Part shown: piece by piece, positions 1-64,000 of the stretch
How the letters are laid out: each line of letters begins with the position of its first letter
Position numbering within the stretch: the first letter of the stretch is position 1
Assembly (NCBI RefSeq): GCF_021730305.1
Contig: NZ_CP032674.1
Location: 4,201,001 to 4,265,000 of the forward strand
Reading direction: 5' to 3'
Source of the DNA: Xanthobacter sp. YC-JY1
GTDB taxonomy: Bacteria; Pseudomonadota; Alphaproteobacteria; Rhizobiales; Xanthobacteraceae
Length of the DNA stretch: 64,000 nt
Position numbers and translations under genes: made by a program
Notes under the pieces: model-generated
What the model saw: the letters and a program-made list of their open reading frames with translations, nothing else
Told to the model about the DNA's origin: nothing
The model's database searches: none

Positions 1-1
1 A

Positions 2-1090
2 TCAGGCCGCCTCCTCCGCCCGCTCGGCCGCCACGGGCCGCTCGCCGGCATAAGCGCGAGCGATGAGGGCGCGGATGCCGTCGCGCGTGACGGGGCGCGG
101 GTTCCAGTAGGGGTTCTCCACGGCGATGTCGGCGGCGGTATCGATGCCATCAGCCGGCATGCCGATTTCCGACAGCGCGCGCGGCACGCCCAGCGCCCGC
201 ACCAGATCAAACAGCCCCTGCGCCGCATCCGGCGCGCCGAGCGCGCGGGTGATGGCGGCCATGGCCTCCGGCGCGGCGGGGGCGTTGTAGGCCACCGCGT
301 GGGGCAGCACGATGGTATGCGTTTCCGCGTGGGGCAGGTTGAAGGTGCCGCCGAGCGTGTGGCAGAGCTTGTGGTGCAGCGCCATGCCCACCGCGCCGAG
401 GCAGCAGCCGCACAGCCAGGCACCATAGAGCGCCATGGTGCGCGCCTCGATGTTTGCCGGCTCGTGGATGAGGATGGGCAGGGCCGAGGAGAGGGTGCGG
501 ATGCCGTCCTCCGCCATCAGCGAGATCACTGGATTGCGGTCGCGGGCGTAGAGCGCCTCCACCGCATGGGCGATGGCGTTGACGCCGGAGGTGGCGGAGA
601 GGCCGGCCGGCAAAGTGAGTGTGAGGTCCACGTCGTAGATGACCGCCTCGGGCAGCACATCGAGGGAGCGGATGGTGGTCTTGCGCCCCTCCTGCGTCTC
701 GCCGAGGATGGGCGTCATCTCCGAACCGGCATAGGTGGTGGGGATGACCAGCTGAGGCACGCCGGTGCGCAGAGCAATCGCCTTGCCAAGGCCCGTGGTG
801 GAGCCGCCGCCCAGCGCCACGACGCAGTCGGCATCGGCGGCCTTCAGCGCATTGAGCGCCTGCTCCGTCACCTCCACCGGCGTATGCATGGTGGCGCCGG
901 GAAAGACGCCCGCGCACGCTTCGCCGATGAGCCCGCCAATGCGCTCGCCCTCGCCCGCCTGCTGCGGCGTGGTCAACACCAGCGCCCGCCGCGCGCCGAG
1001 CCGCGCCACCTCGGCGCCGACCTCGGCGACGGTGCCGCGACCGAAGCGGACGCGGATGGGCAGGGCCTCGTAGGTGAAGGTCTCGATCAT
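2..1090 (-). CDS. Maleylacetate reductase (iron-type alcohol dehydrogenase fold)
   Basis: Predicted to reduce maleylacetate to 3-oxoadipate with NAD(P)H, the step that feeds hydroxyquinol, resorcinol or chlorocatechol degradation into the oxoadipate route; cytosolic. The 362-residue protein has the family's usual length. The nucleotide-binding stretch VALGGGSTTGLGKAIAL lies near residues 92-108, and a His-rich segment (HHKLCHTLGGTF, then LPHAETH, near residues 240-260) matches the metal or active-site region of group III alcohol dehydrogenases. It starts with ATG and ends with TGA just inside the window edge. It lies 43 nt downstream of the Dabb gene on the same strand, so the two are probably co-transcribed. 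Family assignment is firm; the exact aromatic pathway is unknown because the genes further downstream lie outside the window. Confidence 0.85.
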   Translation of the reverse strand: MIETFTYEALPIRVRFGRGTVAEVGAEVARLGARRALVLTTPQQAGEGERIGGLIGEACAGVFPGATMHTPVEVTEQALNALKAADADCVVALGGGSTTGLGKAIALRTGVPQLVIPTTYAGSEMTPILGETQEGRKTTIRSLDVLPEAVIYDVDLTLTLPAGLSATSGVNAIAHAVEALYARDRNPVISLMAEDGIRTLSSALPILIHEPANIEARTMALYGAWLCGCCLGAVGMALHHKLCHTLGGTFNLPHAETHTIVLPHAVAYNAPAAPEAMAAITRALGAPDAAQGLFDLVRALGVPRALSEIGMPADGIDTAADIAVENPYWNPRPVTRDGIRALIARAYAGERPVAAERAEEAA

Positions 1091-1133
1091 GGTTCAGATC
1101 CGTTCGCGGCGCACACGGAGGCGAGCCTTAGGG

Positions 1134-1529
1134 TCACTCGCCGGCGAGGAGGGCGCCGCGGGGATGCGGGACCGGGGCAGCCGTGGGATGGCGGGTCTCG
1201 ATGGCGCCGAAGGCGGCGTCCTCGGCCACATAGTCCACCTGGAAGCGCGCGATGCGCAGGTCCGCCAGTTCCTGGCGCACGCGCAGATGCTCGGGATGGG
1301 AGGCATAGGCCGCTAGATCGGCGGCGGTGGCGAATTCAGACACCAGCACCACGTCGCAAGCATAATCGACATCGGAAATGTCGAGGCCGATCTCGACGCG
1401 GGTCATGCCGGCGACGCGGCCGCGCAGGCCTTCGAATGCAGCCTTGACCTTCTGGCGGGCGGCGGCGCGCTCCTCGCGCGTCTCTCCGCTCACGCGCCAC
1501 ATCACGATGTGGCGAATGGGTCCCATCAT
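1134..1529 (-). CDS. Dabb (stress-responsive alpha-beta barrel) domain protein
   Basis: A 131-residue protein starting MMGPIRHIVMWRV, followed by a single ferredoxin-like alpha+beta domain of the Dabb family (dimeric alpha-beta barrel). Such proteins are small cytosolic dimers; some act as cyclases or decarboxylases, many are uncharacterised. Two ATGs are possible (1529 or 1526); AGGAAA sits just upstream of both. It heads a probable two-gene operon with maleylacetate reductase and is divergent from the LysR gene, with repeats that look like LysR-type binding sites in the 106-nt gap. A role in the same aromatic pathway is inferred from context; no catalytic function can be read from the sequence. 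Confidence 0.75.
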   Translation of the reverse strand: MMGPIRHIVMWRVSGETREERAAARQKVKAAFEGLRGRVAGMTRVEIGLDISDVDYACDVVLVSEFATAADLAAYASHPEHLRVRQELADLRIARFQVDYVAEDAAFGAIETRHPTAAPVPHPRGALLAGE

Positions 1530-1576
1530 TGGCGTTTCCTCGACCTATTGGTCTTTCGTTGGATGTGAGTTTTGAC

Positions 1577-1635
1577 TTGCGCGCAGCGGAAATAAACGGG
1601 ATTTTCCGGAACTGTCTTTTGCGCGAAGTGGAAAT
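1577..1635 (+). promoter_or_regulatory. Paired 17-bp direct repeats at the LysR divergent promoter
   Basis: TTGCGCGCAGCGGAAAT (1577-1593) recurs as TTGCGCGAAGTGGAAAT (1619-1635), 15 of 17 identical, with starts 42 bp (four helical turns) apart. The second copy touches the LysR ATG. The position between divergent genes suggests regulator binding and autorepression; this is inference. Confidence 0.5.
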
Positions 1636-2550
1636 ATGGATCGCTTCACCCAGCTCGAGGTGTTCGTGAAGACGGCCGAGTTGCGCAGCCTCTCGCGCGC
1701 GGCGGAGGCGCTGGGCATGTCCAATGCGGCGGCGAGCCGGCATCTCGCGGCGCTGGAGGAGCGGCTTGCCGCGCGCCTGGTGGAGCGCAACACCCGACGC
1801 CTCTGGCTGACCGAGGCGGGGCAGGAATTCTACCAGCGCAGCGGCACCCTGCTGACCGAGCTGGCGGAGGCCGAGGAGGCGGTGAACGAGCACACCCTCG
1901 CCCCGCAGGGCCTGCTGCGGGTGACGAGCTCGCTCTCCTTCGCCACCATCTATCTCGCGCCCATGCTGCCTGAGTTCCGCAAGCTCTATCCCAAGCTCAA
2001 CGTGCATATCGCCGTGGCGAACCGATACCTCGACTTCATCGAGGCCGGCATCGACGTCGCCATCCGCACCCGCCTGCACGAGCCGGACACCAACATCATC
2101 GTGCGCCGCCTGGGCCGGATGCGACGCGTGCTGGCCGCCTCGCCGACCTATCTGGAGGAGCACGGCCGCCCGCGCGAGCCGGCCGACCTCACCCGACACG
2201 ACATGCTGGTCTACAACCTCGCGCAGGACCCGTTCTCGCTGCGCCTCACCAAGGGTGACGTGGAACGCACCGTGCGCATCACCGGCGCGCTGGACTGCAA
2301 TGACGGGCAGGTGATCCGCCAGGCGGCCCTTTCAGGCCTCGGCATCCTCATCCAGCCGCTCTACATCGTGCAGGACGACCTCGCCTCCGGCCGGCTGGTG
2401 GCGGTGATGCAGGACTGGCAATTGCCCATGCTGACCATGAACATCGCCTATCAGAACCGCGAGCGCCTGCCCGCGAAGATCCGCGTGTTCACCGACTTTC
2501 TCGTCAATTATGTGCGGCAGGTCTCGAGCAGCGGCATCTGGTCGGCATGA
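1636..2550 (+). CDS. LysR-family transcriptional regulator
   Basis: A 304-residue regulator with an N-terminal winged helix-turn-helix (residues about 1-60; recognition region LGMSNAAASRHLAALEERL) and a C-terminal substrate-binding-like effector domain (about 90-295), the usual LTTR layout. The sequence is closest in feel to the CrgA/AaeR-like subgroup, which often responds to aromatic or quinone compounds. The ATG at 1636 follows directly on a 17-bp repeat that may be its own binding site. It is divergent from the Dabb-maleylacetate reductase pair, which it most probably controls. The effector is unknown. Confidence 0.9.
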   Translation: MDRFTQLEVFVKTAELRSLSRAAEALGMSNAAASRHLAALEERLAARLVERNTRRLWLTEAGQEFYQRSGTLLTELAEAEEAVNEHTLAPQGLLRVTSSLSFATIYLAPMLPEFRKLYPKLNVHIAVANRYLDFIEAGIDVAIRTRLHEPDTNIIVRRLGRMRRVLAASPTYLEEHGRPREPADLTRHDMLVYNLAQDPFSLRLTKGDVERTVRITGALDCNDGQVIRQAALSGLGILIQPLYIVQDDLASGRLVAVMQDWQLPMLTMNIAYQNRERLPAKIRVFTDFLVNYVRQVSSSGIWSA

Positions 2551-2625
2551 TCCGGCGCGTGTTGCCGGGGCGTGGGGTTTCGCCATGATGGGGTGATCCG
2601 ACACCCCTTGCCTTCCGGGCGGCCC

Positions 2626-2940
2626 ATGCAGCACATCCTCGGTGCCTTTTCAGCCCTCGACCCGCTCATCGCGCTCGGGGTCTTCATCGCCACGGCCGCC
2701 ACTGACGCCTGCTATGTGGCCTTCACCTCGGCCGTGGTGGCGAGACGACGCCTCTCGGCGGCCAACTGGTCGAGTGTCTGGTACATGCTCTCCTCGTTCG
2801 CCGTCATCAGCTACACGGAGAACTGGGTCTATGTGGTCTTCGCGGCAGCGGGCTCGTGGGTCGGTGCCTTCCTGTCGCTGACCCTGCTGCACCGCCCCGG
2901 CGGGAAGGTGGCGCCTGTGGGCTCCTCCCCGCCGGACTAG
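2626..2940 (+). CDS. Small hypothetical membrane protein
   Basis: A 104-residue protein if started at the ATG at 2626 (MQHILGAF); an in-frame ATG at 2572 would add 18 polar residues that do not resemble the rest. Three hydrophobic segments are visible, near residues 10-30 (PLIALGVFIATAATDACYV), 45-62 and 65-85 (WVYVVFAAAGSWVGAFLSLT), so it is probably an inner-membrane protein. The C-terminus is short and polar. It lies 75 nt after the LysR gene and is convergent with the decarboxylase-like gene. I do not recognise a family and assign no function. Confidence 0.6.
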   Translation: MQHILGAFSALDPLIALGVFIATAATDACYVAFTSAVVARRRLSAANWSSVWYMLSSFAVISYTENWVYVVFAAAGSWVGAFLSLTLLHRPGGKVAPVGSSPPD

Positions 2941-2958
2941 CGATGGCGGCGACGATCC

Positions 2959-3363
2959 TCAGCCGGCCGCGGCGGCATCGACCTCGCGGAACACCTCCTG
3001 CGCGATGCGCGAGGTCTCCAGCGCCACCGGAACACCGCAATAGATCGCGATCTGCAGCACCACCTCGCGGATCTCGTCGCGAGTGACGCCATTGGTCAGC
3101 GCGCCCCGGACGTGGAGCTTGAGTTCATGTGGACGGTTCAGCGCCGACAGCATGACGATGTTGAGCATGCTGCGCGTCCTGCGCTCCAGCCCCGGTCGGC
3201 CCCAGATCGCGCCCCAGCAATATTCGGTGACCAATTCCTGCAGGGGGCGGGCGAACTCGTCCACATTGGCCATGGAGCGCTCCACGTGGGCGGCGCCCAG
3301 CACTGCCTTGCGGATCTCCATGCCCTTGTGCAGCAGGCTGGCGGCTTCGGTCGTTTCGGTCAT
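2959..3363 (-). CDS. Carboxymuconolactone decarboxylase-family protein
   Basis: A 134-residue AhpD-like all-helical protein. The block EYCWGAIWGRPGL, then RTRSMLNIVMLSAL and LKLHVRGALTNGVT, followed by EVVLQIAIYCGVP, is typical of 4-carboxymuconolactone decarboxylase (PcaC) rather than of AhpD, since the peroxidase CxxC is absent. PcaC converts gamma-carboxymuconolactone to the enol-lactone. It is the last gene of the long minus-strand catabolic operon, 48 nt after the permease gene. Together with the enol-lactonase-like hydrolase in the same operon it suggests a lactone ring-opening pathway. It may act on a related lactone, not necessarily the protocatechuate intermediate. Confidence 0.8.
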   Translation of the reverse strand: MTETTEAASLLHKGMEIRKAVLGAAHVERSMANVDEFARPLQELVTEYCWGAIWGRPGLERRTRSMLNIVMLSALNRPHELKLHVRGALTNGVTRDEIREVVLQIAIYCGVPVALETSRIAQEVFREVDAAAAG

Positions 3364-3411
3364 CTGACTGTTCCTGGATGTATAGGCGTGGCGTTAAGGG
3401 GTGGGAGCGGG

Positions 3412-4293
3412 TCAGGATTTCGGCTTGCCGACGATGAGGCGCTTCTCGACGAGGGTCACCGCAAGGTCGAGCACCAGCGCGAACACGGTGAGCACGATGA
3501 TGCCGGCAAACACGGCATTCACGTCGAATGTCGCCTCCGCCTGGAGGATCAGGTAGCCGACACCCCGGGCCGAGCCGAGATATTCGCCCACCACCGCGCC
3601 GACGAAGGCCATGCCCACCGACATGTGCAGGCTGGAGAACACCCAGCTCAACGCCGAAGGAATATAGACCGTGGTGAGGAGCTGGCGCCGGTTCGCCCCC
3701 AGCATCCGCGAATTGGCGAGGATGACCGGGTTCACCTCCCGCACGCCCTGGAAGACGTTGAAGAAGACCACGAAGAACACCAGCGTCACGCCCAGCGCCA
3801 CCTTGGAGCCGATGCCGAGGCCGAACCAGACGATGAAGATGGGGCCGAGGATGACCCGCGGCATGGCGTTCAGGGCCTTGATGTAGGGATCGAACAAGGC
3901 TGCCGTAAGCGGCGAGAGGCCGAGCCACAGGCCGATGCCGATGCCCGACGCCACGCCGAGCAGGAAGGCGAGCAGCGTCTCGATCAGTGTCGTCGCGAGG
4001 TGGACGAAGATCTCGCCCGTCACGAACCAGCTGACGATCTGCTGGAACACCAGCACCGGATCGCCAAAGAAGAAGACCGGCAGGGCCTTGGCCCGCACCA
4101 GCACATACCAGGCGATGATGAGGGCGGCGAACATCGCCGCCTGGAGCGCCGTGAGGACGATGGGGCCCGGCATCGCGCGACGGCGCGGGCGCCGCTGCGG
4201 GCGGGCGGCGGGGCGGCCGGGGGCAGTGCGGCCGGAGGCGCTGGGATCGGCGATCACGGCGTCAGTCCGCAAGTTTGCGCTGATTTCGCTCAT
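3412..4293 (-). CDS. ABC transporter permease, SsuC/TauC/NitT type
   Basis: A 293-residue inner-membrane permease with about six hydrophobic segments and the binding-protein-dependent transport motif EYLGSARGVGYLILQAEA at about residues 215-235, which contacts the ATPase. The N-terminus is unusually long and rich in Arg and Pro (residues 1-40). The ATG at 4293 overlaps the ATPase gene by 32 nt; a GTG at 4257, just past the ATPase stop, is an alternative start. It forms an importer with the adjacent ATPase and substrate-binding protein. This family carries sulfonates, taurine, nitrate, thiamine precursors or aromatic acids. Given the operon, an aromatic or lactone substrate is likeliest, by inference. 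Confidence 0.88.
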   Translation of the reverse strand: MSEISANLRTDAVIADPSASGRTAPGRPAARPQRRPRRRAMPGPIVLTALQAAMFAALIIAWYVLVRAKALPVFFFGDPVLVFQQIVSWFVTGEIFVHLATTLIETLLAFLLGVASGIGIGLWLGLSPLTAALFDPYIKALNAMPRVILGPIFIVWFGLGIGSKVALGVTLVFFVVFFNVFQGVREVNPVILANSRMLGANRRQLLTTVYIPSALSWVFSSLHMSVGMAFVGAVVGEYLGSARGVGYLILQAEATFDVNAVFAGIIVLTVFALVLDLAVTLVEKRLIVGKPKS

Positions 4294-5134
4294 AGGCTTT
4301 CAGGACCTCTTCCTTCATGGCGTCCCAGATCTGGTGGTAGAGTTCGACGAAGCGCGGCGTCATGCGGATCTCGGCGACGTCGCGTGGCCGCGGCAGGTCG
4401 ATGCGGAACTCGGCGATGGGGTGCGTGGAGGGGCCGGCCGAGAGGATGATGACCCGGTCCGACAGTGAGATCGCCTCCTCCAGGTCATGGGTGATGAACA
4501 GCACCGACTTGCGATAGGTGGTCCAGAGCTGGAGCAGCTCATTTTCCATCAGCACGCGCGTCTGCACGTCCAGTGCGCTGAACGGCTCGTCCATGAGCAC
4601 GATCTTGGGATCGCGAATGAGCGTCTGCGCCAGCGCGACGCGCTTGCGCATTCCGCCGGACATTTCGTGCGGGAAGCGCTCGCCATGTCCGGAAAGCCCG
4701 ACGCGGGCGAGCCATTCATTCCCCAGCCGCTCGGCCGCCTTGCGCTCCGTCCCCGCATACTCGAGGCCGGTGATGACGTTGGACAGGGCGGTGCGCCAGG
4801 GCATCAGCGCGTCCGCCTGGAAGAGATAGCCGGCATCCGCATTGATGCCCTCCAGCGACCGGCCATAGACGCAGATGTCGCCCTCCGAGGGCTCGAGCAG
4901 GCCCGCGGCAACATTCAGCAGGGTGGACTTGCCGCAGCCGGTGGGACCGACGATGGAAACGAACTCGCCGTCCCCCACGTGGAGGCTGGCGTCGTTCACC
5001 GCCGTATAGGCACCGAAGCGGACCGAGACGTGATCGAACAGCAGGGCCGGCGGAGGGCCGGCAGGGGCAGAGAGGTCGCCGACGGGCGCGGGCATGCGGA
5101 CGGCGCCGGCTTCCGGTTGAAGGCCGAAGGTCAT
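4262..5134 (-). CDS. ABC transporter ATP-binding protein, SsuB/TauB type
   Basis: A 290-residue ATPase with Walker A GPTGCGKST (residues 63-71), signature MSGGM (158-162), Walker B IVLMDEP (178-184) and switch His in FITHDL (216). It energises import through the neighbouring permease. The start was set at the ATG at 5134 (MTFGLQPE); an upstream in-frame start at 5209 would add 25 residues that overlap the stop of the substrate-binding protein gene and look non-coding. A 74-nt gap separates it from the binding-protein gene, and its end overlaps the permease gene. All catalytic motifs are intact. Confidence 0.9.
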   Translation of the reverse strand: MTFGLQPEAGAVRMPAPVGDLSAPAGPPPALLFDHVSVRFGAYTAVNDASLHVGDGEFVSIVGPTGCGKSTLLNVAAGLLEPSEGDICVYGRSLEGINADAGYLFQADALMPWRTALSNVITGLEYAGTERKAAERLGNEWLARVGLSGHGERFPHEMSGGMRKRVALAQTLIRDPKIVLMDEPFSALDVQTRVLMENELLQLWTTYRKSVLFITHDLEEAISLSDRVIILSAGPSTHPIAEFRIDLPRPRDVAEIRMTPRFVELYHQIWDAMKEEVLKAYERNQRKLAD

Positions 5135-5208
5135 GGAACGTCTCCCTGAGGGCGCGGGAACTGGGGGGCGCGGGAACGAGGGGCCGGTACCGGCCCCTCG
5201 GCGACACA

Positions 5209-6255
5209 TCAGTGCTTCGCGGCCGGGCCGTATTTCTTCAGCGCTCGTTCCACGAGGCTGTTGTCATAGGTGCGCGGGATGTCGAGGCTGGCCGATTTCA
5301 GCGCCGGCTCCATCACCGAGATGGTGGCGAGCACGTTCTTCGCCGCCTCCGGCGTCACGATGCCATCCCACTGGAAGGCGGAAAGGTTCTGCTGCAGCGA
5401 TTTGCGGTAGAGCGCCTCGTCGGCCTTGTAATACTCGGCCGGGACCGAAGCGATGATATCGTCGATGCTTGCGGTCTTCAGCCACTGCATGGCCCGCACC
5501 AAGGCGTTGGACACGGCCTGCGACGTGTTCGGATTGGCCTTGATGAAATCGGTGCGCGCGTAGAGGCAATCAGCGAGATAGGGGCCGCCGAAGGCGATCT
5601 GCGAGCCTTCCGCGTTCCGGCTATCCACCAGCACCACCACTTCCTTCGCGTCGGTGAGCGAGGTGATGGCAGGATCCAGATTGACGATGGCGTCAAGCTC
5701 GGTGCCGGTGCGAATGGCGGCGACCGCGCTCGGGCCGGTGCCGATGGAAATGAAGCTCGCATCCTTCCAGTTCACGCCGGCCCGCTCCAGCAGCTGGGCG
5801 ACGAAATTCTGCGTGGACGCGCCCGGCGCCGAGATGCCGATCTTCTTGCCCTTGAGATCCTTGACGCCCTTGATGCTGTCCGCCTTCGCCGCGCGCACGG
5901 CGAGCACATTGCCGGGAAAGCGACCGAAGACGGTGATGCAGGTGAGGTCCTGCCCCTTGGACTGCAGGCGCAGCATGTGTTCGTAGGCCCCTTCGCCGAT
6001 GTCGGCGCCGCCCGCAACCACGGCTTGGAGGGCTGCGGTGCCCGAGCTGAAGGCCGTAGAATCTACGTTAAGGCCTTCGTCCTCGAAGTATTTCTTATTC
6101 AGCGCGATGAAATACGCGATCTTGTTCATCTGGCTGATGGAGCCGCCGACCGCGATCGAGATCTTCGGCTTCTCCAGGCCGGCGGCCCCGGCCGTTCCCG
6201 GCAGGAGGGCAAGGCCCATCCACCCGGCCGCGATGATGCTTCTGACGATGGACAT
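5209..6255 (-). CDS. ABC transporter substrate-binding protein, SsuA/NMT1 type
   Basis: A 348-residue periplasmic binding protein. The chosen ATG at 6255 (MSIVRSIIAAGWMGLALL) opens a classic Sec signal peptide ending near the AGAAG of residues 22-26, and GGAGGAAAC stands just upstream. A longer in-frame start at 6369 would bury the signal peptide and run across a palindromic operator, so it was rejected. The mature part has the NMT1/SsuA-like two-lobe pattern (GLNVDSTAFSSGTAALQAVV, then DLKGKKIGISAPGAS). It delivers the ligand to the adjacent permease and ATPase. It is preceded by a 164-nt gap holding a GntR-type palindrome, so the importer can probably be transcribed separately. The ligand is unknown. 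Confidence 0.88.
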   Translation of the reverse strand: MSIVRSIIAAGWMGLALLPGTAGAAGLEKPKISIAVGGSISQMNKIAYFIALNKKYFEDEGLNVDSTAFSSGTAALQAVVAGGADIGEGAYEHMLRLQSKGQDLTCITVFGRFPGNVLAVRAAKADSIKGVKDLKGKKIGISAPGASTQNFVAQLLERAGVNWKDASFISIGTGPSAVAAIRTGTELDAIVNLDPAITSLTDAKEVVVLVDSRNAEGSQIAFGGPYLADCLYARTDFIKANPNTSQAVSNALVRAMQWLKTASIDDIIASVPAEYYKADEALYRKSLQQNLSAFQWDGIVTPEAAKNVLATISVMEPALKSASLDIPRTYDNSLVERALKKYGPAAKH

Positions 6256-6332
6256 TGTTTCCTCCACGGGATGCGACATGTGCTTGGCGGCGTCGCTTGA
6301 GGGGCGCTTGGCGCCCTCTTCATTTTGTGACT

Positions 6333-6347
6333 TATTGTATGACAATA
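6333..6347 (-). promoter_or_regulatory. GntR/FCD-type operator before the importer genes
   Basis: TATTGTATGACAATA is a perfect 15-bp palindrome around a central ATG triplet: arms TATTGT and ACAATA. It has the TTGT-NNN-ACAA form bound by many FadR/FCD-subfamily GntR regulators. It lies 78 nt upstream of the substrate-binding protein start and matches the site at 11794-11806 at 12 of 13 core positions. Confidence 0.7.
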
Positions 6348-6419
6348 TGGCCAATGGGATGGATGTCAACCACCTCCGACTGAGTTTCCGTCGCCCAGCC
6401 TTCCAGCAGTAAGTCGCCT

Positions 6420-7349
6420 CTATTTTCCCCTGTTCAGAATCCCGTCCAGCGTCTCGCGATCGACCTTGATCGCGACGCCGGCGCGCTCTTCCTGCACCAG
6501 CATGGCGACGCGGGAATCCCTTTTCCCCCAGCCCCGGTTGCGCGCCTCCGTCATGTCGGCAAGCGTCATCGCAGTGAACCGGGCCGGAACACCGGCCTCC
6601 TGCGCGAGGGCTACGGCCAGCGCCACGTCCTTGAACGCGAGATCAAGCGCGAACGACACCTCGTCGAAGGCCGCCGGCAGAAACTGGTCGGCGAGGCGGT
6701 CCACGACATTCTGGCGCCCGAGCGATCCCTCCCGGATCGCGGCGAACAGGACAGCGGGGTCCACGCCTGCCTTGACGCCAATGGTGATGACCTCCGCCAG
6801 AACCATCTGGATGCCGTAGTTCGCGCTGTTGTGAACCAGCTTCGCCGTGGTCGCCGCGCCGAGCGCACCGAGGAACATCACCCGGTCGCCGAGCAGGTCG
6901 AGAAGCGGCCGGCAGGTCTCGAATGCGGCCTCACTGCCGCTCACCCAGATGGCCAGCCGGCCCGTGCGCGCGCCCTTGGGCCCGCCGCTCACCGGAGCGT
7001 CCAGCAGGGCGACGTCACGGGCCGCGAGGCGCTCCCCCAGCGCACGCACCGCAGCCGGCGCGCTGGTGGTCATGTCGATGAGCGTCGTGCCGGCCGAAAG
7101 CCCCTCAGCGAGGCCGTCGGCGCCGAACACCACCGCCTCGACCTCGGCCGGGCCGGGCAGCATGGTGAAGATCTCGCTCGCCTTTGCCGCGACATCGCGC
7201 GGCGACGGCACCCACAGAGCACCTAGCGCCTCGAAGGGTGCCGCGGCCTCGTGCCGGCGCGTATGGATGACGAGTTCCTGGCCAGCTTCGAGGAGCCGCG
7301 TCGCCAGCGGGGCGCCCATGGCGCCGAGGCCGATGAAACCGATGGGCAC
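6420..7349 (-). CDS. NAD(P)-dependent beta-hydroxyacid dehydrogenase (3-hydroxyisobutyrate dehydrogenase family)
   Basis: A 309-residue oxidoreductase with an N-terminal Rossmann motif GFIGLGAMGAPLA (residues 4-16), the substrate-binding block DAPVSGGPKGARTG (117-130) and the catalytic lysine in AKLVHN (Lys170, Asn174), all as in 3-hydroxyisobutyrate and tartronate semialdehyde reductases. The start is GTG at 7349, preceded by AGGAGG at good spacing. It lies 25 nt after the alpha/beta hydrolase gene in the catabolic operon. The substrate is a 3-hydroxy or 2-hydroxymethyl acid and cannot be fixed from sequence. Confidence 0.87.
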   Translation of the reverse strand: MPIGFIGLGAMGAPLATRLLEAGQELVIHTRRHEAAAPFEALGALWVPSPRDVAAKASEIFTMLPGPAEVEAVVFGADGLAEGLSAGTTLIDMTTSAPAAVRALGERLAARDVALLDAPVSGGPKGARTGRLAIWVSGSEAAFETCRPLLDLLGDRVMFLGALGAATTAKLVHNSANYGIQMVLAEVITIGVKAGVDPAVLFAAIREGSLGRQNVVDRLADQFLPAAFDEVSFALDLAFKDVALAVALAQEAGVPARFTAMTLADMTEARNRGWGKRDSRVAMLVQEERAGVAIKVDRETLDGILNRGK

Positions 7350-7374
7350 GGGTGCCTCCTGCTGCTGCGCGGTG

Positions 7375-8187
7375 TCAGAGACCGTTGAGGAAGCCGAGAA
7401 GGTGCCGGTTCACCTCCTCCGGGGCTTCCAGCGGCGCCATGTGCGAGGCGTCGGGGATGATCTCCAGCCGCGCGCCGGGGATGCCGCGCGCGATGACCTC
7501 GGATGCCGCGACGGGCGTGGTCAGGTCCTTTTCGCCCACCATCACCAGCGTCGGCCTATCGATCTCAGTGAGGCGCGGGGCGACGTCGAGGGTCGAGATC
7601 ATGTCCCACATGGCGGCATGAACATCGGGATCGGCCGCGCGCAAGGTCTTCGCCACCCGGTCGAGCACATCGGGCCGCCGCGCGGCGAAGCTGGGAGTGA
7701 ACCAGCGCTCCAATGTCGGCGCGACGATCGCCTCCATGCCGCCGGCCCGCACCTGCGCGGCACGCCCGCGCACGGCCTCCCGTCCCGCCTCGGCAAAGGT
7801 GCTGACCGTATCCATGAGGCACAGCGCGCGGACGAGATCGGGGCGCGCGAGCGCCAGCGTCTGGGCGATCATGCCACCCACGGACAGCCCCACCACGCAG
7901 GCCGGCCCCGCTCCTGCCGTTTCGATGACCCGGGCGAGATCCTCGGCCGCATCGTCGAACCCGAAGGGCAGGCCGGGCGCTGGCGAGGCGCCGTGACCGG
8001 CGAGGTCGTAGGCGATCACGTCGAAGCTTTCAGCGAGCGCGCCGAACTGCCGGTCCCAATAGGTCAGGTCGAGCGCGACGGCATGGATGAGCACCAATAG
8101 TGGAGCCCCGCGGCGACCGGCGCGCACCTGATGCAGCGTCGGGGCGGTCCTCGGAAGCGTCGAACTGGACGGGTCGGCATGGGGCAT
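7375..8187 (-). CDS. Alpha/beta hydrolase, 3-oxoadipate enol-lactonase-like
   Basis: A 270-residue hydrolase with nucleophile elbow VGLSVGGM (Ser near residue 97), an acid near DLTTPV and a His near DASHMAPLEAP in the last 40 residues. The pattern, including the HGASPAPG loop after the oxyanion strand, fits the PcaD-like branch that opens enol-lactones. ATG at 8187 was preferred to GTG at 8190, which directly precedes it; GGAG stands upstream. It sits between the GntR gene and the dehydrogenase in the operon. With the decarboxylase-like gene it hints at a muconolactone-style route, but a different ester or C-C bond substrate is possible. Confidence 0.82.
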   Translation of the reverse strand: MPHADPSSSTLPRTAPTLHQVRAGRRGAPLLVLIHAVALDLTYWDRQFGALAESFDVIAYDLAGHGASPAPGLPFGFDDAAEDLARVIETAGAGPACVVGLSVGGMIAQTLALARPDLVRALCLMDTVSTFAEAGREAVRGRAAQVRAGGMEAIVAPTLERWFTPSFAARRPDVLDRVAKTLRAADPDVHAAMWDMISTLDVAPRLTEIDRPTLVMVGEKDLTTPVAASEVIARGIPGARLEIIPDASHMAPLEAPEEVNRHLLGFLNGL

Positions 8188-8301
8188 CACGCAAGCTCCT
8201 TCGGCGGTCCACGCTGGGCGTGCGCCATCAATTGCGCGCTCGAGGCGGCTGCAGGGGTGTTCGCGACGGAACAGGCGCGGCCACCGCGCCTGAAGGCGGA
8301 A

Positions 8302-9084
8302 CTACATGCGGGCGAGGCGCGGCTCGCCGGCAGGCGGAGCGGCGGCCACCTTGTCCCTGGCGGACGTTTCCTTCGTGCCCCGCTTGCGGACCGGGCGATC
8401 GCGCTCGGCCTCCTTGGCGGTGAGCACCGCATCCGCGATGGCGGCGGCGTTCATCACATGGCGGCGGCAGGCCTGCCCGGCCGCCTCTGGATCGCGCCGG
8501 GCGATGGCCTCCATGATGTCGCCGATTTCACCGAGGCTCTTCGCCAGTCGGCCCGGCTGCGAGAGTGTGTGGGCGCGCAGCATGGTGACCCGCCAGTGGA
8601 TCATGCGCAGCATGTCCTCCAGCATCGGATTGTGCGCGCCGGCCGTGAGCGCCGCATAGAAGGCCGTCTTCACCAGCAGGAGATCACTGCCCGGCTTGCC
8701 GCGGCTGGCTTTCCTGAAGGCGGCGAAGGCACTCTCCAGCGCCTTGTGCTCGGCCTCCGTGGCCCGCTCCGCGAAACAGCGGCCCGCCATCTCCTCCAGC
8801 GTCGCGCGCAGCTCATAGATCGAGCGCGCGTCCTCGGCGGTATAGATGGCGACGATGGGGCCGCGATGGGGGATGATCTGCAGGATCCCCTCCGCCGCGA
8901 GCTGGCTCAAGGCCTCCCGCAGCAGGGTTCGGCTCACCTGGAACATCTCGCAGATCTCACGCTCCACCAATCGGTCGCCCGGCTGGAAGCGCCCCTCGAG
9001 AATGGCGGTTCGCAGGGCCTCGATCACCTGCTTCTTGAGCGATGCCGCCTGATGCATGGCCGCAAGGCTGGCTGGCGTGGTCAT
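8302..9084 (-). CDS. GntR-family regulator, FadR/FCD subfamily
   Basis: A 260-residue repressor-type protein. Residues 15-80 form the GntR winged helix (LKKQVIEALRTAILEGRF, then ICEMFQVSRTLLREAL), and about 90-220 form the all-helical FCD ligand domain (AEDARSIYELRATLEEMAG; HWRVTML). A Lys/Arg-rich tail of about 35 residues follows, which is longer than typical. It is embedded in the catabolic operon, 58 nt after the lactonase-like gene. The two palindromes at 6333-6347 and 11794-11806 match the binding style of this subfamily, so it probably represses the operon until a pathway intermediate binds. Confidence 0.9.
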   Translation of the reverse strand: MTTPASLAAMHQAASLKKQVIEALRTAILEGRFQPGDRLVEREICEMFQVSRTLLREALSQLAAEGILQIIPHRGPIVAIYTAEDARSIYELRATLEEMAGRCFAERATEAEHKALESAFAAFRKASRGKPGSDLLLVKTAFYAALTAGAHNPMLEDMLRMIHWRVTMLRAHTLSQPGRLAKSLGEIGDIMEAIARRDPEAAGQACRRHVMNAAAIADAVLTAKEAERDRPVRKRGTKETSARDKVAAAPPAGEPRLARM

Positions 9085-9142
9085 AGCTGGCTTCCTTGGC
9101 TGGCGGTCCGATGGATTCGATGCGCTGTGTCCACTGACGAAA

Positions 9143-9949
9143 TCAGATGATGGGCGGCTCGTCGAGCCGCACGACGATGCCTTCCAGTTCCGGCCTTGGC
9201 GGCCGGTAACGGCGCATCACCAGCGGATCGTGACCTGGAACGATATGGTCCGGCGAAGGGGCGGCGGCCTTCAGCCGGTCGAAACCCTCCAGCATGCATC
9301 CCACGTGAAAGGCGGTGACGAACGGGCGCTCCGTGTCCACGTTCTCGTAGAAATGCGTCACGTCCGATGCCAGCACCACCGGTCCGCGGCGGGTATTGAC
9401 GCGCACGAACTGGAGCCCGGCGGAATGCCCGGGCGCGGGATGCAGCGTCACGCCCGGCGCGAGTTCCGCACCGCCGTCATAGAAGCTGACGCGACCGGCG
9501 TAGTTGGCGCGGACCATGCCCACCACATCCTCCACCTCGAAGGAATGGCGCAGACGGCGGTAGCGCATGTAGCGTCCCACCGCATAGTGCATCTCCGCCT
9601 CCTGCAGGTGGAAGGTCGCGGCCGGGAAGAGGTCGAAATTGCCCACATGGTCGTAGTGCAGGTGGGTGAGGATCACGTCCTGCACGGTCGCCGGATCAAG
9701 CCCCACCAGCTTCAGCGCCTCTGCCGGGCAACGCAGGAAATCGCGCTTGCGGCGGGCTGCGACTTCGGCATTGAAGCCCGTATCCACCACGAAGCTGCGC
9801 GTTTCGCCGACGATGGCCCAGACGTAATAGTCGAGCGGCATCGGCGCGTCATGGGGATCGCCGCCGATGAAATTGTCTGCCCGCTTCGCATCTCGCGTGG
9901 CGTAGCGGATGGCGAAGACGTCATAGGTGGGGATCGCCAGCTCGCTCAT
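9143..9949 (-). CDS. Metallo-beta-lactamase-fold hydrolase, AHL lactonase-like
   Basis: A 268-residue metallohydrolase with the metal motif THLHYDHVG (His96, His98, Asp100, His101), a further His in PAPGHSAG, Asp in ASDVTH and His in VPGHDP. This full set of dinuclear zinc ligands is the layout of N-acyl-homoserine lactonases and related lactonases. No signal peptide, so cytosolic. Its ATG overlaps the epimerase stop by 4 nt (ATGA), implying translational coupling. In this operon it more probably opens a lactone intermediate than quenches quorum signals, but either is possible. Confidence 0.85.
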   Translation of the reverse strand: MSELAIPTYDVFAIRYATRDAKRADNFIGGDPHDAPMPLDYYVWAIVGETRSFVVDTGFNAEVAARRKRDFLRCPAEALKLVGLDPATVQDVILTHLHYDHVGNFDLFPAATFHLQEAEMHYAVGRYMRYRRLRHSFEVEDVVGMVRANYAGRVSFYDGGAELAPGVTLHPAPGHSAGLQFVRVNTRRGPVVLASDVTHFYENVDTERPFVTAFHVGCMLEGFDRLKAAAPSPDHIVPGHDPLVMRRYRPPRPELEGIVVRLDEPPII

Positions 9950-10956
9950 GCCGCCTGCCCCTTCGAGTAAGCCCCGGTAGCGCCGGCAAAGGCGCGGTAG
10001 CGCTCCACATAGTCGCCGATGCCCTGTTCCAGCGTGAATTCCGGCGCCCAGCCCAGCACCGCGCGGGCTGCGGAAATGTCGAGGGAGGCGCGCATGCGCG
10101 CATTCACCTCCTCCAGTGGCGACAGCGCGTCACCGATCTCGATATCGGCGCCCGGCACGACCTGCCGGACGATCCGCGCCACCTCTGCTGCCGCCGTCGC
10201 CTGTCCCGCCGCCACGTTGAAGACGCGCTGCGCCCCTTCGGCCGGGGCCGGCACGGCGAGGGCGCGCACGACCGCCCTGGCACAGTCCGGCACGTAGGTG
10301 TAGTCGCGCTTCATCGGCCCGCCGGTCACGAACCGTACGGGACGGCCCAGCACCGCACCCTCCACCATGGGCTTGATGAACATCGGCGTCCGCATGCCGA
10401 GGCCGTAAATGGCGGTCACGCGCAGCGCCAGCACGTCGACCCCGTGGAAGGAGGAATAGGCGAGGCCAATGGCCTCGCAGGCCATCTTGGTGGTGCCGTA
10501 GTGACCAGCGGGGTTGCCCTGAACCACCGAGAAAACCGGGTCCGTCTCCTTCAGCGGCGAGCCGTCCCCGCCATGGTATGCGGCATTGCTGGACAGGTAG
10601 ATGAGCCGCGCCATGCCGAGTTGCCGGGCCGCCTCGCACACATTCACCATGCCGGTGATGTTGGTGTAGTAGGTCGCCGCCGGCTGGGCGAGGGAGGTCT
10701 CCAGCCCCACGATGCCGGCGCTATGGACGACGGCCTCGATCCGCTCGGTCCGGCACACGTCCATGAGACGCGCAAGGTCGGTGGTCTGCCCCGGAGCATG
10801 GAGGACGCCCTCCACTCCCGCGGCGGCGAGCGTGGCGAGGGCTTCCGGCCCCGGCGCAGCCATGTCGTAGCTCACCACGTTATGCCCGGCCTGGGCCAGC
10901 GCCGCCGTCACATGGCTCCCGAGAAAGCCGGACCCTCCCGTCACCAGAACGCGCAT
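9946..10956 (-). CDS. NAD-dependent epimerase/dehydratase (extended SDR)
   Basis: A 336-residue extended short-chain dehydrogenase. The glycine motif TGGSGFLGSH (residues 6-15) binds NAD, Ser in YLSSNAAYHG (about 122) and the YxxxK pair Tyr153/Lys157 form the catalytic set. GGGAGG precedes the ATG at 10956. It lies 21 nt after the enoyl-CoA hydratase-like gene and overlaps the lactonase-like gene by ATGA. Although the family contains nucleotide-sugar epimerases, no sugar genes are near; members also oxidise hexuronates to lactones (uronate dehydrogenase type), which would suit the lactonase next to it. That reading is inference. Confidence 0.82.
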   Translation of the reverse strand: MRVLVTGGSGFLGSHVTAALAQAGHNVVSYDMAAPGPEALATLAAAGVEGVLHAPGQTTDLARLMDVCRTERIEAVVHSAGIVGLETSLAQPAATYYTNITGMVNVCEAARQLGMARLIYLSSNAAYHGGDGSPLKETDPVFSVVQGNPAGHYGTTKMACEAIGLAYSSFHGVDVLALRVTAIYGLGMRTPMFIKPMVEGAVLGRPVRFVTGGPMKRDYTYVPDCARAVVRALAVPAPAEGAQRVFNVAAGQATAAAEVARIVRQVVPGADIEIGDALSPLEEVNARMRASLDISAARAVLGWAPEFTLEQGIGDYVERYRAFAGATGAYSKGQAA

Positions 10957-10977
10957 GGGCAGCCTCCCGATCCGGCT

Positions 10978-11703
10978 TCAGCCATGGGCCTTCTGCGCCC
11001 GCTCGGCGAGCAGGACGCTCATGAGCGAGACCGCGTATTCGCTGCGCTGCGGATCGGAGAGCCCTGCGGCCTCGCGGCCGAACTTGCGCAGCAGGGTGAT
11101 GGACATGGGGTCCTGGGCGGCGACGAAATCGGCGACCCGGAGCGCTTCGGCGAGCGCGGCGCCGGGTGGGACAACGGATGTGACGATGCCATAACCCTCG
11201 GCGTCCGCGGCGGAAATTTCCCGACTGGAGAGGGACAGCTCGAAACCCCTCTTGTAGGAGACGAAGCGGAACAGGTAGGAGAGCACGATCAGCGGCGGCA
11301 TGCCGTGGGACATTTCCGGCAAGGCGAAGCGGGCATTCTCGGCCGCGACCACATAGTCCGCCTGGGCCGACATGCCGAAGCCCCAGCCGAGCGCAAGGCC
11401 TTCCACCGCAAGGATTGTCGGCACCGGCAGGGCGGCGAAGGCGGCATTCACCTTGAGGATGGCGTTGAGGTCTTCCGCGACGTCGGAGGCCCGGGTCAGG
11501 CCCTTCTTGCCGACACGGCCGCCGCAGAAATTGGCGCCCTGGCCGGTGACCACCAGGGCCCGCATACCCGATTGATTCGCAAGGGCTTTGGCGGTCTCGG
11601 CGAGGTCCAGAAGGGCCTCGGTGTCCAGATGGTTCGGCTCGCCTTGTCCCACCAGCGTCAGGACGATGACGCCATTGCCTTTTTCCTCGACGCGAACGGC
11701 CAT
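10978..11703 (-). CDS. Enoyl-CoA hydratase/isomerase-family protein
   Basis: A 241-residue crotonase-fold protein, somewhat short for the family (about 260). The oxyanion-hole segment LALGWGFGMSAQADYVVA and the following FALPEMSHGMPP are recognisable; the usual catalytic Glu pair is only partly kept (Glu in PEMSHG). The ATG at 11703 has AGGGAGC upstream; longer in-frame starts up to 11979 run through the operator at 11794 and into the EAL gene and were rejected. It is the first gene of the catabolic operon, with a GntR-type palindrome 91 nt upstream. The acyl-CoA substrate is unknown. Confidence 0.82.
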   Translation of the reverse strand: MAVRVEEKGNGVIVLTLVGQGEPNHLDTEALLDLAETAKALANQSGMRALVVTGQGANFCGGRVGKKGLTRASDVAEDLNAILKVNAAFAALPVPTILAVEGLALGWGFGMSAQADYVVAAENARFALPEMSHGMPPLIVLSYLFRFVSYKRGFELSLSSREISAADAEGYGIVTSVVPPGAALAEALRVADFVAAQDPMSITLLRKFGREAAGLSDPQRSEYAVSLMSVLLAERAQKAHG

Positions 11704-11793
11704 TCCCAGGGCTCCCTGCGCGGCCCTCTGGCGGGCCACCTTGTTTTTCTGATCGGGAGGGAGTGTGGCACCACGGCCGGGGAATGTAAACTG

Positions 11794-11806
11794 ATTGTAC
11801 GACAAT
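11794..11806 (-). promoter_or_regulatory. GntR/FCD-type operator before the catabolic operon
   Basis: ATTGTACGACAAT is a palindrome with 5-bp arms and an ACG centre, nearly the same as the core of the site at 6334-6346. It lies 91 nt upstream of the first catabolic gene. The pairing of the two sites with a GntR gene between them supports a shared regulator. Confidence 0.7.
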
Positions 11807-11863
11807 AATGCGCGACGAGACGCAGCCCCAGAGCGCCGGCCGGACCCCGCGAATGCCCCCTGC

Positions 11864-14827
11864 TCAGGCCGTGCCGGCCCGCGCCCCGGGGATCTGGGAG
11901 GCGTTGGAAAACAAGGCTTCGAAGCGCTCGGGGGGCAGCGGGCGGCTCCAGAAAAAGCCCTGCCCGTAGGTGCAGCCATTGGCTGCGAGGAAGGCCATCT
12001 GGCCGGCGTCCTCCACCCCCTCCGCGAGCACTTCGATATGAAGCGCCCGGCCCATCTCGATCATGGCGCGCACCAGCTCGCCGTCCACCACGGACAGGGG
12101 CAGGTCATCCACGAAACTCTTGTCGATCTTCAGCCGGGAGATGGGGAAGCGCTTGAGGTAGGCGAGGGAGGAATAGCCGGTGCCGAAATCGTCGATGGCG
12201 ATCCTGACACCCAGTTCCGTGATGCGTTTCAGCTTCGATTCAGCACCGGAATCGGCACCGAAAAGCATGCTTTCGGTGATTTCGAATTCGATGCTGTCAG
12301 CCGGCACCCCGGAGGCGGCGAGCGCCGCCTCGGTCTTCGCGCAGATGTCGGTGGCGCTGAGCTGCCCGGCGGAGATGTTCACCGCGACGAAGGCGCACGG
12401 CAGGCCGGCCTTCCGCCACCGCGCCATCTGGGTGCAGGCAGCGGCCAGCACGAAGTCGCCCAGGGGGACGATGAGGCCGGTCTCCTCGGCGACGGGGATG
12501 AAGCGGTCGGGGCCGATCATCTCGCCCTCGGGGGTGATCCACCGCACCAGCGCCTCGGCGCCGACGATGGTCTGGTCCTCGAGCCGGACGATGGGCTGGT
12601 AGTGGACGGTGAATTCGTGCTCCGTCAGCGCCCGCCGGAGGTTCGCCACCAGCTGGATGCGCGCCCGCGCATCGCGGGTCAGGGCGTCGGTGTAGAAGGC
12701 GTAGGTCCGCCCGTCCCGGCTCTTGGCCTCGAACAGGGCGGAATGGGCATGCTGGAGCAGGGTGTCGGCATCGCTGGCGTCCTCGGGGAAGAGGCTGATG
12801 CCGATGCTGGCATTGACGAACAGGTCGCTGACGCCCTCCGCCGCGAACGGCTCGCCCAGCGCCTCGATGAGGCGGACGGCGAGGCTCACCACCGCCTGCG
12901 GGCCCTCGCCGGCGTCGATCACGACCACGAACTCGTCGGCGCCGTAGCGGCCGATGGTGGCATCCTCCGGCGCCGTCCTGCGGATGCGCTGGGCGGCGGC
13001 GCGCAGCACCGTGTCGCCGGCGGCGAAGCCGAGGCTGTCATTGATGGTCTTCAGGTGATCGATGTCGATGTAGAGCACCGCGCACCGCGTGCCCTCGCGG
13101 GTCAGCTCGTGCTCGATGAGGGAATAGGTCAGGGTGCGGTTGGGCAGGCCGGTGAGCGGATCGTAGCGCGTCAGGCGGTCCACCTCGATCTCGGACTTGC
13201 GCGCCTGGGTGATGTCGTTGAAGGCACCCACATAGCTTTCGGCCGCGCCGGTGCGGCCATAGACCGTGCTGATGACCGTCTGCTGCAGGTAGAGCGTGCC
13301 GTCCTTGCGGCGGTTCCAGATCTCGCCGCGCCAGACGCCGGTGTCCTTCAGGGCGGTCCACAGCAGCTGGTAGAACAGCCGGTCGTGCCGTCCGGAGCTG
13401 AGGAACCGCATGTTCTGGCCGAGAATCTCGGCCTCCTGGTGGCCGGTGATGGCGACGAAGGCCGGATTGACCGCGGTGATCCGCCCCGCGAGGTCCGTCA
13501 CCACCAGCCCCTCCTGGGTGTTGGTGAAGACCGCCTGCGCCAGCGTCAGGTGATGCTCGGCGGTGCGGCGGGCCGTGGCGTCGGAGACCATGAGAATGAT
13601 GTAGCCGGCGTCCTCCGGGGTGTCGCGGGCGATGGACTGGACGCAGGAGAGCCAGATCTCCTCGCCGGCACGGGTGAGGTGGGGCTGGTCGCCGCGCGCC
13701 TCCACCACCGTCCCCGAGGGCAGCGACGCGACGGCCTCGCGGCTGGTCCCGCCCGCCCCGGCCCGGATGTTCGGCCGCACGTCGGCATAGCTGCGCCCGA
13801 GCAGCTCTGCCCGGCCATAGCCCAGGAGGGCGCAGAGGGTTTCGTTGACCCGCAGGAAGCGCCCGTCGAGGTCGAGATGGGCGATGCCTTCGGCCGCCTG
13901 TTCGAAGGTCGCCCGGAAGCGCTCCTCCGCCGCATGGAGCGCGGCCTTCTGGTCGGCTTCCGCCAGCGCGACGCGCAGCCTCTGGCGCTGGATGAAGAGC
14001 AGCGTGAGCACGCCCGCCACCAGCAGGCAGGCGGCGGCCGTCATGGCGGAGAGGAAGGCGACGCCCCGGACATCGTCCACCACGTCGGCCGTGGCGACGG
14101 TCGCGACGAGCACCGCATTGGCCGCGGGGATCATCGCCGCCGCCGCCAGCAGCGGTTCGCCGCCGGGAGGGCTGACGATATCGGCGGCGAGGCCGTCGGC
14201 CCCGTCGGCGGCGAGGGGCACCAGGGCTTCGGGCAGCGCCTGCTGCGCCCCGGCGATCATCCATCGCCCGTCGCTGCCGGTCTTGCTGGCGATGAGCACC
14301 CGGGCGCTGTCGCCCATCAGGCCGGCGAAGTCCTGCAGCCGGCTGAAGCCGGCGCTGCCGTTGGTGACGATGGCGAGCAGGGTCGCCTGCGGCGCTTGCG
14401 CCACGTGCGGCGTCGCCTCCAGCATCCGCCGCGCCACTTCCGCATCAATGGACCGCGCCACGGCCTCGGTCATGAATTCGAGCTGGCCCCGGCGCTCGCC
14501 GAGGAGCGTGTCGGAGGCGGACCGGAAGACCGAATAGCTGATGAGCCCGGCGGGCAGGGTGAGGAGCGCGAGGACCGCGAACAGCACCCAGCCCCGGAAC
14601 ATGAGGATGGGCCGGGCCGCGTCCTTGCCCTGGGCGGCGGTATGCAGCGCGAAATAGAGAAGGGCGGTCGTCACAGCGACGAACACGAAGCCCTTGAGGG
14701 TAGAGAAGACACCGAAGCCGATGGAGCCCCCGACGCTCTCGATGAAGCGGTCGGACAGGTAGATCCACAGCAACGCGCCGACCGCGTAGGCGATCGTCAC
14801 GGACGCGATGTACGAGCGGCGTTTCAT
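11864..14827 (-). CDS. Membrane PAS-GGDEF-EAL cyclic-di-GMP protein
   Basis: A 987-residue signalling protein. Three N-terminal hydrophobic helices (about residues 7-25, 38-60 and 72-95) precede an extracytoplasmic sensor (about 95-260), another helix (about 262-285), two PAS domains (about 300-420 and 425-545), a GGDEF domain (about 550-715) and an EAL domain (about 730-975). The EAL domain keeps EALVRW, ITESM, IDDFGTGYSSLAYL, LKIDKSF and AEGVED, so phosphodiesterase activity is expected. The cyclase signature reads YGADEF, with the second Gly changed to Ala, so synthesis may be weak or the domain may be regulatory. The ATG at 14827 (MKRRSYIA) has GGAAAGAAG upstream; a start at 14893 is less likely. 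Confidence 0.88.
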   Translation of the reverse strand: MKRRSYIASVTIAYAVGALLWIYLSDRFIESVGGSIGFGVFSTLKGFVFVAVTTALLYFALHTAAQGKDAARPILMFRGWVLFAVLALLTLPAGLISYSVFRSASDTLLGERRGQLEFMTEAVARSIDAEVARRMLEATPHVAQAPQATLLAIVTNGSAGFSRLQDFAGLMGDSARVLIASKTGSDGRWMIAGAQQALPEALVPLAADGADGLAADIVSPPGGEPLLAAAAMIPAANAVLVATVATADVVDDVRGVAFLSAMTAAACLLVAGVLTLLFIQRQRLRVALAEADQKAALHAAEERFRATFEQAAEGIAHLDLDGRFLRVNETLCALLGYGRAELLGRSYADVRPNIRAGAGGTSREAVASLPSGTVVEARGDQPHLTRAGEEIWLSCVQSIARDTPEDAGYIILMVSDATARRTAEHHLTLAQAVFTNTQEGLVVTDLAGRITAVNPAFVAITGHQEAEILGQNMRFLSSGRHDRLFYQLLWTALKDTGVWRGEIWNRRKDGTLYLQQTVISTVYGRTGAAESYVGAFNDITQARKSEIEVDRLTRYDPLTGLPNRTLTYSLIEHELTREGTRCAVLYIDIDHLKTINDSLGFAAGDTVLRAAAQRIRRTAPEDATIGRYGADEFVVVIDAGEGPQAVVSLAVRLIEALGEPFAAEGVSDLFVNASIGISLFPEDASDADTLLQHAHSALFEAKSRDGRTYAFYTDALTRDARARIQLVANLRRALTEHEFTVHYQPIVRLEDQTIVGAEALVRWITPEGEMIGPDRFIPVAEETGLIVPLGDFVLAAACTQMARWRKAGLPCAFVAVNISAGQLSATDICAKTEAALAASGVPADSIEFEITESMLFGADSGAESKLKRITELGVRIAIDDFGTGYSSLAYLKRFPISRLKIDKSFVDDLPLSVVDGELVRAMIEMGRALHIEVLAEGVEDAGQMAFLAANGCTYGQGFFWSRPLPPERFEALFSNASQIPGARAGTA

Positions 14828-14996
14828 CGGCGCGCTTCTTTCCGAAGCCTGCATCCGTTCATAGCACATATCCGGGGCTGAAGGTGCGGCCAAGCTCAGG
14901 CTTTGCGTGTCAGCCCTGCGAAAAAATACGCGCCCTCAAAGGGGTACGCTACACCATCCGCCCGCTCGCGCCCACGGCGCAGCCGGGCCGGCGGGC

Positions 14997-15491
14997 TCAG
15001 GGGATCGGCGCGACGACGTTGTCGAAGCTGATGACGACTTCGGTTTTCTGCTGCTTGGACGTCATCCGGATCGGCAGGCCGCTGTCCACCGCGATCCACA
15101 CCCGCTGGGGATCGAACTCGACGGCGCCTGGCATGGGCGGCGGCGTATAGTCGTAGGCCACCGCATTCTTGCCCTGCACCGTCTCCGGACCGACGCGCCG
15201 GCAGTCCTTGAGGCTGGCGGCGCTGGGAATGACCTGCTTCTGCATCTCCACACGCCCGCCCGGTCCCAGCGGCATCTTGGTCCACTTGGCCCCATGCTTG
15301 ACATACATGACGTCGCCGACGATCACGGCTTCCATCAAGGGCGCGCCGCCCAACGCGGCCACCTGCCGGTAGGCCGGAACCTTGCTGAGGCGGTCATAGG
15401 CGTCCGCCACGCTTTGGCAGTCGTCCGCCAGCGCCGGCGAAAGCGGCACAAGCAGACAACCCAGCATCAGGACCGCTGTGGCGGCGCGCAT
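14997..15491 (-). CDS. Small exported protein of unknown function
   Basis: A 164-residue protein with a clear Sec signal peptide (MRAATAVLMLGCLLVPLSPALA, cleaved near residue 22) and a soluble domain carrying two cysteines (DDCQSV, LKDCRRV) that could form a disulfide. The pattern of alternating strands, and the segment TVQGKNAVAYDYTP followed by VWIAVDSGLPIRM, resembles the curved beta-sheet of LolA-like lipoprotein-sorting proteins, but I cannot confirm this. AAAGGAAAC precedes the ATG at 15491; the longer in-frame start at 15707 lies inside the autotransporter gene. Periplasmic location is predicted. Confidence 0.7.
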   Translation of the reverse strand: MRAATAVLMLGCLLVPLSPALADDCQSVADAYDRLSKVPAYRQVAALGGAPLMEAVIVGDVMYVKHGAKWTKMPLGPGGRVEMQKQVIPSAASLKDCRRVGPETVQGKNAVAYDYTPPPMPGAVEFDPQRVWIAVDSGLPIRMTSKQQKTEVVISFDNVVAPIP

Positions 15492-15582
15492 GACGTTTCC
15501 TTTCAGATCAGGCGCGTAGCTTAGGCGTCGCAATGCAACTGCACAATCAACCGTCAGGACGTGGCACACACCTGCGGTGTCC

Positions 15583-18500
15583 CTACCACTGGTAGCGCAC
15601 GCCGCCTCGCGCGTTCGCCGCCGCGTAGCCTTCGCCAAACTTGAGGCTGGCGGTGGTGAAGCCGTTCCAGCCATTGCTCTTGGCGAACACGTTGAAGCCG
15701 CCGCCAATCTCGCCGAAGGCGCCGTTGAAGTCGTCGGCGACGGTGAGCGGCAGGCCGGGATTGTAGATGGTCACCGTGTTGTCGCCGAGGAATTCGTACC
15801 AGAGCCGCGCATTCAGGTTGGCCTCGATGCGCAGCGACGCATTGTCATAGACCGGCCCGCCCACGCGGGCGCCGAGGCCGACCCTCAGGCTGTCATTGCT
15901 GCCGAAGTCCGCCGCCGTGCCGGCCAGAAGCGGCAGGTTGTTGATGCGGGTGGAGACATAGCTGAGCGTGGCGATGGGCTCGAAGAAGCCGGTGGCGCCG
16001 AGCTTCGCCCGATATCCGGTGTCGAGGGTGAAGCCGAGGCTGGTCGCCCGCGCGCTCTGCCCGTAGGCCGCCGGGCCGCCGAGCGTCGGCGCGGTGTAGT
16101 CCATGGAGAGGATGTCGGCCTTGAACAGGGCGTCCACGAACCAGTTGCGGTTGAGGTAGGTGGCATAGGCGCCCACCGTGCCGCCGGAATAATTGGCGGA
16201 GGTCGGCGAGGCATCGAAGCCGAGCTGGGAGGTGACGTAGCCGCCCATCACGCCGAACATCACCGCGTCCTTGCCGGACGCCGAGACATTGGTCTTGCCG
16301 AAATCGGCGCCGGCGATGAAGCCGTAGGTGTCTTGCGAATAGCCCATGTCGTAGGTGTAGGCCCCGCCCGGCACCGTGGCGGTGGTGGACGAGTCGCGCA
16401 GGCCCCAGCTGCCCACCGCCTTGGCCCACACGCCCGGCGTCACGCTCTGCGATCCGGCGCTGGGAGCCTTGCCGACGACGGCGCCGTTGCCGCCGTTGAG
16501 ATAGGTGCGCAGGTCCGCCTGCCGGTCCAGCCAGCCGCCGCTGGTCTCGTACCAGATGCTCTGCGCGCCGGTGACGAGGCGCGGCAGCTCATAGGCCTCC
16601 CGGTCCGGCACGCCGACGAGGTAGGTGTCGTTGCCGCGCGTCACGAGGTCATAAAAGAACACGCCCTTGTCGATGACGCCGCCGAAGCGCGGATCGTAGC
16701 CGGCCGACTGGGAGGAGATGACGAAGCTCGCCTCCTGGGTGCCGTACTTGCCGTAGGAGACGGCATCGGGGTTCACCACCTCCACCACCATCATGCCCTT
16801 GGGGTTGTAGCCCCCCGCGCTGGTGCTCACGTCGTTGATGACGATGGCGGTCTGCCCCTGCGTCGCCACCGTGCCGGCGGGCAGCAGGTTGCCGTTGGCA
16901 TCGAGGCCGCCGACCACCAGCTTGTCGGCGGTGGAGCCGGGGCCGCCGAGCCAGGCGTCGATGCCGAGGCGGCTGTTGCCCTGCCCCACGAACACGCCGC
17001 TCACATAGGTCACGTCGCGGGCGCCGTTATAGGCCGTCTGGCCGGGCGTCTCGTCGATCATGGTCAGCAGCCCGGCGTCGGTCGAGACGAGGCTGCCGTT
17101 GACGAAGGTTTCGAGGCCCGTGAATGTGGTGGTCTCCCCCTGCGCGCCGTTGAGCGCGGTGACGGTGAGGCCGGAATTGTTCACCTGGTCGGCGCCGCCG
17201 CCAAAGCTGTTGGCGCCCACCGTGACCCAGGTGTTGGAGCTGAGATTGTTGAAGGTGTCGTTGCCGTCCGAGAAGCTCACCCGGCCCACCACGGTGCCGT
17301 TGTTGGTGACGGTGGTGGAGCCCGCATCGGCCCGGATCGCCACGCGGCCGGCGGCGCTGGCGAGGTCGCCATTGGCCGCATAGGTCCATGAGCTGACCAG
17401 CGCGCTCTTGCCGATATCGATGGTGGTGCCGGTGCCGCTCGACACGCGGATCACCGCCTCGTCCTCGGAGGCGCCCGAGCCGGACACCACGCTGAACGCG
17501 CCGATGCCCACCGCGACGGAGCCTGTCCCGTCGGCTCGGATGCCATTGCCGGTGCCGCCCTGCCCCGTATCCCCATAGACGCGCGCGCCGGTGCCGAGGG
17601 TGACGACGGTGGCGCCGCCGCCGCTCGCCAGCGTGCGGATGCCGGTGCCCCCGGCGAGGATGCGGGTGCCGTCCGCGAGTGCGACCGTCACGTCGCCGGT
17701 GCCGCCCGTCTGCGCCGCGACGCCGATGCCGGCGCTGGTGATGTCCGCGCCTACATCGACCCGGGCCGCGCCCGCGCCGCCCGAGGTCGCGCCCACGCCG
17801 AAGCTGCCGCCCGCAATGATCTTGCCGGCGACCGTGACCGTGGCGGCGCCGCCGGTGTTGAGGGCGATGATGCCGGAGCCCTGGGCGTCGATCTCTGCCG
17901 TGTTCTTGACCGTCACCGTGCCCCCGGCGCCGGAGAGGCCGGCATCGATGCCGGTGCCGCCCGCCGTGACCTTGGCGTTTGTGGTGACGTTGACCGTGCC
18001 GCTGTCGCCGGTGAGCGCGGCGAGGATGCCGGCGCCGCCCGCCTTCACGATGCCGTCCGTGGTGACGGTGACGCTCATGCCAGTGCCGGTGGCGCTGGCG
18101 TCAATGCCCTGCGCGCCGGAGGTGATGGCGCCGTTCGCCGTCGTCGTCACCGTGGCGGAGCCGCCGGCGCCCATGGAGACGGCGCGCACGCCGAAGCCGG
18201 AGACGGTGATGGCATTCTCCACCTTCACCGAGGTGGTCGCCGTGCCCGCCGCCGTGGCTGAGGCGTCGGCGCCGCTGGCGCTGTCGGTGATGGCGCCGCG
18301 CAGGGTGAAGCTGCTCAGGGCGTCGCCCGTCGTCGAGGTGGCGAGCCCCTTCACCGCCGTGCCGGTGCCGCCCTTCACGGTGGCGTCGGTGGTGATGAGC
18401 GTGGTGGCATTGCCCTTGGTGCTGGTGGCGTCGGCGACGATGCCGCCGACAGCGCCCGTCACGGCGCCCGAGACGCCGATCCTGGTCTGCGTCGTCCCCT

Positions 18501-20559
18501 CGACCGAGGAGACGGCCGCGATGGCCGCGCCGCCGCTGCTGCTGACGGCGCCGGCGGTCGTCACGTCCACATTGCCGGAGGTGCCGGTCTTGTCGATGCG
18601 GATCCCGCCCACCGCGCCGGACACGGAGGTGCCGGACGTCGTCTCGACCACGATGTCGCCGGTGCTGCTCGCATCCGACGACACGCGCAGGCCGACGCTG
18701 GAGCCCTTCACTTGGGTGGTGTCGCCGAGCTTCACGGCGACCTTGCCGCCCATCTGCTTCAGGAACACGCCGTCCGCCGTGCCTTCGATGGACGCGCTGC
18801 CGGTGGTGGTGAGCGTGATGGTGCCGGTGGCCTCACCATAGAGGCCGAACCCGCCCGCCGCGGTGGACTTCGCGGTGCCGGAGAAGTTCTGGATGGAGAG
18901 ATCGCCGCCCGTGGCGTTGAAGAAGGCGCCATATTGCCCGCCCGAGGCGGTGCCGCTGAAAGCGTCCGCCGTCACGCTGCCGCCCAGCGTGCGCACGAAC
19001 ACGCCCGCGCCGGTGCCGCCCGTCGCCGTGCCGGAGAAGCCGGAGACGGTGATGTCCCCGCTGGTGCCCGCCTGCGCGAAGATGCCGTACTGCCCGCCCG
19101 AGGCACTGGCGGCGAAGTTCTTCACGCTGATGCCGCCGGTGTCTGTGAGCAGCATCACGCCGTTGGCGCCGCCGACGATGTTGGGCGAGCCGGCGGAGCC
19201 GCCGGTGAAAGTGTCGGCGGTGATGGCCCCGCTGGTGGTGCGGCCATAGACGCCGTAATCGCTGGTGCCCGTGGCCGAGCCGGAGAAGCCGGAGACATTG
19301 ACGCTGCCCGCCCCGGTCTGGGCGAAGATGCCGTATTGCCCGCCCTGGGCGCTGGAGCCGAAATTCTGGATGCTGATGGCGCCCGACGTGGACAGCGCCT
19401 GAATGCCGGCGGCGGCGCCGGTGAGGAACGGTCCGCTGCCCGTGCCGACGGTGAAATTGTCGGCGGTGATGGCGCCGGTGGTGGTGGAGAGCAGGAGGCC
19501 GCTGCCGCCCGTGCCCTTCGCCGTGCCGCTGAAGCCCGAGGCATCGATGGTGCCGGAGGTGGCGAAGGCGAGGATGCCGTTCTGGCTGCCCGTGGCGCTG
19601 CCGCTGAAGCTTTTCAGCGAGATGTCGCCGGTGGTGACCACCTGGGTGAAGATGCCGTTGGCGCCCGTGCTTTCCGCGGTGCCGCTGAAGCCGGAGAGAT
19701 CCACCTTGCCGGCATTGCTCTGGGCGAAGATGGCGTTCTGGCCAGCGGTGGCGCCGCCGCTGAAGTCGCGGATATTGACGTCGCCCGCCCCGGTCACCTG
19801 CGCGAACACGCCGCTGGCTCCCGCGCCTTCGGCCGTGCCGGTGAAGCGGTCGATGGTGATGGTGCCGGTCGCGGCCTGGGCAAACAGCCCGTTCTGGCCG
19901 CCCGTGGCGCTGCCGGCGAAATCGTTCACCGTGATGTTGCCGCCGGCGATGAGGGTGAGGCCGTCCGCGCTCGTGCCTTTGAAGGTGCCGCCCTCGGCGG
20001 CGATGTCGATATTGCCGGAGGTGGAGGCGAGCACGCCGCTCGACCCGCCGCTGAGGCTCGCGCCGGCCAGCACGCGGACGCTGGCATTGGTGGCGGGGAG
20101 GAGCGTGAGCGCGTAGCCGTCCGCCTTCACAGTGGCACCGATGCCGGTGCCGGACGCCTGCGAAATGGCGCCGCTCGAAATCAGCACGATGCCGTCGGTG
20201 GTGGCCGTGAAGCTGCCGCCGATGTTGTTGAGCACGATGTCGCCGCCGCCGAGGCCGGAGCCGACGACCACCGAGATGGGCGCAGCCGCCGTGATGCTGG
20301 TGTCGTCCGCCGTGGTGACGGTGATGGTGTTCCCGGTGACCACCGCCGCGGCCGAGCTCGCGCCCGCGCAATCCAGCGCCGTGGGGTTGCCCACCGGACC
20401 GGAGGTGACGCAGGCGCCGTAGGCGACCGTCGCCGGCATCAGCCCCGCGAGGACAGTGGCAAGCGCCGATCCAGAAAGAAGCACCCGCATGTGGCGCGCG
20501 CGCCGATGGGTCCCGGTGACGACCCGGTCGGGCTTGGACCCGTGCGTGGCGCCAAACAT
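15583..20559 (-). CDS. Large autotransporter (type Va secretion) with repetitive passenger
   Basis: A 1658-residue surface protein. An extended signal peptide (long charged n-region, then [20 protein letters not shown]) precedes a Gly/Ala/Ser/Thr-rich passenger of about 1300 residues with beta-helix character. Residues about 190-570 hold around 15 repeats of 25-27 residues, then come less regular Val/Thr-rich strands. A pertactin-like stretch and the C-terminal autotransporter barrel (about 1390-1658) follow, with the protein ending in the aromatic residues RYQW as outer-membrane barrels do. The ATG at 20559 has GGGAGGGAGA upstream; the in-frame start at 20811 lies in the glgE promoter region. 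An adhesin or surface-structure role is likely; the ligand is unknown. Confidence 0.87.
18835..19935 (-). repeat. Repeat array within the autotransporter passenger
   Basis: About 15 imperfect repeats of 75-81 bp encode the pattern F-(S/T/A)-G-(S/T)-A-x-G, then about 9 residues, G-(I/V)-F-A-Q and a short strand. Two types tend to alternate: one with GGQxGIFAQ and one with xGAxGVF. Examples are [30 protein letters not shown] and [16 protein letters not shown]. Confidence 0.8.
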
Positions 20560-20864
20560 GCGCGTGTCTCCCTCCCGATCCCGCACGCGCCCCCTTTGGC
20601 GCAGCACCGGGAATTCGGCGCACGTCCGCGCACGCGGCCGGCCCCTTGAGGGGCGCCGGTCGGCGACAGCGAAGCAGCCGTTTCGGGTGGTCCCAGAATT
20701 TCCCATCATGGTTAACCTTGAGTTACGTAGCGCAACAAATCCTCCCAAGGTCTCGCCAACGCCTGCGCAGCATAATTTGCGCAGTGCGGAACACCCCGCC
20801 GCCCAAGACATTGTCTCACCACAGGCAACGGTATCGGCGAGGGCAAGACGTGCACCATCAGACG
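20560..20864. promoter_or_regulatory. Divergent promoter region between autotransporter and glgE operon
   Basis: This 305-nt gap has no convincing gene. It holds an inverted repeat CTGCGCA-GCATAATT-TGCGCAG (20763-20784) about 80 nt before the glgE start, a candidate operator for the trehalose/glucan operon. Nearer the autotransporter lies TTAA-CCTTGAG-TTAC (20712-20726), one base off the TTAA-N7-TTAA pattern bound by CtrA in alphaproteobacteria. Both assignments are pattern-based inference. Confidence 0.4.
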
Positions 20865-23800
20865 ATGGAGGGCGAATACGGACGGATTCTGCCGGTGTCG
20901 GGCATGACGCGTCCCCGGCTCTATCATGTGCCCCCGCGCGCGATGCCTAGGGGCGCTGCGCGCGATGCCTTCCTTGCGCGGATCGCCGCGCTCGGCTTCG
21001 ACACGCTGCTCCTCGGCTGGCCGTTCCCGGTGGAGCCGCACAGCTGGTTCGCCACCCGCACCCTTGACACGCTCGCCCCGCCGCTTGACGGGGAGCGGCC
21101 CGAAGACGCCTTTCGAAGCCTTGCGGATGCGGCGGCAGCCCACGGCCTCGCCGTGTTCATGGATTTCGCCTGCACGCAGGCCGGCAATGGCGACCTTCTC
21201 GCGGCGCTGCCGGACTGCTGGAGCGGCGCGGGGACGGCAGGAGATCCGCGCGTCTCGCCCGCGAGCGCCGGCCATGGCGTCACGCTGGCGGACGAGGCGG
21301 CCGCCGCCCGCTTCACGAATTTCTGGGCCGGGCATCTCGACCGCTGGCGCCGCGCCGGCATCAGCGGCGTGCGCTGCCACGCGGCGGGGGCGCTGCCGGC
21401 CGAAGTCTGGCACCGCCTGCTTGGCCCCGCCCGCAGCGCGGGTCTCATCGCCTTGGGCTGGACGCCGGGCCTGCCGCGCGAACGGGTCCGCGACCTTGCG
21501 GACGCCTTTGATTTCGTCACCACCTCCAGCGCGTGGTGGGATGGCCGCGCGCCTTGGCTGGTGGAGGAGTTCAACGCCCTGCGCCCCCACGCCCGCCTCA
21601 TCGGCTTCTGCGATGATCCGTTCGGCCCGCGCCTCGCCGCGCGCGGACCGGACGCCACCGCCGAGGCCCGCCATCGCCTCGCGCTCGCTGCCGCTGCGCA
21701 ACTCGCCGACGGCTGGCTGATGCCCATGGGGTTCGAGCACGGCGCGCGCACCCCTTTCATGGAGGCAGACGCCGGACTGGACGATGCCGCGGGCTTCGAC
21801 CTCTCCGCGCAGATCGCCGCCCTCAATGCCGCGCCCGTGGCGGTCCGCCGCCTGCGCCAGCTCACCTCGCCCGGCGCGGAGACGACGCTGGTGAAGGCCG
21901 ATGGCCCGGACAGCGCGCGGCTCCTCGCCTTCAACGCCGCTCTCGACCATTCCGCGCCCTTGAGCGTGCGGGACGCCGCCGCGCGGCTCGGCCTCGCTTT
22001 GGCCGGCACCGTGCCGGACCAACTGCCCCCCGGCGGCACCGCCGCCATCGATCTCGCCGCGACGCCGCCCATCCTCGCGCCACGCCCGGCCGTGGCGCCC
22101 TTCACATCCGCACCGCGCATCGCCATCGAGCGGGTGACGCCGAGCGTGGACGGCGGCCGCTTCGCGGTGAAGCGCTGCGTGGGCGACGTGGTGACGGTGG
22201 AGGCGGACATTTTCGCCGACGGCCACGAATTGCTCGCCGCCGAGCTGCGCTGGCGCGCCGCGGACGAGAAGACATGGCATCGCGCACCTTTGGTGCCCAC
22301 CGTGAACGACCGCTGGCAGGCGCACTTTCCCCTGCTACGCGTGGGTCGCCACGACTTCCTCATCGAGGCCTGGTGGGACCATTTCGGCACCTTCCGCCGC
22401 GACCTCGGCAAGAAGCGCGCGGCGGGCCAAAAGCTCGCCGTGGAGGTGAGCGAGGGGCGCGCTTTGCTTGAAGAGGCGTTGGAGCGCGCACCGAAGGGCC
22501 CCCGCGGCGTCATCCGCGACCATCTGAGGCGGCTGAAGGACGGCGAGGCCGCCGCCGTGGAGGCGCTGCTCTCCCCCGCCCTCGCGGCCGCCATGGCCGA
22601 GTCCAATCCCCGCGCCTTCGCCACCGGCGCGGCGCAGCTCTACCCCATCGAATGCGACCGCGAGGCCGCGCAGTTCGCCAGTTGGTACGAGCTGTTCCCC
22701 CGCTCCGTCACCGACGATGCCGCCCGCCACGGCACCCTGCGCGACGTGGTCGGCCGGTTGCCGGCGATCCGGGACATGGGCTTCGACGTGCTCTATTTCC
22801 CGCCCATCCATCCCATCGGCCGCAGCCATCGCAAGGGCCGCAACAATGCGCTTCAGGCGGGGCCGGATGATCCCGGCAGCCCCTATGCCATCGGTGCCGA
22901 GGCGGGCGGGCACGAGGCGATCCACCCCGAGCTCGGCACGTTCGAGGACTTCCGCGCGCTGGTGGCGGCGGCACGCGCGGAGGGGCTGGAGATCGCGCTC
23001 GATTTCGCCGTCCAGTGCTCGCCGGATCATCCCTGGCTGAAGGCGCATCCCGACTGGTTCCAGTGGCGGCCGGACGGCACCATCCGCTACGCCGAGAACC
23101 CGCCGAAGAAGTACGAGGACATCGTCAACGTCGATTTCTACGCCAAGGGCGCGGTGCCGGACCTCTGGCTCGCCTTGCGCGACGTGGTGGAAGGCTGGGT
23201 GCGCCTCGGCGTGCGCATCTTCCGGGTGGACAATCCCCACACCAAGCCCTTCCCCTTCTGGGAGTGGCTGATCGCCGACATCCGCAGCCGCGACCCTGGC
23301 GTGATCTTCCTCGCCGAAGCCTTCACCCGGCCGAAGCTGATGTATCGCCTCGGCAAGATCGGCTTTTCGCAATCCTATACCTATTTCACCTGGCGCAACA
23401 CGAAAGCCGAGCTGCGCGACTATCTGGAAGAGCTGAACCGGGCGCCGGCGCGGGACGTCTACCGCCCGCACTTCTTCGTCAACACGCCGGACATCAACCC
23501 CTATTTCCTCCAGCGCTCCGGCCGCCCCGGCTTCCTCATCCGCGCCGCGCTGGCGTCCATGCTGTCGGGCCTGTGGGGCCTCTATTCCGGCTTCGAGCTG
23601 TGCGAGGCGGCGCCGGTGCCGGGCAAGGAAGAATATCTCGACAGCGAGAAATACGAGATCCGCCCGCGCGATTACTCGGCGCCTGGCAATATCGTCGCCG
23701 AGATCACCCGCCTCAATGCCATCCGTCGCGCTTATCCGGCGCTGCAGGGCCATCTCAACGTCACCTTCTACAACGCTTTCGACGACCAGATTCTCTACTT

Positions 23801-24049
23801 TGGCAAACGCCTGCCCGGCGAGGACGAGATGGTGCTCGTGGCGGTGAGCCTTGATCCCCACGCACCGCGCAGCGCCGCCTTCGAAGTCCCCCTGTGGGAA
23901 TTCGGCCTACCCGACCACGCATCCGTGGAGGTCGAGGATTTGTTGCGCGACACCCGTTTCACATGGACCGGAAAGATGCAGACCATCCACCTCGATCCGG
24001 CCGACCTGCCCTACGCCATCTGGCGCATCCGCCCCGTGGGAGGCGTCGC

Positions 24050-24053
<4 letters not shown>
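20865..24053 (+). CDS. glgE: Alpha-1,4-glucan:maltose-1-phosphate maltosyltransferase with extra N-terminal domain
   Basis: Transfers maltose from alpha-maltose 1-phosphate onto alpha-glucan chains (GH13 subfamily 3); cytosolic. The 1062-residue protein is much longer than the roughly 660-700 residues of mycobacterial GlgE. Residues about 410-1050 are the GlgE core: beta-rich N-domain, then the barrel with nucleophile [11 protein letters not shown] (Asp789), acid/base FLAEAFTRP (Glu818) and third acid NTPDINPY (Asp876). Residues about 15-400 look like a second, degenerate GH13-type barrel with the motif GVRCHAAG where GxRxDxA is expected. The start is uncertain: ATG at 20865 or 20904. It is the first gene of the operon and overlaps treS by ATGA. 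Confidence 0.92.
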
Positions 24054-27327
<3,274 letters not shown>

Positions 27328-27331
<4 letters not shown>

Positions 27332-29547
27332 ACAGCGTGCAGATGAACCGCATGGAGATGAGCCGCGTGCCGCCGCTCGATCCCGCCGTGCTCGATCAGC
27401 TCGCCAGCGGACGGCTGGACGACCCCTTCGCCGTGCTCGGCCCGCATGAGGGGCCGCACGGCCGCTATGTGCGCGTGTTCGTGCCGGGCGCGGAAGCGGT
27501 AGCGGTGCTGCCGAAGGCCGGGCCGCAGGCGCTGTTTCTGGAGCCGGGGCCCATTGATGGCCTGTTCTGCGGGCCTCTCCCCGAAGGCGCCTATGGCCTC
27601 TCCATCCGCTGGCCGAAACGCACGGAGGAGACCGAGGACCCTTACGCCTTCGGCCCGCTGCTGGGCGACCTTGATCTGCATCTCTTCTCCGAGGGCCGCC
27701 ACTTCCGTCTCACCGATGCGCTCGGCGCCGCGCCGGTGAGGGTGGAGGATGTTGCCGGCACGCGCTTCGCGGTATGGGCGCCCAATGCGCGGCGGGTGAG
27801 CGTCGTCGGCGACTTCAACGGATGGGACGGCCGCCGCCATGCCATGCGCCGGCGCGGCGCCAGCGGGGTGTTCGAGATCTTCATTCCCCGCGTCGGCCCG
27901 GGTGCGTTCTACAAATACGAGATCGTCGGACCGGACGGCGCGCTGCTGCCGCTGAAGGCGGACCCAGTGGCGCGGGCGACGCAATTGCCGCCGGAAACGG
28001 CCTCCGTCGTCCCCTCCCCCCGCACCCACCGCTGGCGGGACGAGGCTTTCATGGCGTCCCGCGCCGCGCGCAATGCGCCCTCCGCGCCCATCAGCATTTA
28101 TGAGGTGCATGCCGGCTCCTGGCGGCGCGATCCCGCCACCGGCGCGCCGCTGTCGTGGCTGGGGCTCGCCGAACGGCTGGTGCCTTATGTGAAGGATCTC
28201 GGCTTCACCCATGTGGAGCTGCTGCCGGTGACGGAGCATCCCTTCACCGGCTCGTGGGGCTATCAGCCCCTCGGCCTGTTCGCCCCCTCCCGCCGCTTCG
28301 GCGAGCCGGAGGATTTCGCCGCCTTCGTGGATGCCTGCCACCGCGCGGATATCGGCGTCATCGTCGATTTCGTGCCGGCGCATTTCCCGTCCGACGCCCA
28401 CGGCCTCGCCCGCTTCGACGGCACCGCGCTCTACGAGCATGCCGACCCGCGCGAGGGCTTCCACCAGGACTGGAACACGCTGATCTACAATCTCGGCCGG
28501 CGCGAGGTGGCGGGCTTCCTCATCGCCTCGGCGCTCCACTGGCTGGAGCATTTCCACGTGGACGGGCTGCGCGTGGATGCGGTGGCCTCCATGCTCTACC
28601 GCGACTACAGCCGCAAGCCCGGCGAATGGATCCCCAACCGCTTCGGCGGGCGGGAGAATCTGGAATCCGTGGACTTCCTGCGCCACCTCAACGCGGTGGT
28701 GGCCGAGCGCTGCCCAGGCGCCATCACGCTGGCCGAGGAATCCACCGCATGGCCGGGCGTGAGCAGTCCCAGCGCGGACGGCGGGCTCGGCTTTTCCTAC
28801 AAATGGAACATGGGCTGGATGCACGACACGCTCCACTACATGGCGCGCGAGCCCGTCTATCGCCGGCACCACCACGACGAACTCACCTTCTCCCTCGTCT
28901 ATGCCTTCTCCGAGCGCTTCGTGCTGCCCCTCTCCCATGACGAGGTGGTGCACGGAAAGGGCTCGCTCATCGGCAAGATGCCGGGCGACACCTGGCAGAA
29001 GCGGGCGAACCTGCGGGCGCTGCTCGGCCTCATGTGGACCCATCCCGGCAAGAAGCTGCTGTTCATGGGCGGGGAGATCGGGCAGGAGCGCGAGTGGAGC
29101 CACGACCGGGAGATCGACTGGTTCCTGCTGGACGATCCCGCCCATCGTGGCATCCAGAGCTTCGTGCGCGACCTCAACCGCCTCTATCGCGAACTGCCGG
29201 CGCTGCACGCGCTGGACGACCGGCCCGAGGGCTTCCGCTGGATCGTCGGCGACGACCGGGAGAACAGCGTCCTCGCCTTCCTGCGCCTCGCGCCCGCTGC
29301 GGCGCCGGTGCTGGCGGTCATCAACCTCACGCCGGTGCCCCGGCAGGGCTATCGCATCGGCGTGCCCGCGGCCGGGCGCTGGCGCGAGGTGCTGAACTCC
29401 GACGCGCCGCTCTATGGCGGCTCCGGCATGGGCAATTACGGCGGCGTCGAAACGCGGGAGGAGCCGGCCCACGGCGAAGGCCAGAGCCTCGACCTCACGC
29501 TGCCTCCCCTGTCCACACTCCTCTTTGTCCACACAGGAGAAAACTGA
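27328..29547 (+). CDS. glgB: 1,4-alpha-glucan branching enzyme
   Basis: A 739-residue GH13_9 branching enzyme of normal length. An N-terminal CBM48-like region (two beta domains, about residues 20-220; [20 protein letters not shown]) precedes the barrel with nucleophile [14 protein letters not shown] (Asp417), acid/base [10 protein letters not shown] (Glu470) and [12 protein letters not shown] (third acid near residue 536). It introduces alpha-1,6 branches into the glucan made by GlgE. The start [13 protein letters not shown] has several Mets; the first, at 27328, overlaps the treS stop by ATGA and was kept. In this operon GlgB completes the GlgE pathway to branched glucan. Confidence 0.95.
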
Positions 29548-31645
29548 TGGCGCGGCCGGAGCGGCTTGAAAGCGGACAGCCCTATCCGCTGGGCGCGACA
29601 TGGGACGGGCTGGGCGCCAACTTCGCCGTCTTCTCCGCCAATGCGGACGGCATCGACCTGTGCCTGTTCGATCCCTCCGGCCGGCGGGAGATCGCCCGGA
29701 TGCCGCTGCCGGAATGCACCGACGAGGTATGGCACGGCTACCTGCCCAACGCCCATCTGGGCCTGCTCTACGGCTTCCGCGCCCATGGCCGCTACGAGCC
29801 GGAGGAGGGCCACCGCTTCAACCCGCACAAATTGCTGCTCGACCCCTATGCCCGCCAGATCGCCGGGCAGGTGCAGTGGTCGGACGCGCTGTTCGGCTAT
29901 CGCGTCGCCTCCGGCCGGGGCGATCTCTCCTATGACCGGCGCGACAGCGCGGTGGCCATGCCCAAGGCCGTGCTGGTGGACGACAGCTTTTCCTGGGGCG
30001 ACGACCGGCCGCTCCAGACCCCGTGGTCGGACACGGTGATCTACGAGGCCCATGTGCGCGGCCTCTCCATGCTGCGCGACGACGTGCTGCCGCACCAGCG
30101 CGGCACGTTTGCCGCCCTCGCCCATCCCGCGTTCATCGAGCACGTCAAGCGCATGGGCGTGACGGCGGTGGAGCTGCTGCCCGTCCATGGTTTCGTGCAG
30201 GACCGCTATCTGGTCTCGCAGGGGCTCAGGAACTACTGGGGCTACAACACCCTCTCCTTCTTCGCCCCCGAGCCGCGCTATCTCTCCGCCGGCGACCGCA
30301 ACGAGTTCAAGGTGGCGGTGCGCCGCCTCCATGCGGCCGGGCTCGAGGTGATCCTGGACGTGGTCTACAACCACACCGCCGAGGGCAGCGAGCTCGGCCC
30401 GACGCTGAGCTTCCGCGGTCTCGACAACCGCTCCTACTACCGGCTGGTGAAGGACGAGCCGCGCTACTGCATCAACGACACCGGCACCGGCAACACGCTG
30501 AACCTCTCCCATTCGCGCGTGCTGCAGATGGTGGTGGATTCCCTGCGCTACTGGGTGACGCACTATCACATCGACGGCTTCCGCTTCGATCTCGGCGTCA
30601 CGCTGGGGCGCGAGGAGCATGGCTTCGATCCCGGCTCCGGCTTCTTCGATGTGCTCCGGCAGGACCCTGTGCTTTCGCGCGTGAAGCTCATCTCCGAGCC
30701 GTGGGACATCGGCCCCGGCGGCTACCAGCTCGGCCATCATCCCCCGGGCTTCGCCGAGTGGAACGACCGCTTCCGCGACACGGTCCGCCGCTTCTGGCGC
30801 GGCGATGCGGGCCAGCGCGGCGAGCTGGCCGCCCGCCTCTCCGGCTCCGGCGACATCTTCGACCGCCGCGCGCGGCGGCCGTGGGCCTCGGTGAACTACA
30901 TCGCCTCCCACGACGGCTTCACCCTGAGGGACATCGTCTCCTACGCGGAGCGCCATAACGCGGCCAATGGCGAGGACAATCGCGACGGCCATTCGGAGAA
31001 TTATTCCGCCAACTGGGGCGCCGAGGGACCCACCGACGATCCCGAAATCCGCGAGCGCCGCGCCCGGCTGGAGCGGGCCATGCTCGCCACCGTCTTCCTC
31101 GCACTGGGCACACCCATGCTGCTCGCCGGCGACGAGTTCGGCCGCACGCAGAACGGCAACAACAACGCCTATTGCCAGGACAACGAGACGTCGTGGATCG
31201 ACTGGTCGCTGCTGGAAGGCGCAGACGGGCAGATCCTCGCCGATTTCGTCGCGGTGCTCGCCAAGGCACGCCACGATTTTCCGCTCCTGCGCTGCCGCTC
31301 CTTCCTCTATGGCGACCGGGAGCTGGCGCCCGGCATCACCGACATTGCATGGTTCGACGAGAAGGCCGGCACGCCCTCCCCGGACGACTGGAACGCGGCG
31401 GAGGCGCGCCTGCTCACCCTGCGCCGGGCCGCGCATGGCGACGACGGCACCATCTGCGTGATGACGCTGATGCTGAACGCCACCCAGGAGCCGCGCGCCT
31501 TCCGCATTCCCCCGCCCAGCCCGGTCATCCTGATGATCGACAGCGCCAATCCCGGCGCGCCGGAGATGCTGGTGGAAGGCGAGGAGGTGGAGGTGGCGCC
31601 CCAGTCCCTCGTGCTGCTGCGCGGGCGCATCGCCGGGGGCAATGC

Positions 31646-31649
<4 letters not shown>
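29547..31649 (+). CDS. glgX: Glycogen debranching enzyme
   Basis: A 700-residue GH13_11 isoamylase-type enzyme that hydrolyses alpha-1,6 branches, yielding linear maltodextrins. An N-terminal CBM48-like domain (YPLGATWDGLGANFAVFSA) is followed by the barrel with FRFDLGVTLGRE (Asp348), LISEPWDIGPGGYQLG (Glu384) and ASHDGFTL (Asp456). The true start is the ATG at 29547, which shares one base with the glgB stop (TGATG) and follows CAGGAGAAAAC; in-frame sequence further upstream is inside glgB. It probably supplies linear chains to TreY. All catalytic residues are intact. Confidence 0.94.
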
Positions 31650-33393
<1,744 letters not shown>

Positions 33394-33397
<4 letters not shown>

Positions 33398-35427
33398 CGG
33401 CGCGCCGCAGGCCCGATCCCCTGCCCATCGAGGCGCTGGCCCGCGCGGCCGGTGTTTCCATCGAATGGGCCGATGCCTTCGCGCGTCCCCACCGCGTACC
33501 CGCGGATACGCTGGAGCGCGTGCTCTGCGCCCTCGGCCATCCCTGCGGCACGCCGGCTGATATCCGCCGCTCCCTCGCCGCCCTTCAAGCGCCGCAGGGG
33601 CTGCCGGGGCTGATGACCGCCGATGCCGGCCGGGAGGTGGTGCTGCCGGGCATCGTTCCTTCCGTCCCGGCCGAGCTGGAGGGCGAGACGCCCCGCCGCG
33701 TGATGCTGCGGCCGCATCGGGAGGGCTCGGTCTTCACCGCGCCGGAGACGCCCGGCTATCACGTGCTCAGCATCGGCGCGCAGAGCCTGCGCCTCGCGGT
33801 GGCCCCGCGCCGCGCACCCTCGGTGGCCGAGAGGACCGGCCGCGCGCGGGCCTTCGGTGTGGCGGCGCAGGTCTATGGGCTGCGCCAGGCGGGGGATGGC
33901 GGCATCGGCCATCTCGGCGCCGTCGCGGCGCTGGCCGAACGGCTGGCGGGCTTCGGCGCCCATGCCGTGGCGCTGAGCCCACTGCATGCGCTGTTCTCCG
34001 CCGCGCCCGAGCGCTTCAGCCCCTATTCGCCCTCCAGCCGGCTGGCGCTCAATCCCCTCCTCGCCGACATCGCCGCCTTCTTCCCGCCGGGGGTGATCGA
34101 TGGCGAGGACGAGGGTCCGGACGCCTTCATCGACTGGCCCCGCGCGGCGCGCCGCAAGCTCGCTTACCTGCGCCGGCTGTTCGACACGCTGGACGCCTAC
34201 CCCGAGGCCGCTGGCGATTTCAGGGCCTTTGCCGCGCTGCCCGGCGACGACCTCGCCCGCCACGCTCTGTTCGAGGCGCTGCACGCCACCATGATCGCCG
34301 AGGGCCACGGCCCCGACTGGCGGAAATGGCCCGCGCCGCTGCGCGATCCCGAAAGCCCTGAAGTCGCCGATTTCGCATCCGCGCAGGCGAACGAGGTGCG
34401 CTTTCACCTTTTCCTGCAATGGCTCGCCGCCCGCAGCCTCGCCGCCGCGCAGGCCCACGCACGGGCTTCCGGCATGGGCATCGGCCTCATCGCCGATCTC
34501 GCGGTGGGGCTCGATCCCGCCGGCAGTCAGGCGTGGAGCCGGCCGGGTGATCTCCTCGCCGGCCTCGCCATCGGCGCGCCGCCGGACCTCATCAATGTGG
34601 CCGGGCAGAACTGGGGCCTCACCGCCATCTCGCCCACGGCGCTGGCGGCGCAGAATTTCGAGCCGTTCCTCGCGGCCATCCGCGCGGCGCTCCGCCATGC
34701 CCGCGGGGTGCGCATCGACCACATCCTCGGCCTGCGCCGCCTGTGGCTCGTGCCGGACGGCGCCGGCGCCGGAGAGGGCGCCTATCTCAGCTATCCGCTT
34801 CAGGACCTCCTGCGGCTCGTGGCCATCGAGGCCCATGCGCATGGCGCCATCGCCATCGGCGAGGACCTCGGTACGGTGCCGGAAGGTCTGCGCGAGGAGA
34901 TGTCGGCGCGCGGCATCCTCGGCATGCGCGTGCTGCCGTTCGAGCGCGACGAGGACGGTGGCTTCCGGCCGCCGCAGGACTGGCAGGCGGAGGCGGTGGG
35001 GATGACCTCCACCCATGACCTGCCCACCATCGCCGGCTGGTGGCACGGCCGCGACCTCCACTGGCGCGCCCGCATCACCGCGTCGGACGTGGCAGCCGAA
35101 GCCCTCACCGCCCGCGCGGGCGAGCGCACGGCCTTCGCCACGGCGGCGGCCGCGGCGGGCATCGCCGCCTCGCTCGACGATGCGGACGGCGCGGTGGACG
35201 CCGCCGTCGCCTATGTGGCGCAAAGCGCGTGCGACCTCGCGATCATCCCGCTGGAAGACCTGCTCGGCCTCGACGAGAGCCCCAACCTGCCCGGCACCGT
35301 CGACGAGCACCCCAACTGGCGCCGCCGCCTGTCCGCGCCGGCCGAAGACCTCCTCGCCGCGCCCCGGGTCAGGGCCCGGCTCTCCCTCCTCCAGCGGACC
35401 CGCGGCGAAGGGGCCGACCAGCGATGA
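33394..35427 (+). CDS. malQ: 4-alpha-glucanotransferase (amylomaltase)
   Basis: A 677-residue GH77 enzyme that disproportionates maltooligosaccharides, releasing glucose and rebuilding longer chains. The N-terminal region (about 1-150) matches the extra domain of proteobacterial MalQ; the core has VRIDHILGL (Asp442), AIGEDLGTVPEG (Glu490) and TSTHDLPTIAGWW (Asp542). SPYSPSSRLALNPL near residue 210 is also characteristic. It overlaps treZ and treY by ATGA at both ends. In this operon it can recycle the short chains left by TreY/TreZ into chains long enough for another cycle. Confidence 0.94.
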
Positions 35428-37949
35428 CCTCTGACCTCCCCCGCGCCACCTATCGCCTGCAGTTCCACAAGGGCTTCACCTTCGACGACGGCGCGGCGGT
35501 GGTGCCCTATCTCGCGGATCTCGGCATCAGCCACCTCTATGCCTCGCCCATCCTGAAGGCGCGGGCGGGCTCCACCCACTGCTACGATGTGGTGGACCCC
35601 GCCCACGTCAATCCCGAACTCGGCGGCGAAGCGGGCCTGCGCCGTCTGGTGGCGGCACTGCGCGGCCACGGCATGGGGCTGGTGGTGGACATCGTGCCCA
35701 ACCACATGGGCGTCGGGGGCGACGAGAACCCCTATTGGCTCGACGTGCTGCGGCGCGGCCCCGACAGTCCCTTCGCGCCCCTGTTCGACATCGACTTTAA
35801 GGCCGGCGGCGGGCGGCTGCTCGCCCCCTTCCTCGGCGCGCCCTATCACGAGGTGCTGGCCGCCGGCGACCTCAAGCTGGTGCGCGATTCCGAGGCCGGC
35901 TGGGCGGTGCGCTACTTCCACCACCTCTTCCCGCTGCGGCCGGAGGATGCCGAGGCGCTGGAGGCCGATCCCGCCGCCGCCGGCAGTCTGGCCGGGGAGG
36001 AGGCCGCCCGGCATCTCCACGCGCTTCTGGAGCGCCAGCACTATCGCCTCGCTTATTGGCGGACCGCCCCGGACGCCATCAACTGGCGGCGCTTCTTCGA
36101 CGTGACGGAACTGGCGGCGCTGCGCGCCGACGCCCCCGGCGTGTTCGAGCGCACCCACGCCACGGTGCTGGACCTCTACGCGGAAGGCCTCATCGACGGC
36201 CTGCGCGTGGACCATGTGGACGGCCTCGCCGACCCCGGCGCCTATTGCCGGCGGCTGCGGGCGGAGCTTTCGGCGCGAGAGGCGTTGCGGACGGCGCCGC
36301 TGCGCGGGCGCGCCTGGCTGGTGGTGGAGAAGATCCTCGCGGCGGGCGAGAGCCTCGATCCCGGCTGGGAGGTGGACGGCACTACCGGCTACGACTTCAT
36401 GGAGGAGGTGAGCCGCCTGCTCCACGACGCGGCCGGCTTCGAGCGCCTCACGGCCCACTGGGCCGCCCGCACCGGACGTCCCGCCGCCTTCTCCGCCGAG
36501 GAAGAGCCGGCGCGGCGGGAGATCATCGCCCGGTCCTTTACCGCGCCGCTGGAAAGCGCGGTGGATGCCCTCGCCGCGCTCGCCGCCGCCGATCTCGCCG
36601 ACCGGGACCGGCCGCGACCGGCGCTCCGGCGCTGCCTCATCGAAATCCTCGTCCACTTCCCCCGCTATCGCACCTACGCGGCAGGCACGGGCGAAACGGG
36701 AGCGGATGCGTTGCATGAGGCCATCGCGGCAGCACACGACAGCGTCTTCCCCGGCGATGCATGGCACCTCGACCGGATCGGCGCATGGCTCGGCCCCCTC
36801 GCGGCGGACGCACCCCATCAGGACCTGCGGCGCGCGGCCATCACCCGCTTCGAGCAGCTGTCTTCCCCCGTCGCGGCCAAGTCGGTGGAGGATACGGCCT
36901 TCTACCGCTACGGCCCGCTGCTCTCGCGCAACGAGGTGGGCTCCAACCCCGCCACGGGCGGCGGCAGCGTCGCCGACTGGCACCGGACCGCCGCCGCGCG
37001 GGCGGCGCACTGGCCCGCCGCCATGCTGGCGAGCGCCACCCACGACCACAAGCGCGGCGAGGACGTGCGGGCGCGCCTCTCCATCCTCAGCGAATGCGCC
37101 GACTTGTGGATCGCCCTCCTCGACCGCTGGCTGGCGGCACTGAAGGGACAGGCGCCGACCGTGGATGCCGCCGACCGCATCATGCTTCTGGAGACGCTGG
37201 TGGGCGCGTGGCCGGACGATGCTTCCGGCATGGAAGGCTTCCTCGCCCGCGTCGAGAGCTGGCAGATGAAGGCGCTGCGCGAAGCCAAGCGCGCGACCTC
37301 GTGGGACCGGCCGGACGAGGCTTTCGAGGCCGAGGCGCAGGGCCTTGCCCGCTTCATCCTCACCGCGCCGGAGGGGGCGGACATGCGGCGGGAAATCTCC
37401 CGCTTCGTCGATCTCATCCGCCCGGCGGCGGAGGCGAAAGGGCTGGTGGCCAGCGTGCTCAAGCTCACCGCCCCCGGCATTCCCGATTTCTATCAGGGCA
37501 CGGAATTTCTCGACCTCTCGCTGGTGGACCCGGACAACCGCCGCCCGGTGGATTTCGCCCGTCGCCGCGCCGGCCTCGACGCCCCGCCCGAGGATGCCGA
37601 CGCCCGCAAGCAGCACCTCATCCACACGCTGCTCCGGCTGCGCGCGGACGAGTCGGAGCTGTTTCGCGGGGAGTATGTGCCGCTGGACGCGGGCGGCGCC
37701 GTGCCCATGGTCGGTTTCCTGCGCACGGGCGGCGGCAGGGCGCTGCTGGTCGCCTGCCCGGTAAGGACCTTCGAGCAGGTGACGCCGGCCGGCGGCCTTC
37801 AACCGGCCGCGTGGCAGGGGATAAAGCTGCCGGACGGGTTCCGCTGGCGCTTCGCCGTGCCCGGCCTGTTCGCCCCTGTCCTGTCCACGGCCGATCTCGC
37901 CGCCAACATGGACTGGCCCTTCGCCCTTCTCCTGGGCGAGAGAGGCTAA
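35424..37949 (+). CDS. treY: Malto-oligosyltrehalose synthase
   Basis: An 841-residue GH13_26 enzyme that converts the reducing-end alpha-1,4 bond of a maltodextrin into the alpha,alpha-1,1 bond of trehalose. The N-terminus TYRLQFHKGFTFDDG and the loop ASPILKARAGSTHCYDVVD are family hallmarks. Catalytic residues: LRVDHVDGLADP (Asp263), LVVEKILA (Glu302) and SATHDHKRGEDVRARL (Asp541); DFYQGTEFLDLSLVDPDNRR near residue 690 is also conserved. The ATG at 35424 overlaps malQ by ATGA. It is the last gene of the operon, ending 3 nt before the convergent MFS gene, with no room for a terminator between them. Confidence 0.95.
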   Translation: MTSDLPRATYRLQFHKGFTFDDGAAVVPYLADLGISHLYASPILKARAGSTHCYDVVDPAHVNPELGGEAGLRRLVAALRGHGMGLVVDIVPNHMGVGGDENPYWLDVLRRGPDSPFAPLFDIDFKAGGGRLLAPFLGAPYHEVLAAGDLKLVRDSEAGWAVRYFHHLFPLRPEDAEALEADPAAAGSLAGEEAARHLHALLERQHYRLAYWRTAPDAINWRRFFDVTELAALRADAPGVFERTHATVLDLYAEGLIDGLRVDHVDGLADPGAYCRRLRAELSAREALRTAPLRGRAWLVVEKILAAGESLDPGWEVDGTTGYDFMEEVSRLLHDAAGFERLTAHWAARTGRPAAFSAEEEPARREIIARSFTAPLESAVDALAALAAADLADRDRPRPALRRCLIEILVHFPRYRTYAAGTGETGADALHEAIAAAHDSVFPGDAWHLDRIGAWLGPLAADAPHQDLRRAAITRFEQLSSPVAAKSVEDTAFYRYGPLLSRNEVGSNPATGGGSVADWHRTAAARAAHWPAAMLASATHDHKRGEDVRARLSILSECADLWIALLDRWLAALKGQAPTVDAADRIMLLETLVGAWPDDASGMEGFLARVESWQMKALREAKRATSWDRPDEAFEAEAQGLARFILTAPEGADMRREISRFVDLIRPAAEAKGLVASVLKLTAPGIPDFYQGTEFLDLSLVDPDNRRPVDFARRRAGLDAPPEDADARKQHLIHTLLRLRADESELFRGEYVPLDAGGAVPMVGFLRTGGGRALLVACPVRTFEQVTPAGGLQPAAWQGIKLPDGFRWRFAVPGLFAPVLSTADLAANMDWPFALLLGERG

Positions 37950-37952
37950 GGG

Positions 37953-39140
37953 CTACACCCGCCGCCAGAGCAGCGCGAGCAGCACCGCCGCCGCGAGCCA
38001 CAGGCCGATCAGCGCCGAGAATGCCGCGCCCGCCCCCCAGGCCGCGAGCAGCTGCGCCGCGCCCAGCGGGGCCAGCGCCTGGGCCAGCAAAGCCGGACGG
38101 GCGAGGCGCCCGGCGAGGACGGGGTAGCGCTCCGCCCCCAGCACGGCCAGCGGCACCGTGCCCTTGGCGATGGAGAAGATGCCGTTGCCGGCGCCATAGG
38201 CGACCAGCGCCACGGCGACGATGGGAAAGCCTGCCGCCAGCATCACCAGCCCCAGCCCCATCAGCGCCACCGCCCAGATCATCGTCCACAACGGATGATG
38301 CCGCCCGCCGGATGCCTGCTCGATGATCCGCGCGAACACCTGCGACGGGCCGATGAACGCCCCGGCGGCCACCGCCTCGGCGAGGCTCAGGCCGCGCGAC
38401 TGGAGCAGCGCCAGCACCTGCACCGACATGGCGGAGGCGATGGTGCCGATGAGGGTGACGATGCCGGCCATGAGCAGGAAGGAGATGCGCTCGGGCCCGC
38501 CAAGCACCACCGGCCCGCCCCGCGCCGGCCGGCCGGTCTCCGCCCGAGATGCGATCGCCGGCATGAAGGCCAGCACCAGCGGGATCGACACGAAGAGATG
38601 CAGGCCCGCATAGACGAGGCAGGTCGCCCGCCAGCCCAGATGCGCATCGAGGAAGGCGGTGATGGGCCAGCACACCGTGCTGGCGAAGCCGCCCCACAAA
38701 GTGAGCATGGTGATCGCCCGCCGCGCGCCCGCCCCGTAGAGCCGGCCAAGGGCGGCGAAGGCCGCGTCATAGAGGCTCGCCGCCATGCCTGCGCCGGCAA
38801 TGCACCAGCCCAGCATGAACATTGCCGGCCCCTGCGCCAGCGCCAGCAAGGCGAGGCCGCAGGCCAGCAGCGCGCACCCGCCCGCCAGCACCGGCCGCCC
38901 GCCGCGGGCATCGATCAGCGCGCCGACCTTCGGCGAGACCAGCCCCGCCACCAGAAGCCCCACGGAGAGGCTGCCGACGATCCATTGCAGCGGCCAGCCC
39001 GTATCCCCAGAGATCGGCCCAGCCAGCACCGTGAGCAGATAGAAGGACGAGCCCCAGGTGAGGATCTGCACCACGCCCAGCGCGGCGATGACCGAACGGC
39101 CGGCGCCGCCTGTCCCGGCCGGCGATGCGGCGGCGCTCAC
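37953..39140 (-). CDS. MFS transporter encoded with arsH
   Basis: A 395-residue major facilitator superfamily protein with about 12 hydrophobic helices. Cytoplasmic-loop features visible are [21 protein letters not shown] after helix 2, in the place of the MFS A-motif, and RARG-rich loops in the second half. The start is GTG at 39140, overlapping the arsH stop by GTGA, so the two are translationally coupled. MFS genes joined to arsH occur in arsenic islands, where some export methylated or organic arsenicals; here an efflux role for an organoarsenical or other small molecule is inference from context. A drug or metabolite exporter remains possible. Confidence 0.8.
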
Positions 39141-39859
39141 CGCACGGCCGCGCCGAGGGCGAGCCGCGCCTCCAGCGCCTCGGCCGCTTCCTTGCGCTCG
39201 CTGTAGCGGTCGGTGAGATAGGGGGAGATGTCGCGCGTCAGCAGCGTGAACTTCACCAGCTCTTCCATCACGTCCACCACCCGGTCGTAATAGGCGGAAG
39301 GCTTCATCCGGCCCGCCTCGTCGAACTCCTGATAGGCCTTGGCGACGGACGACTGGTTGGGAATGGTGAGCATGCGCATCCAGCGGCCGAGGATGCGCAT
39401 CTGGTTCACCGCGTTGAAGGATTGCGAGCCACCGCACACCTGCATCACCGCCAGCGTGCGGCCCTGCGTGGGGCGGATGGCGCCCAGCGCGAGGGGGATC
39501 CAGTCGATCTGCGCCTTCATCACCGCGCTCATGGCGCCGTGCCGCTCCGGGCTGCACCAGACCTGCCCCTCGGACCACAAGGTGAGCTCGCGCAGCTCCG
39601 CCACCTTTGGATGCTCCACCGGGGCGCCATCGGGCAAAGGCAGGCCATCGGCGTGATAGACCCGCGTTTCCGCGCCGAGCCGATTGAGCAGCCGCTCCGC
39701 CTCCAGCGTCAGCAGGCGGGAATAGGAGCGCTCGCGCAGCGAGCCGTAGAGCAGCAGGATGCGCGGCGGATGGCGCGAGGGCGCGGCCGGGAGCAGCCGG
39801 TCGAGGCTCGGGACGTGAAACAGGGCCTCGGTTACGTTGGGCAAAGTGTCGTCGGTCAC
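39137..39859 (-). CDS. arsH: ArsH, NADPH-dependent FMN reductase-type organoarsenical oxidase
   Basis: A 240-residue flavoprotein with the FMN-phosphate loop GSLRERSYS (residues 39-47), the block [20 protein letters not shown] and the ArsH-specific [21 protein letters not shown] and [14 protein letters not shown] segments. ArsH oxidises trivalent methylated or aromatic arsenicals to less toxic pentavalent forms and can act as a general NADPH:FMN reductase. The start is GTG at 39859 with GAGGAG upstream. It overlaps the MFS gene by 4 nt. No arsR, arsC or arsB is visible nearby, so regulation is unclear. Confidence 0.92.
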
Positions 39860-40079
39860 GGATGCTCCTCGCCTGGGCTGGCTCCGCCGCTCTCATAGCA
39901 GCGTCCGGCGCGGCTCACAGCATCCATCGGCGACGCGACGGTGCGGCGACGGGCCGGCGCGCCTGCACCCGGCTTGAGCAGCAAAAAGTCAAATCATAAG
40001 CAGAAGTGCAAATCTTGCGCATGGTCACGAGATTTTTTGGCCCATTTCTCTCCGCATCGGCCTCTCTCGAACTATTCGA

Positions 40080-40110
40080 TTGACGCCGCGCACCAGCGAC
40101 AGACTATAGT
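40080..40110 (+). promoter_or_regulatory. Possible promoter of the cupin-like gene
   Basis: TTGACG (40080-40085) and TATAGT (40105-40110) lie 47-77 nt before the ATG at 40157, but their 19-bp spacing is longer than ideal. The rest of the gap from arsH (39860-40156) is locally A/T-rich around 39985-40080 and shows nothing else recognisable. Confidence 0.35.
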
Positions 40111-40156
40111 CCGTGACATCACCGTCCCGCACCCGCTTCCCAACCGGGAGATTGCT

Positions 40157-41302
40157 ATGGGTCTGCAGTCCATGGTCGATTTCAAGTGGCCTGGCCTCAT
40201 GCGACCGGACGGCGCGCGCATCGCGCTCAATCGCGACGCCTTCATCGCCATCGATCGCTACAAGGACATCAGCTACGATCCGGTGTACCGGCCGCAGGCG
40301 CTCTATCACCGCGCGCTGGAAGGCCTCCATGCCAATAACGGCGCCTTCCTGCTGCAGGAGGTGGCCACCAACCTGCCCATCTACCGGGACGACACGGGGC
40401 CGACCGACTTCCACCTGCACCTGCCGCCCGGCGGCTTCCAGCTGGTACTCGTCACCTCCGGCATGTTCACCTTCGACTATGACGGCAAGGTCCACTATGT
40501 GGGGCCCGGCGCGGTGATGCTCCAGAGCGCCATCGTCCACCGCCAGCTCTTCTACACATGGTCGGGTCTCTCGACCGAAGAGAATTTGAAGACGCCGCAG
40601 ACCGTGGTGCCGGACCCGTTGTGCATGGGCTATTCCGGCAAGTTCCTGGAAGCCTTCATCACCGATCCCTCCACCTTCCCGAACCCCACCGTGGTCGGCC
40701 CGCAGGAGATCCGCGAGGACGAGACGCCCCGCACCGCCTGGAAGCATCCACTGCACAACCGGCCGGTGGGCGCGGGCTTCTGGGTTCAGGACCCCCTCGC
40801 CCTCGACGCCCTGTTCCGCCCCTATCCGGCCGATGCGCTGGGGCCGGTGGCTTCCCCCATGCCGGTGCATGTGCGTGACCTCGGCATCGAGGCGCCGAGC
40901 GGCCATCTCGTCACCGGCCACATCATCGCCACCGATCCGCGCGGCGGCGCTGCGCTGCCCAAGTCGGCGGCGGCGGCCGATGCGGAGGGGCTGGCGAAGG
41001 GCGAGGTCGTCGTCTACCGCATCATCCGCGGCACCGCCGGTTTCGCGGATCGCGCGGGCAAGATCATCGAGCTGGCCACGGGCGATACGGTGACCGCCGG
41101 CGCGGGCGCCATCCGGCTCGCGGAGATCGGCGAGGACACGCAGATCCTGCGGCTCGGCCTCCTCAACGGCTTCGATGCCCTGAGGATGTGGACGCCCGGC
41201 CAGCGGGACGAGATCGACGCCCTCGCGGGCCAGATCATCACCCGCGCGGATCTGCGCAGCGATCGCCTCGCCGGCAGCCCGGTCGGCTATCTCTACGAAT
41301 AG
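40157..41302 (+). CDS. Cupin-like protein of unknown function
   Basis: A 381-residue protein without signal peptide or membrane helix. The stretch FHLHLPPGGFQLVLVTSG followed by a Gly/Asp turn and VGPGAVML (about residues 95-125) looks like a cupin barrel with an HxH-type metal site, and a second barrel-like half lies at about 245-350 (LVTGHIIATD; VVVYRIIRG; ELATGDTVTAGAGAIRL), suggesting a bicupin. A longer in-frame reading frame begins upstream, but the ATG at 40157 has GGGAG 7 nt before it and begins the conserved-looking sequence MGLQSMVDFKWPGL. It stands alone, divergent from arsH and convergent with soxF. No enzyme family could be named with confidence. Confidence 0.65.
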   Translation: MGLQSMVDFKWPGLMRPDGARIALNRDAFIAIDRYKDISYDPVYRPQALYHRALEGLHANNGAFLLQEVATNLPIYRDDTGPTDFHLHLPPGGFQLVLVTSGMFTFDYDGKVHYVGPGAVMLQSAIVHRQLFYTWSGLSTEENLKTPQTVVPDPLCMGYSGKFLEAFITDPSTFPNPTVVGPQEIREDETPRTAWKHPLHNRPVGAGFWVQDPLALDALFRPYPADALGPVASPMPVHVRDLGIEAPSGHLVTGHIIATDPRGGAALPKSAAAADAEGLAKGEVVVYRIIRGTAGFADRAGKIIELATGDTVTAGAGAIRLAEIGEDTQILRLGLLNGFDALRMWTPGQRDEIDALAGQIITRADLRSDRLAGSPVGYLYE

Positions 41303-41323
41303 CGCACCGCCCCGGAGCGCCGC

Positions 41324-42595
41324 TCAGCCGAACATGCCGGCGACCGTGGCGCGGTACCAGTCCGCATTCTCCTCCTGCTGGCGGCGGCGCAGGGCGGGCG
41401 GCTCGCCGGCTCCGGAGACGGAGCCCTCCACCTCGCGGATGCGGCCATCCACCGGGCGGTAGAGCCCGCTCACCTTCACGGCATCGTCGGCCGCGATGAG
41501 GCTCCAGCAGGTGCTGGCATAGCTGGCCGGCCGGACAGCATCTCCGAACAGCCCGGCGAGCAGCGCCCGCGCCGCCACATCAGCCTGGCTCCCCGCGGCG
41601 AAGGCGGATTTCGGGATCTCGCCGCCGATGGCGGCATCGCCGATGACGAACACGGCGGGGTCCAGCGCCGAGGCCATGGAGGCGGCATCCACCGGGCACC
41701 AGCCCGAGGCATCGGCCAGCCCCGCGCCGCGGGCGATGGCGCCCGCCTTCTGCGCCGGGATCACGTTCACCAGCGCCGCCTCGCGATAGGTCTCGAAGCC
41801 GGTGACGACCGTGCCGGTGGCCGGGTCCACCGAGACGAGGCCGTCGGAAATGTCCGGCGCCATCCATTCCACCATGCCAGGATAATGGCCCTCCCAGCCC
41901 TCCTGAAAGAGGCCCTGCATGGAGAATTTCGGCTTCGGGTCCACGATGATGATGCGCGCCCCGCCACGCCCGGTGGTCTTCAGGCGATGGGCCATCATGG
42001 AGGCGCGCTCATAGGGCGCCGGAGGGCAGCGGAAGGGGTTGGGCGGGGCGATGATGACGATGAGGCCGCCGTCCGGCACGCTATCCAGCCGCTCCTTGAG
42101 GAGGCGCAGCTGGGCGCCGCCCTTCCAGGCATGGGGCATCGCCGTCTCGTCCGCACGGCTCCACCCGGGCACGCTGTCATAATCGAGATCGATGCCGGGG
42201 GAGAGGATGAGGCGGTCATAGGGAAGGCGACCGCCACCGGCGAGGCGCACCTCCCGCCGTTCCCGGTCGATGGCGTCGGCCCTTTGCGGCACGAGGCGCA
42301 CGCCGGCCCGCGCGAGGCCCTGATAGCCGAATTCCAGCGCGGCGAAATCGATGAAGCCGCCGAGCCAGAGATTGGAGTGGAACACCGCCACATAAAGCGG
42401 CTCCGGCTCCACCAGCGTGACCTCCACCCGGCCATCGCGCAGAAGGGCGCGGGCGGCATTCGCCCCGCCGGCGCCGCCGCCCACAATCACCACGCGCGGC
42501 CTTGCCTGCGCCGCGACGTGCGGCGCGCAGAGCAGCGCCGCCGCCAGCGCCGAACCGCCCAGCAGCGCCCGCCGCGAGACGCCCGCGCGCGCCAT
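41324..42595 (-). CDS. soxF: SoxF, flavocytochrome c sulfide dehydrogenase flavoprotein subunit
   Basis: A 423-residue periplasmic flavoprotein. The twin-arginine signal SRRALLGGSALAAALL starts at residue 7. Then VVIVGGGAGGANAARAL binds FAD, and FRCPPAPYERA and ASTCWSLIAADDAVKVSG carry the two redox-active cysteines of the FccB/SoxF family. It oxidises sulfide (or polysulfide) and passes electrons to a c-type cytochrome, possibly the small one encoded two genes upstream. The ATG at 42595 lies 4 nt after the DsrE-like gene stop; upstream in-frame sequence belongs to that gene. It is the last gene of the soxYZBCD operon. Confidence 0.9.
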   Translation of the reverse strand: MARAGVSRRALLGGSALAAALLCAPHVAAQARPRVVIVGGGAGGANAARALLRDGRVEVTLVEPEPLYVAVFHSNLWLGGFIDFAALEFGYQGLARAGVRLVPQRADAIDRERREVRLAGGGRLPYDRLILSPGIDLDYDSVPGWSRADETAMPHAWKGGAQLRLLKERLDSVPDGGLIVIIAPPNPFRCPPAPYERASMMAHRLKTTGRGGARIIIVDPKPKFSMQGLFQEGWEGHYPGMVEWMAPDISDGLVSVDPATGTVVTGFETYREAALVNVIPAQKAGAIARGAGLADASGWCPVDAASMASALDPAVFVIGDAAIGGEIPKSAFAAGSQADVAARALLAGLFGDAVRPASYASTCWSLIAADDAVKVSGLYRPVDGRIREVEGSVSGAGEPPALRRRQQEENADWYRATVAGMFG

Positions 42596-42599
42596 GTCT

Positions 42600-43118
42600 T
42601 CAGCCGACCTTGAGGTAGCCGAACCCCTTGCCCTGCAATGCGCCGGCGGTGGCGATGCCGGAGGGCACGAAGGCGATGAAGGCCTCATCGCGCGCCTTCT
42701 CCTTGGGCACATGGTTGCGCTCGAAGGTGTAGGCGCACAGGTAGACCTTCAGCCCGTTCTTGGCGAGGGCGGCGATCTTCTCATTGAGCGTGGGGTCGAG
42801 GGTTTCCTTCTCCCACATGGTGCCGTTGAGATTGTCGAGGAAGAATTTGATGCCGCCCGCATGGGCCACCATCACGATCTGCAGCGCGAAGGGGTCCGCG
42901 CCGTAGGAGGCGTAGTGGTTGTTGATGTTGTTCAGCGTCTGGGCGAAGCGGGCATGGTCGCCATAGTCCACGTGGTAGACGCAGGCCGTGTCCGCTTCCT
43001 TCTTGATGTCGGCGAGCTGGAGCGACTGCACGGCAGCATGGGCGCTCGTGGCCGCGATCGGCGCGGCGCCCGCAAGCGCCATGGTGCCGAGGAAGGCCCG
43101 GCGGTCGAACTGGGGCAT
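42600..43118 (-). CDS. Periplasmic DsrE/DsrF-like protein in the sox operon
   Basis: A 172-residue protein with a Tat-type signal peptide (FDRRAFLGTMALAGAAPI) and a DsrE-like alpha/beta domain: ALQIVMVAHAGGIKFFLDN, then LAKNGLKVYLCAYTFERN. DsrE-family proteins handle sulfur on a cysteine; here the likely Cys is in VYLCAYT (about residue 129). GGAGGAAAC precedes the ATG. It lies between the cytochrome gene and soxF, 4 nt before soxF, so its product may trap or transfer sulfane sulfur made from sulfide by SoxF. That role is inference; export of a DsrE-type protein is less common than a cytosolic one. Confidence 0.75.
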   Translation of the reverse strand: MPQFDRRAFLGTMALAGAAPIAATSAHAAVQSLQLADIKKEADTACVYHVDYGDHARFAQTLNNINNHYASYGADPFALQIVMVAHAGGIKFFLDNLNGTMWEKETLDPTLNEKIAALAKNGLKVYLCAYTFERNHVPKEKARDEAFIAFVPSGIATAGALQGKGFGYLKVG

Positions 43119-43214
43119 GGTTTCCTCCCGTCATCGGCGTCTGGCGCGCCGTGTGCCTTCAACTGTGCCACCCGCCGGCCCCGCTCCGCAACGGTGCGGC
43201 GGGCGGCGCGCGAA

Positions 43215-43610
43215 CTACTTCTTCGAGCCATCCGGCTTGAACTGGGCGAGGAAGGCGATGAGATCGGCGCGCTCCTGCTCGTTCTTGACGCCGGCGAAGG
43301 CCATCTTGCCCTTGGGGGCGAGGTGCTTGGGATTCTCGAGATAATCGTTGAGGTTGGCCTCGTCCCACACCTTGCCGGCGGCGGCGCCGTCCTTGATGTC
43401 CTGCGAATAGGAATAGCCCTCGAAGTGGGCCCACTTGGCGCCGACGATGCCATTGAGCGGCGGGCCGACCTTCACCTTGGCGTCGGGGCCGACCGCATGG
43501 CAGGCCATGCATTTCTTGAACACCGTCTCGCCCTTGGCGATGTCCGGGTCCGCGTGCGCCGGGGCAGCGGCGACGCCGAGCAGGAGGGCGATCATCACGG
43601 GGATGCGCAC
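43215..43610 (-). CDS. Small monoheme cytochrome c (c2/c550 type)
   Basis: A 131-residue class I cytochrome c: Sec signal (residues 1-20, cleaved at AHA-DP), heme motif CMACH (34-38), conserved VGPPLNGIVGAKW and the axial Met in KGKMAFAG. The C-terminus is Lys-rich. It is the size of cytochrome c550 electron carriers that accept electrons from Sox enzymes and feed cytochrome oxidase. It lies between soxD and the DsrE-like gene on the same strand, taking the place of the diheme SoxE of Paracoccus-type clusters. It may be the electron acceptor of SoxF or SoxCD. Confidence 0.85.
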   Translation of the reverse strand: MRIPVMIALLLGVAAAPAHADPDIAKGETVFKKCMACHAVGPDAKVKVGPPLNGIVGAKWAHFEGYSYSQDIKDGAAAGKVWDEANLNDYLENPKHLAPKGKMAFAGVKNEQERADLIAFLAQFKPDGSKK

Positions 43611-43694
43611 GATCCTCGTCCTTTCCGTTGGAGGGGCTGTGTGGTGTCCCGGACGAGGCGGCCGGGACCCGTCCTTGGCGTTACGACGGACGGC

Positions 43695-44468
43695 TCACTC
43701 CAGATTGCCCTTCGGCGGATCGCCGTCCGGCGTCACGTTGAGGATCTGGGCGCGGGCGGTGACATGGACCTCGCCGCTGCAGTCCTTCATGCAGGGGTTC
43801 TTCTTCCAGAAGGCCTTTTCCGAGGTCTCCCGGTCGTCGTCGTAGAAATTGGCCTCGTTGGGCAGGTCCACCTTGGGGAAGTTGTCCTTCGAGAGCACGA
43901 AGTCCTCGGCAACGAGATCGTTGAGGTTCAACAGATACGCGACGATGGCGTAGGTCTGGTCCGGCGTGAGCGACAGGTTGCTGCCGAAGGGCATGGCCCG
44001 GTGCACGTAGTCATAGACCGTGGAGGCATAGGGCCAGAAGGAGCCGATGGTCTTTTCCGGCCGCTCGGATTTCAGGGTGCCGCGTCCGCCGGCCAGCACC
44101 GGCCAGCGGCCCGCGCCCTCGCCGAACTCACCATGGCACTGGGCGCAGTTCTGCAGGAACAGCTCCTCGCCCTCCTTCACCGAGCCCTTGCCCGGCGGCA
44201 GGCCCTCGCCATCGGCGCGCACGTCGATGTTCCAGGCGGCGATCTCCTCCTGCAGCGCAGGGCGGCCGAGAGCGATGGCCTTGGCCGCGGCCGGCGCCGT
44301 CGCGGCGGGCGCCGCCACGTTCACCGCCTGCCGGGCCTTGTCGGTCTTGTCCTTCTCCGCCTTCGCCGCGGGTTTTCCGGGCTGGGGATCGGCCACGGCC
44401 ATGCCGGAGACGGCCAGGGCGCCGGCGAGCAAGGCGGAAGCGAGAAGCGTCTCAGCCGACTTCCACAT
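43695..44468 (-). CDS. soxD: SoxD, monoheme cytochrome subunit of sulfane dehydrogenase
   Basis: A 257-residue protein: Sec signal (about 1-26), an Ala/Lys-rich linker (30-68), then one cytochrome c domain with CAQCH (residues 108-112) and axial Met in HRAMPFGSNL. The C-terminal tail carries CMKDC but no second heme motif. Paracoccus-type SoxD is longer and has two hemes, so this is the short form. It partners SoxC, passing electrons from the molybdenum centre. Its ATG at 44468 lies inside the soxC end, a 17-nt overlap in another frame that implies translational coupling. Confidence 0.9.
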   Translation of the reverse strand: MWKSAETLLASALLAGALAVSGMAVADPQPGKPAAKAEKDKTDKARQAVNVAAPAATAPAAAKAIALGRPALQEEIAAWNIDVRADGEGLPPGKGSVKEGEELFLQNCAQCHGEFGEGAGRWPVLAGGRGTLKSERPEKTIGSFWPYASTVYDYVHRAMPFGSNLSLTPDQTYAIVAYLLNLNDLVAEDFVLSKDNFPKVDLPNEANFYDDDRETSEKAFWKKNPCMKDCSGEVHVTARAQILNVTPDGDPPKGNLE

Positions 44469-45780
44469 TTTCCGTCTCCCCGTTGGAGCGCACCAGCCAC
44501 GTCTGGATGCCGTTGTTGTGGTAGATGGAATTGGTGCCACGGATGGCCCGCAGCTCCTGCTTGGTGGGCTGCACATAGCCCGTGTCGTCCATGGCGCGGG
44601 ACTGCACCATCAGCTCCTGCCCGGCCCAGTCGAAATCGAGATAGAAGCGCGTCATGGACATGGGCAGCGCCGGCCCGTCGATGCGCGCGGTTGTCCAGTT
44701 GCGGCCACCGTCCAGCGACACGTCCACCCGCGAGATGGTGCCGCGCCCCGACCAGGCGATGCCGGAGAGCACGTTCGGGCCCTTATGCTTCAAGGGCGCC
44801 TGCGGGCTCGGGCTCGTCACCACGGATTTCGCATCCATCACGAAGGTGAAGCGGCGCGAGCGGCCGTCGGCGAGGAGGTCGGTGTATTTCGACGTCTCCT
44901 CGCGCTGCTGCCACGGCTGGTCGCCCACCTTGAGGCGGCGCAGCCACTTGACCCACATATTGCCTTCCCAGCCCGGCACCACGAGCCGCACCGGATAGCC
45001 CTGCTCGGGCCGCAGCGCCTCGCCATTCATCCCGAACGCGACGAGGCAGTCGTTCATGGCCTTTTCGAGCGGGATGGAGCGGGTCATCACCGCCGCGTCG
45101 GCGCCCTCGGCGAGCACCCATTTGCCCTTGGGATTGACGCCGGCCATGTCCAGCAGCGTCTTCAGCGGCACGCCGGTGTAGAAGAGATTGTGGATCATGC
45201 CGTGGGTGAACTGGCAGCCGTTGAGCTGCGCGCCGCGCCACTCCATGCCGGAATTGGCCGCGCATTCGAGGAAGTAAGCGCGGTTCACCCGGCCGGGCAT
45301 GCGCTTGAGGTCTTCCAGCGTGAAGACGAGGGGCTTGTCCACCAGGCCGTGGATCATCAGCCGGTACTTGTCCGGCTCGATCTCCGCCTGTCCGCCATGG
45401 TGCCGCACGAAGCACAGGCCATTGGGCGTGATGACGCTGTCGAGAGCATAGAGCGGGGTGAAGCTGACCGAGCTTTGCGAGCTGGCGGTGAGCCACGTCA
45501 CCTCCCGGCGCACCACGTCCTTCTCGAAAACGGAGGGCTTGCCATAGGGGTTCTCGTTGACCGGCGCGCCGAGGGTCTTGGTCCAGTCGGGCACCGGCAC
45601 GATGTTGGGATCGGGCGTGCCGGCGGCCGGAGCGGCAAGGGCCGCCCCGCCTCCGGCGACGGCGGCGCCCGCCCCGATGCCCGCAAGGTTGAGGAAGCGC
45701 CTCCGGGAAAGCGACGACTTCGACAGCGACGGCTTCGCGCCGCTCGCGCGCTCCGTCGGGGGCAGACTGGTGTCGGACAT
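44452..45780 (-). CDS. soxC: SoxC, molybdenum subunit of sulfane dehydrogenase
   Basis: A 442-residue sulfite-oxidase-family enzyme. A Tat signal (SRRRFLNLAGIGAGAAV, from residue 25) exports the folded cofactor-bound protein. The molybdopterin domain has the Mo-ligand cysteine in FLECAANSG (Cys173), and a C-terminal dimerisation domain follows. SoxCD oxidises the SoxY-bound sulfane sulfur to the sulfonate level, the six-electron step that prevents sulfur globule formation. A SqrR-type operator (45804-45819) lies 24 nt upstream, suggesting an internal promoter. The family also includes SorA sulfite dehydrogenase, but linkage to soxB, soxYZ and soxD favours SoxC. Confidence 0.94.
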   Translation of the reverse strand: MSDTSLPPTERASGAKPSLSKSSLSRRRFLNLAGIGAGAAVAGGGAALAAPAAGTPDPNIVPVPDWTKTLGAPVNENPYGKPSVFEKDVVRREVTWLTASSQSSVSFTPLYALDSVITPNGLCFVRHHGGQAEIEPDKYRLMIHGLVDKPLVFTLEDLKRMPGRVNRAYFLECAANSGMEWRGAQLNGCQFTHGMIHNLFYTGVPLKTLLDMAGVNPKGKWVLAEGADAAVMTRSIPLEKAMNDCLVAFGMNGEALRPEQGYPVRLVVPGWEGNMWVKWLRRLKVGDQPWQQREETSKYTDLLADGRSRRFTFVMDAKSVVTSPSPQAPLKHKGPNVLSGIAWSGRGTISRVDVSLDGGRNWTTARIDGPALPMSMTRFYLDFDWAGQELMVQSRAMDDTGYVQPTKQELRAIRGTNSIYHNNGIQTWLVRSNGETENVEVG

Positions 45781-45803
45781 GGCGTCCTCCCTGATATTCT
45801 CTT

Positions 45804-45819
45804 ATTCGTAGTTTTGAAT
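45804..45819 (-). promoter_or_regulatory. SqrR/SoxR-type operator before soxC
   Basis: ATTC-GTAGTTTT-GAAT exactly fits the ATTC-N8-GAAT pattern reported for the persulfide-responsive repressor SqrR and its relatives. It lies in an A/T-rich 77-nt gap between soxB and soxC, within otherwise GC-rich DNA. The matching ArsR-type regulator is encoded at 52203-52574. Confidence 0.65.
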
Positions 45820-45857
45820 ATTTTGATCGGAATGCGGTGCCGGGATGGCCGCGCGCC

Positions 45858-47552
45858 TCATGCGCCGGTCACCTTCACGGAGGCATTGGGGGCGATCTTC
45901 ACGGACTTGGTGTCGGTCACGTAGCGCTCCACCAGTTCCCACACCGGCGGGCCTTCCACATTCTGGGCAACGGAGGCCCAGCCGGCGACCGTATAGGCCT
46001 TGTCGGCCTCCAGCGGCTTGCCCGTCTTGAGGAAGGTGAGATCGGAGATGCGCTGGCCGGGGCCCTTCGACACGTCAATGGCGTAGCCCACCCCGCCGAC
46101 GCGCACCATGTCGCCGCCGCCCTGAAAGTAAGGATCGGGATTGAAGATGTTGTCGGCCACGTCCTCCAGCACCTCCTTCAGCTGCCGGCCGGTCATGGTG
46201 TTGCGGTAGCAGGCCGGATAGGTGATGGCGGTGGCATTGGCGACGGCATCGAAGGTGATGGGATCACCCGGCAAGAGCGTGCCGCCCCAGCGGAAGCCGG
46301 GGGAGAGGGCGATCTCCGCGTCGCGCTCCTTCATGATCGCGTCGCAGATCATGTCGTCGAACGTGCCGTTGAAATTGCCGCGGCGGTAGAGAAGGCTGTC
46401 GGCGCGGCCGAGTTCGCGGGAGAGATCCTTGGCGTAGGGCGCGCGGATGTCCGTCACGAGCTTCGTCATCTCCGGGTCCGGCGCGATGACGTCCGAGAAC
46501 ACCGGGATGAGCTGGAAGCGATAGCCGGTGACCTTCCTGTCCTTCACGTCGAGATCGAGGCGGGACACGAACTTGCCGTGGGAGCCGGTGGCCACCAGCA
46601 GCGTCTTGCCCACCTCCACCACGCGCGGCATGGCATCGTGGGTATGGGCGGTGAGGATCACGTCGATGCCGTTGACGCGGGACGCCATCTTGCGGTCCAC
46701 GTCGAAGCCGTTGTGGGAGAGCACCACCACCGCATCGGCGCCGCCCGCGCGGGCGGCGTCCACCTGCTTCTGCATGTCCTCCTCGCGGATGCCGAACTCC
46801 CAGTCCGGGATCATCCAGCGCGGGTTGGAGATGGGCGTGCGAGGGAAGGCCTGACCGATCACCGCCACCTTGGCGCCGCCCTTCTCGAAGGTCTTCGCGG
46901 CCTCGAACACCGGCTCCTGCCATTCGGCGGAGCGCACGTTCTGGGCGAGGAAGGCGAAGGGCGCCTTCTCCTTGATCTCGGTGACGCGGTCGGCGCCGTA
47001 GGTGAATTCCCAGTGGCCGACCATGGCGTCCGTGCCGAGGGCGGAGAACACCTTCACCATGTCCTCGCCCTGCGTCTTCAGCGAGGACCAGGAGCCCTGG
47101 AGACCGTCGCCGCCGTCAAGCAGCAGCACCTTGTCCGCGCCGCGCTCGGCCCGGATGGCCTTCACCAGAGTGGCGATGCGGTCCACCCCGCCCATGCGCC
47201 CATAGGTGCGGGCGAGCTGGGTAAAGTCTTCCGAGGTGAGGGAATAGGCGTCGCGCGTGCCGGCCTTGAGGCCGAAATACTTGAGGAAAGCTGCATCGGT
47301 GAGGTGCGGGGGCACACCCCGCGCATCGCCCACGCCGAGATTGGTGGAGGGCTCGCGGAAATAGAGCGGCACGAGCTGGGCGTGGATGTCGGTGATGTGC
47401 AGGATGGTGAAGGTGCCGGCATTGCCGAACTTCAGGAGGTCCGCCTGGCTCAGCGCCTGCGCGCCGACCGCCTGCGCCAGCCCCGTGCCGGAGGCGGCGA
47501 GCAGGCCGGCGAGGGCCGTTCCGGCGGACAGAAAATCGCGCCTTGAGATCAT
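45858..47552 (-). CDS. soxB: SoxB, thiol sulfate esterase
   Basis: A 564-residue dimanganese hydrolase that releases sulfate from the cysteine S-thiosulfonate on SoxY. A Tat signal (ISRRDFLSAGTALAGLLA) is followed by the 5'-nucleotidase-like metallophosphoesterase domain with ITDIHAQLVP, LLLDGGDGLQGS, LSHNGFD and LTAHTHDAMP providing metal ligands, and a C-terminal domain (about 370-560). ATG at 47552 was preferred because it puts the twin arginine at the N-terminus; a GTG at 47561 would add three residues. The length and all motifs fit SoxB, a marker gene of thiosulfate oxidation. It lies 90 nt after soxZ. Confidence 0.95.
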   Translation of the reverse strand: MISRRDFLSAGTALAGLLAASGTGLAQAVGAQALSQADLLKFGNAGTFTILHITDIHAQLVPLYFREPSTNLGVGDARGVPPHLTDAAFLKYFGLKAGTRDAYSLTSEDFTQLARTYGRMGGVDRIATLVKAIRAERGADKVLLLDGGDGLQGSWSSLKTQGEDMVKVFSALGTDAMVGHWEFTYGADRVTEIKEKAPFAFLAQNVRSAEWQEPVFEAAKTFEKGGAKVAVIGQAFPRTPISNPRWMIPDWEFGIREEDMQKQVDAARAGGADAVVVLSHNGFDVDRKMASRVNGIDVILTAHTHDAMPRVVEVGKTLLVATGSHGKFVSRLDLDVKDRKVTGYRFQLIPVFSDVIAPDPEMTKLVTDIRAPYAKDLSRELGRADSLLYRRGNFNGTFDDMICDAIMKERDAEIALSPGFRWGGTLLPGDPITFDAVANATAITYPACYRNTMTGRQLKEVLEDVADNIFNPDPYFQGGGDMVRVGGVGYAIDVSKGPGQRISDLTFLKTGKPLEADKAYTVAGWASVAQNVEGPPVWELVERYVTDTKSVKIAPNASVKVTGA

Positions 47553-47650
47553 AAGGACCACGCTTTCTCAGGTCATGGCGGGAGCGCCCACCGGATCAGC
47601 CGATCCGATGGCACCTCCACCGACAACGGAACAATGCGAGGGGCGCCGCC

Positions 47651-47980
47651 TCAGGCGACGGTGAGCTTCGCGGTGGCCTTCTGCTCGGCGCCGCCGTCAT
47701 CCTTCCAGGTGAAGGTGAACTCGCCGCTCTCCTTCGCCTTGAAGAAGAAGGACTGGTAGGGGTTCGCCGAAATGGAGGTGAACCACTCCGCGGTGAAGAA
47801 GGGCTTGCCGTTGAAGGCGGCCTGGAAGTTGTTGATGATGTCGCGCGGCACGGTCTTGCCGGCGGCGTCCTTGCGCTGGCCGCTTTCCATCTCGTGCGAA
47901 ATCAGGGTCTTGATCTCGATGATCTCGCCCGCCTTGGCCTGGGCAGGCACGCGCACGCGCGGCTGGGACTTGAGGGCCAT
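47651..47980 (-). CDS. soxZ: SoxZ, sulfur-carrier complex subunit
   Basis: A 109-residue immunoglobulin-fold protein of normal SoxZ length: PRVRVPAQAKAGEIIEIKTL at the start, ISANPYQSFFFKAKESGEF in the second half. It has no signal peptide of its own and is presumably carried to the periplasm by the Tat-exported SoxY. It forms the SoxYZ carrier on which sulfur intermediates are held. GGAGGAAAC precedes its ATG. It sits 87 nt after soxY in the same operon. Confidence 0.94.
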   Translation of the reverse strand: MALKSQPRVRVPAQAKAGEIIEIKTLISHEMESGQRKDAAGKTVPRDIINNFQAAFNGKPFFTAEWFTSISANPYQSFFFKAKESGEFTFTWKDDGGAEQKATAKLTVA

Positions 47981-48067
47981 GGGTTTCCTCCGGTTTCTGT
48001 TCGGCGGCGCTCTGGCGCGCGCCTGTTCTGTTCTTTTGTGTCTTGGGGCAGCGATTCGTCTGTCGAA

Positions 48068-48586
48068 TCAGCCGCCGCAGCCGCCGATGGTGACCTTCAC
48101 CTGCACCTTGGCCGAATAAAGCTGTCCGCTGGACATCTCCGCCACGGCGATGACGTTCTGCGTCTGCGCGAGGCGCATGCGGGTGGAGGCGGAGGCTTTC
48201 CCGCTCTCGGGCGTGAAGTGATAGGTCACCACCTGCGGCAGCGGATTGCCGTCGGCGAAGACGTGGACGGACTTCACGAAGTCCGCCTCGGTCATCGGGC
48301 TGTCCACATCGATGTTGATGGGCACGACGAGGCCGTTCTCGGCGATCTCGGGCATGTCGAGCTTGATCTTGCCCGCGCCCATGGTCTTGCCGGCGAACAG
48401 CTTCTTCATTTCGTCCGCCACCTGCGCCTCGGTGGCGAGCGCCATGCGCGGCGCCAGCACGGCGGCGAAGGCGGCAAGGCCCGCGAGCTTCAGCGCGCCA
48501 CGGCGTGTCGGGAGGCCGTGCGCAGACAAGCCGCGCGTAGGGAGGCCGCGCGTAGGGACAAGGGTGGCGTCGAGACGGGGCGGCAT
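48068..48586 (-). CDS. soxY: SoxY, covalent sulfur carrier
   Basis: A 172-residue carrier ending in the swinging arm GGCGG, whose cysteine holds thiosulfate and sulfane sulfur. The Tat motif TRRGALKLAGLAAF is preceded by an odd n-region in which PTRGL-like units recur (VPTRGLPTRGLSAHGLPTRRG), encoded by short tandem copies around 48515-48565. The ATG at 48586 has AGGAGG upstream; in-frame sequence before it has no coding character. It heads the minus-strand operon soxYZBCD-cytochrome-dsrE-soxF, divergent from soxAX. Confidence 0.94.
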   Translation of the reverse strand: MPPRLDATLVPTRGLPTRGLSAHGLPTRRGALKLAGLAAFAAVLAPRMALATEAQVADEMKKLFAGKTMGAGKIKLDMPEIAENGLVVPINIDVDSPMTEADFVKSVHVFADGNPLPQVVTYHFTPESGKASASTRMRLAQTQNVIAVAEMSSGQLYSAKVQVKVTIGGCGG

Positions 48587-48842
48587 GCGTTTTCCTCCTG
48601 GCACGACCGGCACTTGAGGGCCGGCTTTTGGCGTTGTTCTTGTTGAATCTCGTCCCCGTGACGGCGGTGGTCGCGGCGGATCAATTTCACATATTGTGAT
48701 ATCGAATTTTTTGAATGTAAAGTAGCTCCTATCCGCTGATCGCATCCATCTATGAGGGATGGAGCGTCGCAGGTGGATCGCCGCGGCTCAAGGGCTTCAC
48801 GCAGAAGGCCCCAGGCCCCGGACGTCTCGCTGGGGAGGATAC
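48587..48842. promoter_or_regulatory. Divergent soxY / soxA promoter region
   Basis: This 256-nt gap has an A/T-rich core at 48681-48725. It contains the inverted repeat TCACA-TAT-TGTGA (48687-48699) and the partial SqrR-like pattern ATCG-AATTTTTT-GAAT (48701-48716), with a repeated GAAT spaced 9 bp. These are probable binding sites for the SoxR repressor, though neither is an exact ATTC-N8-GAAT match. No gene was seen here. Confidence 0.45.
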
Positions 48843-49673
48843 ATGCGACCCAAAGCCACGTTTCTCACATGCCTGTGCGCCCTCGCCTTGGCGCTCTCAC
48901 CCCTTGTCACGGCCCGCGCGCAGGACGATGCGAGCGAGAAGGAGATCGAGCGCTACCGCGCCATGATCAACGACCCCATGGCCAATCCCGGCTATCTCGC
49001 CGTGGACCGGGGCGAGGCCATCTGGGCCGATCCGCGCGGCACCAAGAACGTCTCGCTGGAGGCCTGCGACCTCGGCCAGGGGCCGGGCAAGCTGGAAGGC
49101 GCCTATGCCGCTTTGCCGCGCTATTTCGCGGATGCCGGCAAGGTCATGGATCTGGAGCAGCGCCTGCTGTGGTGCATGGACAAGATCCAGGGCGTGGACA
49201 TCAAGCCCATCATGGCCAAGCCCTTCTCCGGCCCCGGCCGGGGCTCGGACATGGAGGATCTCGTCGCCTTCATCGCCAACAAGTCCAACGGCATGAAGAT
49301 CGACATCCCGCTTGCCCATGCCAAGGAGAAGGAGGCCTATGCCATCGGCGAGGCGCTGTTCTATCGGCGCTCGTCCATCAACGACTTTTCCTGCTCCACC
49401 TGCCACGGCGATCCCGGCAAGCGCATCCGGCTCCAGGGCCTGCCGCAGCTCGACAAGCCGGGCAAGGACGCCCAGCTCACCATGGGCTCCTGGCCCACCT
49501 ACCGCGTCTCCCAGAGTTCGCTGCGAACCATGCAGCACCGGCTGTGGGACTGCTATCGCCAGATGCGGATGCCCCCGCCCGATTACGCCTCCGAAGCCGT
49601 CACGGCGCTCACCGTCTTCCTGCAGGCGCAGGCGGCCGGGGGCGAGCTGAACGTGCCGTCCATCAAGCGCTGA
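48843..49673 (+). CDS. soxA: SoxA, monoheme cytochrome subunit of SoxXA
   Basis: A 276-residue c-type cytochrome: Sec signal (about 1-26), a heme-free N-domain that keeps a cysteine pair (Cys75, Cys111), and a C-domain with CSTCH (184-188) and the ligand cysteine in RLWDCYRQM (Cys237), which carries the persulfide in known structures. One heme instead of two marks the monoheme type described from Starkeya. With SoxX it oxidatively joins thiosulfate to the SoxY cysteine. The ATG at 48843 follows GGGGAGGATAC; an upstream in-frame start at 48759 is unlikely. It is followed by soxX after 14 nt. Confidence 0.94.
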
Positions 49674-49687
49674 GGGGAGGAAGAGCC

Positions 49688-50314
49688 ATGAAGACAATCA
49701 TCATCGCCGCGGCGCTTCTTCTTCCGCAGATCGCCTCTGGCGTGGCCTTCGCGCAGCAGATCCCCCCTGCCCCGCCCGCCGTGGTGGACAGGGTGGTGAA
49801 GGAGAGCTTCACCAAGCTCCCGGACGGCTGGGCCGCGCGGCTCGTGCCAGACGAGACCATGGAAATCTGCTCGGTCACGCGCAACCAGCCCTCCGCCAAG
49901 CAGGCGGAAGCCATCATGGCCCGCGAGGCCAAGACGGTGAAATATCCGCAGGGCAGCCTGCTCGGCGACTGGAAGAAGGGCGCCGAGGTGGCGCAGAACG
50001 GGCGGGGCGGCCAGTTCTCCGATCCGCCCGGCACGGTGAGCGGCGGCAATTGCTATGCCTGCCACCAGATGGACCCGAAGGAAGTCAGCTACGGCACCCT
50101 CGGCCCCAGCCTCGTCAACTACGGCGCGGACCGCAAATTCTCCGCCGAGGATGCGAAAGCCGCCTACGCCAAGGTCTACAACGCGCAGGCAGTGTTCGCC
50201 TGCTCGCCCATGCCGCGCTTCGGGCACAACGGTGTGCTCAGCGAAGAGCAGATGAAGGACGTGGTGGCCTATCTGTTCGATCCCAACTCTCCGGTGAACA
50301 AGCCGGCGAAATGA
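49688..50314 (+). CDS. soxX: SoxX, monoheme cytochrome subunit of SoxXA
   Basis: A 208-residue c-type cytochrome with a Sec signal (1-23), an extra N-terminal region (30-110) and the heme motif CYACH (122-126); the axial Met is probably in CSPMPRFGHN. SoxX partners SoxA. Its length is at the upper end of the family because of the extra region, which includes another cysteine (EICSVTR). It begins 14 nt after soxA with GGGAGGAAGAGCC upstream and is followed by a hairpin terminator. Confidence 0.93.
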   Translation: MKTIIIAAALLLPQIASGVAFAQQIPPAPPAVVDRVVKESFTKLPDGWAARLVPDETMEICSVTRNQPSAKQAEAIMAREAKTVKYPQGSLLGDWKKGAEVAQNGRGGQFSDPPGTVSGGNCYACHQMDPKEVSYGTLGPSLVNYGADRKFSAEDAKAAYAKVYNAQAVFACSPMPRFGHNGVLSEEQMKDVVAYLFDPNSPVNKPAK

Positions 50315-50321
50315 GACGATC

Positions 50322-50352
50322 GGCGGGGGCGCTCCGGCGTCCCCGCCCTTTT
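50322..50352 (+). terminator. Rho-independent terminator after soxAX
   Basis: GGCGGGG (50322-50328) pairs with CCCCGCC (50341-50347) around a 12-nt loop, followed by C and TTTT (50349-50352). It lies 8 nt after the soxX stop and just before the convergent soxW end. Confidence 0.7.
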
Positions 50353-50356
50353 GCAT

Positions 50357-50923
50357 TCAGCCCTTGCCCTGCTTGCCGAGCCACGCATCGAAAGGCTCGC
50401 GGGCATAGGCGCCTTCGGCCACATAGCGGAACAAAGCGGAGAATTCCGGCCGGGGCAGCAGTCCCGGCATGCGCGCCACCTCCTTGGGCTTTCCATCCAC
50501 CTCGGCGAAGAACTGGAAGGTGGGCGTGGCGCGGATGCGCTCGCGCTGGCCCAGCGCCTTCTCGGTGAGCCGCGCGCCGTCGAGGAAGGTCACCTCCCGC
50601 GCGCCGAACAGGTCCAGATGCACGATATCGAACGCCTCCCGGATGGGCGTCTCGATGGCCGGATCGGCGAAATAGGCGGTGTGCAGCTCCTTGCAATAGA
50701 TGCAGCCGCGCTGGCTCCACTGGAGCGCGAATCCCCGCCCCTTCCCGCGCGCGGCGGCGAAATCCTCGGACAGGTCGAGGAAGCTGTCCACATACCAATC
50801 TTCAGTATAGAGCCCGTCATCGCCGAGCCGCGCCTTGGCCTGCGCACCGGCGGGAAGGAGCGCCGCCGCGAGCCCGGCGGAGGCCTGAAAGAGGTGCCGG
50901 CGGCTGAGCGTGGGGTCTGCCAT
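50357..50923 (-). CDS. soxW: SoxW, periplasmic thioredoxin-like protein
   Basis: A 188-residue thioredoxin-fold protein with a Tat-like signal (SRRHLFQASAGLAAALL) and the redox motif CIYC in QRGCIYCKEL (residues 74-77). SoxW proteins take electrons from the membrane transporter SoxV and keep the SoxYZ cysteine reduced. GGAGGACC precedes its ATG. It lies 12 nt after soxV on the same strand and is convergent with soxX. Confidence 0.88.
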   Translation of the reverse strand: MADPTLSRRHLFQASAGLAAALLPAGAQAKARLGDDGLYTEDWYVDSFLDLSEDFAAARGKGRGFALQWSQRGCIYCKELHTAYFADPAIETPIREAFDIVHLDLFGAREVTFLDGARLTEKALGQRERIRATPTFQFFAEVDGKPKEVARMPGLLPRPEFSALFRYVAEGAYAREPFDAWLGKQGKG

Positions 50924-50935
50924 GGGTGGTCCTCC

Positions 50936-51661
50936 CTATCCGATGCGGCCGAGGCCAGGCGCGGCGTCGAGCAGCCATTGGGCGATCTGGGGCATGAAGC
51001 CGGTCATGAAGGCGATGCCGGTGAGGATGAGCAGCCCGCCGGCGATCTTCTCGACCAGCCCGAGCCGGCTGCGCGCCGCCCGTGACCAGGCGAGGAACCG
51101 CTCGGTGAAAGCGGCGGCGATGAGGAAGGGAATGCCGATTCCGGCAGCATAGATGGCGAGCAGCAGCATCCCCCGCCCCACCGACGCCTCGGCCCCGGCG
51201 ACGAGCAGGATCGCCGCCAGCACCGGCCCCACGCAGGGCGACCAGCCGAAGCCGAAGGCGAGGCCCACCACATAGGGCCCGATGAGCCCCGCCGGCCGCG
51301 CCATGGGCTCCAGCCGCGCCTGCCGGTAGAGCAGCGGGATGCGCACCAGCCCCGTCATGTGCAGCCCGAACAGCACCAGCAGCGCGCCGGAGAACAGCGT
51401 GAGGGTCTCGATGTGCTCCATCAGCACCCGCCCGAGGGAGGAGGCCGTGGCCCCCAGCAGCACGAAGACGGAGGCGAAGCCGAGCACGAACAAAAGCGCT
51501 GCCCCGAGCACGCCGCGGCGCGCGGGCCCAGACTCCGCGCCCTCCGTCGCGGCACCCGCGAGGAAGCCGAGATAGGCCGGCACCAGCGGCAGCACGCAGG
51601 GCGAGGCGAACGAGAGCAGGCCGGCAAGGAAAGCTCCTGCGAGGCTGACATCGAGAGACAT
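50936..51661 (-). CDS. soxV: SoxV, CcdA/DsbD-type thiol electron transporter
   Basis: A 241-residue membrane protein with six predicted helices. The two conserved cysteine motifs are FASPCVLPLVPAYL (near residue 21) and GWSPCVGPVLAAIL (near residue 146), the CcdA signature. It moves electrons from cytosolic thioredoxin across the membrane to SoxW. The ATG at 51661 has GGGAGGAG upstream; in-frame sequence before it is the divergent promoter. It heads the soxVW pair. Confidence 0.9.
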   Translation of the reverse strand: MSLDVSLAGAFLAGLLSFASPCVLPLVPAYLGFLAGAATEGAESGPARRGVLGAALLFVLGFASVFVLLGATASSLGRVLMEHIETLTLFSGALLVLFGLHMTGLVRIPLLYRQARLEPMARPAGLIGPYVVGLAFGFGWSPCVGPVLAAILLVAGAEASVGRGMLLLAIYAAGIGIPFLIAAAFTERFLAWSRAARSRLGLVEKIAGGLLILTGIAFMTGFMPQIAQWLLDAAPGLGRIG

Positions 51662-51777
51662 GCTCCTCCCCGATCGTTGGAAACCGCGTCTTCCAGGGTG
51701 CGCGGATTGGTCCTTGCTCAAGATATATGCGAATGCGATAATATGTCTCGTGAAATCCACGTCGGGATTGTGAATTC
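51662..51777. promoter_or_regulatory. Divergent soxV / soxS promoter region
   Basis: The 116-nt gap has an A/T-rich stretch at 51720-51750 (GATATATGCGAATGCGATA) with a direct repeat TGCGA-A-TGCGA and one GAAT half-site. A weak SoxR site is possible, but no full ATTC-N8-GAAT is present. Confidence 0.35.
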
Positions 51778-52170
51778 ATGCGCCCTTCAGCGTGCCTGAT
51801 GCTCGCGGCCGGCCTCCTCGCCGGGGGTCTTTCGGTGGCCCTCGCGCCGGCCGCCTCGGCGCGCGAGCTGCTGATGTTCGAGCGCAAGGGCTGCGCCTAT
51901 TGCCTGAAGTTCGACCACGACGTGGCACCCATCTACGAAAAGACCGACGAGGGGCAGCGCGCGCCGCTCCGGCGTGTGGACCTGTCCGACGGCACGCCCG
52001 GCGACGTGGTGCTGGCGGCGCCGGTCCGCTTCACGCCCACCTTCGTGCTGGTGGACGAGGGGCGCGAAGTCGGGCGCATTATTGGCTATGCTTCGGATGA
52101 AGCGTTCTGGGGCCTGCTCGGCTCGATGCAGGACACCATGACGGACAGGATGGCAGGCGCGCGGCCGTGA
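51778..52170 (+). CDS. soxS: SoxS, periplasmic thioredoxin-like protein
   Basis: A 130-residue protein with a Sec signal (about 1-28) and a thioredoxin-like domain whose active site is CAYC (residues 39-42; ERKGCAYCLKFDHDV), with cis-Pro region RFTPTFVLVD. In Paracoccus and relatives the equivalent SoxS keeps the sox system active by reducing its thiols. It is followed 32 nt later by soxR on the same strand and is divergent from soxV. Confidence 0.85.
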   Translation: MRPSACLMLAAGLLAGGLSVALAPAASARELLMFERKGCAYCLKFDHDVAPIYEKTDEGQRAPLRRVDLSDGTPGDVVLAAPVRFTPTFVLVDEGREVGRIIGYASDEAFWGLLGSMQDTMTDRMAGARP

Positions 52171-52202
52171 GGTCGCCCCGCCGGGATTGAGAAGGCAGGC
52201 AC

Positions 52203-52574
52203 ATGTCGATCGTTTCCAGGCGACTTGAGGACGAACTGCGGGAAGGCCCGGAGATCTCGCCCGAGCTTGACCGCCTCATGCGCAACGCCCGCAAGGCGAG
52301 CGACTTCCTGAAAGCCCTCTCCCACGAGAACCGCCTGCTGCTTCTGTGCCTGCTGGCTGAGGGCGAGCGCTCGGTGACGGAGCTGGAAAACATCCTCTCC
52401 CTGCGCCAGCCCACCGTCTCGCAGCAGCTGGCGCGCCTGCGCCTCGACGATCTCGTCACCACGCGGCGCGACGGCAAGACCATCTATTACAGCCTCGCCA
52501 ACGATGATGTGCGCCGGGTGATCTCGGTGATCTACGACATGTATTGCGGCACCTCAGCATCGGACGCAAAGTAA
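52203..52574 (+). CDS. soxR: SoxR/SqrR/BigR-type ArsR-family persulfide-sensing repressor
   Basis: A 123-residue winged-helix repressor. The DNA-reading helix is LRQPTVSQQLARLRLDDLV. Two cysteines, Cys49 (LLLLCLLAE) and Cys115 (DMYCGT), stand 66 residues apart, the spacing of the two sensing cysteines of SqrR; in that protein a polysulfide bridge between them releases DNA. Therefore this protein probably derepresses sox genes in response to sulfane sulfur. A well-matched operator lies before soxC. It is in an operon with soxS. Confidence 0.92.
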   Translation: MSIVSRRLEDELREGPEISPELDRLMRNARKASDFLKALSHENRLLLLCLLAEGERSVTELENILSLRQPTVSQQLARLRLDDLVTTRRDGKTIYYSLANDDVRRVISVIYDMYCGTSASDAK

Positions 52575-52654
52575 GCTTTAGAAAAAATGCGCCGGGCCGG
52601 CGACGGGACGCTTCACAAGTCCCGCTCCGGCCGTCTCAGGGAGGAGGGCGCGCA

Positions 52655-53761
52655 ATGGATGTTTCAAGCCCCTGGTGGACCGCGCTCGCCGGTCTCGCCG
52701 TGGGCGGGGTGGTCGGCTTCGCCGTGTTCCGCGCCCGCCTGTGCACCTTCGGTGCGCTGGAAGACGCCATGGTGGGCCACGACTGGCGCCGCATGAAGGT
52801 GTTCGCCCTCGCCCTAGGCCTCGCCGTGCTCGGCACGCAGGCCCTCGCCATGGCCGGCATCCTTGCCCCGGACCGCACCAATTACGTCACCACCGCGCTG
52901 CCGTGGCTCGGCATCCTCACCGGGGGTGTGCTGTTCGGCCTCGGCATGGCGCTGGTGGGCACGTGCGCCTTCGGCTCGCTGGTGCGCCTGGGATCGGGCG
53001 ACCTGCGCAGCCTCGTCGTGCTGCTGGTGTTCGGGGCGGTCGCCTACGCCACCTTGCGCGGCATCTTCGCCGGCATCCGGGTGGACGGGCTGGAGCGCAT
53101 CGCCCTGCTGCTGCCGACCGGCACCGCGAGCGACCTGCCCTCCATCATGGGGCGCCTCACCGGGCACGATTTCAGGGGCATCCTCACCGCCGTCGCCGGC
53201 GTCGCGCTGGTGGCGCCGGCCTTCGCCGACCGCAGGCTGCGCCGCGCCGGACGGCTGATGACGGCCGGGGTGATGCTGGGGCTTGGCGTGGTCGCCGGCT
53301 GGCTCGCCACCACCTGGCTGGTGGACGAGTTCGCCCACCCCACACCCCCGCAGAGCCTCACCTTCGTCTCGCCGGTGGCGCGCGCTCTGTTCGGCGTGCT
53401 GTTCGAGCCCACGAGCCTCGCCGAGTTCGGCGCCGGCAGCGTCTTCGGTGTCGCCCTCGGCGCCTTCGCCGCCGCCCGCCTCGCGGACGAATTCCGCTGG
53501 GAGGCGTTCGACGACCCGCGCGAGATGAAGCGCCATCTGCTCGGCGCGGTGCTCATGGGCGCGGGCGGCATCCTCTGCGGCGGCTGCACCATCGGGCAGG
53601 GCCTGACGGCCGGTTCCCTCTTCGCCTTGTCCTGGCCGCTCGCGGTGGCGGGGATGGCGGTCGGCGCGCGGCTGGGCATCGCGCTGCTGATGGAAGGTTC
53701 GCTGACCGGCTTCGTGCGCCAGAGCGTGGCCGGCCGCTTCGGCTTCCACAACAAGCCCTGA
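52655..53761 (+). CDS. YeeE/YedE-family sulfur-compound transporter (SoxT-like)
   Basis: A 368-residue membrane protein with about nine to ten helices. Family cysteine motifs are seen in RARLCTFGALED (near residue 30), GTCAFGSLVRLGSGDLR (near 105) and GGCTIGQGLTAGS (near 310). YeeE of this family imports thiosulfate through a relay of cysteines, and the sox-linked members are named SoxT. GGGAGGAG precedes the ATG at 52655. It lies 80 nt after soxR on the same strand; import of a sulfur signal or sulfur source is likely. Confidence 0.85.
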   Translation: MDVSSPWWTALAGLAVGGVVGFAVFRARLCTFGALEDAMVGHDWRRMKVFALALGLAVLGTQALAMAGILAPDRTNYVTTALPWLGILTGGVLFGLGMALVGTCAFGSLVRLGSGDLRSLVVLLVFGAVAYATLRGIFAGIRVDGLERIALLLPTGTASDLPSIMGRLTGHDFRGILTAVAGVALVAPAFADRRLRRAGRLMTAGVMLGLGVVAGWLATTWLVDEFAHPTPPQSLTFVSPVARALFGVLFEPTSLAEFGAGSVFGVALGAFAAARLADEFRWEAFDDPREMKRHLLGAVLMGAGGILCGGCTIGQGLTAGSLFALSWPLAVAGMAVGARLGIALLMEGSLTGFVRQSVAGRFGFHNKP

Positions 53762-53770
53762 CGGGGAGCC

Positions 53771-55117
53771 TCAGGCGGCGCCGCGCGGCCACACGATGGT
53801 CGCCCTCAGGCCCGCGCCATCGCGGCGGTTCTCCAGCGTGAGCCGGGCACCGGCGCGGGCGGCAGCCATGGTGGCGATGGTGAGCCCGAGGCCGCTTCCC
53901 GCCCCGCTCCGGCTGCGCCCCCGGTAGAAGCGGCGCGTCACCAGCGGCAGCTCATCCTCGGGAATGCCCGGCCCCTCGTCCTCCACGCACAGCCCGCCGG
54001 CGCAGGGACGCCAGGCGATGGTGCCGCCGCCGACCATGTGCTCGACGGTATGCTCGACGGCGTTCTCGTGCAGGTTCCGCAGCATCAGGTGCAGCGCCTC
54101 GTGGTCGCCCTTCAGCTTCACCGCGTCGAGGGCGTCGTCCACCACCACATGGGCCGTCGCGGGCTTCGACGTCTGGCGCACGATGTCGCGCAGCAGCGCC
54201 CCGGCCTCCGTCTCGCCGAAGGCTTCGAGCGGCGGGGACGGCGTGCCTTCGAGCTTGGCGAGCGCCAGCAGCTGCCGCACGAGACGGGTGGTGCGGTCCA
54301 CGGAGACGAGGATCTGCCGCAGCGCGCCCTCGCGCGTCGGCGCATCATGCGCCGCCAGCGCGATCTGGGCCTGCGTCTTCAGGCCGGCGAGGGGCGTGCG
54401 CAATTCGTGCGCGGCGAAGGCGGTCACGTCGCGCTCCTGCCGCCGCGCGGCCTCCACCTTGGCGAACAGGCCGTTGATGGCCTCCAGCAGCGGGCGGATC
54501 TCGGCCGGAGCCGCGGCGGGCGCCACGGGCCGCATGTCCTCGCCGTCACGGGCGGCGATGTCGCCGGCCACCGCATGGAGCGGCGCCAGCCCGCGGCCGA
54601 CGCTGATCCAGATGAGCAGGCCCAGCAGGGGTACGACGAGGATCACCGGCGCCAGCAGCCCCGCCACCAGATCGCGCACCAGCCGGTCGCGCAGGCCGAT
54701 GCGGTCGCCCACCATCACCCGCACGCCCTTGTCCGGATCGAGGATGGTATAGACCCGCCACGGCTCGCCGTTCACCGTGCGCTCGGAGAAGCCTTCCGCG
54801 GGCCCCGCCAGCGCCTCCTCCGGCGCGCCGCCGGATTTCGCGACGAGGCGCCCGTCCAGCGACCAGATCTGGCACGAGAGCTGGCGCTCGTAGCCGGCCT
54901 CCGGCGGGGCCGTCGCCTGCGCCACGGCCTCGGCGGCCGCGATGTTGCCGCCGGCCACCAGCGAATGGACCATGCGCGCCGCCTCCTGCAGGCGGGTATC
55001 CAGCACATGCTCCAGCTCACTGCGGCTGGAGGCGTAGATCCAGCCGGTCGCGCACAGCCAGATGACGCCCGTCGCCGCCAGCAGGATCAGCACCAGCCTG
55101 CGCTTGAGCGAGGTCAT
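53771..55117 (-). CDS. Sensor histidine kinase (QseC/TctE-like)
   Basis: A 448-residue membrane kinase. Two helices (about 9-28 and 147-172) flank a periplasmic sensor of roughly 115 residues with one cysteine (LSCQIWSLDG). A HAMP-like linker, the phospho-acceptor box FAAHELRTPLAGL (His237) and an ATPase domain (NLHENAVEH; EDEGPGIP; GSGLGLTIA, about 330-440) follow. It is paired with the response regulator gene, overlapping its stop by ATGA. Divergent neighbours encode DsbD, DsbA and an L,D-transpeptidase, so envelope thiol or cell-wall stress is a possible signal; that is inference. Confidence 0.9.
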   Translation of the reverse strand: MTSLKRRLVLILLAATGVIWLCATGWIYASSRSELEHVLDTRLQEAARMVHSLVAGGNIAAAEAVAQATAPPEAGYERQLSCQIWSLDGRLVAKSGGAPEEALAGPAEGFSERTVNGEPWRVYTILDPDKGVRVMVGDRIGLRDRLVRDLVAGLLAPVILVVPLLGLLIWISVGRGLAPLHAVAGDIAARDGEDMRPVAPAAAPAEIRPLLEAINGLFAKVEAARRQERDVTAFAAHELRTPLAGLKTQAQIALAAHDAPTREGALRQILVSVDRTTRLVRQLLALAKLEGTPSPPLEAFGETEAGALLRDIVRQTSKPATAHVVVDDALDAVKLKGDHEALHLMLRNLHENAVEHTVEHMVGGGTIAWRPCAGGLCVEDEGPGIPEDELPLVTRRFYRGRSRSGAGSGLGLTIATMAAARAGARLTLENRRDGAGLRATIVWPRGAA

Positions 55118-55776
55118 GCCGCCCCCCTGACGCGATAGCCGAGGCCGCGCACGGTCTCGATGGTCTCGCGGCCGACCTTGGCCCGAAGGTTGTGGATGTG
55201 CACCTCCACGGCGTTGCTCTCCACCTCCCCCTGCCAGCCATAGAGCCGCTCCTCGATCTCCATGCGGGAGCGGATCACGCCGGGCCGCTCCATGAGCGTG
55301 GAGAGCACCGCGAACTCGCGCCGCGACAGGGCGATGGACTGCCCGTCCAGCGTCGCCGCGAGGGTGGCGGGGTCGAGCACCAGCGCGCCCACCTTGAGCA
55401 GCGGGCCGGCCCGGCCGTGGCCACGGCGGGCGATGGCGCGCACGCGGGCGTTCAGTTCGTCGAGGTCGAAGGGCTTGCCGAGATAATCGTCGGCGCCGCC
55501 GTCGAGGCCGCGCACCCGGTCCGGCGCCTCGTCGAGGGCGGTGAGCAGGAGGACGGGCGTCGTGTCCCCTCGTGCGCGCAGGCCGGCGAGCACGTCCAGG
55601 CCGGAGCCGTCCGGGAGCATCACGTCGAGCACCACCGCATCGAAGCGCGCGGCCGCGAGCGCCGCCCGCGCATCGGCGCAGGTCGTCGCATCGTCCACCG
55701 TCGCCCCGGCGAGGCCGAGCCCCACCTTGAGGCCGTCCATCAGGACCGGATCGTCCTCGACGACCAATATGCGCAT
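55114..55776 (-). CDS. OmpR-family response regulator
   Basis: A 220-residue regulator with receiver domain (phospho-acceptor Asp51 in VVLDVMLPDG, Lys in LGKPFDLDEL near residue 101) and a C-terminal winged helix (about 125-218; ALSRREFAVLSTLM, EVHIHNLRAKVG). ATG at 55776 was chosen over GTG at 55779 that precedes it. It is co-transcribed with the sensor kinase and divergent from dsbD; a pair of CTTAAGG repeats in the gap may be its binding site. Confidence 0.92.
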   Translation of the reverse strand: MRILVVEDDPVLMDGLKVGLGLAGATVDDATTCADARAALAAARFDAVVLDVMLPDGSGLDVLAGLRARGDTTPVLLLTALDEAPDRVRGLDGGADDYLGKPFDLDELNARVRAIARRGHGRAGPLLKVGALVLDPATLAATLDGQSIALSRREFAVLSTLMERPGVIRSRMEIEERLYGWQGEVESNAVEVHIHNLRAKVGRETIETVRGLGYRVRGAA

Positions 55777-55813
55777 CACACCACTCCCCTTGCCCCTTCC
55801 CTTCTACCCCGAC

Positions 55814-55831
55814 CTTAAGGCCCGCTTAAGG
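55814..55831 (+). promoter_or_regulatory. CTTAAGG direct repeats between response regulator and dsbD
   Basis: CTTAAGG (55814-55820) repeats at 55825-55831, 11 bp apart start to start, which is the spacing OmpR-type regulators use for tandem dimers. The same bases also read TTAA-N7-TTAA, the CtrA box. The site is 22 nt before the dsbD start. Confidence 0.5.
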
Positions 55832-55852
55832 TGGGCGTCCGAGGGAGCGTTC

Positions 55853-57685
55853 ATGGTCGCGAACACGCCCCGCTCTCCCCTGTCGTACCTCCGCCGCACG
55901 TGCGCCGTCCTGGCGCTGGCCGTGCTGTCGGCCATCGGCGCCGGCTCCGCGCTGGCCCAGAGCCGCATCCTGAAGGCGGACGAGGCCTTCACCGTCTCGG
56001 CGACACGGGCGACGGACGGCGGCCTCGCCCTGAGCTGGCGCATCGCGCCGGGCACCTATCTCTATCGCGAGAGCCTGAAGGCCGGGATGGAGGGCGCCTC
56101 CGTCCCCCTCGCCTTGCCGCCGGGCGAGCAGAAGGACGATCCGAATTTCGGGCCGGTGGACATCTATCACCGGTCCGTCGCGGCGCAGACCACCGGCCTC
56201 CCGGCGACGGGGACAATGGACATCTCCTTCCAGGGCTGCGCCGAGCAGGGGGTCTGCTACCCAGTCGTGACGCGGCAGGTGGATCTCGCGACGCTCGCCA
56301 TCACCCCCGCCCGTCCGCCCGCCGAAGCCTCGCCCACGCAGGACCAAGGGAGCAGCGCGTCGCCCCGCGAACCTGCCGCAGCGCCCGCGCCCGCAGCGCA
56401 ACCGGCCGCCATGGATGGGCTGTTCCAAACTGGCCTGCTGCCCCTGCTGGGGGCCTTCTTCGGCCTCGGCCTGCTGCTCGCCTTCACGCCCTGCGTCTTC
56501 CCCATGCTGCCGATCCTCTCGGGCATCCTCGCCGGCGGCGGAGCGAAGCCGACACCGGCCCGCGGCCTCGCCTTGTCCGGCGCCTATGGCCTTGCCATGG
56601 CTGCGGCCTATGGCGTGCTCGGCATGACCGTCGCCTGGACCGGCGCGAATCTTCAGGCGGCTCTGCAGACGCCATGGGCCATCGGCTTGATGGCCGCCGT
56701 GTTCGTCGTGCTGGCTGGCGCCATGTTCGGTCTCATCGATCTCGCCGTCCCGTCCGCACTCGCGGCGCGGCTGCCGTCGGGCGTGCGCGGTTCCATCGCG
56801 GGGGCGGCGGGGCTCGGCTTCGCCTCGGCGCTGGTGGTGGGGCCGTGCGTGACGCCGCCGCTCGCCGCCGCCATGCTCTATGCGGCGCAGACGGGCGATG
56901 CCGCGCGCGGCGCCTCCGCCCTGTTCATGCTGGGCCTCGGCATGGCGGCACCGCTGGTGGCGGTGGGGGCGTTCGGCGCGCAGATCCTGCCCCGCTCGGG
57001 GCGCTGGCTTCTCGCCATCAAGCAGGGCTGCGGCGTGCTCTTCCTCGCCATCGCCGCATGGCTCGCGGCGCGCGTGCTGCCCGACGCCGCCGGCCTTGCC
57101 CTCTACGGCCTTCTCGCCATCGGCCTCGGCGTGTTCGCAGGCGGCTTCGATGCGCTGACCTCCGACGCCGATGCCGGCCGCCCGATAGGCAAAACCTTGG
57201 GCAAGACGGCAGGCATCGCCGCCGTGGCGTGCGGGCTCCTGCTGCTGGTGGGCGCGGCCGGCGGCGCGAGCGATCCACTGCGCCCCCTTGGCTTCCTCGC
57301 CGCGCCGGCCCGCCCGGTCATCGCGGAAGCGCGGGAGGTGCGGGTGTCGTCCCCCGCCGCGCTGACGCAGGCACTCGCCGCCCGTCAGGACGGCCGCCCC
57401 ACCCTCGTCTCCTTCACCGCCGACTGGTGCACGGTCTGCAAGTCCAACGAAACGACGATGGCTGCGCCGGCCGCAGCCGCGCGCCTGTCCGGGCTGGATC
57501 GGATCGCCGTGGACGTGACCCGGTATGGCGATGGCGCGCAGGCCCTCATGGGCCGCTACGCGGTCATCGGCCCGCCGACCTTGTTCCTCCTCGATCCCAC
57601 CGGGCGCGAGGTGCCGGGATCGCGCCGCGTGGGCGCGCTGACCCTCGCCGACATCGACCACCTCGCCATTCAAGCGGGCCTCTGA
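55853..57685 (+). CDS. dsbD: DsbD, thiol:disulfide interchange protein
   Basis: A 610-residue three-part protein. After a signal peptide (about 1-37), the N-terminal domain carries the cysteine pair in SFQGCAEQGVCYPV (about 127 and 133). The membrane part has eight helices with AFTPCVFPMLPIL and LVVGPCVTPPLAAAM, and the C-terminal thioredoxin domain has FTADWCTVCKSNE (near 525). It carries electrons from cytosolic thioredoxin to periplasmic partners. The ATG at 55853 has GAGGGAGCG upstream. It is followed by the DsbA-family gene, forming an operon. Confidence 0.92.
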   Translation: MVANTPRSPLSYLRRTCAVLALAVLSAIGAGSALAQSRILKADEAFTVSATRATDGGLALSWRIAPGTYLYRESLKAGMEGASVPLALPPGEQKDDPNFGPVDIYHRSVAAQTTGLPATGTMDISFQGCAEQGVCYPVVTRQVDLATLAITPARPPAEASPTQDQGSSASPREPAAAPAPAAQPAAMDGLFQTGLLPLLGAFFGLGLLLAFTPCVFPMLPILSGILAGGGAKPTPARGLALSGAYGLAMAAAYGVLGMTVAWTGANLQAALQTPWAIGLMAAVFVVLAGAMFGLIDLAVPSALAARLPSGVRGSIAGAAGLGFASALVVGPCVTPPLAAAMLYAAQTGDAARGASALFMLGLGMAAPLVAVGAFGAQILPRSGRWLLAIKQGCGVLFLAIAAWLAARVLPDAAGLALYGLLAIGLGVFAGGFDALTSDADAGRPIGKTLGKTAGIAAVACGLLLLVGAAGGASDPLRPLGFLAAPARPVIAEAREVRVSSPAALTQALAARQDGRPTLVSFTADWCTVCKSNETTMAAPAAAARLSGLDRIAVDVTRYGDGAQALMGRYAVIGPPTLFLLDPTGREVPGSRRVGALTLADIDHLAIQAGL

Positions 57686-57707
57686 CCCCATGACCGAAGG
57701 ACGACCC

Positions 57708-58337
57708 ATGCGCCGCAGGGAATTCATCCGCATCGCCGCGCTCACAGCGCTCGTGCCAGCCGCGCTGGCGGGCACGCGCGGGGCACGGGCGGAAGGCGTC
57801 GACGTCAACGCCATCCTCCGCGACCCGGCCGCGCCGACCTTCGGCAATGCGGACGGCGACGTCACCATCGTCGCCTTCCTCGATTACAACTGCCCCTTCT
57901 GCAAGAAATCGGCGCCGGACCTCGCCCGCGTGGTGAAGGAGGACGGGCACATCCGGCTCGTCTACAAGGACTGGCCGGTGCTGACCGAGGCTTCGGTCTA
58001 CGGCGCGCAGCTGGCGCTCGCGGCGACCTATCAGGGGCGCTACGAGACGGTGCACGACGCGCTGATGGCCATCCCCGGCCGCCGCATCGACGAGCCGACC
58101 ATGCTGAAGGCCGTGGCCGGCTCGGGCGTCGACCTCGACCGGCTGATGGCGGATCTCAAAGCCCATATCGCGGACATCGGCGCGCTCCTGAAGCGCAACG
58201 CCGCGCAGGCGGAGTCCCTCGGCCTCAGCGGCACGCCCACCTATCTGGTCGGCCCGCTGCTCGCCTCCACCCTCGACTATTCCAACTTCAAGCGCGCCGT
58301 GGCCGAAGCCCGCCGCCGCCAGACCGCGGGGGAATGA
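57708..58337 (+). CDS. DsbA-family (Com1-like) periplasmic thioredoxin-fold protein
   Basis: A 209-residue protein with a Tat-like signal (RRREFIRIAALTALV), active site CPFC in YNCPFCKKSAP (residues 62-65) and the cis-proline loop SGTPTYLVG (near 184). The helical insertion between them is of DsbA type, the Com1/BdbD branch. ATG at 57708 was chosen because GAAGGACG lies properly upstream; an ATG at 57690 is possible. It overlaps the next gene by ATGA and probably exchanges thiols with DsbD, as an oxidase or as a reductase or isomerase partner. Confidence 0.88.
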   Translation: MRRREFIRIAALTALVPAALAGTRGARAEGVDVNAILRDPAAPTFGNADGDVTIVAFLDYNCPFCKKSAPDLARVVKEDGHIRLVYKDWPVLTEASVYGAQLALAATYQGRYETVHDALMAIPGRRIDEPTMLKAVAGSGVDLDRLMADLKAHIADIGALLKRNAAQAESLGLSGTPTYLVGPLLASTLDYSNFKRAVAEARRRQTAGE

Positions 58338-59023
58338 TGCCGCACGTGGATCCTCTCTCCGCCGCCAACATGCTCTCTCGTCGCAGCCTGTTCACCACCC
58401 TCCTGCTGCCGCTGGCCCTCGGGGCCTGCGTGACCACGCAGGAGGAGATGCCAGTAAAGGCGCCGCGCATCGCGCCGACCGATGCCGCGCGCTATGGCGC
58501 GCTGGAGGACAATGGCTTCCGCATTCCCGCCGCTGATCCCGACGACATCAAGCCGCGCAACGTCCGCCAGCTGGTGAGCAACCCCACCGGACAGGAGCCG
58601 GGCACGCTGGTGGTCGATCCCCGGAACCGCTTCCTCTATCTCGTGCAGGAGAACGGCAAGGCGCTGCGCTATGGCGTGGGTGTCGGCCGCGAAGGGCTCG
58701 AATTCTCCGGCACCGCGAATGTGGGCAACAAGCGCGAATGGCCGAGCTGGCGGCCCACCGACGCCATGATCGCGCGCGAGCCCGCCAAGTATCGCCCCTG
58801 GGCCGGTGGCATGGCGGGGGGCGAGACCAATCCCCTGGGTGCCCGCGCGCTCTATCTGTTCAAGGACGGCAAGGACACGCTCTACCGCATCCACGGCACC
58901 AACGAGCCGTGGACCATCGGCGAGGCGGTCTCCTCCGGCTGCATCCGCATGATGAACCAGGACGTGATCGACCTGTACCGCCGCGTGCCGAACGGCACCA
59001 AGGTGGTGGTGCTTCCCGTCTGA
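58334..59023 (+). CDS. L,D-transpeptidase lipoprotein (YkuD domain)
   Basis: A 229-residue enzyme. The lipobox LALGAC (Cys32) marks a lipoprotein. The YkuD catalytic block runs from HGTNEPWTIG (His187) to SSGCIRM (Cys203), with the conserved His, Ser, Gly, Cys and Arg all present. It forms 3-3 peptidoglycan cross-links or anchors proteins to the wall. It overlaps the DsbA-family gene by ATGA (two adjacent ATGs at 58334 and 58337). Its active-site cysteine needs a reduced thiol, which fits its location in the dsbD operon; this link is inference. Confidence 0.9.
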   Translation: MMPHVDPLSAANMLSRRSLFTTLLLPLALGACVTTQEEMPVKAPRIAPTDAARYGALEDNGFRIPAADPDDIKPRNVRQLVSNPTGQEPGTLVVDPRNRFLYLVQENGKALRYGVGVGREGLEFSGTANVGNKREWPSWRPTDAMIAREPAKYRPWAGGMAGGETNPLGARALYLFKDGKDTLYRIHGTNEPWTIGEAVSSGCIRMMNQDVIDLYRRVPNGTKVVVLPV

Positions 59024-59111
59024 GTTCTCCAAGCCTGCGCGGCGCCTGAGCGAGGCAACGCAACACTTTCACCCTTTCCACCCGTCCATTGTCCCGCGAC
59101 GGGGGGATGCG

Positions 59112-59145
59112 CGAGCGCCCGGACCCTGCACGGCCCGGGCGCTCG
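59112..59145. terminator. Hairpin terminator between convergent genes
   Basis: CGAGCGCCCGG (59112-59122) pairs perfectly over 11 bp with CCGGGCGCTCG (59135-59145) around a 12-nt loop. The downstream tail on the plus strand is only modestly T-rich. It sits between the ends of the L,D-transpeptidase and pentaheme cytochrome genes and may serve both. Confidence 0.6.
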
Positions 59146-59157
59146 TTGCCTGTTCAA

Positions 59158-61248
59158 TCAGTAGCGGGCGTCCGCCGGCTTCTTGTCCTTCGGCCAGTCG
59201 TTCACCTTGGGGGCGAAGTCCGGCCGCGGCATGTGGCTGAAATATTCGGCCACATCCACCGCCTCCTGGTCGGTGAGGCCGCCCTGGCCCAGCGGGAAGC
59301 CGCCGTGGAAGCCGATGGGCATGTTGCGCTTCACGAAGGCCGCGGCCGTGTAGGTGCGCGCCATGCCCGCGCCGATGTTGAAGGACTGGTCGCCCCAGAG
59401 CGGGGGATAGACGAAGGCGCCGGCGGCGTCCTTTATGCCCTCTCCGTTCGAGCCGTGGCAGACGGCGCACTGGGCGGCGTAGACCCTGCCGCCGTTCTCC
59501 GTGTCCGGCTTGATCGCCTGGCTGATCTTGCCGACGCCGCGGCCCTCCACCTTGTCCTCGGGCTTCGTCTCCCGCTTCATCCAGTCGAAATAGGCCACCA
59601 TGGCCTTCATGTCGTCGCCGTCCTTCGCCAGCGGCTTGCCGTTCATGGAGCGCAGGAAGCAGCCGTTGATGCGGTCTTCCAGCGTGATCTCCCGCCCGGC
59701 CCGCGGCGCGTAGCTCGGGAAGAAGGCGGAGACGCCCACATAGGGCGAGCCATCGGCCACCGTGCCGGCATTGAGGTGGCAGCTGGAGCAGTTCAGCACG
59801 TTGCCGACATTCTTCGGCAGCAGAGTGTGCGTCTCGGTGTTGAGGCGCATGCCGCGCACCAATTGGGCCGCATTGGGCTCCTTCAGCACATCCGCGATGC
59901 GCGGCGTGTCGAAGGGCCGGGTATCCACCTTCGGGTCGAGCGTCGCGCGCGCGACCTTCACATGCGCGGTCGTGACCGGCGCCGCACCGCCGCCCCAGCT
60001 GGCGCGGACAAAGGAGAGGATGTCAGCGATCTCGTCGTCCCCCAGCCGGGCGAAGCCGGGCATGGTGAAGACGCGGGCATGCGCCTGCGTCTGCGCCGTC
60101 GCCCAGCCGGTCAGGGTGATGTGGACGAGCGTCGAGGGGTCCTTGGCCGCGACCGTCGGATTGCCGCCGAGCGGCGGGAACACCTTGGCGACGCCGGCCC
60201 CGTTCAGACGATGGCAGTCGGCGCAGAACTGGGCGTAAGCGAGCCCGCCCCGGGTGGTGAACATGGCCGCGGGAATGCCGGTGTCCGGCGTCGCCGGGCG
60301 CTGCGCGCGCGGCTGGTCGGTGGGCAGGCCGCCGAGATAGGTGGCGATGGCCACGAGATCGGCGTCGGTGAAGTTCTGGGTGGAGTTGTGGATCACCTCG
60401 GTCATGGAGCCGGAGACGGTGCCGAAGCGGTTCTGGCCGGTCTTCAGCAGCTCCACCGTGTCATCCACGTCGCCGAGGCCGCGCAGGTTGACCGCGTTCC
60501 ATTCCTCGACCTTTGAGCCCGCGAGGAACGTTTCGCCGCTGCCGTCCGTGTCGGACATAGCGCGTTCCTGGAAGCCGATGCCCCGCGGCGTGTGGCAGGC
60601 GCCGCAATGGCCGAGCCCCTGCACCAGATAGGCGCCGCGATTCCACACCTCGCTTTTGCCGGCATCGGCGACGAAGGGATGGCTGTCGAGGAACATCTCG
60701 TTCCAGAAGGCGAGCGTCCAGCGTTGGTTGAAGGGGAAGCCGATGCCGGACGGCCGGTTGGGGCTGTCCACCGGCGCCACGCCCTTCATGAGGTAGACGT
60801 AGAGCGCGTACATGTCGTCCGGCGACATCTTCGCGTAGGACGGGTACGGCATGGCCGGGTACATGTGGGTGCCGTCGGCGGTCACGCCCTTGCGCATGGC
60901 GCGGTCGAAGGCGCCGAAGCTGTAGCGGCCGATGCCGGTCTTCGGATCGGGGGTGATGTTGGTGGAGTAGAGCATGCCGAACGGCGTCTCCAGCCCACGC
61001 CCGCCGGCCATGGGCTTCCCGTCCGCCGTGGTGTGGCAGGCGACGCAGTCACCCAGCTCCGCGATGTACTTGCCGCGGGCCACCAGCTCCGGGGCTGCCG
61101 CCTGCGGCAGCGTGCGACCGCCATCATCGATGCGCGGCGGGGTGACGATCCACCCGAAAACCGCCGCGCCAACCACCGCGACGCCGGCTGCGGCCGCCGC
61201 GAGCGTCTTCAATCGCGGCCTGCGCCGGATTGTACCTTCGTCGTTCAT
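59158..61248 (-). CDS. Five-heme cytochrome c: triheme dehydrogenase subunit fused to a TsdA-like thiosulfate dehydrogenase domain
   Basis: A 696-residue periplasmic or membrane-anchored cytochrome with an N-terminal hydrophobic helix (about 14-36). Five heme motifs: CVACH (68-72), CGACH (215-219), CADCH (342-346), CSSCH (487-491) and CAVCH (594-598). The first three, with STNITPDPKTGIG and YPAMPYPSYAKMSPDDM, match the cytochrome subunit of membrane alcohol or gluconate dehydrogenases. The last two resemble diheme TsdA: LNCSSCHLNAG, LEDRINGCFLRSMNGKPL (Cys530 is a candidate heme ligand) and NMPIGFHGG. Hence it may oxidise thiosulfate to tetrathionate and pass electrons on through three further hemes. 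AGGAGG precedes the ATG at 61248. No dehydrogenase gene accompanies it. Confidence 0.85.
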   Translation of the reverse strand: MNDEGTIRRRPRLKTLAAAAAGVAVVGAAVFGWIVTPPRIDDGGRTLPQAAAPELVARGKYIAELGDCVACHTTADGKPMAGGRGLETPFGMLYSTNITPDPKTGIGRYSFGAFDRAMRKGVTADGTHMYPAMPYPSYAKMSPDDMYALYVYLMKGVAPVDSPNRPSGIGFPFNQRWTLAFWNEMFLDSHPFVADAGKSEVWNRGAYLVQGLGHCGACHTPRGIGFQERAMSDTDGSGETFLAGSKVEEWNAVNLRGLGDVDDTVELLKTGQNRFGTVSGSMTEVIHNSTQNFTDADLVAIATYLGGLPTDQPRAQRPATPDTGIPAAMFTTRGGLAYAQFCADCHRLNGAGVAKVFPPLGGNPTVAAKDPSTLVHITLTGWATAQTQAHARVFTMPGFARLGDDEIADILSFVRASWGGGAAPVTTAHVKVARATLDPKVDTRPFDTPRIADVLKEPNAAQLVRGMRLNTETHTLLPKNVGNVLNCSSCHLNAGTVADGSPYVGVSAFFPSYAPRAGREITLEDRINGCFLRSMNGKPLAKDGDDMKAMVAYFDWMKRETKPEDKVEGRGVGKISQAIKPDTENGGRVYAAQCAVCHGSNGEGIKDAAGAFVYPPLWGDQSFNIGAGMARTYTAAAFVKRNMPIGFHGGFPLGQGGLTDQEAVDVAEYFSHMPRPDFAPKVNDWPKDKKPADARY

Positions 61249-61524
61249 GGAACGACCTCCTGTCATGGCCGGCGCCTCGAAAGCACGCACGAACCCTCCC
61301 GGAGAAACGGCTTCCCGTCCCTCCGGCGATTCGCGGCTGCTGTCGCGCCGCCGTCCAAGTCCCGCGCGGCGACACTACGCCCGCACCGCAGCAGGGCATT
61401 GACGCACCGCAACTGTGAAATTTCCCGCGCGCCTTGCAGCGCAGGCCCGACGACCTATCTGGACAGGAGAAAGGAACGGCCGCGTGCGAACCGGTTTCGG
61501 CGCCCGGCGGTCGTCATCGACATC

Positions 61525-61974
61525 ATGTCCGACAAGATCATCATCCCCTGCCCCCATTGCGGGCAGCTCAACCGCCTGCCCGCCGAACGGCGCGGCGGCG
61601 GGCGTTGCGGTTCCTGCGGGCAGGCCCTGTTCACGGGGCATCCCGTGGCGCTCACGACGGCCGCGTTCGACCGGCAGATCGGCTCGGAAGACCTGCCCGT
61701 GCTGGTGGACTTCTGGGCCGGCTGGTGTGGCCCCTGCCGCGCCATGGCGCCGGCATTCGAGGCCGCCGCTGCCGCGCTGGAGCCGCGCGTGCGGCTGGCC
61801 AAGGTGGATACGGAAGCCGAACCGCAGCTCGCCGCCCGCTTCCAGATCCGCTCGATCCCGACGCTGATCCTGTTCCGTGGCGGCCGGGAAATTGCCCGCC
61901 AGAGCGGCGCCCTCTCCGGCGGGCAGATCCGCGCCTTCGTGGACCAGCACGTCGCCGCCGGCGCGACGCGCTGA
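61525..61974 (+). CDS. trxC: Thioredoxin 2
   Basis: A 149-residue cytosolic thioredoxin with an N-terminal zinc site (CPHC and CGSC; Cys9, 12, 28, 31) and the active site WAGWCGPCRAMAP (Cys68, Cys71), the defining features of TrxC. The ATG at 61525 starts MSDKIIIPCPHCG; longer in-frame sequence upstream is unlikely to be coding. The 276-nt gap before it, shared with the divergent cytochrome gene, shows no clear regulatory motif. It may supply electrons to DsbD or SoxV; this is inference. Confidence 0.93.
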   Translation: MSDKIIIPCPHCGQLNRLPAERRGGGRCGSCGQALFTGHPVALTTAAFDRQIGSEDLPVLVDFWAGWCGPCRAMAPAFEAAAAALEPRVRLAKVDTEAEPQLAARFQIRSIPTLILFRGGREIARQSGALSGGQIRAFVDQHVAAGATR

Positions 61975-62009
61975 GCCATGGCGGCGCCCGTGCGCGGTCT
62001 GAACCGTGC

Positions 62010-62927
62010 TCAGTGGCCGGTTCCGGCCTGATCGCCCCCGGCCGACCTCGCCAGACGGACGATGGCATCCGCCACCCTCCGGTGGAGGCTCGCCGGCAGA
62101 TGGTGGCCCATGCCCTCGATCAGCAGGAATTCGGCGCCGGGGATCGAAGCCGCGGTGTCCGCGCCGCAGGCCGGCGGGATCAGCGGATCGCACGCGCCGT
62201 GGATGACGAGCGCGGGCACGGCGATGGTCGCGAGCCGGGCGCGGCGGTCCCCCGCCACGACCATGGCGGCGAGCTGCCGGCCCACTCCCCGGGGATCATG
62301 GGCGCGTCGCGCCTCCTCCAGCACGAGGGAGCGGTGTGCGCCGTCATCCACCGGATGCGCCGGGCCGGCGATGCGGTGGGCGAAGGCGAGGCTGTGGGCC
62401 ACGAAGCCCGCTTCGTCCATCACCGGATCGGGCGCGGGGCGCATCATCATGGCAAGAACGTCCGGCTCGGCCTGGGGCAGCGCCGGATTGCCAGTGCCTG
62501 ACATGATCGAGGTGAGGGAGAGCACCCGGCCGGGATGCTCGCTCGACATGATCTGCGCGATCATGCCGCCCATGGAGAGGCCAACCACATGCGCCCGGGG
62601 GATGGCGAGGGCATCGAGCAGGCCCACCGCGTCGGCCGCCATGTCGTGAAGGGTGTAGGGAACCTCCGGCCGCCGCCCCGCCATCAGCCCGGCAACAAGC
62701 GCGCCGAGGTCCGGCGGCGCGTGCTGGTCGAGATGGGTCGAGCCGCCAGCATCGCGATTGTCGAAGCGGATCACGCGAAAGCCGTACCCCGCGAGGGCCG
62801 CGCAGAACGCATCCGGCCAACGGATCATCTGAACGCCGAGGCCGGCGATCAACAGGATTGCCTCGCCGTCCAGCGGGCCGAAGCTGTCGAAGGCGATGTC
62901 GAGACCGTTGGCTTTCACGCGGGGCAT
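62010..62927 (-). CDS. Alpha/beta hydrolase
   Basis: A 305-residue hydrolase with nucleophile elbow VVGLSMGGMIAQ (Ser118), acid in VIHGACDPLIPP (near 241) and His in IEGMGHHLP (near 270), a complete triad. Segments DNRDAGGSTHL and MIRWPDAFCAAL resemble the family that includes aclacinomycin methylesterase and related esterases. No signal peptide. It lies 66 nt downstream of the TetR gene on the same strand, with an inverted repeat in the gap. The substrate is unknown. Confidence 0.85.
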   Translation of the reverse strand: MPRVKANGLDIAFDSFGPLDGEAILLIAGLGVQMIRWPDAFCAALAGYGFRVIRFDNRDAGGSTHLDQHAPPDLGALVAGLMAGRRPEVPYTLHDMAADAVGLLDALAIPRAHVVGLSMGGMIAQIMSSEHPGRVLSLTSIMSGTGNPALPQAEPDVLAMMMRPAPDPVMDEAGFVAHSLAFAHRIAGPAHPVDDGAHRSLVLEEARRAHDPRGVGRQLAAMVVAGDRRARLATIAVPALVIHGACDPLIPPACGADTAASIPGAEFLLIEGMGHHLPASLHRRVADAIVRLARSAGGDQAGTGH

Positions 62928-62955
62928 GGCGACGTCCGGAAGAGAGGGTCCGCCA

Positions 62956-62997
62956 TTAATACCCGGACGAAATCATAGTCAATATTATCCGGATTAA
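62956..62997 (-). promoter_or_regulatory. Inverted repeat upstream of the alpha/beta hydrolase
   Basis: TTAAT-AC-CCGGA (62956-62967) faces TCCGG-ATTAA (62988-62997) across 20 bp in an A/T-rich gap. The right arm overlaps the end of the TetR gene. It could be a regulator site for the hydrolase promoter, but the spacing is wide. Confidence 0.35.
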
Positions 62998-63575
62998 ATT
63001 TCCGGTTTGGTCTGCCCCAGAACCACCGCCAGCGCATCGGCGAGACCGCGCTCCAGCGAGCCGCCCGGTCCCTCCGTCAGGACGGGAAGTTCCAGCACGT
63101 CGCGCAGGATGCTGAATCCCATCAGCAGCGCCGCCGCCAGCGCCGCGCGCTGCGTGGCGTTGGCGTCAAGCTGCGTGCCCAGGGGCGCCACGAAGTCCTC
63201 GATCACCACCGCGCGCAGCACCGCCGCCGCCTTCGGGCTGGTGAGGGAGTGGATCAGGATGCCCATCGGCCCGGCCTCGCAGCCTGCGTCCGCCTTGGAT
63301 TTCGACACCACATGGGCCGCCAGCATCCGGGCCGGATCAGTGCCGAGATCATCGAGGAACTTCTCGGTCTGCATTACCCGCTTCACCGCCGCATGGAACA
63401 GCTGCTCCTTGGAACCGAAGGCGCGATGCACATAGGCAACGTCCACGCCGGCGTCGGCGGCGATCTCGCGCAGCCCGGTCTGGTCATAGGACTGCCGCGA
63501 GAACCGCCCGACGGCCGCCTCCAGAATGCGCTCCCGCCCTGAAGCGGGAGCCGAGCTGTCACGGGTCTTGGTCAT
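62994..63575 (-). CDS. TetR-family repressor
   Basis: A 193-residue repressor. Residues about 12-60 form the helix-turn-helix (RERILEAAVGRF; GLREIAADAGVDVAYVHRAF), and the rest is an all-helical ligand domain. ATG at 63575 was preferred to GTG at 63578. The divergent gene at 63833 looks like an efflux adaptor, and a perfect palindrome lies 50 nt upstream of this start, the common arrangement of AcrR-like repressors that control an RND pump and themselves. The inducer is unknown. Confidence 0.9.
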   Translation of the reverse strand: MTKTRDSSAPASGRERILEAAVGRFSRQSYDQTGLREIAADAGVDVAYVHRAFGSKEQLFHAAVKRVMQTEKFLDDLGTDPARMLAAHVVSKSKADAGCEAGPMGILIHSLTSPKAAAVLRAVVIEDFVAPLGTQLDANATQRAALAAALLMGFSILRDVLELPVLTEGPGGSLERGLADALAVVLGQTKPEI

Positions 63576-63624
63576 CACATCCGTCCTCGTCCGGCCTCAA
63601 GGCGTAGGAGGCTGCGGGCGAGAG

Positions 63625-63640
63625 GTCAACACCTGTTGAC
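63625..63640. promoter_or_regulatory. Probable TetR operator
   Basis: GTCAACA-CC-TGTTGAC has perfect 7-bp inverted arms around a 2-bp centre. It lies in the divergent gap between the tetR gene and the lipoprotein gene, 50 nt from the tetR start and about 190 nt from the other. Confidence 0.7.
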
Positions 63641-63832
63641 TTCGGCCTGCGGCTCGCGCTACAGGGATAGCAGAACCGAGGGGCGCGAGGTTCCGCAGCG
63701 GAGTTTTCCATGTCTGTGCACCGGCGCGCGCCCCCTGAAGATGCATCTCCTGGACATGTGCCCCCCGACCGCGCCGCAGGGCGCGGCTGCGGCGCGGCGC
63801 GCCGGGTCATGAACAGAACGGCCTGATCCCCC

Positions 63833-64000
63833 ATGCAATCCCTGTATCGCGCGCCGGCAGCGAACGCCGGAGCGGGCGACCGTTCGCCTGTGCGACGGCC
63901 GACGGCCGCGCTGATCTGCATCCTCGCCCTCGCGGGCCTGCTCGCCGCTTGCGACGGGCAGGGAACGGCGAAGGGTGCGCCGAAGGAGGCATCCCACACG
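63833..64000 (+). CDS. Lipoprotein, probable RND efflux adaptor (partial, 3' end outside window)
   Basis: The first 56 codons of a gene cut by the window end. It starts MQSLYRAPAANAGAG, then has a hydrophobic segment ALICILALAGLLAAC with a lipobox (LAAC, Cys40), followed by a polar Gly/Lys/Ala region. A lipidated N-terminus of this kind downstream of a divergent TetR gene is typical of AcrA/MexA-type membrane fusion proteins, but the diagnostic domains lie outside the window. Other lipoproteins cannot be excluded. The reading frame stays open to the last base. Confidence 0.55.
   Translation, partial: MQSLYRAPAANAGAGDRSPVRRPTAALICILALAGLLAACDGQGTAKGAPKEASHT

Follow-up and report, generated by a model that had tools for sequence, protein, structure and literature searches.

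What could be the role of a single protein that carries three hemes in the manner of an alcohol dehydrogenase cytochrome and two more in the manner of the thiosulfate dehydrogenase TsdA? The gene for such a protein lies on the minus strand at positions 59158–61248 of the window, by which we mean the whole stretch of 64,000 nucleotides from Xanthobacter sp. YC-JY1 that was analysed. An initial annotation had suggested a tetrathionate-forming enzyme wired to its own electron-delivery module, and had made several claims about its parts and its surroundings that are taken up below.

Architecture of the five-heme protein

From the open reading frame and its Pfam and structure-profile matches, the gene encodes 696 amino acids starting from an ATG; the longest reading, from a GTG, has 710. 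A motif scan finds the five CxxCH motifs that had been claimed, at residues 68, 215, 342, 487 and 594, and by our own estimate five of them in one frame are far beyond chance. A search of genome contigs gave 137 encoded relatives; the best 80 were taken, and six loci from plasmids and four from the window's genome were added to them. The whole fusion is present in 86 of these 90 loci, which come from α-, β- and γ-proteobacteria, and all 86 possess the five motifs. Among the best 80 of 137 the closest named relatives are from Xanthobacter, with X. aminoxidans at 95%.

Behind a hydrophobic N-terminal segment that may be an anchor or a signal peptide (about residues 15–36, 61141–61206, with a Kyte–Doolittle 19-mer value of 2.14 and a model helix at 11–35) follows the triheme module (about residues 48–436, 59941–61107), assigned by sequence and fold matches. 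It carries heme I at CVACH (68–72, 61033–61047), heme II at CGACH (215–219, 60592–60606) and heme III at CADCH (342–346, 60211–60225), all on the minus strand like every feature of this protein. Residues 48–436 match the cytochrome subunits of PQQ-dependent alcohol dehydrogenase (ADH), glucose dehydrogenase and fructose dehydrogenase, best 8gy2_B with E=7e-92, and also those of the aldehyde dehydrogenase type, so that the motifs and the fold are those of an ADH/GADH/FDH triheme subunit, as had been proposed for the first 430 residues. The methionines M133, M282 and M396, which we take to be candidate distal heme ligands, are retained without exception in the 86 fusions.

The TsdA module (about residues 446–696, 59161–59913) is supported by Pfam, structure profiles, alignment, tree and fold. 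Residues 461–684 match TsdA of A. vinosum (4wqc, E=7e-51), which bears out the proposal for the last 240 residues, residues 446–677 match TsdBA (5lo9, E=3e-37), and the Pfam family SoxA-TsdA_cyt-c scores above its own cutoff at 486–554. The module has the two CxxCH hemes of SoxA/TsdA-type domains: heme IV at CSSCH (487–491, 59776–59790), by homology the active-site heme, and heme V at CAVCH (594–598, 59455–59469), by homology the electron-transfer heme. Residue 530, the cysteine of RINGCFLRSMNGK, stands in the alignment at the position of the catalytic, heme-ligating cysteine of TsdA, which makes it the likely ligand that had been suspected. It lies in the block R526-I-N-G-C530-F-L-R-S534 (59647–59673), which corresponds to Arg119, Cys123 and Ser127 of A. 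vinosum. There the active site includes Arg109, Arg119, Cys123, Ser127 and Arg224 (PMC4423706), which align with R516, R526, C530, S534 and R631, and each of these is kept in all 86 fusions.

That the TsdA chemistry has been lost, leaving a pure electron-transfer cytochrome or an enzyme for another sulfur substrate, has a precedent in CccC of C. jejuni, a TsdA relative that donates electrons to an oxidase (PMC5146829). CccC, however, has a methionine in place of the cysteine, and with the cysteine and the four other active-site residues retained throughout the fusions we consider such a loss very improbable.

The distal methionine of the second heme is by alignment M643, again kept in 86 of 86 fusions and preceded in every one of them by Asn642. 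The pair N642-M643 (59320–59325) corresponds to Lys208-Met209 of A. vinosum and to Asn254-Met255 of C. jejuni, so that the fusion differs from A. vinosum TsdA and resembles the C. jejuni enzyme, for which an asparagine before the heme 2 methionine is described (PMC5146829). Asn642 was considered as a marker of tetrathionate reduction and was dropped, because our alignment places the same asparagine before the equivalent methionine of M. purpuratum TsdBA, which is oxidation-biased (PMC5146829); as the residue is common to this enzyme and to the reducer C. jejuni TsdA, it is no guide to direction, and TsdA itself can work in either sense.

In a TsdA tree of 74 rows, 36 of them chosen fusions, all fusions form one clade (support 98/86) among the TsdAs, and its nearest neighbours are the A. 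vinosum branch and a further locus (L128), both long. Because this tree held no SoxA row, SoxA is excluded by scores and residues. By the tests that can be computed, the C-terminal half is thus a real and complete TsdA with a presumed TsdA activity. Of the three conditions that were to refute the initial annotation, two are contradicted as far as computation allows: the C-terminal half groups among the TsdAs, and Cys530 aligns with the heme-ligating cysteine, in agreement with the fold matches.

AlphaFold2 models, which contain no hemes and come from a program probably trained on 5LO9, put the heme-III domain and TsdA in the arrangement that the second TsdB domain and TsdA have in the TsdBA crystal (5lo9), with an rmsd of 4.3–4.4 Å; pLDDT falls below 50 at residues 215–253, 504–509 and 625–634, near several of the motifs. 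The fusion therefore shares with TsdA (A. vinosum 4v2k/4wq7, C. jejuni) the diheme SoxA/TsdA fold, the aligned cysteine, the active-site residues and the tree position, but is fused behind a three-heme module. With M. purpuratum TsdBA it shares a cytochrome module in front of TsdA, but TsdB is a diheme protein, whereas the N-terminal partner found here has three motifs and belongs to the ADH-type family, giving five hemes in all, so that this is evidently a separate fusion event. M. purpuratum TsdBA is the one TsdA fusion named in the literature passages at hand. Among the matches listed in the literature searched there is no description of an ADH-type triheme-TsdA protein, which may have been mentioned in earlier TsdA literature, and the annotated records seen name such proteins only 'c-type cytochrome' or 'cytochrome C'. 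We accordingly class the C-terminal half as TsdA and see in the whole protein one more arrangement of TsdA and its electron partner, in addition to free TsdA and TsdB/TsdBA.

Distribution and origin of the fusion

The survey of related genomes that had been recommended found the fusion in 11 of 14 genomes of the genus and in 21 of 198 of the family, as well as in 5 of 398 genomes of a phylum sample, and in a class sample of 385 genomes only in the window's own; the class, family and phylum rates are lower bounds as only 3, 5 and 2 candidates per genome, respectively, were scored. An assembly or annotation artefact is refuted by this recurrence within the genus and in many other genera. In a wider set all 101 fusion loci have five motifs, at least five of these loci being the same genes fetched twice. 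The fusion is also found on plasmids including pMOL30 of Cupriavidus metallidurans, and the patchy spread is in keeping with transfer. On this heavy-metal plasmid (L008, NC_006466.1, 67227–69479) the gene lies near czc genes and adjoins a tyrosine recombinase.

In seven loci (L009, L113–L118) each half has a gene of its own, the two lying next to each other with frames that overlap when read from stop to stop, and in L009 the TsdA frame opens with a hydrophobic leader of its own. In the TsdA tree these seven split-pair loci are the sister clade of the fusions. In the triheme tree, built with 25 chosen fusions, they also form one clade, and its relation to the fusion clade is an open fork. The underlying alignments were A1, composed of P0001 and 53 of the 80 genome-contig loci, and A2 with 52 rows. 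Two genomes (G385, G431) possess both the fused and the split form. A divergent fusion with 57% identity (G837:C13:84278-88107) is accompanied on the opposite strand by a stand-alone tsdA at a distance of about 1.3 kb.

Genes beside the fusion

To which partner would such a triheme module normally pass or owe its electrons? Thirteen loci with a non-fused triheme cytochrome (L098–L112 minus the split pairs L104 and L106), obtained from the phylum search and representing the closest stand-alone trihemes at hand, were compared. In 12 of them a dehydrogenase gene directly adjoins, which is molybdopterin-binding in four and of the GMC type in eight; in the thirteenth (L109) none was found within its short flank. 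With the same dehydrogenase queries, taken from four of these 13 loci, the 86 fusion loci gave two matches, both weak, and one of them (L086) adjoins a separate unfused triheme gene. Among the scanned neighbours of the window's fusion there is no catalytic dehydrogenase subunit, as had been stated for this locus. In contrast to the cytochrome c subunits of the membrane-bound PQQ-alcohol, FAD-fructose/gluconate and Mo-aldehyde dehydrogenases (8gy2_B, 7w2j_C, 8gy3_A), the fusion thus has TsdA attached and no adjoining dehydrogenase. As the triheme protein sits beside a dehydrogenase in 12 of 13 loci and the fusions do not, the triheme part gives the impression of an electron acceptor that can be plugged into different enzymes, TsdA seeming to occupy the dehydrogenase's place. 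Three findings strengthen the idea of an enzyme wired to its own electron-delivery module, namely the gene pairs in which the halves are split, the lack of a dehydrogenase and the model match to TsdBA. The window's genome also encodes three further ADH-type triheme cytochromes (L002, L003, L004), and the query for molybdopterin dehydrogenases also finds frames in L003 and L004.

The sulfur oxidation and thiol redox genes reported around the fusion are indeed there in the window. By profile matches the fusion is flanked on the plus strand by genes for a DsbD-like thiol:disulfide interchange protein (55880–57685), a DsbA-like thiol oxidoreductase (57690–58337), an L,D-transpeptidase-like (YkuD) protein (58334–59023) and a thioredoxin with a Thio2-type zinc ribbon (61537–61974). 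Several Xanthobacter loci share the thiol-redox genes, and the YkuD gene is also found beside the fusion in L011, L012, L013, L015, L016 and L120. Some 5–18 kb from the fusion lies a sox region (43215–53761, about 43.2–53.8 kb) with SoxC, SoxB, SoxZ, SoxY and SoxA, each above its NCBIfam cutoff, together with profile matches to DsbD/CcdA-like proteins, thioredoxins, an ArsR-type regulator and a Sulf_transp transporter; among ten proteins tested from the cluster no SoxX scored above cutoff. A flavoprotein of the flavocytochrome c sulfide dehydrogenase type (41324–42712) adjoins the sox cluster.

As general neighbours of the fusion the sox genes did not hold up: in a scan of the 86 loci, whose flanks mostly cover about 6 kb, a single Xanthobacter locus (L014) has SoxA/SoxY/SoxT matches, and sox adjacency was dropped as general functional evidence. 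The suggestion that the fusion gives its host a second thiosulfate route beside Sox has to be corrected, as the same genome has, outside the window, a separate stand-alone diheme TsdA-like gene (G000:C1:4397562-4398410; L119:3940-5055, minus strand) with the catalytic block CMMRSMNG, which belongs to a different clade from the fusion.

In other lineages a different neighbour recurs. Of 87 loci (the 86 fusions and the split Paracoccus pair), 18 have close to the fusion a histidine kinase that bears a sensor domain of the PhnD type, and this number is a lower bound as 13 of the 87 have less than 2.5 kb on one side. The kinase gene is upstream in Zoogloea, Azospira sp. I13, other Rhodocyclales-type, Gallionella and unclassified loci and downstream in Ideonella, Rhizobium, Thioclava, Siculibacillus and Rubrivivax, and in 17 of the 18 it is on the strand of the fusion, the opposite one being used in L036. 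In that locus (L036:3879-5711) the TtrS-like kinase is broken in two frames, by a pseudogene event or a sequencing error. Four tested kinases match the TtrS model over its full length with 305–333 bits, far below the cutoff of 750 of NCBIfam NF040750; two tested regulators are FixJ/TtrR-like and score higher with FixJ than with TtrR, and no TtrS-like kinase was found in the window's own genome. TtrS of Vibrio parahaemolyticus has the same kind of sensor domain (PMC11293645), and ThsS is a thiosulfate sensor (PMC5408782).

How common such kinases are was judged from 190 genomes of the window's class, a background that lies outside the β- and γ-proteobacteria and thus outside the class of most of the 18 loci. 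With a frame of at least 600 aa and E below 1e-30, three of the 190 hold such a kinase, and a fourth (G095) has a weak match in a 728-aa frame. Two of the three kinases adjoin sox genes and the third does not, so sensing of sulfur compounds for sox clusters may be a further role of the TtrS-like family. In one locus (L163:5600-8109) the PhnD-domain kinase and its regulator directly adjoin the sox operon. In another (L164:3170-4594) SoxX and SoxA are apparently fused in one frame with three CxxCH motifs, both NCBIfam models scoring above cutoff, and this frame adjoins a PhnD-domain kinase and soxB/soxC.

In nine loci the fusion is followed on the same strand by a gene for a diheme cytochrome, 'TsdB-like' by heme count and place, and by a separate TsdA gene; eight of these (not L026) have the kinase upstream, in L027 about 3.8 kb away, and in L078 a diheme-cytochrome/TsdA pair lies on the other strand. 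The order kinase, fusion, diheme cytochrome and TsdA recalls that of ttrRS-ttrBCA-tsdBA in V. parahaemolyticus, where tsdBA oxidizes thiosulfate (PMC11293645). Other neighbour clusters in the relatives have GGDEF/EAL, ABC-transporter and LysR representatives.

Proposed reaction and direction of electron flow

Taken together we consider it probable that the fusion acts as a thiosulfate dehydrogenase/tetrathionate reductase of the TsdA type and carries its own triheme relay. Two thiosulfates would be joined to tetrathionate at the Cys530-ligated heme IV with the help of Arg516, Arg526, Ser534 and Arg631, and the electrons would pass from heme IV through heme V to heme III, which may take the docking place of TsdB in TsdBA or of the usual dehydrogenase subunit. 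From there they would reach the membrane's respiratory chain by way of hemes II and I, passing either to quinone or to a c-type cytochrome.

Where the electrons leave the protein can be decided separately from their direction. The fusion might be a thiosulfate (or tetrathionate):ubiquinone oxidoreductase by virtue of its triheme part, as in the quinone-linked ADH, and this can be true together with either direction. ADH subunit II, the closest solved relative (8gy2_B), reduces ubiquinone (PMC9171043), and an anchor-like N-terminus is seen in the Xanthobacter and Rhodopseudomonas rows shown; the literature searched yielded no quinone-site residues. However, judged by eye the N-termini of Azospira and P. 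aeruginosa PA7 resemble signal peptides that are cleaved off, and 26 of the 86 fusions have no strong N-terminal hydrophobic segment under the threshold and start rule used, although N-terminal statements are rough as the relatives' start codons were set by a simple rule and L018 is cut at a contig end. In addition, none of the 86 has a hydrophobic 19-mer (Kyte–Doolittle) after the first heme, a segment which fructose dehydrogenase cytochromes do possess, and the closest trihemes have short polar tails. The ubiquinone couple lies near +0.1 V. Because the thiosulfate/tetrathionate couple at +198 mV (PMC5146829) is above this value, transfer from thiosulfate to ubiquinone would be uphill by about 0.1 V. 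We therefore regard an exit to ubiquinone as possible but doubtful.

The same difference makes the step from quinol to tetrathionate downhill, and the fusion could mainly work in reverse as a quinol- or cytochrome-fed tetrathionate reductase in low-oxygen respiration, in which the triheme module would supply the TsdA site with electrons. The TtrS-like kinase beside the fusion in at least 18 of the 87 loci would fit this, as would the Rhodocyclales-type fusion next to a diheme-cytochrome/TsdA pair, which is placed like ttrBCA beside tsdBA in Vibrio, and the Asn-Met pair known from C. jejuni. But the Asn-Met pair is shared with an oxidation-biased enzyme, many carriers belong to Pseudomonas, Xanthobacter and Massilia, which we take to be mostly aerobic in habit, and the kinases that adjoin sox genes in two of three background genomes fit oxidation. 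We thus rate the reverse reaction as unlikely overall, though a serious rival, and for the relay enzyme proposed above a mostly oxidizing direction seems more likely, because many of its carriers are of largely aerobic genera, the sensor family also occurs with sox genes, and two heterotrophic Pseudomonas strains form tetrathionate, which has been put down to TsdA (PMC6245092).

A more far-reaching idea, which we offer as speculation and think rather unlikely as a whole, is that of a single-polypeptide, membrane-anchored and quinone-coupled thiosulfate/tetrathionate oxidoreductase, in which TsdA has captured the quinone-reactive electron module of periplasmic dehydrogenases and which works reversibly, in several lineages under a TtrS/ThsS-like sensor. 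If true, the fusion would join DoxDA and TtrABC as a further means of connecting this couple with the quinone pool. Apart from this idea, the fusion offers a concrete electron partner for TsdA in bacteria without TsdB, and it suggests that the electron module of the dehydrogenases is swappable among sugar, aldehyde and inorganic sulfur chemistry. Sulfur-cycle surveys may miss the fusion because the records call it only a c-type cytochrome. With it, common heterotrophs like Pseudomonas would have one possible means of making tetrathionate, and since it is present in many bacteria, electrons from sulfur compounds may enter respiration through it by a route that has been overlooked.
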